Assembly (NCBI GenBank): GCA_029204225.1
Contig: CM055101.1
Location: 57,598,920 to 57,662,919, forward strand
Length of the DNA: 64,000 nt
Origin: Diphasiastrum complanatum
Lineage: Eukaryota > Streptophyta > Lycopodiopsida > Lycopodiales > Lycopodiaceae
Reading direction: 5' to 3'
In this document: positions 1 to 64,000 of the stretch, piece after piece
Numbering within the stretch: the stretch's first letter is position 1
Layout of the letters: each line of letters starts with the position of its first letter
Program-made: the position numbers and the translations under genes
The notes under the pieces: generated by a model
Told to the model about the DNA's origin: nothing
The model's database searches: none
Seen by the model: the letters and a program-made list of their open reading frames with translations, nothing else

Positions 1-286
1 AAAACCTATTGCTTATGTTCTGAAAACCTATGAAGTGAAAGATTTTTTCAAGTCTTGAAGGGCACATTCTAGAATCTGCATCTACATATCATATCTCATT
101 TAAACAATGTGTGCATTTGTGATTAGGTTGTGTTGTCACGCACATTGCCTCCTCACACCCAATGGAGTGTGACACCTCACCCAAATAGCTCCCCATGACG
201 ACTATTAGTATTTTATTCGCGTCAAAGAGGCGATGCAATGCTCTCAAACCAATATCCTTTTTGAAATCATTTGGGCATATACTTTC

Positions 287-551
287 TGTTAGAAATCAAT
301 GATAAACTTCATTGTTATTGTTTACGATGTACACTAATGTTGACAGCTGTTACCAGTTATGATTAGCCGTAGGCTAGTCTATTAGTCTATTCGTAGGTTT
401 TCTCTCTCTATCAAGGTTCAGGGTTTATATGTACATTTTATATTCAGTATGAAGTTAGTGTGATAGAGTGATATTGCGTGTTCTTTTTCCGTCTCCCTAC
501 TTGGTGATTGTTTATGGTGAATGCTTGATATTGCATATCTGATTATTGACA
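287..551 (+). repeat. Putative short copia LTR
   Basis: It starts TGTTAGAAATCAATG and ends GATTATTGACA, giving TG...CA ends and about 265 bp. It is followed directly by TGGTATCAGA at 552-561, a primer-binding site matching initiator-Met tRNA. No 3' partner LTR was found. The left end is inferred from the TG and the usual copia LTR start, so it may be off. Confidence 0.55.
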
Positions 552-561
552 TGGTATCAGA
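552..561 (+). other. Primer-binding site, Met-tRNA type
   Basis: TGGTATCAGA directly abuts the putative LTR end. It defines the plus-strand orientation of the first copia fragment. Confidence 0.6.
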
Positions 562-1085
562 TCTACGATAGTCCTGCGTGCTTGATCAGTGGATACAGCT
601 TGTCACAGGCTCCGCAACGAAGTGAGAAAGTCCTTCACAGGAGGTGAAAGCTTGGAGAGACAAAAACGGCTTCTTGATGTATTTTGCAGGTTTTGGAGCT
701 CACAGTTATTAGTGGGGAATGAAGACACAGTCCCGGAGGCATCGGAAAGGCTAGGGCAGCATCAAACAGGTTGAAAATCTGTTGTGTGGGAAAAGTTTTA
801 CAATATGTTTTTTAATCTTTGTGAAAAGTATCATTTCTCAGAGAGTTGTGCCAAGAAATCTCTCATTTGTTTGTTTGGGGTACTGCAAATCATACCAGAT
901 AGTGTCTAGTACTGCCATTTAGAGCCTTGAGGCTTCATAACTTTCACATTAGTGATATCTGTCTGTTTGAACGATCACTCGTTTTGAAATCTAAGCAAAG
1001 AGGAGGAGGCGTAGCCGCCGCGCCGAAGTAGGAAAACTGGAATATTCCCTCTGAAAGCTCTTATATTCTCTCTTTTTTATATTCG

Positions 1086-1330
1086 TACTAATATCGGATC
1101 CAAGCGCGCTAGCTGAAGAGAAACCCGAGCAGTCGTACATCTGCGCTTCAGTCTGACATCACATGTCCGTACCGATATTGAATCCAAGCGCATGAGCTAA
1201 AAGAGAATTCTTAGCAGTTGTACATCTGCGCTCCAGTCCGATATCGCTTGCTCCAATATCGGATCCACACGCACAAGTTAAAGAGGATCCTGAGCAGTCG
1301 TACTTCTGCGTTCCATTCCGATATCAGGTG
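1086..1330 (+). repeat. Three ~80-bp tandem units in copia leader
   Basis: Three degenerate units each carry an ATAT(C/T)G(G/A)ATCC core, then (A/C)(A/C)(G/A)CGC, an A-rich GAGAA stretch, GCAGT(C/T)GTAC and TCTGCG. They lie between the primer-binding site and the gag start, so they are 5' leader sequence. The same array is at about 24355-24600, and a diverged one at about 25630-25880. Function is unknown; dimerisation, enhancer or structural roles are possible. Confidence 0.8.
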
Positions 1331-1439
1331 TACAACCGAAAAAAAATTATTATACAGTTCTGTGGCGTGATAAAATTTGGAGACTAAGTTGTGTACTCAG
1401 ACTGAGCCATTTTTGTGATTCGGACTTGTCTATCCAGTA

Positions 1440-3004
1440 ATGGCAACTCTAAGCGAGAGTGTCCTTAATGAGTTAAGCAAATTGGAAGGAGCTGGCAACT
1501 ATGCAGTTTGGAATTCAAACTGAAGAACATTTTGATGGAAAAAAAGGCTATGGGAGATCGTGATAGTGAAGAGACAAGGCCATTGATTGAAGAAGATCAA
1601 TGGGCATTTGACAGGAGAAAACAGAAAGCACAGAATGTCATCAACTTATCAGTTAGAGATGCAATTATTCCCTACATTTCGGATTCAGAAGGACCAAAAG
1701 AAGCATAGGATACGTTGAAGGCATTGTTTGAGACCACAAACACATCTCGAGTGTTATTCCTGAAGACGAAGCTGCACACATTGCGGATGGATGATGGTGC
1801 AACTGTTGTTGATCACCTACTGAAAATCAAAGAGATTCGTGACCAATTAGCAACAGTTGGAGAGCGAGTGAGTCAAGCAAATTGGAAGGTGCCGGCAACT
1901 ATGCAGTTTAGAAATTCAAATTGAAGAGTATTTTGATGGAAAAGGAGCTGTGAGAGATCGTGACAGGTGAAGAGACATGATTGAAGAAGACCAGCGGGCA
2001 TTTGATAGGAGAAAACGGAAAGCCCAGAATGTCATCAACTTATCAGTTAAAGATGCAATTATTCCATATATTTCAGATTCAGAAGGGCCAAAAGAAGCGT
2101 GGGATACATTGAAGGCATTGTTTGAAACGACAAATACATCTCGAATATTGTTTCTGAAGACGAAGTTGCATACATTGCGGATGGATGATGGTGCAACTAT
2201 TGCCGATCACATGCTGAAGATCAAAGAGATCCGTGACCAATTAGCAGCAGTTGGAGAGTGAGTACAAGATTGTGAGATCGTGCAATTGACATTGAATAGT
2301 CTGAGTGAGTCACATCATATGTTTGTGACGAGTATAGCCACAAGAGAAAATCTTTCAATCTATGAAGAACTAGGTGAATTGTTTTTGCAAGAAGAGCAAC
2401 ATCAAGAGAACTTGAATCATTGTAACAGGAGCTATGATCAAGCTCTTACAGTTAGAGGACAAGGGGTTTGGCCGTGGAAAGTATCAATCGAGAGGAGGAA
2501 ACTCAAGTCGGAGATCATTTCAACAATTTCATGAGCAAGTCAATGATAGTTCGAATCGAGACAATTGGAATCAAGGTCGAGGTCAAGGACGCGGCTATTC
2601 AAGACAAAATAAACTTGGAAATTGTAGGTATTGCAACAAACCTGGCTACTAGGAGCGTGAATGCTTCAAGAAACAGAAGGAGATGGAACAAAGAAAAGAC
2701 AAAGGGCAAGTGGGAAATTATGCTGATCAACATCAAATTGATGATTATTAACATGAAAACAATTATACTGATCAACATCAATACGATGATGATCAATATG
2801 AAGATGATACAAGTGAGAGCTCAAAATTGTTCATTGCAGCATTAATGACAAGTGATGAAACCAACGATACCTGGTACATTGATAGTGGTGCATCCAAGCA
2901 CATGACTTCAAGGAAAGAGTGGTTTTCAGAACTCAAGGTGATAAAGTTGGACAAGCCGATGGCAAATTGCTATCTGTTAAAGGAGTTAGAGTGGTACCAG
3001 TGAA
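1440..3004 (+). pseudogene. Ty1/copia gag-protease fragment, broken
   Basis: A copia capsid reading frame starts at the ATG at 1440 (MATLSESVLNEL). It shows the UBN2-type gag region (KEAWDTLKALFET, RMDDGAT, IKEIRDQLA), then a CCHC zinc knuckle (CRYCNKPGY, with a TAG stop beside it) and the aspartic protease motif DSGAS near 2880. Lesions include a 1-bp loss after YAVW near 1510, a TAG for Trp at 1707-1709, a deletion at about 1868 that joins the first gag to the start of a second partial gag, and further stops. Protease sequence ends at about 3004, where the strand of the coding sequence reverses. It is dead as a gene. Confidence 0.9.
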
Positions 3005-4190
3005 GGCTTCTGATTTCTTCTTTATGAAATACACTACAGTCCTTCTGGAGAATTCGTCAATAAAGGTTATAAAATACTTGGCAGCCTTCAGCGAAGGATT
3101 TTTCATCGGGCCACAAATATCTGAATGTACAACATCTAGCAATCCTCTAGCAACATGTTGATGACTTGACTTAAATGGCTTTCTTGTCTTTTTACCAACT
3201 AGACAGTCTTGACAGACAGGTAGCTCGACTTTTTTGCGAGGATGGTCGATATCAAGAACAATAGATTGTCTAGACATTCGTTGTACAATAGCATAATTTA
3301 AATGACCAAGTCTATAATGCCAAAGTAAACCTTTATTTGAATGAATTGAAGTACTGAGAGCCTGACTAGAGGCAGAAAAGCAATGACTCAATTTATACAA
3401 GTATCCATGGCTCTTTCTGAGTGCTAGGATCTTGCTTGTCCTATCAACTACTTTACACTGATCACATTCGAATTCTACTCTGTGTCCTAGATCTATGATT
3501 CTACTTACAGAGAGTAGATTCGTAGATAAATTTGGTACATAAAGGACTTTAGAGAGTAGCTTAGATTGATCATTTGCAAAGCATAATCTTATAGTGCCTT
3601 CACCTTTAATAGCTTGTGTGCTATTGTCGCCAAGGTGAACGAATTTTTGGGTACTGTAAGGTGTATAGGACTTGAAATAGCCAATGAGGCGAGTGGCTCC
3701 GGAATCCAAGAATCAAGAGCTGTCGCCAGATGCTCCTTGATGGTTGGTCATGAAGGCATCATGATCCGCTTCTTGAATGGGCTGTGGAGCTTTTGTAGCT
3801 GCATTTGCCACTTGATTTGACTACCCTTTGTTGTTGTTCTTTGCTTGAAGTATGCGACAATCTTGTATTTTGTGGTTGTTTCATTTGCAGTATCTGCAAA
3901 ACAACTTCTTCTTTGTCTGCGAATTTGACTGCTACTTGTGCTAAGCTGGTTTTTGGTCTGGCTTTGATTGCTTCGGACCTTTCTTCTTCTTCTGCTTTGT
4001 CGTGCTCTTGTTGGTGTACAAGGCGTGAGAATCAGCTGAGGAACTCAAGGCTTCGTTCCTTCGCATGTCTTCCTGAAACAACATAGCAATGACTCTCAAA
4101 AGAGTCAATTCTAGATGAGTCGTAATGATCATCACCCAGCTGTCGTGGACATCACTACACGAAATGGGATGATGTTTCGCCGCCCCCCTA
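3005..4190 (-). pseudogene. Ty1/copia gag-protease-integrase fragment, opposite strand
   Basis: On the minus strand, from high to low coordinate: a gag C-terminus, a CCHC knuckle near 3850-3895 (CRYCK, stop, NNHKIQDC), protease MDSGATR at about 3709, the GAG-pre-integrase region (WHYRLGHLN, CQDCLVGKKTRKPF) and the integrase start with its first catalytic Asp (VVHSDICGP), ending at KKKSEAF. The last 258 codons (2933-3709) are open, but their final residues read into the plus-strand element. This is a different copia copy fused head to head to the fragment on its left. It has no RT or RNase H. Confidence 0.9.
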
Positions 4191-4480
4191 TGTTTTGATC
4201 CTAATACAACCCTGGCTTCGAAAAAAGTTGAAGACCAACTGCCAATGGCTCGAGTGTACTAGGCAATCCATGGACAACCAGATTTCAAGTGTGGACGGAC
4301 TAATTTTGGCTCACAGACGTCCACAAGTCATTCTTAACCGCCAAGGACAAGAAAAGTATAAAAAGACTGATCTTCATGGATGAAGTTATCAACTATATTA
4401 TCCAACAACGACGAGCAAAACGGGCACTCTACTAAACTCCGTAGTACCAAGAAACCGACACTACTTTAAGTCGGAGGCCC
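4191..4480 (+). other. Retroelement 3' internal remnant, no intact frame
   Basis: Short broken frames only. Its right end (GTCGGAGGCCC) lies directly before an LTR-like TGTTGGGAG start. The same junction occurs inverted at 48648-48670, so this is probably the polypurine tract and 3' internal end of another LTR element. Confidence 0.5.
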
Positions 4481-4739
4481 TGTTGGGAGTATTCCCGTGT
4501 AAATAAATAAAATAGTCGAAAAAAAATTAGAAATAGTTGCGAGGGTCATGGCATCCTGCATGCGTAAGCCCATGGCCTAATGAGCACTTGTAAATAATCA
4601 TTTTTGAATAAATTAGACTTTGGGCCATGTAATTAAAAATAAAAATAATATTAGAAGACCAAAGTTAAGTTAAACTTAAGTTTCTAAGTATTTATAATTA
4701 GTCAAAAGTCAAATGGTGGTAGGTGGAGTGTGTTTATTC
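4481..4739 (+). repeat. LTR fragment, TGTTGGGAG family
   Basis: Begins TGTTGGGAGTATTCCCGTG. It recurs at 28586-28806 (same strand) and 48388-48647 (inverted). The three copies agree through the AT-rich middle and then diverge. No matching second LTR or target duplication was seen here. Confidence 0.75.
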
Positions 4740-7700
4740 TTAGTGAATTGTGGAGCCATTTGTTGCAAACAAGAATTGGGATAGGTTGCTGGACAACCGG
4801 GGTAGCTGTGGAGGTTCAATTCTCAATAATTGAATGGAAGGGAGTTCCAAATATATGCAACAAAGTCTAGTCCTTGCAGACCGGAGTTTACAGAGCAAAA
4901 AACTTGGATTTTTCTCTATAGGATGGTGTTTTTGGATCTATAAGAAGTACAGTAGGGCACCCTGGTACAAGGATGATGACTACAAGAAGCCAGGCTCAAC
5001 TATGAAGCCATCATAAGAAGCCAGGCTCAGCCATGAAGCCATCATAAAAATGATGGATCTTCTATAAAAACTTACAACTGGGTGCCCTAATACTGCTAAT
5101 AGGAGGCTAGGTGGCCGTGGTCAGCCATGCTCCCATCCAAGAGTATTCAATCTATGAAGTTGTGATGGAACAATGCAGCTAGGGTATTATGGGAAGAACC
5201 CACGGATCTCGGGCTATTGAATATCAATTTGGGAGCTGTAAAAATCCAAAATTGGATGCAATAGGAGGACGATCTAGCAGCCAAGAGGCCATGACTGGCC
5301 GTGGAGGAGGGAAGCGTATGGATTGGATTCCAGGAAGCAAACAACCATAGCTGAGGGAGCTTTGAAAGCTTCAAAGAGAACAGAGAAGGAGAGAGGAGAC
5401 CCAAGAGGTATTGCGCGTCCCACAGGAATGAGGCCCATAGTGTATTGAAGGGACCCACGGACCCAGGGCTCAAGATCAGCGCTCTAGATCTCTGATAGTC
5501 GTCCGATCAATGAAGAGGTGAATCCACGGTGAAGATCATGAGCAATGTGGGCCACAAGATCCTAAATAGCCATTAGATGAACTTTGAAGGGGCCATGAAG
5601 AGATTTAAAGGGCAAATGAGGCTCATATTTCATTAAAAATCTTCACCCTGAAATTCAAATTGGACCTATGTGCTAAATCAAGCCCAATCTTTTGCTAAAA
5701 GTCTACGGAGCAGGCTAGGAAAAAGACGTGTGCCTATAGCCAAGGAGCTCTAAAGCGGTTCTCAAGCGGTTTTGACGAGCATAAGCACAGGATATTGTGA
5801 GGGAGAGCGGAAAGGGCGAAATATTGCATTGGAGAAAGCTAGTAAATGCGATCAAGTTGCAATGAGGCATCGTGGAACTCTTGATTGGCAAGAATTGAGA
5901 GAGGGAAACCAATTATAGATGAGATCCGGGAATTATGCCAAGTTATGCTAGTGAATATGGTAAAATGGCATGAGGTTTCTAGTTCAACTTTTTGGAAGTT
6001 AGAACCTACCAAGGTCAGGGACACTTGGAGCGGCATCTCAAGGTGAGAATCAACAATGGCATTGTCAGATTCGGTGGTTGTGGTTGCTTCACATGTTTTT
6101 GCAAAGAAATGTCACAATTGGAGACACATTTACACTGGCTTGTTATTGGCGACAATGCAATGATGGCGGTCACAAGGTGAAGGATGTCAATGGTAAAGTC
6201 AGCTGGATAAGCCAAAGTGGAAAATTGGTAACAAGAAGCAACAAGCAGGATATGTGTGGTGCTATGGAACTTAGTAATCCATGATCAGAATGCCTTGATG
6301 GTGACTTGGATTCTATGGAAAGAGAGACCACTTGACTTATAGGTCAAAGCTTGCTAGCTTGTTCTTTTGTGAAGAGTGCAAGTTGATATATGATCCATAT
6401 TCTTTGTGAATGCTTGTCAAAGCATGTAACCTATAGGAGAAAGCTCATGAGATGTACGAGATTAATCAAAGTCTTTGGAGGACATGTATGCTTGGTGCAT
6501 GAAGGATGAATGTAGCTTGGCAAGGCAAGGCAAAGTGGAATGGATGGTTTTGGATGGGACACTTGGACATGGATGTATTTCTGGGAGGTACATGGTGCAT
6601 TCAAATACATCTCAGGGCAGGTGCATGGAGCTATGGATGCATGGGTATTGTAGTAGTGGATCTACCTATGAAAAAGGTGTATGGTACAGGAGGATATCTT
6701 CTTCAACAAGTAGTGATCATCAGCTGATATGTTTGTCATTCGCGTTGGTTGCATGAATGTGATTGCTTGCATGTGACTTTGTCATTAGACTCTGAGCCTT
6801 TTGTGACTAGATGTAGATCTAAGTTGGAGTTTAATTGGTTACTACTGAAAAGAAAAGCAAAGTACTCATTTGATGCTCAGTGGCTTGTTGACATATCTAC
6901 TAGTTGATTTTCTAGTGAGGGTATAATCTTAGTGAAAGTAAGATTTCCTCAAGTTGAGCCATAGTCGCTCATTGTTATCAGCGTTATGAGGTTGTCTTGT
7001 CAGCGTTTGATAGGATGTCAGCCTAGTAAGGTGGAGGATGACAATCTCATGATGGCAGTGAGGTTTCCTCAGTGTGAGTCTTGTGTCTCACGTGGTCCAC
7101 TTGTGTTTCAAGTTGGATGGTGAATAAGTCAAGTTAAGAGTGTGGCAGACTCTTGTTGAGAGCATGGTGTTTGGTTGATACTTTGTGAAGTCAAGTGCTT
7201 TGACTGTGTACTTGAGTGTGAGTCGAGTACAGGTAGCAAGAAAATTGCATATGATCAATATGGACACTCCAGGACATGGCTACACATTTTTATTCGAATA
7301 CTCTTATCACATTTGAGCTTAGATTTGATTTAATTTATTTATGAAAGCTTCAAATGTGATACTGTAATAAGTGTACAGTTAGTTTGATACTTAAATCATA
7401 CTTGAGCTTGAGAGAGGGAGTTAGAGTTAGTAAGCTCAACTGTGATTGGACTTTTAGTGTAGTTAACAGTTGTTATGTACTGATTCAGTTTGGTAGGCTT
7501 TAGTTGAAAAGCCAGCCCGGGGGCTTGTCTCGGGTCAATAAGGGGAGTTTACCTATATATAGGCTAAAATGCCACGTAGACACCAATAGTGAATTTCATG
7601 CATTTATTAGGTCTATGCCACATGGCGTCCCCATGCTAAAGGGGACCTTCGCTTGTATATGAACAGTTTCTCTTTGTAATAAAGATGCTTTTGGTTTGTG

Positions 7701-7769
7701 AGCTCTTTGCTTTATGTGGATACTGTTACTTGTGGATGTTGTTTATGGTTTCGATGGTAGTACAACTGA
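4740..7769. other. 3-kb stretch without supportable gene
   Basis: Only short frames without recognisable domains occur on either strand. A 31-bp tandem duplication (GAAGCCAGGCTCA...CCATCATAA) lies at about 4986-5047. Around 7540-7690 there is a TATATATAGG box, a GC-rich CCCGGGGGC, and TTTGTAATAAAGATG, which resemble an LTR promoter and polyadenylation region, so part may be an unassigned LTR. Nothing else could be identified. Confidence 0.5.
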
Positions 7770-9032
7770 GTTTACTTTTACACATAGAATCTTTACAGAA
7801 AGAATGTTCAGGCTCCAATGACGACTGCAACAATCAAAATACAAATATCAATAAATCCGTACTTATTAAAGCAATGCCGACTGCAACAATCCAAATTAAA
7901 GCAACAAAAACAAACGAGCAATACTCACTTATTCTCATATGGAATCAAATATTTTGCCACTGGATTGCATTCGATGAGATATACAGCCTTATCAAAATTG
8001 GCTTCTTTTGTCTTCATTGCTCCCATAAAAAATGGACTAACAACAAAAACTACACCATGAGAATCAGAACTAATACTATCCTACAAAAAGCATCCTTCGG
8101 CTTTTACTATTACATCTGTAATCTCTAGTGTTTTATCTTTAAGCTCGGCACAAAATTTGGGGCCTAATCTAAAGCTTCTATGTGAATCTGGAAGAAAGAA
8201 ATCAAAATAATTGCCAAGAAGATCAATTTTATTAGCTAAGTGGGCCTCGTACTGATTATAATGGTCAAAATAAAAAAAAAACTTGAGCGGGATCGTATGG
8301 AAATTTGACAACAAGATTATATACAGGAGCAGAAAGAGAAATAGATATAATATTTACAGATTTCTCGGTTATTTTGTCGAGCTCTTCTTGGGTAATCATC
8401 ACTTTTGGTGAAGAAACCTTCTGAGGAGCTGGACGAATAACATGAGGAGGAGAGAGAGATTCTTGGTCTAAATCAGATTCTCCAACATCTGATTCAAACC
8501 TCATGCGAGGTCTCTTCATAGGGATAACTCAAGGAGGAAGAGAAACAACTGGCTTTCGAGATCCAACTTTCTTGGTTTTAGGCTGTCTCTTTGTCCTCCT
8601 AGAGGTGGTCGACAAATTTGTTCTATTCAGAGGCAAGTCTCTAGAGGTGTTGGCGTTATCCACATGTAGACCAGAATAACGATCCCAAAGTCTTCTGAGA
8701 ATGATGGGAATCTGTTGGCATGATGGTGACACGCTTACCATGCATTCCCAAAAGACAGGTATCCTCAAAAAACTGGGCCAAAAAGTCTTCTATAGCACCT
8801 TGTAAGGCCTGCATGGCTGTCACGGCAAAACGAACATCTAGCCCAAGTGACAGAGTGACATTCTTGATAGATCGGCTGAAAGGAGCCCTAGGGATCAACA
8901 GTTCAGTTGATCTCTTATCTCCCTCAGCCAGACCTACTTTCTACCACGTCTACGGCCAGTACCAGAGGGAACACAGGCATGGGATAGCTGTACAATGGTT
9001 ATGACACGGGCAGTAGATTTGGTCCTAGCCAT
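7770..9032 (-). pseudogene. H3L copy 1: histone H3/CENH3-like fold with long C-terminal extension
   Basis: Reading down from the ATG at 9032, the product starts MARTKSTAR, the histone H3 tail start. The tail is short and basic (GRRRGRK), then a TAG stop, then VWLREIR, then a frameshift. The histone fold follows at about 8905-8710: STELLIPRAPF, LDVRFAVTAMQALQ, FLAQFFEDT and HGKRVTIMP. The LIPxAPF pattern is CENH3-like, while loop 1 has canonical H3 length. After a second frameshift a basic linker and a Ser/Pro/Glu-rich segment (SLSPPHVIRPAPQKV) lead to an unrecognised domain (LGNYFDFFLPDSHRSF, RLGPKFCAELKDKT). Normal H3 ends soon after the fold, so the extension is unusual. Related copies lie at 14985-16920 (-), 47870-48195 (+) and 49195-50895 (-). 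It faces gene B across a shared promoter. The stop and shifts make this copy non-functional. Confidence 0.75.
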
Positions 9033-9985
9033 CATTCTTAGAATAAAAATAAATAAACTAGAAAAAAAAAGTTTGAATCCATGCGCAGGGAATGAAAACA
9101 AAAGAATTTGCGATCAAAAGACGCTTGAGATCGATACCAGAACTGAATATCGGTTTCGAGCACAAGATAGATAGAGAATATGAGAATTGCACTTGAAAGT
9201 GATATTGGAATCACAACAGTATCAGTCTCGAGCGCACGGTGAGAAGGTGGAGTATTTTGCGAAGAGAGAGCGCGCTTGAGAGCAATATTGGGAGCGAAAA
9301 CCAAAAATTCTACGAAAAAAATAAAAATTCCAAGGGTGTATATACAGGAGATTTTCACATGTGTGCAAAAAATGGATGATGACACGTGTCGGCATCTAAC
9401 TGGTCCACATTGATTGTTCGTACTGATAATTATGACTCGATTATGAGGCCACATGGGTCGGGACACGTGCACGAATCAGATTTTGACATGTGTCATTTGG
9501 CACGTGATAGTCGTCAGATCAATCATTGTCTATACGACGAAATATTAATGACCAATCATGTGACAACACGTGTCCTTCTAAAACTCTTCCACACGTGCAA
9601 ATTTTTTTTATAAATAGGTCATTTCTGACGTGGATTTTCACGCAAATTTTTGATTTCTTATCCGGATATCAATTTCAAGTGCGCCCATTCCACTGTCTAC
9701 GTTCCGTTGACTATCTTGCACCTAGAACCAATACTGCATAGTCTGGTATCGCATTCAAGCGCGTCTTACATCTTTTTTTTTTTTGATCTTTGTACACGTG
9801 CTCGGATCCGATACCCTAGGTTCTTATATCTCTTTATGCTCCCAATTCCCTTTCATTTGTAAGATTTTATGTAGATCTTAGGAAGTGGATGACCGGAGCG
9901 CACATTGCCTTGAGATTCTTCTCTGACCTACATTTTGCGCTTGAGTGCAATATTGGAAATTTCACATTTGTATTTTTTGCTCAGA
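9033..9985. promoter_or_regulatory. Divergent promoter with five G-boxes
   Basis: A minus-strand TATA-like box (TGTATATACA, 9337-9346) points to H3L, and a plus-strand TATAAATA (9609-9616) points to gene B. Between them lie five perfect CACGTG G-boxes at 9383, 9464, 9501, 9568 and 9593; a sixth is at 9795. The presumed 5' UTRs on both sides are built of degenerate units containing ATAT(C/T)G and (T/C)CAAG(C/T)GC. G-boxes bind plant bZIP and bHLH factors; that they act here is inference. Confidence 0.65.
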
Positions 9986-10412
9986 ATGTCTAATTTCGAT
10001 TCTAGTTTGCTTTCTGTTTTTCATGAATTTGGTATTAGTGATAATTTAGAGAATTTCAAATCCTTTCTTTTCTCTTTTTTTTTATTTATTCCTTCTGTTA
10101 TTGAGGATCCTGGTGTGGAAGCATTTTTTGAGATTTATCTCAGATTTAAGTCTCTGATCAGTACTCTCTTATTTAGATTTTAGAATAAGGACATGATTCA
10201 ATATCAGGACCTGGTGGCACTTGACAAGCATAGCTATAAAGCTAAGCTTGACAGAATGTTCACCAAGTTACATAATGATTTCAAGTCTGTAGATGAGTGC
10301 CCAATTCACAATAAAAAATATAGATTTGTTGATTTTTAGTCTGCATTTGTTTTTTTTCTTTTGTTAAATATTTTTGACGATTCGAAAGCTGGCCCTTCCA
10401 CTTCTAAAACCG
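9986..10412 (+). pseudogene. Gene B copy 1, unknown protein
   Basis: Starts at the ATG at 9986 (MSNFDSSLLSVFHEFGI). Conserved stretches shared with the copy at 57259-57969 include PGVEAFFEIYLRFK, NKDMIQYQDLVALDKH, YKAKLDRMFTKLHNDFKS and VDECPIHNKK. Two in-frame TAG codons (near 10180 and 10337) stand where the other copy has CAA. The frame is cut at about 10405-10413 by LTR sequence, so the acidic C-terminal half is missing. No family was recognised. It is probably soluble and charged, with no signal peptide or clear membrane segment. Its pairing with H3L across one promoter suggests linked function within the same element, but that is inference. Confidence 0.6.
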
Positions 10413-11242
10413 TGGCAAGTTTTCTTAAACCGGTATCTTTAAATACTCATTTTTTAGACAAGTAAATGAACCTTTTTATGAGTAGAACACTTTAAACAAT
10501 TGAAAAGCTTTATAAAATGCAAGTTTTTTGAGGATAACTCAAAAGAGATTTCCTTAGCATTGAACACTATCCTTTCGATTTGCATGTATGACATGTGAGA
10601 AATTTCAACTAGTTTAGTCAAGATTGATTATAGTTTGATAAATTGCCAAGTACACAATTGAGGTCAATTTTCATATTAGACTTAGAGTTTGACTTTTTAA
10701 AGTTATACTAGTCTAAAAGCAGTTGAATAAACACTTGTAAAAAGTGTGGAAAATTATAGAACATGAGTTTTGGAGGGATTCAATTTGAGTAGTAGATACA
10801 TTGAATCTAGTTACAAAAATAGTATGATTTTCATTATGGAGGAAAACCAAAGTTTGAATTCAGGTTTGGACCTGTTATAAAAGGATGTAACTCATGGGAA
10901 GAGAGGACATTCTCTCTCTCTTATCTCATTCATGCTTATACATGGTTCTCTTGAGTTCTACTATCCATTGGTGCACTATACTTGTGATATCTTGCAATTC
11001 TATGTGTAGAATGTTCATTAATTGCTATTTTCAGATCCACACGTGTGAAATACAGTAGCTTACTATTTTTGTATAGACATCAACATTATTTTATGTTTTG
11101 ATTGATGTTTGATCAAGAGGTATTAGAGTTTGCATCTCATTCATAGTGTTTATCCAACATTGGCAAGATTGGTGATTTGCTTGTCTTTCTACTCAAAGAT
11201 CAAAGGAACATTTTGGATCTTAATCATCTGGAATTCCTCACA
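10413..11242 (+). repeat. Copia 5' LTR
   Basis: An ~830-bp stretch with TG at 10413 and CA at 11241-11242, followed by a perfect primer-binding site. Its first ~135 bp match, inverted, 34117-34255. The left edge could be up to 9 bp earlier, since AAAACCGTG is shared between both copies. Confidence 0.65.
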
Positions 11243-11254
11243 TGGTATCAGAGC
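11243..11254 (+). other. Primer-binding site, initiator-Met tRNA
   Basis: TGGTATCAGAGC exactly complements the 3' end of plant initiator-Met tRNA and sits directly after the LTR end. Confidence 0.85.
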
Positions 11255-11862
11255 TTGTGTTTCAAATTATGAAGGAAGCATTCACAACTATCAATGATTT
11301 GGAGAAGATATCAATACTAGAGCATGCTAGATTGGATTCTACCCCAAAATCGAGTTCCTTGCATATGTAGATTGGATCTTTTCTAGATCAAAATGCTAAA
11401 TAGGGTTATATTCTTAATCAATTCCGATTTCCGCCACATTACTTGTTGAATCTGGCCAATTTTTAGAGCATTGGAAAAGCCTAAGTGGTGGCTACAAGAT
11501 TGCATATCAAGTTTTACAATTGCATGTAGATTTTGAAATAATCAATTTTTTTCTGATTTTGTCAAAACTCTAATTTTGTTGGATCTCTACATTGTGAGGT
11601 TACTGAGCTTCATTTGAGTGTGTTTCAATCTTAGGATGTGGCAAGAGTCATTAGATTGAGGATAGATCATAGGTTGATCAAGATTTCACTATTCTATGTT
11701 ATGATTTGCTTGGTATAAGTGCTACAAGAGAATTGAGAAGCTTTATATGTTTGTGATTTCCTTTTGAACACATTTGTTGTTGTTTAGAGGAGTCCTTTGT
11801 GCATTGAAACAAGTTGAAAGAGAGGATCAGGTCATTGCTACATCACTACATCAAGTTGAGTC
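11255..11862 (+). other. Copia 5' leader, non-coding
   Basis: About 600 bp between primer-binding site and gag start, AT-rich, no frame of note. Confidence 0.6.
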
Positions 11863-12050
11863 ATGTTGGAAGCCAATGATAGGCTTACCTCAGCTAACTA
11901 TTCATTGTGGAAAGTGAGGATGAAATCACTTCTTGAGATGAATGATGTTTTGGATATTGTTGTAGGTTTGGAGGAGAGGCCAGCAACACAACAAGATCAA
12001 ATAAGGTATGACAAGAGGGCCAAAAGGGCTCAACACATGATAAAAATTAG
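11863..12050 (+). pseudogene. Ty1/copia gag N-terminus, truncated
   Basis: The capsid start (LEANDRLTSANYSLWKVRM, DIVVGLEERPA, RYDKRAKRAQHMIK) is close to the intact element at 37325-43184. It is open for ~65 codons and is then cut by the inverted-repeat element beginning at 12051. The rest of gag does not resume at 17142, so sequence was also lost on the far side. Confidence 0.85.
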
Positions 12051-12528
12051 CATTAGAGAAACTTAGGGCCCGAAGAGGGCCTTTGAAAAAGATGTTTTTT
12101 CATTTTTTATTTTATTTTCGTTGTCATGTGGAACAATTGAAACGTTGAAATCAGGGTTCTACGTAATGTAGAATTTTCCAAACATAAATAAAATAAAAAC
12201 TTTTAAAATATATTGTTGTTTCATCGGGCAACAAGTGAAAATGCTATTGATTGATGAGGTCTGCCCTTCCAGCTCATCACTACCCGAAGAGACCCAAAAA
12301 TATTGAAAATGAATATGACAGATGGTTGAGATGAGAAAATCGATGTACCATTAATGTATATGCATTGTCAAATCATGGTTAATAGGGTTAACCAGAGTTA
12401 ATTCGTGGCGCCAAATAGATCAGTGTTTCAAATTTAAGCCAACACATTTTCTCAGATTCATGGCTTTTTGTCTACGCAAATTTTTAGATTCATAGCTCAT
12501 TGTTTCAGATTTTTGCATGCACATTACG

Positions 12529-12843
12529 AATGGCGCCATCAAGAAAGCCATGCTCCTCAATCGACTCTGTGCTTCTATTCAACAAGACAGATGATAATGA
12601 ATTATGGGTGCCAAGAAAATATTCAAAAAACTCTTGGGTTTTGATACATCCAGCATCAAGAGGAGCATTTCGAAAAAGCAAAAGGTCAAAACTATCATTT
12701 CGATCTTATTGGAAGGCCAAAATTTTGGATTTCAGAACATCATCAGTTGGAAAATCTATTTCTGAAATTCTAGTCCAACATGTATATATGCATTCAGAGA
12801 TAAATGTGCAAGGATTTAACCATCATGTTCACTATGAGTATTG
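12529..12843 (+). CDS. Hypothetical basic ORF inside the TIR element
   Basis: An ATG at 12529 opens ~104 codons (MAPSRKPCSSIDSVLLFN...), Lys/Arg/Ser-rich with an RKSKRSKLSFRSYWKAK patch. No family was recognised and no second copy exists in the window. It may be an exon or a chance frame. Confidence 0.25.
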
Positions 12844-14984
12844 ATATTTTTGATATTTAGATTTTTGTCATTCATAAATATCTAATAGTAAACTTATTTA
12901 AGAGAGAGAGAAAAAAGAGGGTGTCGTGTGTGAGAAATGAAAATTAGCTCAAAAGGGAAGACGAACACGAACGAGAAATGAAACACGAATAGAAAGTGTT
13001 CGTGCACAGCGGAACAAGTTATACGACTCTCTCCGTAAGCATGACTACAGCTATCAGAACGAACAGAACGTTAGTGATGGAAATCACGGTCATTCTTGAT
13101 TACGCAGCCAAACATTAATGAATGAAGCACGAGAAGAATAATTTACCGTGAACAACAAGACAGATTATGTGTCGCAAATGATTTGCGAAGAGCTAGACTG
13201 GGCTCGACTGATAATTAGTCGTGAATGTGCAATCAGAAATGAGCAAAATTACCAAAATGGGCTATCAGAAAAGTCAGACAAAATGAATAGTAAGCATATC
13301 AATATTAACACAAATCTGAACATTGTTATCAGATTAAGTATATCAAGTATACATGTCAAGAATGTGGTAGAGCACAAGACAATAGCAAACAAAATCGCAT
13401 GCTCTACGAAGCTTATTTCGATATGTGAAGGAATGAAACATTAATACTAACAATAAAGAATCAATGCACAACTACTTCGTCTATATCTCTTATAAGCTTC
13501 TGATGCTAATTTACATACACTCTCCTCTTCTGATCTTCAATCATCAAATTGAATACGCAAATGGTATTCAGTATATATACATATTGTTACAGGTGTGCAG
13601 ATGAAGAAAGTACAGGGTAGCTGTGTTGTCTGTAGGAGATCGTGGGTGGCTGCAATCATTGTCCAGTCTGTTAGCACAGCTGCATGGGGTGAGCTTGAAA
13701 AGGGTGCGACGTCAGACTTTGCTGAGGTGAACGTTGGTTGTCACCAGAACACGTCTAAAAACATAGTGCCGCGATTCTTTCGTCTTTTCTTCGCCTGTGA
13801 AAATTTGCATGTTAATATGTAGACTTCGCAACAATGCGAGTAAACATGCAGCATGAACGGAGGCAGATAAAATGGGATTTAGGAGAGTAAAGGAAATAAA
13901 TCCAACAAACTTGCCAATCTGATCATTATCTTCTTGTAGATTTATATCCATCCAACATAAATGAACGGGAGCCTAGTGGATCTCTAGTAGGAGTGTTAGA
14001 CGTTATTCACACTGATATTGGACAGATGCAATATCGAGGTAGAACTACAAAAGATCTAGTTGATAGTGGGATCTTTTTTTATGAATCAATGTACATTCCT
14101 TATACAAAAGAAAATTTTGGACAAATAGTCCCAATTCCATTACCTAGTCTTGAAAGTGATGAATGGATTGCACCAGATGTTGCAGTTTCAGAATCATTTT
14201 GTTGCAAGATATATGATGATGTAAACAATTCATTAAAGATAAGCACGGGACCAAAAACAGTCAAATTGGTTGGTTTATTTTCTTGAATATATTTGTGGAT
14301 TTCTTTTCAAGTGTCAATGTACACAAAATCTCAACAATGTTTGTATGCAAAAACCTATCAGATAGATTATTATCTGAACTTATGGATGAAGGATGGGACA
14401 AAAGATTAGATGGAGAAATAGAATGCAGAATTAAAATGTCTTCCATTTGCTTCCGTTATCAAATTGAAAAACAAATGTTGAGCTTATGCTTCCATTATCA
14501 AAGTTGGAAAAAAAAAATAAAGGTAAATGGGTGCCACTCGATCAAGGCTTGGAAGCCAGTGGATATTCAAAACCAAAAAATAAGAAATTATATACAATGA
14601 TGTCATTTTGACATGCGTTGAGGTGGAAGAAGATTGGTGCCAAATTACATCAGGCAGGAACTATAGCTCCTACAAAATGATGTTCTTTCATACTTCAGAT
14701 TCGTTATCAATGGTAAACTCGCAAGTAACTATGAACACTCGATTCTTTATGAATAGTTTCAATCAAAACTTTCTAATACAATCTCTATATCTATTGTAAC
14801 TCAGTTTGTATTAGTTTTATGCAGGTACGTAAAAGACATGAGATCGAGATCAAATGCAGAGATATTGACGAAACGATCACATTTATGGAAGAACACTGAT
14901 ATTCATTGTCAACAAATACATTCCAATCATCATGTCTTTTTATCAATATAGAAAATTGTATTCCAATATTATACTATTATGGAC
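12844..14984. other. Left interior of the TIR element, unidentified
   Basis: Several short plus-strand frames occur, the most protein-like at about 13975-14286 (DVIHTDIGQM, PIPLPSLESDEWIAPDV) and 14283-14500. None could be assigned. GT-AG splicing between them is possible but was not established. Confidence 0.35.
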
Positions 14985-16920
14985 ACAACCTGATTGTAAG
15001 AATCTATATTGATATCAATAAAAACTCCATAAACGGGTTGTTTACCTATAAAATGATTGTATCTTTTTTTTTTTGTATCTCTATTTAGAAATGGATTACT
15101 ATTCAGTAAATTTTTCTATATATTTAGTATCACTATTAAGAACTAATAAGGGAACAGTTTCTTCTTCTATAATCTCGTCTTCCTCTATTTCGGGAAGGAC
15201 TTCTAGGCCTTTTAAGACAAGAAGCCTCTCTGCTATAATATCGCCTTCCTCTGTATTGGGAAGGACTTCTATTCTTTTTTTTATCATGTATAATAATATC
15301 TGCATCCTGAGAAAATTGAGAGGCTATCAAGGTAGGAGCAGCTTGCTTTTGAGGGCCCTTGATTTCAGGTGCAATGCTTACACCATTCTGTACATAGGTT
15401 CCGATCAATTCTTGCCAAAATCTATATACATCGTCAGTAGTATACAACTCAAGAGTGAATTGTCATCACAAAACATGTGATACAGCAAATTGCAAACAAT
15501 GATAGTAAAAAAATATGAATCACAATGAAAAAAATTACAAATGAACAGAATATTATCTTTTCAATATCTAAATCCACTTGTAAATTATACCACTCAAAAA
15601 AAAACTTTGTATTATACCGGACAAACTATGCACAACTGACAGCGTCCATTTGCTGTACACACTGCATATATTGAACAAAAATTAGTAATATTATGATAAA
15701 AAATTTATTTATGCTATGATGATAGATTTAAACTAAAAAAAAATACATGCATATCAGAGATAAATAGAATATACCTTGAGAGATTTTATGGTTATCTCTC
15801 CAATTGAAGTCGCCTTTGTCGGTATTTTCCGCACGACATCATGAAGTAGAAAATCAAATTCTCTATGTGTATTACAACTGAGTTTACTTTTACACATAGA
15901 AAATTTGATGCTCCCTCCTTATTTATCTTTACAGAAAGAATGTTCAGGCTCCAATGCCGACTGCAACAATCAAAATACAAATATCAATAAATCCTTACTT
16001 AATAAAGCAATGTCGGCTGCAACAATCCAAATTAAAGCAACAATTCAACGAGCAATCCTTACTTATTCTCATATGGAATCAAATAAAATTTTGACACTGG
16101 ATTGCATTCGATGAGATATACAGCCTTCTCAAAATTGGCTTATTTTGCCTTCATCGCTCCCATAAAAAATGGACTAACAACAAAAACTACACCATGAGAA
16201 TCGGAACTAATACTATCCTACAAAAAGCATCCTTCGGCTTCTACTATTACATCTGTAGTCTCTGGTGTTTTATCTTTAAGCTCGGCACAAAATTTGGGAC
16301 CTAATCTAAAGCTTCTATGTGAATCTGGAAGAAAGAAATCAAAATAATTGCCGAGAAGATCAATTTTATTAGCTAAGTAAGCCTCGTACTGGTTATAATG
16401 GTCAGAATAAAAAAAATTTGAGCAGGATCGTATGGAATTCTGACAAAAAGATTATGTACAGGAGTAGAAAGAGAAGTAGATACAATATTTACAGATTTCT
16501 CGATTATTTTGTCGAGCTCCTCTTGGGTACTCATCACTTTAGGTGAAGAAACCTTCTGAGGAGCTGGACGAATAACACGAGGAGGAGAGAGTGATTCTCG
16601 GTCTGAATCAAATTCTCCAGCATCTGATTCAGAGCTCATGCGAGGTCTCTTGGCAGGGATAACTCAAGGAAGAAGAGAAACACCTGGCCTTCGAAATCCA
16701 GCTTTTTTGGTTTCAGGCTACTTCTTTTTCCTCCTAGAAGTAGTCAGCAAGTTTGTTTCATTTAGAGGCAAGTCTCTTGAGGTGCTCGCGTTATCCACAT
16801 GCAGACCATAATAACGATCCCGAAGTCTTATGAGAATGACGAAAATTTGTTGGCATGATGGTGACATGCTTACCATGCATTGCCAAAAGATAGGTATCCT
16901 CAGAAAACTGGGCCAAAAAG
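14985..16920 (-). pseudogene. H3L copy 2, truncated
   Basis: Minus strand from 16920 down. The histone fold begins mid-way (FLAQFSEDT, HGKHVTIMP); its N-terminal half and start are deleted, joining the fold directly to gene B promoter DNA at about 16920. Then follow RDRYYGLHVDNASTSRDL, the Ser/Pro/Glu segment (SPPRVIRPAPQKVSSPKV, open 16639-16373) and LGNYFDFFLPDSHRSF. Further distal blocks shared with 49195-50895 include the region at 15447-15136 (DDVYRFWQELIGTYVQNGV). AT-rich gaps between conserved blocks may be introns. Frameshifts and stops are present. Confidence 0.65.
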
Positions 16921-17085
16921 CATGTCATTTTGAAACTCTTCCACATGTGCAAATGTTTTTTATAAATAGGTCATTTTTGGCATGGATTTTGACACAAATT
17001 TTTTATTTTTATCTGGATATTGATTTCAAGCGCGCCTTTTCCCCTGTCTAAGTTCCGTTGACTATCTTGCGCTTGGAACCAGAAA
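16921..17085 (+). promoter_or_regulatory. Gene B promoter remnant
   Basis: Matches about 9559-9725 of the divergent promoter, including TATAAATAGG and the GATATTGATTTCAAGCGCGCC unit. The gene B coding part is gone; the right terminal inverted repeat follows. Confidence 0.6.
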
Positions 17086-17141
17086 AAAATAAAAAAACAT
17101 CTTTTTCAAAGGCCCTCTTTGGCCTCTAAGTTTCTCTAATG

Positions 17142-17573
17142 ACAACGTGCTCAGGCCCTATCAATCCAGCAACGGGTGACGGTGGCTGGGTCTGCTACGT
17201 CTCATCTCCCTTCATTAGCCAATTCACCACCTCTTCACTTTTCTGATCTGTTGCAGTCAATTGGGAGACTCCCGTTGACATCATCATAGTTTTTGCACCT
17301 TTATTTTTAATGCCAATATCTAGATTAATCTTAGTTTAAGTGCAAGCTTCGCTCTTGTTTGAGCTTACATTTGCTTAAACTTCCCCTTCGGGGTGTATAT
17401 ATATTTTTCATGAATGTACCTACTAGTTTTTTCTAAGTCTCTCTCTCTAAGTATAGAAAAGGCTTGCTCTCATATAGAGAGAAAATATATGCATGAGCTC
17501 TCGAGTAGAGAGAGAAAGTAGCCAAAAGTGTGTATAGAATCTCACAATCTCTCCAAAAAACTTAGTGTACTAA

Positions 17574-17665
<92 letters not shown>

Positions 17666-19123
17666 AAGAAGAAATCCAAGGTCAAAGAGGTGTAGTCAAC
17701 ATCATTTTGATTGGACCCCTTGTATATCTCCTCCTAATTTGATTGGTTTAGTGACATAAGGACCCTTGATTGTGATTGGACCGATTTCATGGATCTTTCC
17801 CTTTTCATTGGTCACATGACTTTATGACAACACATAGGAAAGTGTCACTAGCCCTCTACTATCATGTCATGGGTATGAAGCCTAACCTACCTCAAGCTAC
17901 ATCACACACCAAAATTGGCCTAATCACCTAGTAACATGTGTGCATGGGGTAGAAAAGTCAAAGTACCCTCCAAATTTAAGATTAAGGCCTATTGACTATT
18001 CAAACTCTTTATAAATGAACTAAACATATTATGGATATCCTCCACACGTGGGAACATGCTCCACACATGTGAGATTTCACTATGTACATGATATTGCAAA
18101 AGATCAAGCTAGATTTTGCGTATTTTTCACACATTGTTCAACTTGGTTCAAAGAAACATAGGATTTGGCATCTTAAGTTATTCTTTTGGAGTGTCCCAAG
18201 CTTATCGAGACATCACAACATCGCTGATGTGAGTAATCACATTATCTTCAACCAATAGATTGATAAAAATAAGCGATCATTGTGCTCTCTTATCATAGCT
18301 TTGGCATTGAATTCCACCATGGTTGTCAAACACAATGCTATTGCTCATTTGAAAAAATGCCAACCTACACCAAATTACCTTCCTCCAAGTTTGACATAGT
18401 TCGGCTAAACATTTCATGATCACAAATTCTTGGGATCAACATGTCGCCAGCTTCCTAGGCAATGAAATGATTAAACTAGGTTTAATAAATGTTGATTTTC
18501 TACTTTGGGGTGAACTCTCGCTCCCAACATACCATACTTTGCAAGTAAAAGCTTTACCGCCTTGTATGTGGGTCGAATCTGGGTGGCCCAAATAGTGGGT
18601 AGGGAGCCAGAAATGTCTTAAGTAGTCAATTTTAGACTATTCCTTCGAAGTGAAATAACTGTTCTTGTAAATGAATTTTACCTATTGCCTGCTTCATAGC
18701 CTTCAACTTGAAATTCTTTTATGAAGTTAACAGGCTCCTTGTCCTTCAAATCCATTTAAAATTTCATGATCAAGGAAACCTCCAAGAAAACATAAATTTT
18801 ACCTTCAAATACTTCAGTTTGAGCATTTCGAAGGCTGCCTTTCAAGGAAAGTTGTTGCGGGAGAATTCGGGGAGTTTTTGGCTATGTAGGGCCTAGGGAA
18901 AGTGTGTCCTCCCTCATGGATTTTTTTTTCTCTTATTTTTCTTCTCCCAAGCCATGGCCGCTAGTGGAAAGTAGTCCAATTCAATTGGGAATTTCTCATG
19001 CTTTAGTGCATGGAGAAACTTGCCCCCTTGCCCTCAAATATGCTATTAATGACAACTTTCCAATCACACAAGATTTCAAAAAACACCTTCCCATACATTT
19101 TTAGATACCCATAGTTCCCTATT
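17142..19123. other. Non-coding repeat flank with microsatellite
   Basis: No supportable gene. It holds the (CT)n tract listed next and AT-rich sequence. The last part (about 18700-19123) is interrupted by the solo LTR and resumes at 20579. Confidence 0.5.
17575..17665. repeat. (CT)n microsatellite
   Basis: About 90 bp of CT dinucleotides with a single TTT interruption near 17657. Confidence 0.98.
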
Positions 19124-19128
19124 GTGGC

Positions 19129-20578
19129 TGATGGGGCAAGGAAGATGGAAGAATGCGGACGGAAAAGAGAGCAGAAATATTGCGGAATAGCTCTCCTGTT
19201 CTAGTCAGGTACTAAATGCAAAAACAGTCTAATAGACAAATGTAATCACAGCTTTAAGTGTTCTAATTGTCCAACAAGATCTTAAAAATTAATTCATACT
19301 CTCAAAAACGAAAGTACAGTCCACCGAAGAGATTAGAAATGGTTTGTGTGTGGTATTTAAACTAAAAATCAGATTCAATGTGAAGTATAATTCTGAAATA
19401 AATGGAAGAGCAGTATGATATTGCAAGTTCCTCAGGCGTCAAAGACAGCCATCGTCTGAGGAGTCGTAGACATCTGTGTTCTGATCAGAGTGAGTAAACA
19501 AGCGCGATCAAACAGCGATAGAGTGCATTCAATCACAACAAGCATTCATCTACATTATACACAGATAGAAAAGTTGTTGCTACTATATTACACTGAAGCA
19601 CAATACAAACAACAATTATAACAAAAAATTGACAGCGTAACTGGGAGGCTCGAATAATATTTCTGACGACGGAGCAACCACTAATCGGTGCTTGGATTAC
19701 CTATTTATAGATTTCATCCGTGTATTAATTACATTGAATGTTTGTCACCTAATCAGGAAAGTCGTTGTACTTGAAAGTATATGGCTTTTGTGACAACTAT
19801 ACATAGTATATATACGGTCAACAAATCAGTATCGTTGACGCGGACGAGGACGTCGCAAAATCTCTCACTTCGCATTTTACGTGAAGTGGTTTTCTCTCAC
19901 TTCACAAATTACGGGAAGTGGATGGGAACGTTTCTCGTTCAAAACAGATAACCTTCAGCATTTTTCTCTCCTTTCGGAGTTTCTGCGAAAAAGCCGAAGG
20001 TGCCTTTAAACAAATTTTAAGGTGCCCTTAAAAAGGCGAAGATCTCTTTAACAGTTCAACTCTCTCGCTCTTTTTGGGAAAGCCGAAGGTGCCCTTTAAA
20101 ACAAGTTGAAGGTGCCCTTAAAAGTTGGCAAAGGTGTCTTTAGCAGTTTAAGGACCTTCTGGAATTTTCTCTCTCTTCGCATTTTTCGAGAAAATGCGAA
20201 AAAGGGACGAAGATGTTGAACTGCGAACAAGTTGACTTCTTAAAAAATAATTGAATGGAAGAAGTCGAAGGTAAGTGTCGCAGTTTTCGAAAAGTGCGAA
20301 AAATGCGAACTGCTACACTTAGTGTATTTTTGCAGACTGTTCAAAAATAATGTAAATCTGCAGACTTGTTCTAAATGCAAGTTATGTGGAAGTCCTTGAA
20401 GATCGCCAAGTCTTCAATGACTTCAAGTTATTAAACTTAACATCTGAACTTAAAATTATGATGGGATTGGTTACCCTTTGTTGGAGATCAGCCGGAAGTC
20501 CGTTGTAAGCGTCCTTGAAATAAATTGGCTGTTTAAGTTATGATTCCAAGGAGGCAACTGTGGGCTTAATTTCCAACA
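19129..20578. mobile_element. Solo LTR, 1450 bp, with GTGGC target duplication
   Basis: Starts TGATGGGGCAAGG and ends TTTCCAACA. GTGGC flanks it at 19124-19128 and 20579-20583. It is homologous to the LTR of the old copia at 43533-44908, so by that element's polarity it lies on the minus strand. The lack of internal sequence with an intact duplication points to LTR-LTR recombination after insertion. It is rich in TTTCTCTC and TTTTCGCA stretches. Confidence 0.9.
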
Positions 20579-20583
20579 GTGGC

Positions 20584-21770
20584 TACAAGTTGTGCCCCAA
20601 AAATCATCATAGTTGTCTTCTATAAACCACCTCCAATGGTTCATACTTTGATTGCTCCACTTCCATCATCCATTGACAGACTTCCAAACTTTTCCATCTT
20701 TACAAAATCAGACTTGTAAAATGTCTTTTAAAATTTGATTTTTGAGGCTTTATGATTGGTCCAATTCTTGGTTGAACTTGTTAGTGTGGGAACCTATTGT
20801 CGTGAGGGAGGGAGATAGCCTTAAGTTCCAACCATGCTTAAACTTTTTTCATATTTGATTTCACAAATTTAAATCACAATTTACATCACCAAGAATGGCA
20901 CCTTTTTTGCTAACGATCTTGGTATACATGTGCCCATATAAATATGGTATGCTACATTGAAAGATAACCTATATGACATGAATACACTAGATTGGAGAGT
21001 TGCCTAAACCCTAAACCCCTTTGCAACTATGTATATGATCTCTTGGATACAACCTAAATTATGTGTATGGAGAGCCCTAGTAGAGAAACCCACACGGATA
21101 GTTATGTTGTATCCATCACTTACGTGACAAGTTTTGTCCATAACTACGAGGGGGAACCATTTTTGGTTCTCTAGCTTTTCATTTTGACAAATTGTGTTTT
21201 TTTCCAGCCTTGCATGATTTACTTCCTCCCTCTTCTTGAAAAAAGAGGACATATGAGAGAGAATGTATGATGTTGTGGAGAAAAAATAATTCTTGCTTTT
21301 CTAGTGGGCCACATGTGCCCTAAAATTCTAATGGCCTACAATTGGCGGTTTTCTATTTTGAAAACTAGAGGGGCTCGTCTAGATTCCGGAAAAATCTAGA
21401 GAGAATGATTTAGAATAGTTGAGAATATAAATTATTCTTGGAATCTTCTAGAGAGGAGGATTTGTTAAAGAGAGAGAAGAGGAGGCAAGAGGAGGATTTG
21501 AGAGAGAGAGAGAGAGATTCACTCATTTTAACAAATGTATGAACACCACACTCATCATATTAAAAACAAACTTATCCCATTTGCCGCCACACGAAGATCA
21601 TTGCCTCCCCAATGTCACAAGGCTAATGTCATACATGGACGGTGCATAGGCTTATTGTGAGATATGGACCCTAGGAACATGTTTGCATCTATCTCACATA
21701 GTGCCCTTCCTCTTATCACTCACGAATGTGACAGAGAGAGCCTTGGACCCACGTTGGCTTCCTTATCTCA
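20584..21770. other. Non-coding stretch, one telo-box
   Basis: No recognised gene. A minus-strand frame at 21004-21252 is open for 82 codons but matches nothing recognised. AAACCCTAAACCCC at 21006-21019 is a double telo-box-like motif. 21480-21520 is purine-rich (GAGAGAGA). Confidence 0.45.
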
Positions 21771-22151
21771 TCTCACCTGCCAAAGGGGGACCCTAAACGG
21801 CCTTCATGAACGTCCCGTTTCATGACTCGAGAGTCTTCGACTCCTCTACATTCATCTCTTCTCTCTACTTTTCAAGAGCTTTCTTCCAACCCTTCTACTC
21901 TCTCCTCTCCTCTCCTCTCGCACTTTACGACAATACATCCTCTGTATATATATTTTCCTCATCCTTCCATATCTTGCATAATGTCAGTGAGTTCGTGACG
22001 AGTTATCTACAACTACGCGGTCATAGTAATTGATATAATCTCGACATTGGGGATTCTCAATTCATCACCTCTCGCCATTGAGACAATCTTAGCAATCGCA
22101 GACAGCAATTCATTTCTGAGAAGGAAGTTATTTTACCTCTTTTAGCTGGAT
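21771..22151 (+). promoter_or_regulatory. sHSP copy A promoter and 5' UTR
   Basis: TATATATAT at 21945-21953 lies ~200 bp before the start position, the same spacing as in copy B. The sequence is clearly homologous to copy B's upstream region back to about 21771. Runs of GAA/TTC occur (e.g. GAGAGTCTTCGAC) but no perfect alternating heat-shock element was found. Confidence 0.6.
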
Positions 22152-22830
22152 ACGGCTTTGACCCCATTCTTCTTTGGCCGAGATCAAAGTATTTTTGATC
22201 CCTTGGATAGAATTCTAGAGCCTTTTGACAGATTTCCTCTGTGGGACAATGCACCTTCTCGACAGTTCGCCCAGGATGTGAGTGCCATTGCCAGTACTCG
22301 AGTAGACTGGCTCGAAACCCCGGATGCTCATATTTTCAAAGCCGATCTACCAGGTAATTCATTGTTCCTGATCTCAGCATATGTCTCTAAGACTTTATGC
22401 TCACAATTTCGAATAATCTTCCTCAGTAATCTGCAAGCCAGAAAATCTTCATGCTCGGGCTCTCTTTATTGTACTTATTGTTGTTCTCTTTCTCTGATTC
22501 ATCGGATCTGTATTCTAAATCTTTTGACTGTGTCTTGATTTGTTGCTATTCTCAATCTCAGGGTTGAAAAAGGAAGAAATAAAGGTTCAGGTGGAAGATG
22601 GACGTACGTTACAGATAAGCGGGGAACGCAAGAAAGAGGAGGTGGAGAAGACGGACAAATGGCATCGGGTGGAGCGTAGGCAGGGCAGTTTCCTGCGACG
22701 CATTCGCTTACCAGAGAATGCGAAAGTGGAGGAAGTGAAGGCGAAGGTTGAGGATGGCGTCCTCACCGTCACTGTTCCCAAAATCGAGAAACCTAAGCAC
22801 GAAGAGAAGCCCATCGAAATCTCCAGCTAA
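22152..22830 (+). CDS. Class I small heat shock protein, copy A, start codon ACG (possible pseudogene)
   Basis: Two exons, 22152-22353 and 22562-22830, with a GT-AG intron of 208 bp (22354-22561); the total is 156 codons plus TAA. The product is an ATP-independent chaperone of the cytosolic HSP20 family: N-terminal arm ([17 protein letters not shown]), alpha-crystallin domain from about residue 53 ([46 protein letters not shown]) and a C-terminal IEI motif for oligomerisation (PIEISS). The codon aligned with copy B's ATG reads ACG at 22152-22154; an in-frame TAG lies 9 bp upstream and there is no in-frame ATG in either exon. Everything else is intact. It is either recently dead or uses a non-AUG start. 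Confidence 0.85.
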
Positions 22831-23269
22831 ATTGCAACAACATATTGCATGCCAAATAAAAGAGAACTTCAGATGTTTGAACAACATACGTGTAGCTCAA
22901 TTTTACTGATTCGCTTTCCAAGCACTAAGAATGAAACTATGTCCATTATGAAGCCCTTGAATGACTCTGTATCAAGTTTTTGCTACTAGTAGTAATATAT
23001 AACTTAGCCTATCAAAGGTTTTTATGATAAATGCGAGTGATGATTTTGGTTTCTTTTTTACCATCAGGTGTATTATCTCTGAGATTGTAGATGTCTAGTG
23101 TGCCTTGTTAGTTCTGTGGACGTGTGTGTTTTGTTGTCTACTCGCAGATATTGCTCTAGAAAATTCTGTCTTAAAATATGTTGATTAGGTTTTCCAAATT
23201 CGTTGGCACCTAATTATATGCAATGCAGGCTACATTACTCTCCAAATAGCACTCCAAATGCTATTTTTA
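22831..23269 (+). other. sHSP copy A 3' flank
   Basis: It is homologous to the downstream region of copy B (for example CAACATACGT(G/C)TAGCTCAATTTT). AATAAA at 22856-22861 may be the polyadenylation signal. No gene. Confidence 0.6.
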
Positions 23270-23555
23270 AAAACCTATTGCTTATGTTCTGAAAACCTAT
23301 GAAGTGAAAGATTTTTTCAAGTCTTGAAGGGCACATTCTAGAATCTGCATCTACATATCATATCTCATTTAAACAATGTGTGCATTTGTGATTAGGTTGT
23401 GTTGTCACGCACATTGCCTCCTCACACCCAATGGAGTGTGACACCTCACCCAAATAGCTCCCCATGACGACTATTAGTATTTTATTCGCGTCAAAGAGGC
23501 GATGCAATGCTCTCAAACCAATATCCTTTTTGAAATCATTTGGGCATATACTTTC

Positions 23556-23820
23556 TGTTAGAAATCAATGATAAACTTCATTGTTATTGTTTACGATGTA
23601 CACTAATGTTGACAGCTGTTACCAGTTATGATTAGCCGTAGGCTAGTCTATTAGTCTATTCGTAGGTTTTCTCTCTCTATCAAGGTTCAGGGTTTATATG
23701 TACATTTTATATTCAGTATGAAGTTAGTGTGATAGAGTGATATTGCGTGTTCTTTTTCCGTCTCCCTACTTGGTGATTGTTTATGGTGAATGCTTGATAT
23801 TGCATATCTGATTATTGACA
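23556..23820 (+). repeat. Putative short copia LTR, copy B
   Basis: Equivalent to 287-551, with the primer-binding site TGGTATCAGA at 23821-23830. Confidence 0.55.
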
Positions 23821-24354
23821 TGGTATCAGATCTACGATAGTCCTGCGTGCTTGATCAGTGGATACAGCTTGTCACAGGCTCCGCAACGAAGTGAGAAAGT
23901 CCTTCACAGGAGGTGAAAGCTTGGAGAGACAAAAACGGCTTCTTGATGTATTTTGCAGGTTTTGGAGCTCACAGTTATTAGTGGGGAATGAAGACACAGT
24001 CCCGGAGGCATCGGAAAGGCTAGGGCAGCATCAAACAGGTTGAAAATCTGTTGTGTGGGAAAAGTTTTACAATATGTTTTTTAATCTTTGTGAAAAGTAT
24101 CATTTCTCAGAGAGTTGTGCCAAGAAATCTCTCATTTGTTTGTTTGGGGTACTGCAAATCATACCAGATAGTGTCTAGTACTGCCATTTAGAGCCTTGAG
24201 GCTTCATAACTTTCACATTAGTGATATCTGTCTGTTTGAACGATCACTCGTTTTGAAATCTAAGCAAAGAGGAGGAGGCGTAGCCGCCGCGCCGAAGTAG
24301 GAAAACTGGAATATTCCCTCTGAAAGCTCTTATATTCTCTCTTTTTTATATTCG

Positions 24355-24600
24355 TACTAATATCGGATCCAAGCGCGCTAGCTGAAGGGAAACCCGAGCA
24401 GTCGTACATCTGCGCTTCAGTCTGATATTGCATGTCCGTACCGATATTGAATCCAAGCGCATGAGCTAAAAGAGAATTCTTAGCAGTTGTACATCTGCGC
24501 TCCAGTCCGATATCGCTTGTTCCAATATTGGATCCACACGCACAAGTTAAAGAGGATCCTGAGCAGTCGTACTTCTGCGTTCCATTCCGATATCAGGTGT
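24355..24600 (+). repeat. Three tandem leader units, copy B
   Basis: Equivalent to 1086-1330, with a few substitutions (for example CAATATTGGATCC for CAATATCGGATCC). Confidence 0.8.
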
Positions 24601-24708
24601 ACAACCGAAAAAAAATTATTATACAGTTCTGTGGCGTGATAAAATTTGGAGACTAAGTTGTGTACTCAGACTGAGCCATTTTTGTGATTCGGACTTGTCT
24701 ATCCAGTA

Positions 24709-25403
24709 ATGGCAACTCTAAGCGAGAGTGTCCTTAATGAGTTAAGCAAATTGGAAGGAGCTGGCAACTATGCAGTTTGGAATTCAAACTGAAGAACATT
24801 TTGATGGAAAAAGAGGCTATGGGAGATCGTGACAGTGAAGAGACAAGGCCATTGATTGAAGAAGATCAACGGGCATTTGACAGGAGAAAACAGAAAGCAC
24901 AGAATGTCATCAACTTATCAGTTAGAGATGCAATTATTCCCTACATTTCGGATTCAGAAGGACCAAAAGAAGCATAGGATACGTTGAAGGCATTGTTTGA
25001 GACCACAAACACATCTCGAGTGTTATTCTTGAAGACGAAGCTGCACACATTGCGGATGGATGATGGTGCAACTGTTGTTGATCACCTACTGAAGATCAAA
25101 GAGATTCGTGACCAATTAGCAACAGTTGGAGAGCGAGTACAGGATCGCGAGATCATGCAGTTGACATTGAATAGTTTGAGTGGATGTTTGTGACAAGTAT
25201 AGCCACACGGGAAAATCTTCCAACCTATGAAGAGTTAGGTGGATTGCTTTTGCAGGAAGAACAACGTCAAGAGAACTTGAGTCATCGCAACAGGGGATTT
25301 GATCAAGCTCTTGCAGTCAAGGGACGTGGTGGTAGATTTGGTCATGGAAGACACCAATCAAGAGGTGGAAACTCAAATCGTGGATCATTCCAACAATTTC
25401 AAG
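24709..25403 (+). pseudogene. Ty1/copia gag, first of two in tandem
   Basis: ATG at 24709. Same lesions as copy A (1-bp loss after YAVW, TAG at 24976-24978), but it continues further: QLTLNSL, FVTSIATRENLPTYEELGGLLLQEEQ, then a Gly/Arg-rich tail (GRGGRFGHGRHQSRGGNSNRG). It ends without a zinc knuckle where leader-like sequence restarts at about 25404. A small deletion near 25180 shifts the frame. Confidence 0.85.
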
Positions 25404-25944
25404 AAAAATCTCTCATTTGTCTGTTTGGAGTACCACAAATCACATTAGATAGTGTCTAGTACTGTCATTCAGAGTTAGGAAACTTCATACTTTTTTATCT
25501 CTGTCTTTTGAACGATCACACATTTTGAAATCTTTGCAAAGAGGAGGTGGTGTAGCCGCCTTGCCGAAGTGGAGAATCTAGAATATTCTCTCTGAAAGTT
25601 CTTATATTCTCTCTACTTTTCATTTTGTCCGTACCAATATCGGATCAACGCGCCAGAAGTAAAGAAAACTAAGAGCAGTCGTACATTCACACGTCATACT
25701 GATATCACATATCAATACCAATATTGGATCGACGCGCCAGAGGTAAAGAAAATCCAAAGCAGTCGTCCATCTGCGCATCATACCGATATCGCATATTTGT
25801 ACCAATATCGGATCCACGCACGCGAGCGAAAGAGAATCGCGAGTAGTCGTGCACCCGCGCATCGTACCGATATCAGGTGTCCAACCAAAAATTTACAGTT
25901 CTATGGTGTGATAAATTTTGTGAGCCAGACTCATCTATCTAGTA
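25404..25944 (+). repeat. Second copia leader with diverged tandem units
   Basis: Homologous to 24120-24708 at lower identity. Three units at about 25630-25880 carry CAATATCGGATCAACGCGCC and variants. It shows that two related copia 5' regions lie in tandem. Confidence 0.8.
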
Positions 25945-27109
25945 ATGGCAACTCTAAGCGAGAGTGTCCTTAATGAGTCAAGCAAATTGGAAGGTGCCGA
26001 CAACTATGCAGTTTAGAAATTCAAATTGAAGAGTATTTTGATGGAAAAGGAGCTGTGAGAGATCGTGACAGGTGAAGAGACATGATTGAAGAAGACCAGC
26101 GGGCATTTGATAGGAGAAAACGGAAAGCCCAGAATGTCATCAACTTATCAGTTAAAGATGCAATTATTCCCTATATTTCAGATTCAGAAGGGCCAAAAGA
26201 AGCGTGGGATACATTGAAGGCATTGTTTGAAACGACAAATACATCTCGAATATTGTTTCTGAAGACGAAGTTGCATACATTGCGGATGGATGATGGTGCA
26301 ACTATTGCCGATCACATGCTGAAGATCAAAGAGATCCGTGACCAATTAGCAGCAGTTGGAGAGCGAGTACAAGATTGTGAGATCGTGCAATTGACATTGA
26401 ATAGTTTGAGTGAGTCACATCATATGTTTGTGACGAGTATAGCCACAAGAGAAAATCTTTCAATCTATGAAGAACTAGGTGGATTGTTTTTGCAAGAAGA
26501 GCAACATCAAGAGAACTTGAATCATCGTAACAGGAGCTATGATCAAGCTCTTACAGTTAGAGGACAAGGGGTTTGGCCGTGGAAAGTATCAATCGAGAGG
26601 AGGAAACTCAAGTCGGAGATCATTTCAACAATTTCATGAGCAAGTCAATGATAGTTCTAATCGAGACAATTGGAATCAAGGTCGAGGTCAAGGACGCGGC
26701 TATTCAAGACAAAATAAACTTGGAAATTGTAGGTATTGCAACAAACCTGGCTACTAGGAGCGTGAATGCTTCAAGAAACAGAAGGATATGGAACAAAGAA
26801 AAGACAAAGGGCAAGTGGGAAATTATGCTGATCAACATCAAATTGATGATTATTATCATGAAAACAATTATACTGATCAACATCAATACGATGATTATCA
26901 ATATGAAGATGATACAAGTGAGAGCTTAAAATTGTTCATTGCAGCATTAATGACAAGTGATGAAACCAACGATACCTGGTACATTGATAGTGGTGCATCC
27001 AAGCACATGACTTCAAGGAAAGAGTGGTTTTCAGAACTCAAGGTGATAAAGTTGGACAAGCCGATGGCAAATTGCTATCTGTTAAAGGAGTTAGAGTGGT
27101 ACCAGTGAA
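25945..27109 (+). pseudogene. Ty1/copia gag-protease, second of two in tandem
   Basis: ATG at 25945. Trp in the YAVW motif is TAG. From 26082 a 185-codon frame runs through UBN2-type gag (IIPYISDSEGPKEAWDTLKA, LRMDDGATIADHMLKIKEI) to YEELGGLFLQEEQ. Then come frameshifts, the CCHC knuckle near 26730, a His/Tyr/Asp-rich linker and the protease site DTWYIDSGASKHM near 26980. Sequence homology then stops at the strand-switch junction. Confidence 0.88.
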
Positions 27110-28295
27110 GGCTTCTGATTTCTTCTTTATGAAATACACTACAGTCCTTCTGGAGAATTCGTCAATAAAGGTTATAAAATACTTGGCAGCCTTCAGCGAA
27201 GGATTTTTCATCGGGCCACAAATATCTGAATGTACAACATCTAGCAATCCTCTAGCAACATGTTGATGACTTGACTTAAATGGCTTTCTTGTCTTTTTAC
27301 CAACTAGACAGTCTTGACAGACAGGTAGCTCGACTTTTTTGCGAGGATGGTCGATATCAAGAACAATAGATTGTCTAGACATTCGTTGTACAATAGCATA
27401 ATTTAAATGACCAAGTCTATAATGCCAAAGTAAACCTTTATTTGAATGAATTGAAGTACTGAGAGCCTGACTAGAGGCAGAAAAGCAATGACTCAATTTA
27501 TACAAGTATCCATGGCTCTTTCTGAGTGCTAGGATCTTGCTTGTCCTATCAACTACTTTACACTGATCACATTCGAATTCTACTCTGTGTCCTAGATCTA
27601 TGATTCTACTTACAGAGAGTAGATTCGTAGATAAATTTGGTACATAAAGGACTTTAGAGAGTAGCTTAGATTGATCATTTGCAAAGCATAATCTTATAGT
27701 GCCTTCACCTTTAATAGCTTGTGTGCTATTGTCGCCAAGGTGAACGAATTTTTGGGTACTGTAAGGTGTATAGGACTTGAAATAGCCAATGAGGCGAGTG
27801 GCTCCGGAATCCAAGAATCAAGAGCTGTCGCCAGATGCTCCTTGATGGTTGGTCATGAAGGCATCATGATCCGCTTCTTGAATGGGCTGTGGAGCTTTTG
27901 TAGCTGCATTTGCCACTTGATTTGACTACCCTTTGTTGTTGTTCTTTGCTTGAAGTATGCGACAATCTTGTATTTTGTGGTTGTTTCATTTGCAGTATCT
28001 GCAAAACAACTTCTTCTTTGTCTGCGAATTTGACTGCTACTTGTGCTAAGCTGGTTTTTGGTCTGGCTTTGATTGCTTCGGACCTTTCTTCTTCTTCTGC
28101 TTTGTCGTGCTCTTGTTGGTGTACAAGGCGTGAGAATCAGCTGAGGAACTCAAGGCTTCGTTCCTTCGCGTGTCTTCCTGAAACAACATAGCAATGACTC
28201 TCAAAAGAGTCAATTCTAGATGAGTCGTAATGATCATCACCCAGCTGTCGTGGACATCACTACACGAAATGGGATGATGTTTCGCCGTCCCCCTA
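27110..28295 (-). pseudogene. Ty1/copia gag-protease-integrase fragment, opposite strand, copy B
   Basis: Same content and junction as 3005-4190: gag tail, CCHC with an internal stop, DSGATR protease site at about 27814, GAG-pre-integrase and the first integrase Asp. Only a handful of base changes separate it from copy A. Confidence 0.9.
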
Positions 28296-28585
28296 TGTTT
28301 TGATCCTAATACAACCCTGGCTTCGAAAAAAGTTGAAGACCAACTGCCAATGGCTCGAGTGTACTAGGCAATCCATGGACAACCAGATTTCAAGTGTGGA
28401 CGGACTAATTTTGGCTCACAGACGTCCACAAGTCATTCTTAACCGCCAAGGACAAGAAAAGTATAAAAAGACTGATCTTCATGGATGAAGTTATCAACTA
28501 TATTATCCAACAACGACGAGCAAAACGGGCACTCTACTAAACTCCATAGTACCAAGAAACCGACACTACTTTAAGTCGGAGGCCC

Positions 28586-28806
28586 TGTTGGGAGTATTCC
28601 CGTGTAAATAAATAAAATAGTCGAAAAAAAATTAGAAATAGTTGCGAGGGTCATGGCATCCTGCATGCGTAAGCCCATGGCCTAATGAGCACTTGTAAAT
28701 AATCATTTTTGAATAAATTAGACTTTGGGCCATGTAATTAAAAATAAAAATAATATTAGAAGACCAAAGTTAAGTTAAACTTAAGTTTCTAAGTATTTAT
28801 AATTAG
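28586..28806 (+). repeat. LTR fragment, TGTTGGGAG family, copy B
   Basis: Equivalent to 4481-4701; truncated at 28806 by other DNA. Confidence 0.75.
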
Positions 28807-28850
28807 GTAGTTATGGCTTTTACTTTAGCATGCATATTGAGCACTTGAGC

Positions 28851-28853
<3 letters not shown>

Positions 28854-28913
<60 letters not shown>
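28854..28913. repeat. (CT)n microsatellite
   Basis: About 60 bp of CT. About 350 bp of non-coding DNA without recognisable content follows to 29261. Confidence 0.97.
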
Positions 28914-28915
<2 letters not shown>

Positions 28916-29261
28916 CCTTTTCACCTACAATCATAATGAATGCTTGTGTTCAGAGTAGAAAAAGTAGAGTTAAGTTGGGGTAGTGTTAAGATATATAGAG
29001 TTAAAAAGTATCTAAAATAACTACTAAGTATAGTTAAAAACTTATCCTTGTGTTCTAACCCTTCTTGATAGGCGAAGGGCAGCTCACCATTGAATCTACA
29101 CACCCTACAGTTTTGATGTCCGAACACTCCATATTCCTCCATGAAAAGCCTAGTCTTTGGGGATAAAGATGGCTGGTTTTCCTAGAACCTTGTCGATTAA
29201 CATTCTGATTGATGTCCTCAATTGATGAGTATGTTTGGTCATATGAACATTTGATTTAATT

Positions 29262-30159
29262 CCATCATCCCTAGCACCAGAAACTCCTAGAGTTTTGGGT
29301 TAACAATGGATCAAGTTCTAGATAAAGGTACAATTTCATCGTTTTATTTTCTCACCTTTGGTTGCTCCATTGGTTCCAAGTCTTTGCAAGTATTATTTTT
29401 GACAAGTTACCTCTTTCTAATGTTTAACATTTTTATTCAAAAGTATCTAACATCTCAATTTCTAGATCTGACCAAGTATTTTTAATATCTTTTTGATTGG
29501 AAATCTTGGCATCGTCATCATTTTAGTAAATCCAATGGAGTCAAAAGTTTCTTGCAAATTTTTGGTTCAGCTGAGTTAAGAAGCGCATGCCAAATTGAAA
29601 AGTTACATAGATATTTATGCAAGAACTTTGAAAAATGTACAGTCCTTTCTCTGAATTATCTTTCCACTCAATTTTCTTTGTAATCTGAATAACGTACTAT
29701 TCTTTCTATGAATTATCTTTCAGCTCTTAACTCTCTTTGAAATCTGGAAAATGTCTGTCCTTTCTCTAAACTTCACTAAAAAACACAAAGCTCAAAATGA
29801 AAGAAGTGCAAAAGATGAAGAGCAGAAAAAAAACCAGAATAAGAGAAGAAAAACTGCAGAAGAGCAGGCAACCAGGAGCACTGGATCAGGCACTTGGGAG
29901 CAAAAACTTCAGAGGTAGCCTGTCTCGAATTGGCAATACCAAAACGCATTCAAATACCTTATTTCTTGCAATTGACCATTGTTAAAAAAAATGGAAGCAT
30001 CTTGTATTTTCAGAGATTAATCACATGATGAGAGAGAGATTGATGAGAAATTCTAGTGTTACCGCTCGCGTTCTGTTTAAAAATTTTGTTCGACGATGCG
30101 ACGATGCTGCAGCATGCAGTAGTTTGGAGATATTTGCCATCTTCACTTCTTTGAAGTCA
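29262..30159. repeat. Repeat R1, copy 1
   Basis: About 900 bp recurring in direct orientation at 51072-51989 with many small indels. It contains CCCTAGCACCAGAAA and GAATTATCTTTC(C/A) motifs. No coding capacity was recognised. Both copies lie downstream of a (CT)n tract. Confidence 0.9.
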
Positions 30160-31671
30160 GTTGAATACCATGAACTTGGTGCTTGCTTGAGTCCATAAAG
30201 ACTTGGACTCATCCTTGACGATTACTTGAGGTTGTTCCATATAGATCTCCTCCTCAAGATAACCATTTAGAAAAGCATTGGATACATCTAATTGGAACAC
30301 CTTCCACTTGAAAAAACAAGCAAGAGAAATAAGAATTCTTATTGTCACCATCTTTGCAAGGGGTGCAAAGGTCTCCTCATAATCAAAACCATGGATTTGA
30401 GCAAATCCTTTGGCACATAATCTTGCTTTATGCTTGTTGATGGTGCCATCATGATTGCACTTGATCCGAAATACCCACTTGCAACCAATCACATGCTTGT
30501 TGGATGGAGGATCCACATGCTCCCAAGTATTGTTGGTGATCAATGCATCATACTCTTGCTTCATGGCATCATACCACTCCTTGGTATTGAGTGCCTCTTG
30601 TACATTCTTTGGCTCTTCATGAGAGACATAAAAAACATAATTAGTGGAACCAAAATCCACTTGTTTGCATTTGTCAACATATGAGAGCCTCTTAGGCTCA
30701 GATCTATCTCTCATGGATCTTCTTGGTGAAAAAATCCGAGGAGAGTCTTCTTCAAATCTCGACCCCGTCACATCATGATTGTCTTCAAAATCAATAATTG
30801 ATGATGCATCGATAGATTTCTTGATCTCGGCCTCTTCAAAAGATGAGTGTTGATCTTCATGAAAGACAACATCTCTACTTTCAATAACTTGAGAAGTAGA
30901 GAGTATAAAGACTCTATAGGCTTCTTGGTGGATGAGTATCCAACCATGATCCCTTTGCATGCATTAGGATCTTCCTTCTTCCTTGTTTCCAAGGGAATAT
31001 GGACAAAGCATAAGCATCCAAAAACTCTAAGGTGATCAACCTTAGGATTCTTAAAAAATAAGATTTCATATGGTGACTTTCCTCCAAGAGCTATATGTGG
31101 GAGCCTATTGCAAAGATATTTGCACAATTAATAGCTTCTCCCCAAAAATCTTTGGGCAAAGATGCCTCAATTCTCATAGATTTTGCACATTCACATAGAG
31201 ATCTATTCTTTCTCTCTATTCCAAGTGAATCTTGTGTAATCATCAATGAAAGTAACAAAACAAGTGGCTCCTTCCTTGCTTGTAGTTGATGAGAAATGCA
31301 CATCCGAGTGGATTAGCTCCAAAGGATGCTTGCTTTTGATAGAATATATTGTAAATGGCTTTTTGTGAGATTTAGCAATAGCACAAGCCTCACAAGGCTT
31401 GATCTTCTTGGAGAGTGACTTTGGCAAGCCAATAGCTTTGGCTTCTTTGATCATAGAGAGCATGGATTTGTAGTTGGGATGTCCCAACCTCCTATGCCAT
31501 AATTCCTCCATAGAGAGCTTGTTCACAAGAGCAACATTACAAGCATTCACATACTCATTTGGATCTAGTTTATAGATGCCACCAAATCTAGATCCTAATG
31601 CAAGTATCTCATCATTCTTCTTGATATTGCAAGTATCAACATTGAATTTTACATCAAACTGGAAATCTAGA
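30160..31671 (-). pseudogene. Ty1/copia pol fragment (integrase-RT)
   Basis: Minus strand from 31671: protease/pre-integrase linker, WHRRLGHPNYKSM with CEACAIAKSHKKPF, integrase core (LELIHSDVH, FVTFIDDYTRF), the C-terminal integrase region (FGCLCFVHIP) and the RT start (HVIGCKWVFRIK, APLAKMVTIRI, FQLDVSNAFLNG, IYMEQP), ending at SLYGLKQAPSSWY. Several frameshifts split it. It is cut at both ends, by repeat R1 and by gypsy sequence. Confidence 0.9.
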
Positions 31672-31679
31672 GAGCCGAG

Positions 31680-32840
31680 ATTTCAGACTGGTGAGACCAA
31701 TAATCGAGGTAAGCCAGCAGAACAAATAATCACCTAGAGTGGTGACAAATACGAAGGTGAAACTCCTTTGTATGACACCAGTTTCACCTCAAAAAATTCT
31801 TCTTATGCTTTAAATATTCTTTCCAATGCATCTGACATTGAAGTGCAATATTTCGAATGATATTGACGAAGAAGAATTCTTCGATGCTTGCAATGCTGAA
31901 GCGGATGTTTTGAATAAAGAAATTAAAGTTGCAGACACGAACTCTAAAGAGTCTAATGATGATTCGAGTGATGAATCTAGACACAAATTTGGTAATAAGA
32001 ACCAGGCTGACGACAAGAATATGTCTATGGAGTCAACCATGCGCAAAATTCATGGCCATACCAAGGCCAGTATGATAGAAGGTATTATTCTATTAGATTC
32101 TACTAAACTAATTGAACTTGCACCTGGCAAATTTGTGCATGTTTCAAAGTCACTTAGAGAAACGAAATTAGCTGAATTCACAGAATTGTTGAAGGAGTAC
32201 CAAGATGTATTTGCTTCATCGCTTGATGATTTGAAAGGAATAACTGCAAAATTTGGAGAGCACGGTATTGATCTTAAAGAAGATGTTGTACCTGTTTGAT
32301 AGAAACAATATCGTCTCAATCCAAAGTACTCCCTCATGGTTAAAGACGAACTCAACAAGCACCGTAAGGCAGGTATTATTTATCCCATCTTAAACAATTA
32401 ATGGATTTTTCCCATTGTTGTTTTTCCAAAAATGAAGACTCGCAAAATATGAATATGCCAGGATTTCCGGAAGCTCAATGTTGCCACAAGGAAGGAACAT
32501 CATTCCCTACCCTTCACTGATTCTATCTTAGATCAGGTTGTTGGTCAAGAGCGCTACAGTTTTTGTGATGGTTTCTCTGGTTATAATCAGGTTGGAGTGA
32601 GAAAGGAAGATCGTTCAAAGACCACCTTTACTACGGATTGGGCCGCTTATGCCTACAACAAAATGCCCTTTGGTCTTTGCAACGCACCATCAACTTTTCA
32701 GCGAACCGTGATGTTAATCTTCGCTGCCTTCTTAAGAACTTTTGTTGAAATCTTCATTGATGATTTCTATGTATATAGTGATATAAAGACACATCTACAG
32801 AAGCGACAGCTCAAGAGTATTGCTCAAAAGCAATACTAGA
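31680..32840 (+). pseudogene. Ty3/gypsy pol fragment (linker-RT)
   Basis: A 157-codon acidic frame at 31826-32299 ends in KEYQDVFASSLDDLKG, typical of gypsy sequence before RT. RT follows: DELNKHRKAGIIYP, ICQDFRKLN, SFCDGFSGYNQV, KTTFTTDWAAYAY, MPFGLCNAPSTFQR and FIDDFYVYSD. Stops at about 32297-32302, 32400 and 32450 lie at expected Arg/Gln or similar positions (TGA, TAG, TAA). RNase H and integrase are missing. Confidence 0.9.
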
Positions 32841-33026
32841 TTGTCGTAAGAAGGAGGATGACTGGATAGAAGAGACATGTTGGCGTTTTTTCCGATATTG
32901 GCGAACCCACTGTAGCTAGCTAGTTGAGCAGCTATTTGAAATCGTTCAGATGATCAGTGACTGATGTCTCTTCAATCATCTTGAGAAACATTCGTAGAAA
33001 GATGCTTATAATGAATACCCAACAAA

Positions 33027-34116
<1,090 letters not shown>

Positions 34117-34255
34117 TTGAGTTATCCTCAAAAAACCTGCATTTTATAAAGCTTCTCAATTTTTAAAAGCCTTTTACTCATAAAAAGGTTTATTTGCTTG
34201 TATAAAGAATGAGTATTTAAAGATATCAATTTAAGAAACTTTGTCACGGTTTTCC
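34117..34255 (-). repeat. LTR start fragment, inverted relative to 10413
   Basis: Reverse complement matches 10405-10540 (TTTAAATACTCATT, CCTTTTTATGAGTA, GCTTTATAAAATGCA, TTTTTTGAGGATAACTC). Probably a truncated LTR of the same copia family. Confidence 0.75.
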
Positions 34256-34862
34256 CTACGACTCCATGATTCAAGCAACATGACACAATGGCCAACAGAC
34301 AAATAAGATGATTTTAAGACAGTTCTTTAGAACATATTTACAGATACACAACAAATGACTGTAATGCGCTAGAGAGTCTGTCTGACCAGAGAGTAATTCA
34401 CGTAATGCGTTATAGATTGCTGGTAGACTCAGGGTCACTCACATTCGATAGTGCGTAGAACATAGATAAGGGAGAATAATTCTCAGCACTCTATTCACTT
34501 CTTCAACCTCTCACAAATACATAAACTCTTCTCTCTCGATGGTCAAGGCTGAAGTGTGTGATCAATATATGTTCTTCGGGTCGAACAAACACACCTCTAA
34601 AACAATAGATGCGTCGCTCCCGTGAAAAGGTCTAGTTAACAATTAGGTTGAATGTATGTTCAATTATACCATAAGAGGTATATTTAACTAAGAGTTAAAG
34701 CTACTCTAGTTTAACATGTCAATTCATATTTTGTCATTTTGCGTGGATGACCTCATAAAGGCTATTCAAGGCAATGTTTTCTCTTTTAAAGGCCTCGTCC
34801 TTAAATACAAGGCAAGTACTTAGGAGATATATTCTCGAAAAATGACTTAGGCCTCTTCATGA
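34256..34862. other. Non-coding stretch between LTR fragment and copia pol
   Basis: No recognised gene; possibly more LTR or leader sequence of an unassigned element. Confidence 0.4.
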
Positions 34863-37324
34863 TTTATATTTATCCAGCTCATATTTTCATTTTTGAGTAT
34901 ATCATGCCATATTTAGGTTGATATTCAATATTTAACAATGTCGTGGCATCACAGACCTCCGACAAGACTAAAAATTTCTTGATAATCCACTTTTTGGACT
35001 TGACTGAATTCTTTAGCCACCAGCCGTGCTTTCCATTTGGCAATGGAACCATCAGAGTTCTTCTTCTTGAAGATCCACTTGTTGTCAATAACTCTCTTGT
35101 GATTGGGGAAGTCGACCAGCGTCTAGATCTAATTTATCAACAATGAGTTATACTCGCTTTCCATAGCTTCTTGCCACTTCACAAAATGATTGAGGTGCAT
35201 ACCTCTCAAGAACTGTCCGAGTCCGTGAGGATCTGCGGATGTTGGGTTGACCAGGATGTGATGATGCTTCTTCTTGAATTTTTTCAGATCTATTCAAGGT
35301 AGCTTAGTCTGGTCTGATGATAGGTACTATCACCTGCTCGGCTTCTATAGCTATAGCTGCAGGTTCTGTAGAAGGAACATCAACGTTGGAAGAATCCATG
35401 TTATATAAAATAGGATGAAATGACATAACATCGTTTATCAATGGTTGTTTGAAATCATAGTATGTATGTCTACATTGGTGGATGGATCATAAAATTTATA
35501 AGCTTTATGTTCATCAGGATAGCCAATGAAAATACATTTATTTGTCCTATGATCCAACTTCTTCCTAAGCTATTTAGGAATGTGAGCAAAACATATACAA
35601 CCAAAGATTTTTAAATGGTTGACACTAGGCTTGTGCCCATGCCAAACTTCATGAGGAGTCTTGTTGTTGACAGCTTTGGTGTTGGATTTGTTCTGCACGT
35701 AACAGCCTGTGGCAGTAACTTATGTCCAAAACTTCATAGTAGGTGTGCTTGATGTAGCATGGATCTGGCTGAGTTGAAAAGAGTTCAATTCTTCCTTTCT
35801 GCAATCTCGTTTTGTTGAGGTGAGTCGTGAACTCATGTCTTCTAATACCATTTTCAGCCATGTAGTCGGACATCTTGTTAGAGATGTATTCGCCGCCGCC
35901 ATCAGTTTGGAGTGCCTTCACTTTCCTAGACGTTTGTGTCTCAGCCATGGCCTTGAATCTCTTGAAACATTCAAAGGCTTCAGATTTGTGCTTAATGAAC
36001 ATCGCTGTAGACCACCTAGAATAATCATTTATGAAAGTGATAAAATAGATTGCATCTCCTAATAACGGAGCTGACATTGGACCACAAAGATCGCTATGTA
36101 CAAAATTTTATACATGCTTTGTTTTGATGGAATGTGATTTTGGAAACTTGCTTCTAGAGTGCTTCCCATAGATGCATGATTCACAAAAGAAAGATTTCCT
36201 ATTTAATGAAGACGGGAAATTCAAACCATCAACTAAATTATGACAACGCATATAAAAAAGTGATCTTGTATTCATGTGTCCAAATCGACTATGCCACAGA
36301 ATAGCACTGTCATTTACATTTTTATTAGAGATACTATCTAATGCAACTAAATTGAAGAGTGCGTAAAGATTTTCGACTCTAGTACATGTAGTCAGAGTAG
36401 TATCTTCCTCGAGTATTGTACATTGCTCAGATGAGAAAACAACAGTATAGCCCTCATCAGTTATCTTAGAGATTGATAATAGATTCTTTGACAACTGAGG
36501 AACATGAACGACATTAGGAACACAAATGGATAGATCGTTGTTGAAGTTGATCTTCACTGCTCCTTTGCCTTCACATGTATGGTGCTAGAATCTCCGAGGT
36601 AGATAAATTGGTCTCTACTATAAGTTGTGTATTCCGTAAACCATTCTTTGCGAGAGGTCATGTGTTGGATAGTGTTGTTGTCCAGGTACCAGGTATCATA
36701 GTCTTCGCTGCTGTTGTAAGTCATTAGCAAGTGTGTATTTGACTCCTTGAATTCCGCTGTGTTGCAGAAGTCTATTGGATGCTGCTGCTGTTGTTTCTTC
36801 TTTGTCTCGTTGTAGATTTTGATGCGACACTCCTTGATGTCATGATTAGCTCTTTTGCAATATCTGCAGAAAAGCTTCTTGCGTGATCCACCATGCTCAC
36901 CTTGATGTGAGGCTTCTGTTGTTGCTGCTACACTTGATTCTTGCCCTTGGAATAGTCTTTCTTCTTGGTGTATAGAGCCATGGATTTGTCTTTGATGAAC
37001 AGGCTCCTGGTCTTTCCCCGTATTTCTTCTTGAAGAAGATGACCGATCACCTTTTGAAGAGTGAGTTCAGGTTGTGTAGAGATCATTACCACAAAGTGCT
37101 CATAGGACTTTGGAAGAGAAGAAAACAAGGTCATAACGACATCATCATCTTGAATAGAACATCCTACAACTGATACCTGATCTAACAGGGATTTGGAGCT
37201 ATTGATGTGAGAAGTAATGGCAGTAGAATCAGACATGCTAAGAGTAAAGAACTTTCTTCTAAGATGTAATCTCGTGGTCACATCGTGAGTCTCATAAAGA
37301 CTTGATAATAAGTCCAGTGCTTCC
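34863..37324 (-). pseudogene. Old Ty1/copia element, 3' portion of gag to RT
   Basis: Minus strand from 37324: the second half of gag (EALDLLSSLYETHDV, LPKSYEHFVVMIST, LLQEEIRGKTRSLF), an intact CCHC knuckle at about 36825-36876 (CRYCKRANHDIKEC), a protease region with DNN where DSG is expected (WYLDNNTIQHMTSRKEW), pre-integrase (LWHSRFGHMNTRS, CESCIYGKHSRSKF), the integrase core (FITFINDYSRW, LQTDGGGEYISN), the integrase tail (FGCICFAHIPK) and the RT start (WIFKKK, KARLVAK) ending at about 34863. It has many stops. Its gag start lies across the younger insertion at 43185-43464. Confidence 0.88.
37320..37324. other. Target-site duplication CTTCC, left
   Basis: CTTCC here and at 43185-43189, immediately outside both LTRs. 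Confidence 0.95.
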
Positions 37325-37977
37325 TGTGAAAAACTCAGATCCAAAAGATGCTAAAGTTTCATAAAGATCTTGGCCATGGAAGTTATGCACATCTAGATTG
37401 AAAAAATGATAGAAATTGTGATGTTAAGCATACTAAACATCAACTAAACATCAAAATCTGATCATAAGCTTCCACAAACAGAAACTTGCTGTCCCTGTCC
37501 GTACTTCAGAGCCTACAACCTGCATTTCACACGTGTGAAGCCATAGCAACAAAGAAATCACAATTCTAGTGGCTAGAATGCAAGATATGAACAAAAAAGT
37601 GAGAGAGAAGAAGATGGACCTTCAAAGAGCATAACATTCATTCAATAGAATGAAAATGAGATGTGTACATACTCGTGGAGATGGCTATTTATAGCAGCCA
37701 TAGTGCCTCTTGGCCACTTGTCTTATGATAGGCTAAAATTGGGGTCCAATAGGATTCACCCATATACCTAGAAATTTGGTCAAATAGGAATGCACCAAAT
37801 TATGAGCCAATAGAAGAGCTCCACACTCGACCTCCTCTAATTAATGTGACCTCAAAAGTAGTGTACACATACTTTGGGCCTCTACATACACGTATGAACC
37901 TATCTCTAACTTTTATTTGGCCATAGGCCTACAAAATCTCAAGTTAGGAAAATACTACTAGTTGACAATTTTTCACA
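37325..37977 (-). repeat. 3' LTR of complete copia
   Basis: 653 bp. The polyprotein stop TGA overlaps its first bases in element orientation. Confidence 0.95.
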
Positions 37978-40900
37978 CTCCCTCTTCAACTAGTTTTAGC
38001 ATAGATTTAGAAAGTACACCAAGACTTGTTCTATGCTTGAAAAATAAGTCCTTTCCCAATGCTTTGGTAAAGATATCAGCCACACATTCCTTTGATGGGA
38101 CATGTTCAAGCTTGATCTCTTTTGCCAACACTTGTTCTCTCACAAAATGGTAAGCCACCTCGATATGTTTGCTCCTTGCATGGAAAACCGGATTGCTTGC
38201 TAGACTTTGGGCTGAAAGGTTGTCACAAAAGATATTGGACTCTCTGAAAAATCCAGCAAATGAAGCTCCATAATCATCCTCTTGATCCACACCATCTCCT
38301 TTGTGCATGATGTCAAAGCTTTGTACTCGGCCTCACTAGAAGAAAGTGATATAGTTGCTTGTTTCTTCGACATCCATGAGATAGCTCCATCACCTATGAA
38401 AATAGCATGTGCATTTATGGATTTTCTATCCATAAGGTCTCCTGCAAAATCTGAATCTGAAAAACCAAATAAGTTAGGTGATGAGCCTCTATAAACAATG
38501 CCAAAATCTTTTGTTCCCGAGATGTATCTCAAGATCCTCTTTCCTAGTTTCCAATGTTCTATGCTAGGATCTTGCATGAATTGGCTTAATCTACCAACAC
38601 AATAAGATAAATCAGGTCTTGTGATGGTTAGATATATAAGAGAACCTATTAGCTTCCTATAGAGAGTAATGTCCTCGAAGGATCTTTCATTACCTCTTAT
38701 AGTTAGCTTTACATGTGATTCCATAGGTGTATCAATAGGATTTGCATCTACCATATGAAATCTATTGAGAATAGAAATAGCATACTTCTCTTGTGAAATA
38801 AAAGTGATTTGAGAAGTTCTAATTACTTCTATTCCTAAGATATAGCTCAAAAGACCAAGATCATGCACTTCAAATTCCTTTTTTAGTGCTTTCTTGATAT
38901 CTTCTATATCTTCCTTGTTCCCTCCACTTAAAATAATGTCATCCACATAAATTAGAAGGATTGTAACATCATTAGCACTAATTCTAAAGTAAAGTGAATG
39001 ATCATACTCACTCATAGTGAAGTTTTGAGAAAGTAGAAAAGAGTTAAGCCTAGCATACCAACTCCTTGGTGCTTGCTTAAGACCATACAAACTTTTTTGT
39101 AGAAAACACACATGATTAGGCTTGCTATGAGAAACATAGCTCTCAGGTTGCTCCATGTAGACTTCCTCTTCAAGATCACCATTCAAGAAAGCATTAGAAA
39201 TGTCTAATTGCCAAAGATCCCATCCATAAAGAGTTGCAAGGGAAATGATTACTCTTATGCTCACCATCTTTGCCACGGGTGCAAAGGTTTCCTCATAGTC
39301 AATGCCATGCTCTTGAGCATAACCTTTAGCCACCAACCTTGCCTTCAACTTGTTGATAGATCCATCTTGATTTGTCTTTACCTTGAAGATCCATTTGCAT
39401 CCAATTGCACTTTTGCCCTTTGGAAGCTCCACCAATCTCCATGTGTTGTTCTTCATAAGTGCTTCAAACTCAAGATCCATTGCTTGGATCCATTCCTCTT
39501 TTTGCCTTGCTTCATCTACACATGAAGGTACATCAAAAGAAGTTAGGAAAGCATAGTTGGATCCATCCACCACTTGCTTACCTTTGCCATCATAAGTGAG
39601 CCTTGAGGGTTTCACTTTATGCCTTGGAGTTCTCCTTGGAATTTGACTTGAAGAGGCTTCTTCAACATCCACATCCAATGTGTCATCAACTCCATTGTCA
39701 TCAAGCACATTAGTTGCAACAACACCATCATCACTTGAAACAACTTTTGGAATGTTACTTTCATCAAAAATGACATCCCTACTTGTGAACACTTTCTTGA
39801 TTGAAGGAACATAAATCCTATATGCTTTGTTTACTTCACTATAACCAACAAAAATGCCCTTTCTTGAAGATGGATCCTCCTTAGTTCTATCATCAAGAGT
39901 AATGTTGAAGTAGCAAATGCATCCAAAAGTTCTTAGAAACTTGACATTAGGCTTCGTACCAAACAAAGCTTCAAAAGGGGTTTTTCCTTCCAATACAACA
40001 CTTGGCCATCTATTGCATAGGAAATTTGCACACAACAAAGCATCACTCCAAAAAGGTTTAGGAAGATTAGCATTCAATCTCATTGCCTTTGCACTCTCAC
40101 ACAAGGTTCTATTCTTCCTCTCGGCCACTCCATTTTGTTGTGGTGTTCTTGGACATGTGTACTCCCTCTTGATCCCATGCTCATCGCAAAAGGCTTTGAA
40201 TTTGTTAGAAATGTATTCACCACCATTGTCGCTCCTCAAGCATTTGATTTTGGTTGTAAATTGAGTCTCAATAGCAACTTTGAACTTGACAAACACATCA
40301 AACACCTCATCCTTGCTCTTTAGTAGATAAACCCAACAAAATCTACTAAAATCATCAATGAAAGTTACATACATCTTAGCACCTCCATTGCTAATTGTAG
40401 TAACACCATGAATATCCGAATGCAAGAGAGAAAAAGGCATCTTAGATCTAGATATAGATCTAGTATATGGCAATCTATGTGATTTAGACAAAGCACATTC
40501 TTCACAAACATGATTCAAGCAAGTAAGAGACTTGGGAAGTCCCCTTACTACCTCCTTTTTGGCTATTACCTCCAAGGCCTTGTAGTTGAGATGTCCCATC
40601 CTTTTATGCCATACCTCTTGAATTGACATTTGTTCATTTGCCATGCATCCAACTTGGTTAGCAACAACACATGCATCAAGCTTGAACAATTTCCCTTGCC
40701 TTTTCCCTTTTGCAATGATACTACACCCCTTTTTGATCAAGCAAGCATCACCATCAAACTCAACTTTGAATCCTTTGTCAAGCATTTGGCTTACACTAAG
40801 TAAGTTCTTGGTAATGGATGGAATGAGCAAAACATCTTTCAATTCTATATTCCTATTTGTAGAAAGTGAAATAGGAATTGTGCCAATCCCCTTGATTGCA

Positions 40901-41922
40901 CACTCACCATCATTTGCGGTATAGATTACCTTCCTATCACCATCAAATGCCATTAAAGATGAAAAATACTCTTTATGATATGTCATATGAGAAGTGGCTC
41001 CACTATCAATCCACCAAGGATCAATGTCTCCATGATTAGCCAACAAGCAAGATGACATAACAAAAGCATCATTTGAAAGAAGCTCATCCCCACCCTCATC
41101 AATAGTTAGATTGGTTTGCTTTTCCCCTTGATCCCTCTTTTTCTTAAAACAATCACTAGCAAAATGCCCTTTGACTCCACAATAGAAACATTTTAGCTTA
41201 GATCTATCCTTCTTTTTGCCAAAAGTAGAGTGCTCACCTTGGTCTTGCCCTTTAGACCAATTGCTTTTACCTTTGCCCTTGAACTTGCCTTTAGAGAACA
41301 TTGCCTCCTCTTCTCCTCCTTGAGATGTAGAAGATGCTCCCACTCTTGCTTGCAACCTGAATTCTTCAGCCAACAAGACCTCTTGCAAGTCTCCAACACT
41401 TGGTAAACATTTTTGGATAGCATAACTTTGAACAAGATTAGCATGATCATCCAACAAGCCATTGAGAATCACTTGAACAAGCTCCTCATTATTTATGCCA
41501 TCATTAATGCATGCTAACTCATCATTCAATGCTTTAACTCTCAAAACAAAAGCATGTCCATTCTCACTCTTCTTTTGCATACAAGAAAAGATTTGCCTTC
41601 TTAAAGTCAACACTCTAGAAGTAGACTTGGATTCATAAACCTTCTTCAAGGCTTCCCAAGCTTCACTAGATGATGTGCACTTACCAACCTCTTTGATAAG
41701 CTCATTTGTCACATTCATCTTGATCATGTGAAGGGCTTTCTTTGCCCTCTTGTCATACCTCAATTGTTCTTGAGGTGCCAAAGGTCTCTCCTCCACACCT
41801 ACAACAATATCCATCAACTCATTCATCTCAAGCAAAGACTCCATCCTTACTTTCCAAGTAGAATAGTTGAGGGAGGTAAGCCTATCATTGCTTTCCAACA
41901 TGTAGCCTCCATTTGTAGCCAT
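37973..41922 (-). CDS. Ty1/copia Gag-Pol polyprotein with one frameshift
   Basis: A single frame of 1240 codons runs from the ATG at 41922 to 38200. Order: UBN2-type gag; CCHC zinc knuckle at residues ~245-258 (CFYCGVKGHFASDC); aspartic protease DSGAT at ~306; GAG-pre-integrase ~438-495; integrase D503, D565, E601; RT with WQLDISNAF (D907) and YVDD at 992-995; RNase H from ~1130 (SDSDFAGD, SSSEAEYKAL). At about 38220 the frame shifts by one base in a T run, and the RNase H tail (CDNLSAQSLASNP, HVPSKECVADIFTKAL) continues in another frame to 37973. Apart from this shift the coding region looks complete. It may be a real lesion, a sequencing error in a homopolymer, or a low-efficiency frame bypass. 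Confidence 0.95.
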
Positions 41923-42519
41923 GTTGCAATGATTGATCTCTGATCTTTGACCTGTTCCAATGCACTAAGCACTCTCTTGAATCAACAAATGAAACACAAG
42001 AAGAAATCACAAAGATTTGGAACCTAAAACCTTACTTTTTCTCTCTTTTCCTCACTTTTTCCTTAATTTTAGCCACTAGTTTTATGATTTCTTGATCAAA
42101 CCAAGACCAAACCTCAATATACTTGCTTTTCCCTCACTCCTAAGATTGAAATACACTCTTGAATCATTCAGCAAACTGAAAATCAGAGGGTTACATCAAT
42201 TTTGAAGTTTTTGACATGAAGAAGCAAGAAATTGAATCAAAAAACTATATGCTAGAATGGAAAACTAATAGGATCTTGTTGGATCTTGCATCTCCCTCTT
42301 TCCAAAACAATTTTTGTCTCCTTATTCTGATAAGTACAGAGGGAATTCGCCCTACTTCAATTGAAATGCATACAAATGATGTTTTGATCACAAAGATCCA
42401 ATTTCTACACATAAATCAACAAGATTTTTAGCTAGAAACTTGATTGGAATGCTACAAAAGCAAACTCGCCCACAAATCTCTTCTAAATCTGGCAAAACCT
42501 GCACATTTGGCCGCCTAAT

Positions 42520-42531
42520 GCTCTGATACCA
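42520..42531 (-). other. Primer-binding site of complete copia
   Basis: Reverse complement reads TGGTATCAGAGC, matching initiator-Met tRNA, directly after the 5' LTR. Confidence 0.85.
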
Positions 42532-43184
42532 TGTGAAAAACTCAGATCCAAAAGATGCTAAAGTTTCATAAAGATCTTGGCCATGGAAGTTATGCACATC
42601 TAGATTGAAAAAATGATAGAAATTGTGATGTTAAGCATACTAAACATCAACTAAACATCAAAATCTGATCATAAGCTTCCACAAACAGAAACTTGCTGTC
42701 CCTGTCCGTACTTCAGAGCCTACAACCTGCATTTCACACGTGTGAAGCCATAGCAACAAAGAAATCACAATTCTAGTGGCTAGAATGCAAGATATGAACA
42801 AAAAAGTGAGAGAGAAGAAGATGGACCTTCAAAGAGCATAACATTCATTCAATAGAATGAAAATGAGATGTGTACATACTCGTGGAGATGGCTATTTATA
42901 GCAGCCATAGTGCCTCTTGGCCACTTGTCTTATGATAGGCTAAAATTGGGGTCCAATAGGATTCACCCATATACCTAGAAATTTGGTCAAATAGGAATGC
43001 ACCAAATTATGAGCCAATAGAAGAGCTCCACACTCGACCTCCTCTAATTAATGTGACCTCAAAAGTAGTGTACACATACTTTGGGCCTCTACATACATGT
43101 ATGAACCTATCTCTAACTTTTATTTGGCCATAGGCCTACAAAATCTCAAGTTAGGAAAATACTACTAGTTGACAATTTTTCACA
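42532..43184 (-). repeat. 5' LTR of complete copia
   Basis: 653 bp; see the mobile element entry. Confidence 0.95.
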
Positions 43185-43464
43185 CTTCCTTAGCAATTTT
43201 GCACGTGATAACATGAGATATTTGAGAGTCAGCCAGATTGAGTGTGATACATGCTAGGGCCTTCTGATCTTTGATCCTCCAGGCCTTTGCTTGATCACCA
43301 TCTTTTGGTTTCAGGTTTGCACCTTCTACTACATTCCAAAGATCTCTATCTATCAACATCATTATAAGTTCTAACTTCCACATGTAGAAGTTAGGACCAT
43401 TGAACTTGTCAATGACTCTAGCTTTGCTTAGTGATGAAGATGAAGAGCTACCTATATGAGACAT
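43185..43464 (-). pseudogene. Old copia gag N-terminus (host of the nested insertion)
   Basis: ATG at 43464 (MSHIGSSSSSSLSKARVI), then FNGPNFYMWKLELIMMLID and WNVVEGANLKPKDGDQ, ending at CKIAKE at the insertion point. The continuation lies at 37324 and below, in the same frame once the 5-bp duplication is counted once. Ser-rich start and FxGxNFxxWK are typical of copia gag. Confidence 0.88.
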
Positions 43465-43516
43465 GATAACAATATACAAATAAAACAAACTTAATCTCTC
43501 GGTTTATTTGAACTAT

Positions 43517-43529
43517 GGCTATGATACCA
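43517..43529 (-). other. Primer-binding site variant of old copia
   Basis: Reverse complement TGGTATCATAGCC, near the LTR end; a one-base variant of the Met-tRNA match. Confidence 0.65.
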
Positions 43530-43532
43530 AGC

Positions 43533-44908
43533 TGATGGGGCAAGGGAGATAGAAAAACGTGATGGAGAAGAGAGCATGAATATTGCAAAATAGCTCTCCC
43601 ATTCTAATCAGCTGCTAAATGCAAAAACAGTCTAATTAACAACTTATGCTAAATGTAATCACAGGTTTGAGTGTTCTAATTGCCCAACAGAATCTTAAAA
43701 ATTAATTCATACTCTAAAATAAGAGTACAATCCACCGAAGAGATTAGAGATGGTTTGTATGTGTGGTACTACTGAAATCAGATTTAACATGAAATATAGT
43801 TCTGAAATAAATGAAAGAGCAGTATGATATCGTGAGTTCCTCAGGCGTCAAAGATGGCCATGGTCTGATCAAAAATTGAGGAGTCTCAGATGTTCGTGTT
43901 CTAATCAGAGTGAGTAAACAAGCGCGATCAAACAACAATGAAAGTGCATTCAATCACAACAAGAATTCATCTACGTTATACACAGATAAAAACAAGCTAC
44001 TGCTATATTACACTGAAGCATAATACAAAATAACAATTACAGCAAAAAATGACGACGTAATTGGGATACTCAAATAATGTGTCTCATGGATGGAGCAACA
44101 CGTAATCTGTGTTTGGACGATCTATTTATAGACTTCATCTGTGTATTAATTACATTGAACGCTTGTCACCTAATCAAGAAAGCCGTTGTACTTGGAAGTA
44201 TATGACTTTTGTGACAACTGTACACAGTATATATGGTCAATAATTTAGCATCGTTGACATGGACAAGGACGTTACTAGAATGTTCCTCGTTTATTTTAGA
44301 CGACCTTCAAAAAAATTTCTCTCTTCGCATTTTTCGCAAGAAGTCGAAGGTGCCTTTAAAAAGATGGGGATGTCTTTAAAACAATTTAACGTATGAAAAT
44401 AGATGACCTTCGGGGATTTTCTCTCTCTTCACATTTTTTGCAAAGAAGTCGAAGGTGTGTTAAAAACAGTTAAGCTTTTGAACTATGAAAGTGTCGCATT
44501 TCGGAGAAATGCAAAAACGCCGAAGCTGTTGAAAACATAGTGTATTTCTATAGACTGTTGAAAACGTAATGTATTTCTACAAACTTGTTCTAAATGCAAG
44601 TTTTGTAGAAGTCCTTGAAGATGGCCAAGTCTTCAATAACTTCAAGTTATTAACTTGACATCTGAACTTTGAAATTATGACAAAATTGGTTATCCTTTGC
44701 TGGAGATCAGCCAGAAGCCCATTGTAAGCGTTCTTCAAATAGATTGGCTGTCTAAGTTGGTGATTGTTGCAAGTATCAGATGTGCAGACGTAGAACTAAA
44801 GTTGGTTTCACCTGACCCTAGATCAATGATCAATAAACATGTAGGAAGAATCATGAAATAGAAATTAGTCATTCACCAAGGAGAAAACTGTGGGCTTTAT
44901 TTCCAACA
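43533..44908 (-). repeat. 5' LTR of old copia, 1376 bp
   Basis: Homologous throughout to the solo LTR 19129-20578, with small indels. TG...CA ends. Its 3' partner is absent because the element is truncated at about 34863. Confidence 0.88.
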
Positions 44909-44915
44909 GATCTTG

Positions 44916-45321
44916 CATTAGAGAAAATATGAACCCAAAGAGGGCCCTATAAGAAATGCCATGTAGGAGAGAGAAAATTAACTATAAAGTAATTATAATA
45001 TCATTTTCTAACTTCTTTACGCATCTGCCCGCACTACTTTCCATGTAAATGAATGCACCTTAGTTTAGTCACATCAAACTTCACTGGTGTTTAACCCCAG
45101 TTAAAATATAATTTTTCAAATGCTGAAATATTCCCTCCCAATAGTTGGGAACACTCTAAAATTTGAATTAGGAGTGACATTTCTGGAAAAAACCTACACC
45201 ATCTCTATCTCCAGGGTAAAAAACAAGTGTTAAGCGACATCTCTATCTCTAGCAGAGTCGTTAGCGCCATCTCCAACTTTGTTATTGTCATTGTGTTTTT
45301 TGTTACTATACTACTGTACTG
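44916..45321 (+). other. Terminus and leader of the transposase-like element
   Basis: Begins CATTAGAGAAAATATGAAC then CCAAAGAGGGCC, the same pattern and spacing as the inverted-repeat ends of 12051-17141. The following GGGCCCTATAAGAAATGCCA is also found at about 58663. No gene before 45322. Confidence 0.6.
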
Positions 45322-47869
45322 ATGACAAAGTTTTATCATCTTCATGTGGATCTGTCACCAGAATATGCTCCGCTTAGGACGAGAAATTCAAAGCAACCCA
45401 AATTGTCAACTTCTGATATGGTCCGATACAGGGAGGAAAAGCTAAAACATGTAGATTTATGGTCATCAGGAACATTGTATCCTATTGATCCATGTTCATT
45501 GCAACATCCAGATTTTCATTCGGTGAGTCAGTTAATAATTTATACGTGTCATGGTAAAAATGGCCTTTTGGGTTACTGTGAGAATTTGATGCTCTATGGG
45601 AATGCATATTCAATGCAAAAAATACATTATTTGGATTTATTTGGAAGAGAAATCAAGGAAAACATCAAAGGAGTGCGAAGAAAAATTCACAAAGATGAAG
45701 ACTTATTTGGATGAAAATGAGATGCTCAAGGAGGAGATCCAAAGGTTGAAATTTTCTTTGCATCATTATACAACTAGTAATGATGAGATAAAAATTGCAT
45801 TTCAATCCATGCGTATCTCATATTTGTCTCTTGTTAAAGATATGGATGTGCTCAACAAAAAGGTCTGAAGCAACAAGAGAAAAAGACTGGTAAACAAGGA
45901 TATATGTGATCTATCATCCAGAGGAGGTCATACAAAAAGACGAATCTGAGTTATAACTTATTTGCTATTGAATATTGCTTGAACTTTTTGATTTATTCAT
46001 AATCACTAATTTTGTTATTTATTCATTTCAACTTTCTGTTGATTTGCTTATTATATACTGCTGTGAATACTATGAGTGTCCTAATTTCTACTGACATTTT
46101 CATGAACATTATGTTTACAATGCAGATCAACATTTGTTGTTGAAGACCATTTGGCCGATGAGATTTCAATTGGAAACTCACTAGGCTCTATCTTGACTTC
46201 TAAATCTATAAAATCAATGTTAAATAATAACAAAATGAAAAAGATTAAGGCTTCAGTTACTGATAGCATTATGGATAAAGTTAGAAAAATATTAGACACT
46301 ACATTGCTTCAGGGGGCATGTGACTTTTCTAGCATCAGTAGGGAAGCATATGCAACAATGTTTAAGATGATAAAGGAGGCATTTGCACAGGTAAATATTA
46401 AAAATCCCACGACCATTTCATCTTTAAATTATGGTATGCAAACAATAGTTGGTAATCCATCTCATATCAATGAAGTGTATTGCTCCAAAGGAAAAAGTCT
46501 AGTCTATAACAATTCCAGCAATTTATTTATTGACATTAATCAGTTATTAACATTCATCATAAATTTTTACGGTATTACAAATGAGAATGTCAATAACAAG
46601 TTGATAGTTGTTCTCAAGTTAGATGAGTCTAAAATTATAAAAGGACAAAAAATGGAAAGAGTTAGTCTCACGATCATGAATGGAGCACTTTCAAATTCAG
46701 AAGACTCAGAAGTCCTCAATTTCAGTGTTCAATCAGAAAATGATATTTGGTGGTTGGCAGCATTTCAGGTTTAGCAGTTCCTTCACATAATAAATAGGGA
46801 TAATCATTTGAATATGGATTTCATATCTAAAATGTTCTCTGTGTTAATATTATGAGTCTAGTCACGTTTTTGTATTCTCTTATAGGTGCTGAAAGAAGAC
46901 CATAACATTCTCTCATGGATATTTAATATAACATCATATCCTGCCACCATAAAAAATCACATGGAGGGAGTTTCACTCAATATTCCTGGAATTGGCACTT
47001 TCAACATTGAATGGCATTTAGCAGGAGATCTGAAAACATTAAAATGTATGTTCAATGTATCTCATGGCACTAACTCTAAACACCCTTGTTTGTACTGCAT
47101 GAAAATAGCAAAAGACATGACAAGGAGTACAGGAATATCAAGAGATTGAGAAGATCCTAATTGGAAACCTGTACTACCAATTCCTCTACGAAATGTTCAT
47201 ATCTATACATTGCATGCAAAAGTGCGTATTATAGAAAAAATAATATATCTTCACATCTTGTTTGCATGGAATTCCGAGCCAGAGGCCTCTGCGAAAAAAG
47301 CTTTTTCCAGATTAGAGGATGTGTTGTCCAAAGCAGGCTTACATAAAGGCCACGTTAAAATAAAAAAAATATGACAAGCTATCAAGTAAAATAGCAAATA
47401 TTCCATGCAAGCCAAGCATTGGAGGATCTAAAGCTTGAAGATTTTTATCAAATTATTCTGGCACACAATCTAAGGTTCAATACACGGCTTGGAAAGAAAT
47501 TATTGCAGCAACTCTCTACTCGTATACACAAAGTAGAAGTTTGGAAAAAGTTAGACAACATGGTGAAATACTTGAGAAAAAATAAATTTTCAAATACTAA
47601 TGTACAAATGATACAGAAAACAACCAATGAATTTGTTGATGCAGTTCAAAGTGCACGGGGTGTTGTCATATAACACATTATATGGTAAGATTTTGATTTT
47701 ACACTACGATAGACATATATGTGCAATTAAATTAGATACTTTTGGTACTGATTTAGATTATATTTTTATGACATGCAGCACATATTACGACATCATTCGA
47801 CATTCTTTGCAAGAAATAGTGGAAGTCTTAGCATATGGTCATCGCAAGGAATGGAAAAATCTCATTGGC
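45322..47869 (+). pseudogene. Multi-exon transposase-like gene, broken, family not recognised
   Basis: The first block from the ATG at 45322 ends in SSGTLYPIDPCSLQHPDF and CHGKNGLLGYCENLMLYGNA. A predicted coiled coil follows (45640-45868: MLKEEIQRLKFSLHHY, SNKRKRLVNKDICDLSS). After a probable intron ending CAATGCAG at about 46124, a 207-codon frame runs 46151-46774 (VVLKLDESKIIKGQKMER). A clear GT-AG intron (about 46769-46886) leads to WHLAGDLKTLKCMF and a CLYC pair, then NVHIYTLHAKVRIIEKIIYLHI and KPSIGGSKA. The GDLK plus CxxC arrangement recalls RNase H-fold transposases, but no catalytic triad was proved. An in-frame TGA at 47147 and frameshifts show decay. Paralogous pieces lie at 58439-59490. 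Confidence 0.5.
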
Positions 47870-48195
47870 AACTGAATTGTTGATCCCTAGAGCTCCTTTT
47901 GGCCGATCTGTTCGGATTGTCACTCTGTCACTTGGGCTAAATGTTCATTTTGCCGTGACAACCATCCTGGCCTTATAGGGTGCTGCAGAAGATTTTATGT
48001 CCCAATATTTGAGAATACTTGTCTTTTGGTAGTGCATGGCAAGCGTGTCACCATCATGCCAAAGGATTTCGTCATTCTCAAAATGCTTCGGGACAAAAAT
48101 TCTGGTGTACATGGTGATAATGCCAGCACCTCCAGAGACCTGCACTGGATAGAACCAACGTGCCTACTACCTCTAGGAGGAAGAGAAAGCGGTAT
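47870..48195 (+). pseudogene. H3L copy 4, histone-fold fragment
   Basis: Directly follows the transposase-like gene, on the same strand. It reads LLIPRAPFGRSVRIVTLSLG, then FAVTTILAL, a TAG, and after a shift HGKRVTIMPKDFVILKMLRD and VHGDNASTSRDL. The KRVTIMPKD segment is closer to canonical H3 than the other copies. Start and C-terminal extension are absent. Confidence 0.75.
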
Positions 48196-48387
48196 GTCCC
48201 CTAGAAGGATGTTTGCTCTTCAATTTGGTAGAGTTTCCTCCTCCCAATAAGCATGCAAAATGGTTAAAAATGGTGTCTTTTTATTTTTGGGATGGCCCTT
48301 GTCCCTTGCTTCCTATTGGCTACTTGCAAAAAGGTGAGATTGAAATCCACACCCTTCACAAAAAACACAAACTACTCCATGGTATAG

Positions 48388-48647
48388 GAATAAACACACT
48401 CCACCTACCACCATTTGACTTTTGACTAATTATAAAAACTTAGAAACTTAAGTTTAACTTAACTTTGGCCTTCTAATATTATTTTTATTTTTAAATTACA
48501 TGGTCCAAAGTCTAATTTATTTAAAAATGATTATTTATAAGTGCTCATTAGGCCATGGGCTTACACACGTAGGATGCCACGACCCTCACAACTATTTCTA
48601 ATCTTTTTTCGACTATTTTATTTATTTACACGGGAATACTCCCAACA
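48388..48647 (-). repeat. LTR fragment, TGTTGGGAG family, inverted
   Basis: Reverse complement of 4481-4739. It is preceded on its own strand by GGTCGGAGGCCC, so this is a 3' LTR boundary. Confidence 0.8.
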
Positions 48648-48663
48648 GGGCCTCCGACCTGAA

Positions 48664-49190
48664 TTAGTGTCGTAGTGTAGGTGGCATTGGAATTACCATG
48701 AGGGTTGGTTGGGGTTGTTGTTCCATATGGCGCTGGCATACTTTGAGGATGTTCTTTGTCTGTGCCAACTTGTGGATTGCGCTCTGTCGTTATTTGTCGA
48801 ACTCTGCTTGGTAGTTGTCGAAGGTTTGACTGTAGACCTTCACCTGTTGCGTGAGTAGATCCATCTCGGCTTGGCTGAGAGGTCTGTTGGCAGGTGTTAG
48901 TTGAGCTACCATGTGTGTGTGGTCTTTTCTGCTTGTAGGGCCGTCAGCTCCGCTCCTAGGCGTTCGCTCCTAGGCGTTGATTTTCAGTTTCAAATATTGT
49001 TAGTTGGGCCTGGAGCAGGGCTAGGCTTTGGAATACTTGGTGCTGGATCTCCTAGACTTTTAATTGTTTGTTGTAGACTTGGAGAGGTTCTTGATGTACC
49101 TCTGGAGATTGTCTTCGTGATTTTTCAACTTTAGCACCTCGTTTTGCTCTGCTAGCTCATGTTGTTAAGCTATCTGGTGTCTTAGACTAT
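48664..49190 (-). pseudogene. 3'-terminal ORF of an LTR element, Gln-rich coiled coil
   Basis: Minus strand: VAQLTPANRPLSQAEMDLL, VKVYSQTFDNYQAEFDK, a TAA, then AIHKLAQTKNILKVCQRHM, ending at the stop at 48664-48666, 17 bp before the LTR. Upstream sequence is broken. The position just before the polypurine tract marks it as the last coding segment of the element. Function is unknown; such plant elements can carry an extra coiled-coil ORF. Confidence 0.45.
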
Positions 49191-49194
49191 GCAC

Positions 49195-50895
49195 ACCACC
49201 TGATTGTAAGAATTTATTGTGATATCAATAAAAAAAAACCCATAAACGGGTTGTTTACATGTAAAATGATTGTATCGTTTTTTTTTATGTCTCTCTATTT
49301 ACAAATAGATCTCTATTCAATTAATTTTTCTATATTTTCTATATCAGTATTAGGAATTGATATGGCAACAGCTCCGTCTATAATCTCGGCCTCCTCTGTT
49401 TTGGGAAGAGCCTCAATGCCTTTTAAGGCAAGAGGAATATCTGCTATAAAATTGCTTTTCTCTGTATTAGGAAGGACTTTTATTTACTTTTTATCATATA
49501 AAATAAGATCTGCATCCTGAGCAACCTGAAAGGCTGTTAAGATAGGAGCAGCTTTCTTTTGAGGGCCCTTGATTCAGGTGCAACGCTTACACCATACTGG
49601 GCATAGGTTCTGATCAACTCTTGCCGAAATCTATATACATTATCAAGAGTATACGGCTCAAGAGTGAACTGTTATCACAAAACACGAGAATCAGCAAATT
49701 ACAAACAATGATAGTAAAAAAAATATGAATTAGATTGAAATGAACTACAAATGAACAGAATATTACCTTTTCGATACCTACATCCACTTGTAAATTATAC
49801 CATTCAAAAAATAGCTTTGTATTGTACAGGACGAACCATGCACAACTAAATGCATCTTTTTGTTGTGCACACTACATATATAGAACAAAAATGAGTAATA
49901 TTATGATAGAAATTTTATTTATGCTATGATGATACATTTGAATTAGAAAAGAAATACATGCATATCAGAGATAAATTGAATATACCTTGAGAGATTTAAT
50001 GGTTATCTCTCCAATTGAAGTTGTCGTTGTCCGTATTTCCCGAACGACATCATGAAGTAGAGAATCAAATTCTCTATGTGTATTTGCAGTTGAGTTTAGT
50101 TTTACACATAAAAAATTTGATACTCCCTCCTTATTTATCTTTACAAAAAGAATGTTCAGGCTCCAATGTTGACTGCAAGAACCAAAATACAAATATGAAA
50201 AAATTCATATTTATGAAAAAATTCCGTACTTATTAAAGCAATAAAGCATGCAACAATCCAGATTAAAGCAACAAAAACAAAAGAGCAATCCTTACTTATT
50301 TTCATATGGAATCAAATAGAATTTTGCCATAGGACTGCACTCGATAAAATAGACAGCCTTCTCAAAATTGCCTTCTTTCGTCTTTACCGCTCCCATGAAA
50401 AATGGACTAACAACAAAAACTGTACCATGGAAATCGAAACTAATACTATTCTGCAAAAAAGAAACTCCAGCCTCTACTATTACATCTGAGATTTCTGAGA
50501 TCTTATCTTTTAGCTCGACACAAAATTTGGGACCTAATCTAAAGCTTCTACGTGTATCTGGAAAAAAAAAATAAAAAAAGTTGTCGAGAACAATTTTGTT
50601 AACTAGGTAGGTCTCCTATTGATTATAATGGCCAGAATAAAAAAAACCTAATTCTCACAAAAAGATTGTGTACAGGAGCAGAAACAGAAGTGGAAATAAT
50701 CAGCACTTTTGGTGATCAGCACTTGGTGATGAAAGCTGTTGAGGAGCTGGACGAATAACAGGAGGATGAAGGGGTGAAGATTCTCAATTTGAGTCAGATT
50801 CTCTAGCATCTGACTTAGAGCTCAGGAAGACACAGGGTCTCTTGGCCAGGATACATCTAGGAGGAAGGAAAGCAGCTGGCCTTCGTGATCCAGGA
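49195..50895 (-). pseudogene. H3L copy 3, C-terminal region only
   Basis: Collinear with 14985-16700. Minus strand: the Ser/Pro-rich segment is much decayed near 50740-50860, then FFMGAVKTKEGNFEKAVYFI and ECSPMAKFYLIPYENK (about 50300-50420), then AT-rich interruptions that may be introns, and the distal block at about 49500-49680. The histone fold is missing; sequence changes to a copia zinc-knuckle fragment at about 50896. Confidence 0.6.
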
Positions 50896-50896
50896 A

Positions 50897-51027
50897 AAGA
50901 AGGACAAATCTAAAGTGAAGTGCTACTATTGTAGCAAGTTGGGATATTATGTATCCAAGTGTTTAAAAAATAATATTGAACAAGAGAGGGAGCTAATGGG
51001 ATCAAGAAGAAAGAGGAAAGTGGCATG

Positions 51028-51030
<3 letters not shown>
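50897..51030 (+). pseudogene. Copia gag zinc-knuckle fragment
   Basis: Reads KKDKSKVKCYYCSKLGYYVS then KCLK. CX2CX4(Y for H)X4C is a copia-type knuckle with its His replaced by Tyr. It ends in a stop just before a (CT)n tract. Confidence 0.7.

Positions 51031-51072
<42 letters not shown>
51031..51072. repeat. (CT)n microsatellite
   Basis: About 42 bp of CT, directly abutting repeat R1 copy 2. Confidence 0.97.
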
Positions 51073-51076
<4 letters not shown>

Positions 51077-51989
51077 GTCCCTAGCACCAGAAATTCCTAG
51101 AGTTTTGGGTTAACAATGGATCAAGTTCTAGATAAAGCTACGATTTCATCGTTTTATTTTCTCACCTTCGGTTGCTCCATTGGTTTTATTTTCTCACCTT
51201 CGGTTGCTCCATTGGTTCCGAGTCTTTTTGCAAGTAATTTTTTTTGACAAGCTACCTCTTTCTAATGATTAACATTTTTATTCAAAAGTATCCAACATGT
51301 CAATTTCAAAAGTATCTAACATGTCAATTTCTAGCTCTGACCAAGTATTTTTAATATCTTTTCGATTGGAAATCTTGGCATTGTCATCATTTCAGTAAAT
51401 CCAATGGAGTCAAAAGTTTCTTGCAAATTTTTTGTTCAGCTGAGTTAAGAAGAACATGCCAAATTGAAAAGCTACACAGATATTTATGCAAGAACTTTGA
51501 AAAATGTACAGTCCTTTCTCTGAATTATGTTTCCACTCAATTTTCTTTGTAATCTGAATAACGTACTGTCCTTTCTATGAATTATTTTTCAGCTCTGGAC
51601 TCTCTTTGAAATCTGGAAAACGTCTGTCCTCTCTCTGAACTTCACTAAAAAACAAAACTCAAAATGAAAGAAGTGCAAAAGATGAATAGCAGAAAAAAGA
51701 ACAAAATAAGAGAAGAAAAAATGCAGAGGGGCAGGCAACCAGGAGCACTGGATCAGGCACCTGGGAGCAGAGTCTTCAAAGGTAGCCTATGTGGAATTGG
51801 CCAAAACGCATTCAAATATCTTATTTCTTGCAATTGACCATTGTTAAAAAAAATGGAAGCATCTTGTATTTTCAGAGATTAATCACATGATGAGAGAGAG
51901 ATTGATGAGAAATTCTAGTGTTACAGCTCGCATTCTGTTTGAAAATTTTGTTCGACGGTGCTGCAGCGTGCTTCACTTCTTTGAAGCCA
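51072..51989. repeat. Repeat R1, copy 2
   Basis: Matches 29262-30159. It carries internal short duplications: TTTTATTTTCTCACCTTCGG and following bases twice near 51147-51215, and AAAGTATC(C/T)AACATGTCAATTTC twice near 51285-51332. Confidence 0.9.
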
Positions 51990-52276
51990 ATTACTTGTAA
52001 GCGCTCTAGCCTCTAGGTACTGTATCGCTGTTTAGATTCTTGTTCAAAGATATTTATCAGCTGAAGAAACGCTCGACAAGAAACTTCTGCTACTAGTTTG
52101 GTAGATAACGTGACAGCGAAGGAAGAAAACGCAGTCAAGACTCAGAAGATTGAGAGAAACAATCAATCAAAAAACAGTATTTTTTGGATGAAAGAACTGG
52201 AAAATGCGGGATTCTCGGCTGCCATTGGTACTGCTCATGATAACATATTAGCTTAGTATTGTTAATAAAAATATTG

Positions 52277-52524
52277 TATCTGGCGACGGCATCTGTGCGG
52301 GTAGATAACAGAACACACACGTCCACAAAACTAACAAGACACATTAGATATCTACAATCTCAGAATTAACAGACAACTAGACATCTGCAATCTCAGAGAT
52401 TATCTGGCGACGGCATCTGTGCGGGTAGATAACAGAACACACACGTCCACAAAACTAACAAGACACATTAGATATCTACAATCTCAGAATTAACAGACAA
52501 CTAGACATCTGCAATCTCAGAGAT
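52277..52524. repeat. Perfect 124-bp tandem duplication
   Basis: 52277-52400 and 52401-52524 appear identical. It lies 0.27 kb past the stop codon of sHSP copy B. Perfect identity indicates a very recent event or an assembly artefact. Confidence 0.95.
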
Positions 52525-52797
52525 AATACGCCTGAAGCTAATCTGAGATACAAGAAAAAATCAAAGTCATCACGCGCATTTATCGTTAAAGCCCTTGAAA
52601 GGCTAATTATATATTAATAGTAGCAAAACTTGAAACAGAGTCTCTAAGGTGTCCGTCGCCATTCAAGCCTCAAGGGCTTTGTTATGGACATAGAGTGTCA
52701 TTCTTATCGCTTGGAAAGCGAATCAGGAAAATTGAGCTAGACGTATGTTGCTCAAAGTTCAATCTCTATTATCTCGCATGTGGTATGTTGTTGGAAT

Positions 52798-53478
52798 TTA
52801 GCCGGAGATTTCGATGGGCTTCACTTCGTGCTTAGGTTTCTCGATTTTGGGAACAGTGACGGTGAGGACGCCATCCTCAACCTTCGCCTTCACTTCCTCC
52901 ACTTTCGCATTCTCTGGTAAGCGGAAGCGTCGCAGGAAACTGCCCTGCGTACGCTCCACCCGATGCCATTTGTCCTTCTTCTCCACCTCCTCTTTCTTGC
53001 GTTCCCCGCTTATTTGTAACGTACGTCCATCTTCCACCTGAACCTTTACCTCCTCCTTTTTCAACCCTGAAATCCGAAACAGCCACAAATCAAGAGGCAT
53101 TCAAAAGATTTATAATACAGGTCAAAGAAGTCGTACAAAACGAACAACAAGAACAACCATAAGGAGCGCAAGATCATGAAAATTATCTGGCAATGTATAA
53201 GCCAGGCTGAGAAAGATTATTCGAAATTGTGAGCACAACAAAGTCAAGAGATAAATGCTGAGATCGGGAGCAATACCTGGTAGATCGGCTTTGAAAATGT
53301 GAGCCTCCGGAGTTTCAAGCCAGTCTACTCGAGTACTCGCAATGGCGCTCACATCCTGGGCGAACTGTCGAGAAGGTGCATTGTCCCACAGAGGAAATCT
53401 GTCAAAAGGCTCCAAAAATCTATCCAGGGGATCAAAAACACTCTGATCTCGACCAAAGAAGAATGGGGTTAAAGCCAT
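52798..53478 (-). CDS. Cytosolic class I small heat shock protein, copy B (intact)
   Basis: ATG at 53476-53478; exon 1 53277-53478, GT-AG intron 53067-53276 (210 bp), exon 2 52798-53066; 156 residues. ATP-independent holdase that binds unfolding proteins under heat stress and passes them to HSP70 and HSP101. The N-terminal arm ([20 protein letters not shown]) is followed by an alpha-crystallin domain at about residues 53-143 ([62 protein letters not shown]) and the C-terminal IEI of PIEISG. No organelle-targeting peptide. Length and motifs fit cytosolic class I. Intron position, phase and length match copy A. This is the only gene in the window that looks fully functional. Confidence 0.93.
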
Positions 53479-53830
53479 ATCCAGTTTAAGATGGTATAAC
53501 TTCCTTCTCGGAAATGAATTGCTGCCTGCGATTGCTAAGATTGTGTAGAGTTGATCAATTGAGAATCCCCAATTCAGAGCTTATATCAAATACTATGACC
53601 GCGTAGCTGTAGATAGTTCGTCTAGAACTCAGTGCTCACTAATATTATGGCAGCAATGGAAGAATGAGGAAAATGAGATATATATATATATACAGAGAGA
53701 ATGTATAGCGTTAAAGAGTAGAAGAAAGGTCTAGAAAGGTCGAGAAAGAGAGAAAGGAGGAATCTAGAAGACTCGAGAGAATGGAAACGGGAAGTTCATG
53801 GCCCAAGGCTGTTTTGGGGTCCCTTTTGTG
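53479..53830 (-). promoter_or_regulatory. sHSP copy B promoter and 5' UTR
   Basis: A TATA run at 53679-53692 lies ~200 bp before the ATG. Upstream lie dense GAA/TTC elements (TAGAAGACTCGAGAGAATGG and CTAGAAAGG repeats), compatible with degenerate heat-shock elements, though no perfect triple was found. Confidence 0.6.
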
Positions 53831-54440
53831 AGGTTAGGTAAGTTAAAAGAAAGCTAATATGGGTGCGAGGCTCTCAATTCTCCGAAAGATATGGACTATG
53901 CAAAATCAGCAGGTTTTTAATATATTCAAGTCCCTTATCTCAGATACTACTCAATTTCAATTCGCTTTGCATTTATGGATGCAACTTAGTACTAAGTCTT
54001 GCAGTGACTACCTCCTTGCATGGTGTGCACATAGTCCATTATCGTCTAGTTCTACAATTATTCCTTGGAGGGCTTTGACCGACTCGACCTTAAGCCGTTG
54101 TTTACCTTTTGTACCTATACAATAGTGAAAATATATTAATATCTTAAAATATAGTATCCCTCTAACTTGAAAGAATGGTCATCGCTAAGGTACATGCCAA
54201 CTATGAAGAGGGAAGCGAAGTCTACACGGGAACGCTCATTGGTGAACAACTTTGAATTAGGGAGGATCTGGCAAGGGGCATGTGAACAAGTTGACCTTTT
54301 ACGAGCCAAGGTGAGAGACGGTCACGGGTTGAAAAAGCAGATGGGAGGAGAAGCATGGGTGGAAAAGAGAAGTGGTCCGGATGGGCTCGTCAAGAGAAAG
54401 TGGGGTCGTGTCTGGCTACACGGTACTCTATGAAACAAGC
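53831..54440. other. Non-coding stretch beyond sHSP copy B
   Basis: Short overlapping frames only; nothing recognised. Confidence 0.4.
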
Positions 54441-55800
54441 TGTTAGTTATGCCACGTCATACTGGATGTGACCCGAAATTAACTAATATCCTTATGAGGC
54501 CCAGAACACACTAAATGGAGTTAGTACAAGGTTTGGGACAATGTATGCATGTGTAGAGCTATCAATAGCAATTCTATGAATAGAGGATCCATGTATAAAG
54601 ACTCTATTCTAGATAAATCTCTGTATAAGGGAGTTAGGACCTTGCATGACCATGTGCACAGGTGGTTCTAGACTCTATATAAGGAAGCCAAACTCGCCCT
54701 ACTACCTCACCTTTTGGTTGATTTAGAGGTGGTGCCTTTCATTGGAATTTTGGTGGATATCAACTAGTATTCTCATCCAGGTGATGGAACAAGTGTGCAA
54801 GTTGGTGGATCTTCCCAATTTCAATTTGCATGTTACTAAGATCCATGTCTCTCTTGATTTTTTTTTGTGGTTTTTGGTGAATTGTCCTAGAAAGCCAATT
54901 TGGAGCTTTTTCTTGTGTAGCTCAAATCTTGTGTAGATTTAACTTTCTAGCAAGTGTATTTTCATATTAGAGATGAAATTAATGATGCATGCCAGATCTT
55001 TCAATTATTTATGATTCTAGGCTATGTTTTGGTCAAAATTGCATTGTTTTTCATGTTTTTCATATTTGTAATGAATTAATGATGCATGTTGGATCTTCCC
55101 ATGCTTTTTGACACAAAAAAGATAGTAAGAACCAAACAAAGCGTTATCATGGTGGCGAGATTTACCGGAGGAATCTATGTATAGGAGAGTTAGGACCTTG
55201 CATGCCTATGTGCACATGTGGTTCATGGCTCTATGAGAAGAGGCCAAACTCGCCCTACTCCTCACATTTGTGATTGATTCATTGCCCGACTATCACTCTA
55301 CTTTCATGCTTTCTAATCCTTGGCTTGGGGGTTAAGCTTCTAGTGTTTGATTGGATGCTTCTACTTGGTTGGGTGGTTTCTCCATAGTATGTTATCCATT
55401 GTGTTTGTATTGTAAGAAGAATCTTGAGGAGCTTCCCTTATAGTGGTATCAGAACAAGGCTTACAAAGCTTGGAGAGGTGGTGTTTTCTATTAGAGCTTT
55501 GGTGGAAATCAACTAGTATTCTCATCCAAGAGTTAGAGCAAGGTTGCAAGTTGGTGGATCTTTCCAATTTTGCATGATCCATGTCTCTCTTAATTTCTTG
55601 GTGGTTTATGGAGAATTGTGCTAGGAAATCAACTTGTGTTGTTTTGGAGCTTTCGCTCATGTAACTCAAAACTAGTATAGATTTGAAATTTCCAACAAGT
55701 GTACTTCCATATTAGTGTTGAAATTAATGATGCATGTTGGGTCTTCCCATGCTTTTTGACACAAAATACATAGTAAGAACCAAAATCCAGCAAGATCAGA
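54441..55800 (+). repeat. LTR-like sequence, imperfect tandem pair
   Basis: About 54590-55125 and 55150-55790 share several blocks in the same order (GGAGTTAGGACCTTGCATG, CCAAACTCGCCCTACT, ATCAACTAGTATTCTCATCC, AATTAATGATGCATG). CTATATAAGG near 54676 is a TATA box. TGGTATCAGAACAAGG at about 55443 is a Met-tRNA-like primer-binding site. Reads as one or two degraded LTRs with leader. Confidence 0.55.
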
Positions 55801-57258
55801 TCAATTAGATGGCTATAATTCTGTAAATCGGTTTTCAAGTGCTAGAGAAAGAGTTGCATGTCATGAATTTCCACTTTATAGTCACGAAAAAATCGGAAAA
55901 CAACTAAAAATCATGATTTTTGCTTGTTTTTTTTTTCATAAAGTTGGATAGTAGGTGGCTGTAAAACACCATGTAGAGCTTGTAAAGAGGTAAATCAAAG
56001 TCTTTGGAAGTTGTCCTTGAATTTAGAGCCAAGAATTCCAGCAATTGAGCTTGTAGCAAGTAAAAAAATGTGCAAAAACTGATCATTTTTGGTGATTTTT
56101 GGGGGATGGATCTCTCTAAATCCATAAGGAGATTATTTTAAATTTTTTTACAGAATGATTAGCGTTCCTTTTTACTTTCTGAGCAAGCTATCAGCCTTGT
56201 AAATCGATGGTCGGTGGCCCATGCTTCATGTCCATCAAGTTTTAAGCTATTTTGACTTCTACAAATCAAGAAATCTTTGTTCTCAACCCATACTGTTTCA
56301 TAAAACCTGTATGAATGCTTCATGGAAGTCTAATAGACTGTTGGTAGCATCACTTATGGGCTTGGTGAGGTGTTTGCATGTTTTTTGATCAGTTGGTCTA
56401 GAAAAAGTGCGCCCTACTACAGATTTTTGGCTGCTCTGATCTTGCACGTGTGAAGCCTAGATGGCAGGCTGACGTGGAAAATATCTTAATCACTAGGTCT
56501 CCCTCTGTTTTGAGCTTTACAACACCTGATTTGGTGTCCTGTAGCCAAAGATATGGTCGTCTGAAGTTTTACAATTTTGTGAGTAACTAGCCAATTTCCT
56601 AATTCATCGTACTATGCTTGCATGGATTGATTGCATGTTGATTCTCAGAATAATTTTGAGTGGCTATATGCATGAGGGATTCACATTTATTTTGAGTGGT
56701 TATACGCATGTGCTATGACAGTTAGGACATATAAATCAATATAAGTGGCTAACAATTTTCGTAGAACTAAAATTTACATAAAATTTTGTAAAGTAAAAAA
56801 AAACAGTTAATGACGTCGCATGTCATGCATGCCTAATAGACAATAATTCAGTAAGATTAGAAATCAAACAGTGAATCATTTTTTTTTATGTTGATTGACT
56901 AAATATTGACAGTGTTTTTGTCAAATTTTTAAGTTATGTAAAATTTAAAAAAAAAATTAAAATTAAAATCCGAAAATTCAAAATTTTTAGTTTCTTGAAT
57001 TATCTATGAAATGTACTACAGTTAGTGAATTGACCATACTAGAGTCAAATTCAATCATATTTTGGTCAACTATGATTCACTAATAGTTAATCAAATATTA
57101 ACTACAAATCCAGGTGTACCATCTTATATGGTGATTTGCTAGCAGTTGAGTCTTTGTTGCGCATTTCCTCCACAACCATTTCCAAGCAATCTTTCCCTAA
57201 ATAAAACTTATCATTATGTACATCGTCAACACTAGGGAGAAGATCATCAGCATCAAAA
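55801..57258. other. AT-rich stretch without gene
   Basis: No supportable frame. 56880-57000 is extremely A/T-rich. Confidence 0.4.
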
Positions 57259-57969
57259 TCAATTATAATGCTCTTTGTTCAAAATGCAAAGAGTCTCAGC
57301 CTCAGTGAAGTCAAATAGATCCGATATATCCGATATTGTCAAAAAGAAATTATTATCTATATTATAAGTAGGCAAAGTGATCAAAGATTTATCAAAAGGA
57401 GAAAGGGTAGTGGGTGTTCTAGGGCCTATAAACGATGCCCTATTTCGATCAGGATCAAAATCTGAACAATCATCTAAATTAACACTCGTATCAATAAAAA
57501 AAATATCTATATTGACAATCTTTGACTTTTTAGACTTTGTACCACTAGAAGCTGCTGCTTCAGAAGTGGAGGACACAGCCTTTGAATCGTCAAAAATATT
57601 TAACAAAAGAAAAAAAAACAAAAGCAGATTGGAAATCAACAAATCTACATTTTTTATTATGAATTGGACACTCATCTACAGACTTGAAATCATTATGTAA
57701 CTTGGTAAACATTCTGTCAAGCTTAGCTTTATAGATATGCTTGTTGAGTGCCACTAGGTCCTGATAATGAATCATGTCCTTATTTTGAGATCTGAATAAC
57801 GAAGTACTGAACAAGGGCTTAAATATGAGATATATCTCAGAAAATGCCTCCACACCAGGGCCCTCAGTTATAGAATGTAGAATAAAAAAAAAAAAAAAGA
57901 TTTGAAATAGTCCAACCTATCAGTAATACCAAATTCATTAAAAAAAAAAAAAGATTTAAAACTAGACAT
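57259..57969 (-). pseudogene. Gene B copy 2, unknown protein, near full length
   Basis: Minus strand from the ATG at 57969. Shifts in long T runs split it, but the order is clear: a hydrophobic/Phe-rich start, GVEAFSEIYLIFK, QNKDMIHYQDLVALNKH, YKAKLDRMFTKLHNDFKS, VDECPIHNKKC, a Ser/Thr/Lys linker (SSTSEAAASSGTKSKKSK) and an acidic C-terminus (DDCSDFDPDRNRASF, PTTLSPFDKSLITLP, DISDLFDFTEAETL), ending at 57259. About 220-240 residues in all. A CxxH pair is present but no zinc-finger family was recognised. The T-run indels make the present copy unreadable in one frame. Confidence 0.55.
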
Positions 57970-58438
57970 TTTAAACAAAAATAACAGAACTAAAGTTCCA
58001 AATATCGCTCTCAGGCGCAAACCACAGGTCAGGAAAGCACGTCAAGGCAACGTGCGCTCGAGAGATATTTCAAGTTGGAGTATTGGATCCGAGCGCAAAA
58101 ACATAGAACATAAAAGAAAAGAGATGTGAAGCACGCTTGAATGCGATATCGAAAGATGCAGTATCGGATCCAGACGCAAAATAGTCAACGAAGGGTAATG
58201 AGAGCAAGCGGCGCACTTGAAATCGATATCCGACAAAAAAATTGTAAATTTGGGTGAAAATCCGAGCCAAAAAAGACCTACTTATAAAAAAAATTTGCAC
58301 ATGTGGAGGAGTGGTGAAGGAACACGTGTCAACCTATTTTGACGTGTAACTTATGCTGATTTGCAAAATGAGAATAAGATTTAGAAAAACAAATTAAAAT
58401 CAATGACACACAAAATGAAACTGAAAGACACGAATATT
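57970..58438 (-). promoter_or_regulatory. Gene B copy 2 promoter and 5' UTR
   Basis: On the minus strand, TATAAG (58282-58289 region) precedes a ~310-bp leader containing GTATTGGATCCGAGCGC and GTATCGGATCCAGACGC units, as in the 9033-9985 promoter. A CACGTG G-box lies at 58323-58328. Confidence 0.55.
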
Positions 58439-58650
58439 TCAAAACAATATCTTATTTGAAAGCAATTTTTTTTTTCGATAACCTCCATTTGATGAAAGTT
58501 CGTCAATGTCATTGAACACAACTCTTTTTTGCTTATTGCTTTGTAGTTTCTTAGTCAATATTTGTATTTCCTCATTTATTTGATGATACGAGGTCCACAA
58601 CATTTGTATAACTAGTTTCATATGATCATTTTCTTGGATTATAGGAGTTC
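58439..58650 (-). pseudogene. Coiled-coil exon paralogous to 45640-45950
   Basis: Reads QENDHMKLVIQMLWTSYHQI, NEEIQILTKKLQSNKQKRVV and DIDELSSNGGYRKKK. It matches SNKRKRLVNKDICDLSS of the transposase-like gene, with the stop of that copy absent here. Ends at about 58650, where plus-strand element sequence (GGGCCCTATAAGAAATGCCA) begins. Confidence 0.55.
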
Positions 58651-59490
58651 TTGAGTACAAAAGGGCCCTATAAGAAATGCCACGTAGGATGGATGGATTT
58701 GTCAAAATTCAAAATTATAATACAAGAAGTGTCTGCTTGCAGTAGTTAGAATATAAAACCTCTTTGGTTATAGTCATGGTTAACCAAGGTTTCTCTCGGA
58801 ATAAATCATCCCTCGGGAGAAATCAACTCTTGGGAGAAGAGAGAGTGAGGCAAGAATTGAAAAGAAGAGCACCAACTACATTACACTATAGATTAATAAA
58901 CTAGAGGAAAAATAGATGGACGTCATTATAACATTTGCATCAATTAGCAGTCACCATCTTTGAATGCTATATAAAATGCTTACATCTCTCGAGAGAAAAG
59001 AGAGATGACAAGATTTGAAAAAAGAAGAGTGCCAACCAAAATACACGGATTGAGCAAACTCAAACATAAAAAAATGAGCGGCATGACTACGTTTAAATGA
59101 AAGATCAATCTCATTCTTCAAGTGCTGCGTGGAATGATAAATTGGTACTGTAAAATGTATAAAGGCGCTAAGTATATTCCATTTGTTTATTTTTGGTTGA
59201 ATATTGTAATCTATTTTTCTTTCTTACATATAGATTTCCTTGAAGAATATGCTCATTTGATTAAAAGAGGTGTCAAAGCATCTTGTTTATCCGTTGATGA
59301 TTGTTTGCACTATAGGGCTGACGGGAAAACAAATCTAGACCTCTAGGCAAATGGGACATTATATCCTAAAGATCCATATTCCATGCAGCATCCCAAATTT
59401 TGTTCAGTTACTCAATTGATATATTTTGTCTGTCATAGAAAGAATGGTTTGCTAGGTTATTGTGAAAGTTTAAAAGAATATGGTATTCTC
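58651..59490 (+). pseudogene. First-exon paralogue of the transposase-like gene
   Basis: The leader begins with the GGGCCCTATAAGAAATGCCA motif seen at 44950. Coding similarity runs at about 59230-59490: FLHIDFLEEYAHLIKRG, a TAG, then ANGTLYPKDPYSMQHPKF and CHRKNGLLGYCESLKEYG, matching 45322-45600. Similarity ends at about 59490. Confidence 0.55.
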
Positions 59491-59771
59491 TAAGACCTAC
59501 GAGCAGAAAAAAAACCTCAGAGAATGAGTTCATTTCTTTCCAGACCCAACTTGGTTTTGGGCCTCGTAAAATATATCAATAAAACAAGTTAACCTCGTAG
59601 AAGGATCACAAAATAGACGACCCCGAATTACGTGGTCGTAAGCTCATTAAACCGCATATGCATCAACAATCTCTATCTTAACACGACTGTTTTGATTATT
59701 GGTCATCAATGATTCAGTTGATTTTGTGGTCAACATAGAGTCCAAAGGCTTGCCTATAGTAGCATTGTATT
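59491..59771. other. Non-coding stretch
   Basis: No recognised content. Confidence 0.4.
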
Positions 59772-60340
59772 TCACATTTTGATTCCCGACCAATGCAGAT
59801 TTGTAAAAAAAATAAAAAATAGATGATTAATGTTACAATTTACAATCATGCAAAAACAATCAAAGATCTGAACTCTTGAAGTAAAAAAAAGACTACAAAG
59901 GCCAAAAGTCAAAAACTTACTTGAATGCATGGATTCTCCTTTTTTGATAGCCTCTTGTTGAAGACAAATTATAAATATTTGTGTTGATAACTCGTTTTTT
60001 TTAACCTTTTTACCTATTAAGTCAACATCTCTAAATAGTTGTGAGTATGTAGAACGACCATTATTCAACTCGATTTTCATTGGATCAATGTCTTTTCTTG
60101 TGCTCACTATGATTTTTTGTAACAATTCACTATTATTTCAAAGATTTTCATTTTCTTTTTGGAGAACCTCATTTTTTACAAATTTTATTCTTGCAAACTA
60201 CTGTCTTTTTTAGCACAATCTGAAGATGTATGTCTTTCTACATCCTCTAAACAATGGATTCTTTCCATCGAAAATGCAGACTGTTGCAAGCACTCTTCTC
60301 TTGACAAAGTCTGTCATCATCGATCTCATCATCTATTCTA
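59772..60340 (-). pseudogene. Second coiled-coil fragment, unknown
   Basis: Minus-strand frames (KIELNNGRSTYSQLFRDVDL, IGKKVKKNELSTQIFIICLQ, IHCLEDVERHTSSDC) have heptad-like Leu/Ile spacing and many Lys/Glu. Probably part of the same gene family as 58439-58650 by position and composition; the link is weak. Confidence 0.35.
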
Positions 60341-60351
60341 GGAACAGCCAG

Positions 60352-62440
60352 TTCTGATGAAAGACAACAAGGACAAATCCACCAATATGACAAAAAAGAG
60401 CAAAACAAAGGTGTTGGATTCCTTGAAGTCAATTAAGATGGACTCAAATACAACGTCATCTTCTACTCAGATGACAAAGAATCAAAAGATGACCAGTCAG
60501 GCCAAGATTAACATGCTGAAGGAGGAATCTCGACGAGCACCAGTTCACAAGATGCCTAAAACCTTCAAAAACTATACCTTGGACGACATGGTAATTATGA
60601 TGCTGCAAGCCCAGTGAGAACCTAGTCAAACTTAGGCACCAGCGGAACAAGTCTTCGAGGGACCTGCGCGAACTCAGCCAATGAACCTTGTCGAGCCAAG
60701 TGAAAAAAAAAAAGATAGTGCATGTGGGAGAACAGTTAACGCCCACACAACTCAAGAGACTACGATCATTGTTGGTGGAGTATAAAGACTATTTTGCCTG
60801 GAGTTACAGTGATCTGAAGGACATTCCACCAACATTAGTCCAACACACCATACCCTTGGTAGATGGAGCAGTCCCCAAGGTGAGTCATTGCTACCGCTGC
60901 AACCCAAACTATACGGAGCTGATCAAGCAAGAGTTGCAGAAGCTGTTAAATGCAGATTTTATTTATTAAATCGAGCACACGAAATGGGTATTTTCGATAG
61001 TTATAGTACCCAAGAAGAATGGCAAAATGTGAATCTGTGTGAATCTAAAGACGCTAAATGAGGTTACCAAAAAGGATCATTTTTCTTTACCATTTACGGA
61101 AAGTGTCTTTGACAGAGTAGCTGGAGCCGAAGCCTACAGTTTTTTAGACGGCTTCAGCAGTTACAACCAGGTGAAGATAGCACCCCAAGACCAGCATAAG
61201 ACATCATTCGCCACATAATGAAAAACCTATTCTTATAAGGTAATGTCATTCGGACTTTGCAATATCCCAAGCACTTTCCAACGTGTCATGCAAGCGACAT
61301 TCAAAGAGTATTTACAAAAAGATTTGGAAATTTTCTTGGACGATCTATGTGTGCATGGACTAGATTCAGAACACTTATCCAATTTTGAGAAGGTGCTACA
61401 AAAATGTCGCAACTTTCAGGTCTCTTTGAATCCAGAAAAATGTCAATTTTGGATTACACATGGCTTGATTCTCGGCCATATAGTATCTAGACATGAGATC
61501 GCCAAACACCTATCAAAGATCAAGATCATTGTTGATCTACCACCACCGGGGACGATCCGCGAAGTCTACATATTCATGGGTCATGCTAACTATAATAGGA
61601 TCTTCATTCTAGATTTTGCGAAATTAGCGCGACCAATTTACAAACTCACAACGGATCCACATTGGAACGATGAAGCCCTAAAGGCTTTCCAAATGCTGAA
61701 AGATGCATTGGTTTTAGCACCAATCTTACATCCACCCAATTGGACCATTGAGTTTCATGTGCATACAGACACATCGAAGTATGCAGTTGGAGCAGTCTTA
61801 ACCCAGCCAGGTGAGCACAAAAAGGATTTTCCAATCCGATTTGCAAGCCGACACCTCAGTGATATAGAAATGAATTATTCAACCACAGAGCGGGAAGCAT
61901 TGGCGATGATCTATGCGGTTAAAAAATTTCAGCACTACCTGATGGCCACACATTTTGCTTTTTATACAGACCATCAACCCTTGTTCTATCTCGTTAAGAA
62001 AACTTGCAACATAGGGAGAATCACCAGATGGTTACTTCTGTTGTTGGAGTTTGATTTTCGAATAGTCCACAAGGGAAAACAACACTACATGGCGGATCAT
62101 GTGTCACGAATCAAGGGGAAGGAGGTTGCAACCCAACCCGACGATGAGCTGGCCGATGCTGCCTTATTTTACGTGGACACAGTACCAGGATGGGCTACCG
62201 CATTGTTGAATATCTAATGCAGGGCCAACCAGACAAATCACTACCAAAGGCAAATCAACAAAAATTGATCTTGAAAGCCAGACCTTATCAGTTGTTTTCT
62301 GGCCAATTGTATCAAAGAGGCCCATATGGGATTCTTCGGCAGTGTATTCTTCCTCATGGAACCACCCAAATCATCTCGCTTTCACATGAAGACATGGGTG
62401 GAGGCGATTTTGCATCCGACATTACAGTTCGTCATGTTCT
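60352..62440 (+). pseudogene. Ty3/gypsy pol fragment (linker-RT-RNase H-integrase start)
   Basis: A Lys/Met-rich linker (60357-60617) leads to LLVEYKDYFAWSYSDLKDIP, then RT: PKVSHCYRCNPNY, ELQKLLNADFIY, stop, IVIVPKKNGKM, stop, SFLDGFSSYNQV, two stops, then an open frame of 324 codons (61243-62217) with MSFGLCNIPSTFQRVM, FLDD in the YxDD box, VSLNPEKCQFW and RNase H (HTDTSKYAVGAVL, TEREALAMIYAVKKF, FYTDHQPLFYL). After 62217 comes the HHCC-region start of integrase (ILPHGTTQIISLSHEDMGG, ASDITVRHVLKC). The rest of integrase is missing. It is inactive because of at least four stops. Confidence 0.92.
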
Positions 62441-62907
62441 CAAATGTTTGCAAGGAAAATATTACAAAATTGTTGAATATCTTGTAAAGCTCAAAGAACA
62501 AGTGTCTATTGTTAAAGATTTCAGATCCTTAAGATCCAATCCACTTAAATGATCTTTGGTTAGAAAGAAAAATACACTACCAATCTCACCAATATAGAAA
62601 AATCAATATCTACACACAAAATGAGATACAAACACTAATAGAACTTGATCAAATTTGAATGAAATGATAAAGTAAACCTTCGTACGAACTATTTCTAGGT
62701 TCTGATTTACCAGATCTAGTCTCTGTCAAATTTTTGAGTCATTCTTTTCTATTCTTAAAAATTTTCATTTTTAGTGTCGAGCGCTTGATCAAGATCTAAT
62801 TTTCCAAAAATCAGAAATTTGATTATTTTCAAGTGATAGAGAATTTACAAATCTGATCTGACATAGGATTTTTTATTGAAAAATCTAGATTCAATCTCAT
62901 TATCTGA
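62441..62907. other. Junction stretch without gene
   Basis: The integrase frame runs on as unrelated sequence for ~37 codons (KIVEYLVKLKEQVSIVKDF). AT-rich thereafter. Nothing recognised. Confidence 0.4.
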
Positions 62908-63135
62908 TTGAAAAAATTTGAAAATATGATTGAAGGAGGACCAATGAACCCACCACCAGTTGTTGTTACAAGGTTTCCTTGTTTAGACATAGCAAAGTAC
63001 AATGGGTTATCTGATCCCATCAGATTTTTCGAGATATTTTCCGAATCATGTAGGGTTTATGACAAAGTTTTTCCGCAAGATAAACTTCAGTTATTTCCTA
63101 TGGCCTTGTTAGCAGATTCGAGAGAATTTCCCACA
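62908..63135 (+). pseudogene. Gypsy-type gag fragment
   Basis: Reads MNPPPVVVTRFPCLDIAKYN, GLSDPIRFFEIFSESC and KLQLFPMALLADSREF, resembling the start of the retrotransposon gag domain (xYDGxxDP...F). Cut at about 63135-63185 by copia RT sequence. Confidence 0.5.
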
Positions 63136-63184
63136 TGTCGAGCCAAGCTGAAACACAAAGCATCTCTCACTCTAGTCAATCTAA

Positions 63185-63660
63185 GTTAGAGGCTGCGAAA
63201 GACCTCGAAATGCACCAAATGGATGTCAAGACAACATTTCTCAATGACAATGTCGAAGAAGAGTTGTACACATTCCAACCGAAAAGATTCGAAGTCAAAG
63301 GCCAAGAGCACAAAGTGTGCAAGCTACACAAAGCAATCTAAAGTCTGAAATAGACCACAAGAGCATGGTTTGATCGAATCAACTCTTATCTCATTCAATC
63401 AGGAATTGCAAACAATTCAGTTGACTATAATGTTTATTCAAAGCATATAGGCACCAGTACAGTTCACATAGCTCTTTACGTAGATGATGCATTTGTTTTG
63501 TCTAATGACATTTCTCTTCTACACACTACTAAGAGTGATTTGTCAAAGGAATTTGACATGACCGATTTAGGAGCTGTTCATTCTTTTCTAGGAATTCACA
63601 TTACTAGAGATAGACTTTAGAAGAAGATCTATCTTAGCTAGCAGACTACATTGAAATAAA
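63185..63660 (+). pseudogene. Ty1/copia RT fragment
   Basis: LEMHQMDVKTTFLNDNVEEE, GQEHKVCKLHKAI, stop, RAWFDRINSYLIQSG, IALYVDDAFVLSND (YVDD box) and DLGAVHSFLGIHI are copia RT palm and thumb. Two or more stops. It starts and ends abruptly. Confidence 0.9.
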
Positions 63661-64000
63661 ATTCTCACCAAATTTCTTCTATTGCTACACATTACAATTA
63701 CCAAATCACACTGCACGTTGAAGAGCTATTTAAAATCTTCTTATAGTACCAAAGTACCAGAACGGTATAAAGTATCCAAAGGTGACTACCATACCCATGG
63801 CAAAAGATCATATACAGGTAGTACCAAAGCTTCCTATAGTACCAAAGTACCAAACATCTAGAAAGTACAATAACCTTAATTGGTAGGATCAAAATTGTTA
63901 CATGATAGGTTCCAATAGTACCAATCTTTGGTACTCAAAAGCTTCACGAACATGTAAACATTACAAAAATAGTAGAAATTCTGTAAAATTGGTACTAACC
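63661..64000. other. Non-coding, short GTACCAAAGTACC repeats
   Basis: TATAGTACCAAAGTACCA occurs at about 63745 and 63836, with partial copies in both orientations around them. No gene. Confidence 0.5.

Follow-up and report, generated by a model that had tools for sequence, protein, structure and literature searches.

The DNA analysed here, a stretch of 64 kb from Diphasiastrum complanatum that we call the window, carries dead copies of a high-copy, transposon-like repeat family that encodes a histone H3 variant fused to a long C-terminal domain (CTD). That the family is real and of this nature is well supported. As our best explanation, to which we give slightly less than even weight, we propose a decayed element gene for an H3 fusion without K9, possibly anti-silencing. 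Its identity part we regard as highly probable; the mechanism part, which we infer from features of the gene and its surroundings, is possible but doubtful.

The H3-CTD gene in the window

The initial annotation had read, at 7770-9032 of the window, the motifs of an H3 fold in the right order, followed by a basic linker, a Ser/Pro/Glu segment and an unrecognised domain, and this reading was borne out by matches to Pfam PF00125 and to H3 in the PDB. On the minus strand of copy A, MARTKSTAR starts at 9032, VWLREIR follows in the same frame after one stop, and STELLIPRAPF...HGKRVTIMP occupies 8910-8659. The proposed search with histone profiles gave significant matches: PF00125 (Histone) with E = 1.4e-17 for the raw frame and 8.7e-18 for the joined reading, which at 65.2 bits (cut-off 26.4) contains the core histone fold, and PDB histone H3 with E = 6.7e-15 for the fold of copy A and 1.2e-18 for a ten-copy profile. 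The histone resemblance of copy A is not due to chance. The frame is broken by three in-frame stops and three frameshifts, and the apparent end of the fold after TIMP turned out to be a frameshift artefact, the alpha-3/C helix continuing (MPKDFVILKMLRDK) in another frame and in copy C, which reads the C-terminal helices of H3 past TIMP in frame. A bacterial promoter and terminator scan of 9000-9700 found promoters at chance level and one terminator-like site versus 0.4 expected. The features of locus A are:

7757-9032, minus strand: locus A
7757..10408, minus strand: span of element fragment A, which takes in the noncoding region upstream and the beginning of gene 2
7928..9032, minus strand: broken exon 1 of the H3-CTD gene in copy A, from the reading of frames
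8937..9032, minus strand: short H3-like N tail of copy A (MARTKSTARVITIVQ...), K4 present, position 9 not K
8659..8910, minus strand: H3 histone fold of copy A, main frame (frameshift after TIMPT), by Pfam PF00125 and PDB H3
8532..8657, minus strand: basic linker of copy A
8268..8528, minus strand: Ser/Pro/Glu-rich stretch of copy A, no Pfam match
7928..8272, minus strand: CTD of copy A, exon 1 part, family not recognised
9121..9957, both strands: motif array GCGCTTGANNNCRATAYYRGA (9121+, 9189+, 9272+, 9742-, 9937+)

The four copies in 43 kb counted in the initial annotation are three loci (A, B and C), of which C has been cut in two by an inversion:

15869-16920, minus strand: locus B
16062..16919, minus strand: copy B exon 1, from the middle of the H3 fold to the CTD, broken, with a 5' deletion relative to A
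15775..15876, minus strand: copy B exon 2 (...REFDFLLHDVV...), coding match
15557..15655, minus strand: copy B exon 3 (QQMDAVSCA...), coding match
15316..15450, minus strand: copy B exon 4, first part, then an acidic tail, coding match
12052..12094, minus strand: 3' terminal inverted repeat of the element, belonging either to B or to a fragment next to it
17098..17140, plus strand: 3'-type terminal inverted repeat beside B
47868-48192 (plus) and 50137-50893 (minus): locus C, split by inversion
44917..47870, plus strand: 5' portion of the element in copy C, with its terminal inverted repeat and the gene 1 region (ORF 46106-46774)
47868..48192, plus strand: H3 fold half of copy C, inverted versus its CTD half
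49188..50893, minus strand: end of the linker, CTD and exons 2-4 of copy C

A +1 insertion and a TAG are common to A and B and absent from C; since A and B share these two disabling changes, they probably descend from one copy that was already broken.

Further observations concern the neighbourhood. Locus A is found again at 92-99% identity in copies spread over C10:56.86-57.61 Mb. Positions 1-4701 and 23270-28806 of the window form a direct segmental duplication (two blocks, 99.4-99.5% identical, 23-24 kb apart). An apparently intact open frame of 1,254 codons at 38200-41964 (minus strand) encodes a polyprotein, presumably copia-type. An inverted pair (21736-23116 and 53875-52485, 80% identical) holds gene fragments at 22146-22538 (plus) and 53122-53580 (minus), which we take to be HSP20-like.

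Relationship to H3 and CENH3

In 21 tails, near-duplicates included, K4 is always present, and position 9 is A (20 tails) or V (1 tail) and never K. The tail is shortened and departs from the near-canonical pattern with K4, K9 and K27; drift could also produce the loss of K9. Across ten copies the fold shares 31-38 of 76-77 residues (41-50%) with canonical H3. R83, K115, V117 and T118 are kept in all ten, H113 in nine and R116 in six.

The initial annotation had suggested an H3/CENH3-like histone-variant gene, captured and diversified by a mobile element, possibly to act on chromatin or centromeres. The data support a diverged H3 that truly continues into a C-terminal extension and lies in repeated DNA whose ends resemble those of a transposon; they do not support the CENH3 identity. 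R63 is replaced by P (LIPxAPF) in nine of the ten fold rows, and this change alone is CENH3-like. In CENH3 loop 1 is longer than in canonical H3; here it has the canonical length in 10/10 rows. Identity to Arabidopsis CENH3 was 30-34 of 77 residues, lower than to canonical H3 in nine of ten rows. Neither a CENH3 identity nor a centromere function of the H3-CTD protein is supported.

Exons and decay of the gene

The majority columns of 16 non-duplicate copies keep an open frame of 375 codons in exon 1. Individual copies retain long parts of it: X25 reads 216 codons without a stop from the tail to the Ser/Pro/Glu stretch, its own start codon being lost, and X15 reads 186 codons without a stop from the H3 fold up to where the CTD begins. 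The gene is likely spliced from about four exons. Most intron borders are conserved (donor 2 GT in 8/8 rows, acceptor 3 AG in 8/8), others imperfectly so (donor 3 GT in 4/8, with AT in the rest; acceptor 4 AG in 4/6); the start of exon 2 is uncertain to the base.

All of the 16 non-duplicate copies examined are broken, a count that leaves out C, contains A and B as not fully independent members and reaches slightly into the intron at the 3' border, stops in exon 1 being visible for each copy. Exons and introns have diverged alike (0.08-0.13, six copies), and within the repeat the three codon positions have diverged almost equally (0.127/0.113/0.120 for positions 1/2/3, 16 copies). From these three findings the sampled repeat is decaying neutrally, and little or no selection now acts within it.

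The repeat family and its element

In the genome searched (1.745 Gb in 5,176 contigs) a query with the H3 part gave 1,529 candidates, of which the best 40 were scored, and the sequence is therefore a high-copy repeat; ten of these 40 matches lie within C10:56.86-57.61 Mb at 92-100% identity, the window's own included, and thirty on many contigs at 85-87%. For the 5' end of the element the best 40 of 1,630 candidates were scored. The copies scored (the best 40 per query) are scattered over many chromosomes. Twenty regions of 9 kb, some of them near-duplicates of one another, were taken by the H3-part query. All twenty contain the N tail, H3 and the Ser/Pro/Glu stretch, and 17 the CTD, the regions having been chosen for their H3 matches; exons 2 and 3 are present in 11, and exon 2 only in two more.

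The boundaries of the element fall at the same base across copies (5' CATTAGAGAAAATATGGGCCC..., 3' ...GGGCTCTAAGTTTCTCTAATG), the outermost C/G being absent in a few. The ends are inverted repeats of approximately 31 bp, each predicted to form a hairpin. In X12 (C23), which has both ends and spans 11.1 kb with an insertion, CATTAGAGAAA... stands at both termini with 24 of 31 positions alike, as in a terminal inverted repeat; among 5000 random internal pairs three scored as high anywhere in 70 bp. No target-site duplication was seen at X12, the one copy with both ends. L024 had been considered as a two-3'-ended element in which to look for such a duplication and was rejected, its flanks being an inverted duplication. 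L016 and L024 (C7) are a head-to-head palindrome of two element halves, the flanks of L024 also being inverted copies, and L045 (C16) is a deletion derivative in which the 5' end of the element is joined to part of the CTD, without H3.

Two further genes lie upstream of the H3 gene. Gene 1 shares its strand; gene 2 lies on the other strand and diverges from H3. Several open stretches are present in both. None of their ORFs matched a Pfam family above cut-off (best E 1.1), hence no recognised transposase, and a six-frame Pfam scan of parts of X12 gave nothing above cut-off except Histone. Neither a hAT dimerisation or DUF659 domain nor an 8-bp target-site duplication, the marks of hAT elements, was present in the element parts scanned. 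A Helitron, first suggested by the CTAA|T at the 3' end, was rejected because the ends are inverted repeats, and a viral origin because viral_contigs yielded no relative and our Pfam scans no viral domain. We tentatively describe the element as a high-copy DNA element of roughly 9 kb, bounded by terminal inverted repeats and containing at least three genes.

An intact relative

A genome scan with PF00125, in which 150 of 6,325 candidates were scored, gave 153 matches. Thirteen had 163.7-165 bits, among them L051, which reads as a canonical, presumably plant-like H3; those listed among the 140 others had approximately 82-110 bits. Seven loci were examined: L051, one of the H3-CTD kind (L052) and five of a second family. 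The latter (L048, L049, L050, L053 and L054) is also high-copy and H3-like, with a polyproline N part and a fold that contains FLIPRAPFVRLVKEI and mostly ends in RRERN; no CTD was seen in these five loci.

One intact relative was found, L052, and no intact copy among the 16 repeat copies examined. L052 has an uninterrupted frame of 337 amino acids with the H3-linker-CTD layout of the repeat (Pfam histone match 95.8 bits, E = 3e-27). Its tail, MDRRKQTRRD, keeps K4 and has D at position 9, counted without gaps from the first M. L052 is 33% identical to L019 over 332 amino acids and 57% identical to L014 over 116; blastn of L052 versus element copies gave no match. In the tree that had been proposed for placing the fold, L052 and the repeat form a clade of their own, apart from canonical H3, CENH3 and the second family (96/92), in a small, midpoint-rooted tree with a single CENH3 on a long branch.

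Between L052 and L019 the codon positions differ by 48/32/73 in 114 codons of H3 and linker, with synonymous sites saturated, and less unevenly, by 64/50/78 in 118 codons, in the CTD, which is less conserved than the fold. Set against the neutral pattern inside the repeat, this skew suggests that between the repeat and L052 the protein, at least in its H3 part, has long been under purifying selection. L052, taken as a piece of 1.7 kb, may be a host gene rather than a transposon copy.

The C-terminal domain

No Pfam family matched the CTD, either in the repeat copies or in L052. The phrogs profiles gave nothing for the H3 part or the CTD; in ncbifam the CTD was without a match, and the H3 part had only weak ones to unrelated families (E 0.14 and 0.17). 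The CTD could be imagined as a protease of the Ulp1/SENP type, which would make the whole protein a deSUMOylase tethered to chromatin, comparable to KIU of VANDAL elements. The A-type copies have the motif order H...QQxDxxSC, and one hhalign pairing aligns the Q and the C, but with a probability of 2.3%, and one of 60 shuffles scored higher. L052 lacks the aligned H, and no SC motif was seen in its downstream frames; the CTD has no match to Pfam C48; and a scan of the genome for PF02902, in which 150 of 520 candidates were scored, found three places, none with the CTD of the element. A protease-type identity is thus not supported, and we regard it as very improbable. The best of the three places, L033, is a SENP8-like gene of the Ulp1 family with an open frame of 257 codons.

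Motif arrays before the H3 gene

The noncoding region before the H3 gene contains a 21-bp motif, first picked by eye on copy A. It occurs 17 times in the window versus 0.30 expected, a number reached by none of 100 shuffles; this count is partly circular because the motif was chosen on copy A, its recurrence and pitch elsewhere being less so. In five copies with flanks (82.5 kb, up to 4 mismatches) 32 of 41 hits fall in a segment of 1.65 kb that leads up to and includes the H3 start. Forward motifs occupy -818 to -568 and reverse motifs -271 to -99; in addition, one forward motif lies between -214 and -121 in five of six copies, window copy A included, and one reverse motif between -925 and -784, likewise in five of six. 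Same-strand neighbours are 78-83 bp apart in 16 of 18 spacings (six copies), the other two being 68 and 109 bp. More arrays with variant letters are found at 1087-1272, 24356-24541 and 57998-58233 of the window and stem perhaps from related elements.

Possible function and rival explanations

In our reading the gene encoded a diverged H3 variant with a short tail, K4 kept, K9 lost and the nucleosome fold kept, followed by a linker and a new CTD. The product would pair with host H4 and enter, or sit on, the element's own chromatin, and the CTD or a partner might guide it to the motif arrays of 80-bp pitch beside the H3-CTD promoter. Since its tail lacks K9 and the region of K27, the product could resist H3K9-based silencing and would then be an anti-silencing factor. 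Expression, pairing with H4, targeting and anti-silencing are steps that we infer for the protein; what the sequences show is the fold, the fusion, probable introns, ends like terminal inverted repeats, the copy number, the neutral decay inside the repeat, the purifying selection relative to L052, the lack of K9 and the motif arrays. The VANC anti-silencing proteins are reported to target noncoding tandem repeats (PMC10398659). In its most specific form, as a plant transposon's own silencing-proof histone, a K9-less H3 with a targeting domain whose nucleosomes over the divergent-promoter arrays would block H3K9me2-based silencing, the proposal is distinctly unlikely.

The gene could instead be a passive passenger, a host H3-variant gene captured by transduplication and multiplied, with a protein useless to the element. 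For this there is a precedent in Pseudocercospora, where 784 H3-like copies in a hAT element are reported to be inactivated except for the original (PMC6710886). All 16 sampled copies here are likewise broken and neutral, L052 could be the host source gene, and the deletion derivative L045 has lost H3. A recent capture would, however, resemble host H3, and the fold of L025 agrees at 47 of 89 residues with the canonical H3 of the host and at 55 with L052; moreover, the H3 gene stands behind a motif-array region shared with gene 2, as an integral gene of the element would. We consider passive carriage somewhat unlikely. The broken state of the 16 copies would also fit the null explanation of the initial annotation, an ordinary H3 pseudogene whose 3' flank is open by chance, but this fails on the majority frame of 375 codons, on real copies that read uninterrupted over the junctions, on the same fusion in the intact 337-amino-acid L052, and on a fold only 41-50% identical to canonical H3; it is barely credible.

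Quite improbable, in our view, is a role in integration or architecture, in which the H3-CTD protein would wrap the element DNA or tether it to chosen chromatin, e.g. centromeres, during transposition. Several DNA-contact residues are kept in the fold, R63P is CENH3-like, and the motif pitch of approximately 80 bp is close to the length of one nucleosome gyre; but the best 40 copies scored per query are scattered over many chromosomes, the tree shows no grouping with CENH3, and the motifs adjoin the promoter rather than the ends of the element.

Comparison with known systems

With CENH3/CENP-A the H3 part of the element shares the H3 fold and the LIPxAPF motif; it differs by having no loop-1 insertion, a long CTD, a high copy number and a tree branch of its own.

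H3-like genes are known as captured cargo of fungal DNA transposons, and those in fungal hAT elements are the closest precedent. The hAT transposons of Pyrenophora tritici-repentis carry H3L, a diverged gene of H3 type that belongs neither to H3 proper nor to CenH3, and resemble the repeat described here in being bounded by terminal inverted repeats and in having an ORF of unknown function and an altered histone tail (PMC3538342). Unlike the repeat here, for which no transposase was recognised, they encode a transposase with a recognisable hAT domain; they are fungal and present in 26 near-identical, mostly intact copies, and the excerpted text mentions no fused domain (PMC3538342). The hAT repeat of Pseudocercospora and relatives is similar in its size of about 9.5 kb and its hundreds of decayed H3-like copies; as described in the excerpts, its H3 differs in being intronless and mostly truncated, with no other domains found, and the repeat in having a demonstrated hAT domain and 8-bp target-site duplication and in decaying by RIP (PMC6710886).

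VANDAL elements (VANC/KIU), likened here by description only, are also multi-gene DNA elements of plants with an accessory gene and noncoding tandem motifs; they have a MULE transposase, and VANC is not described as a histone in the portions of the sources at hand (PMC13317346, PMC10398659). Among the open-access papers listed by our searches there was no plant case of a transposon-borne H3-like gene and no H3-CTD fusion. New here, compared with the fungal cargo genes, is an H3 in a plant genome that is fused to a novel domain, adjoins a patterned noncoding region and has an intact relative conserved as a protein, which makes it testable whether a mobile element can produce its own histone to alter its chromatin.
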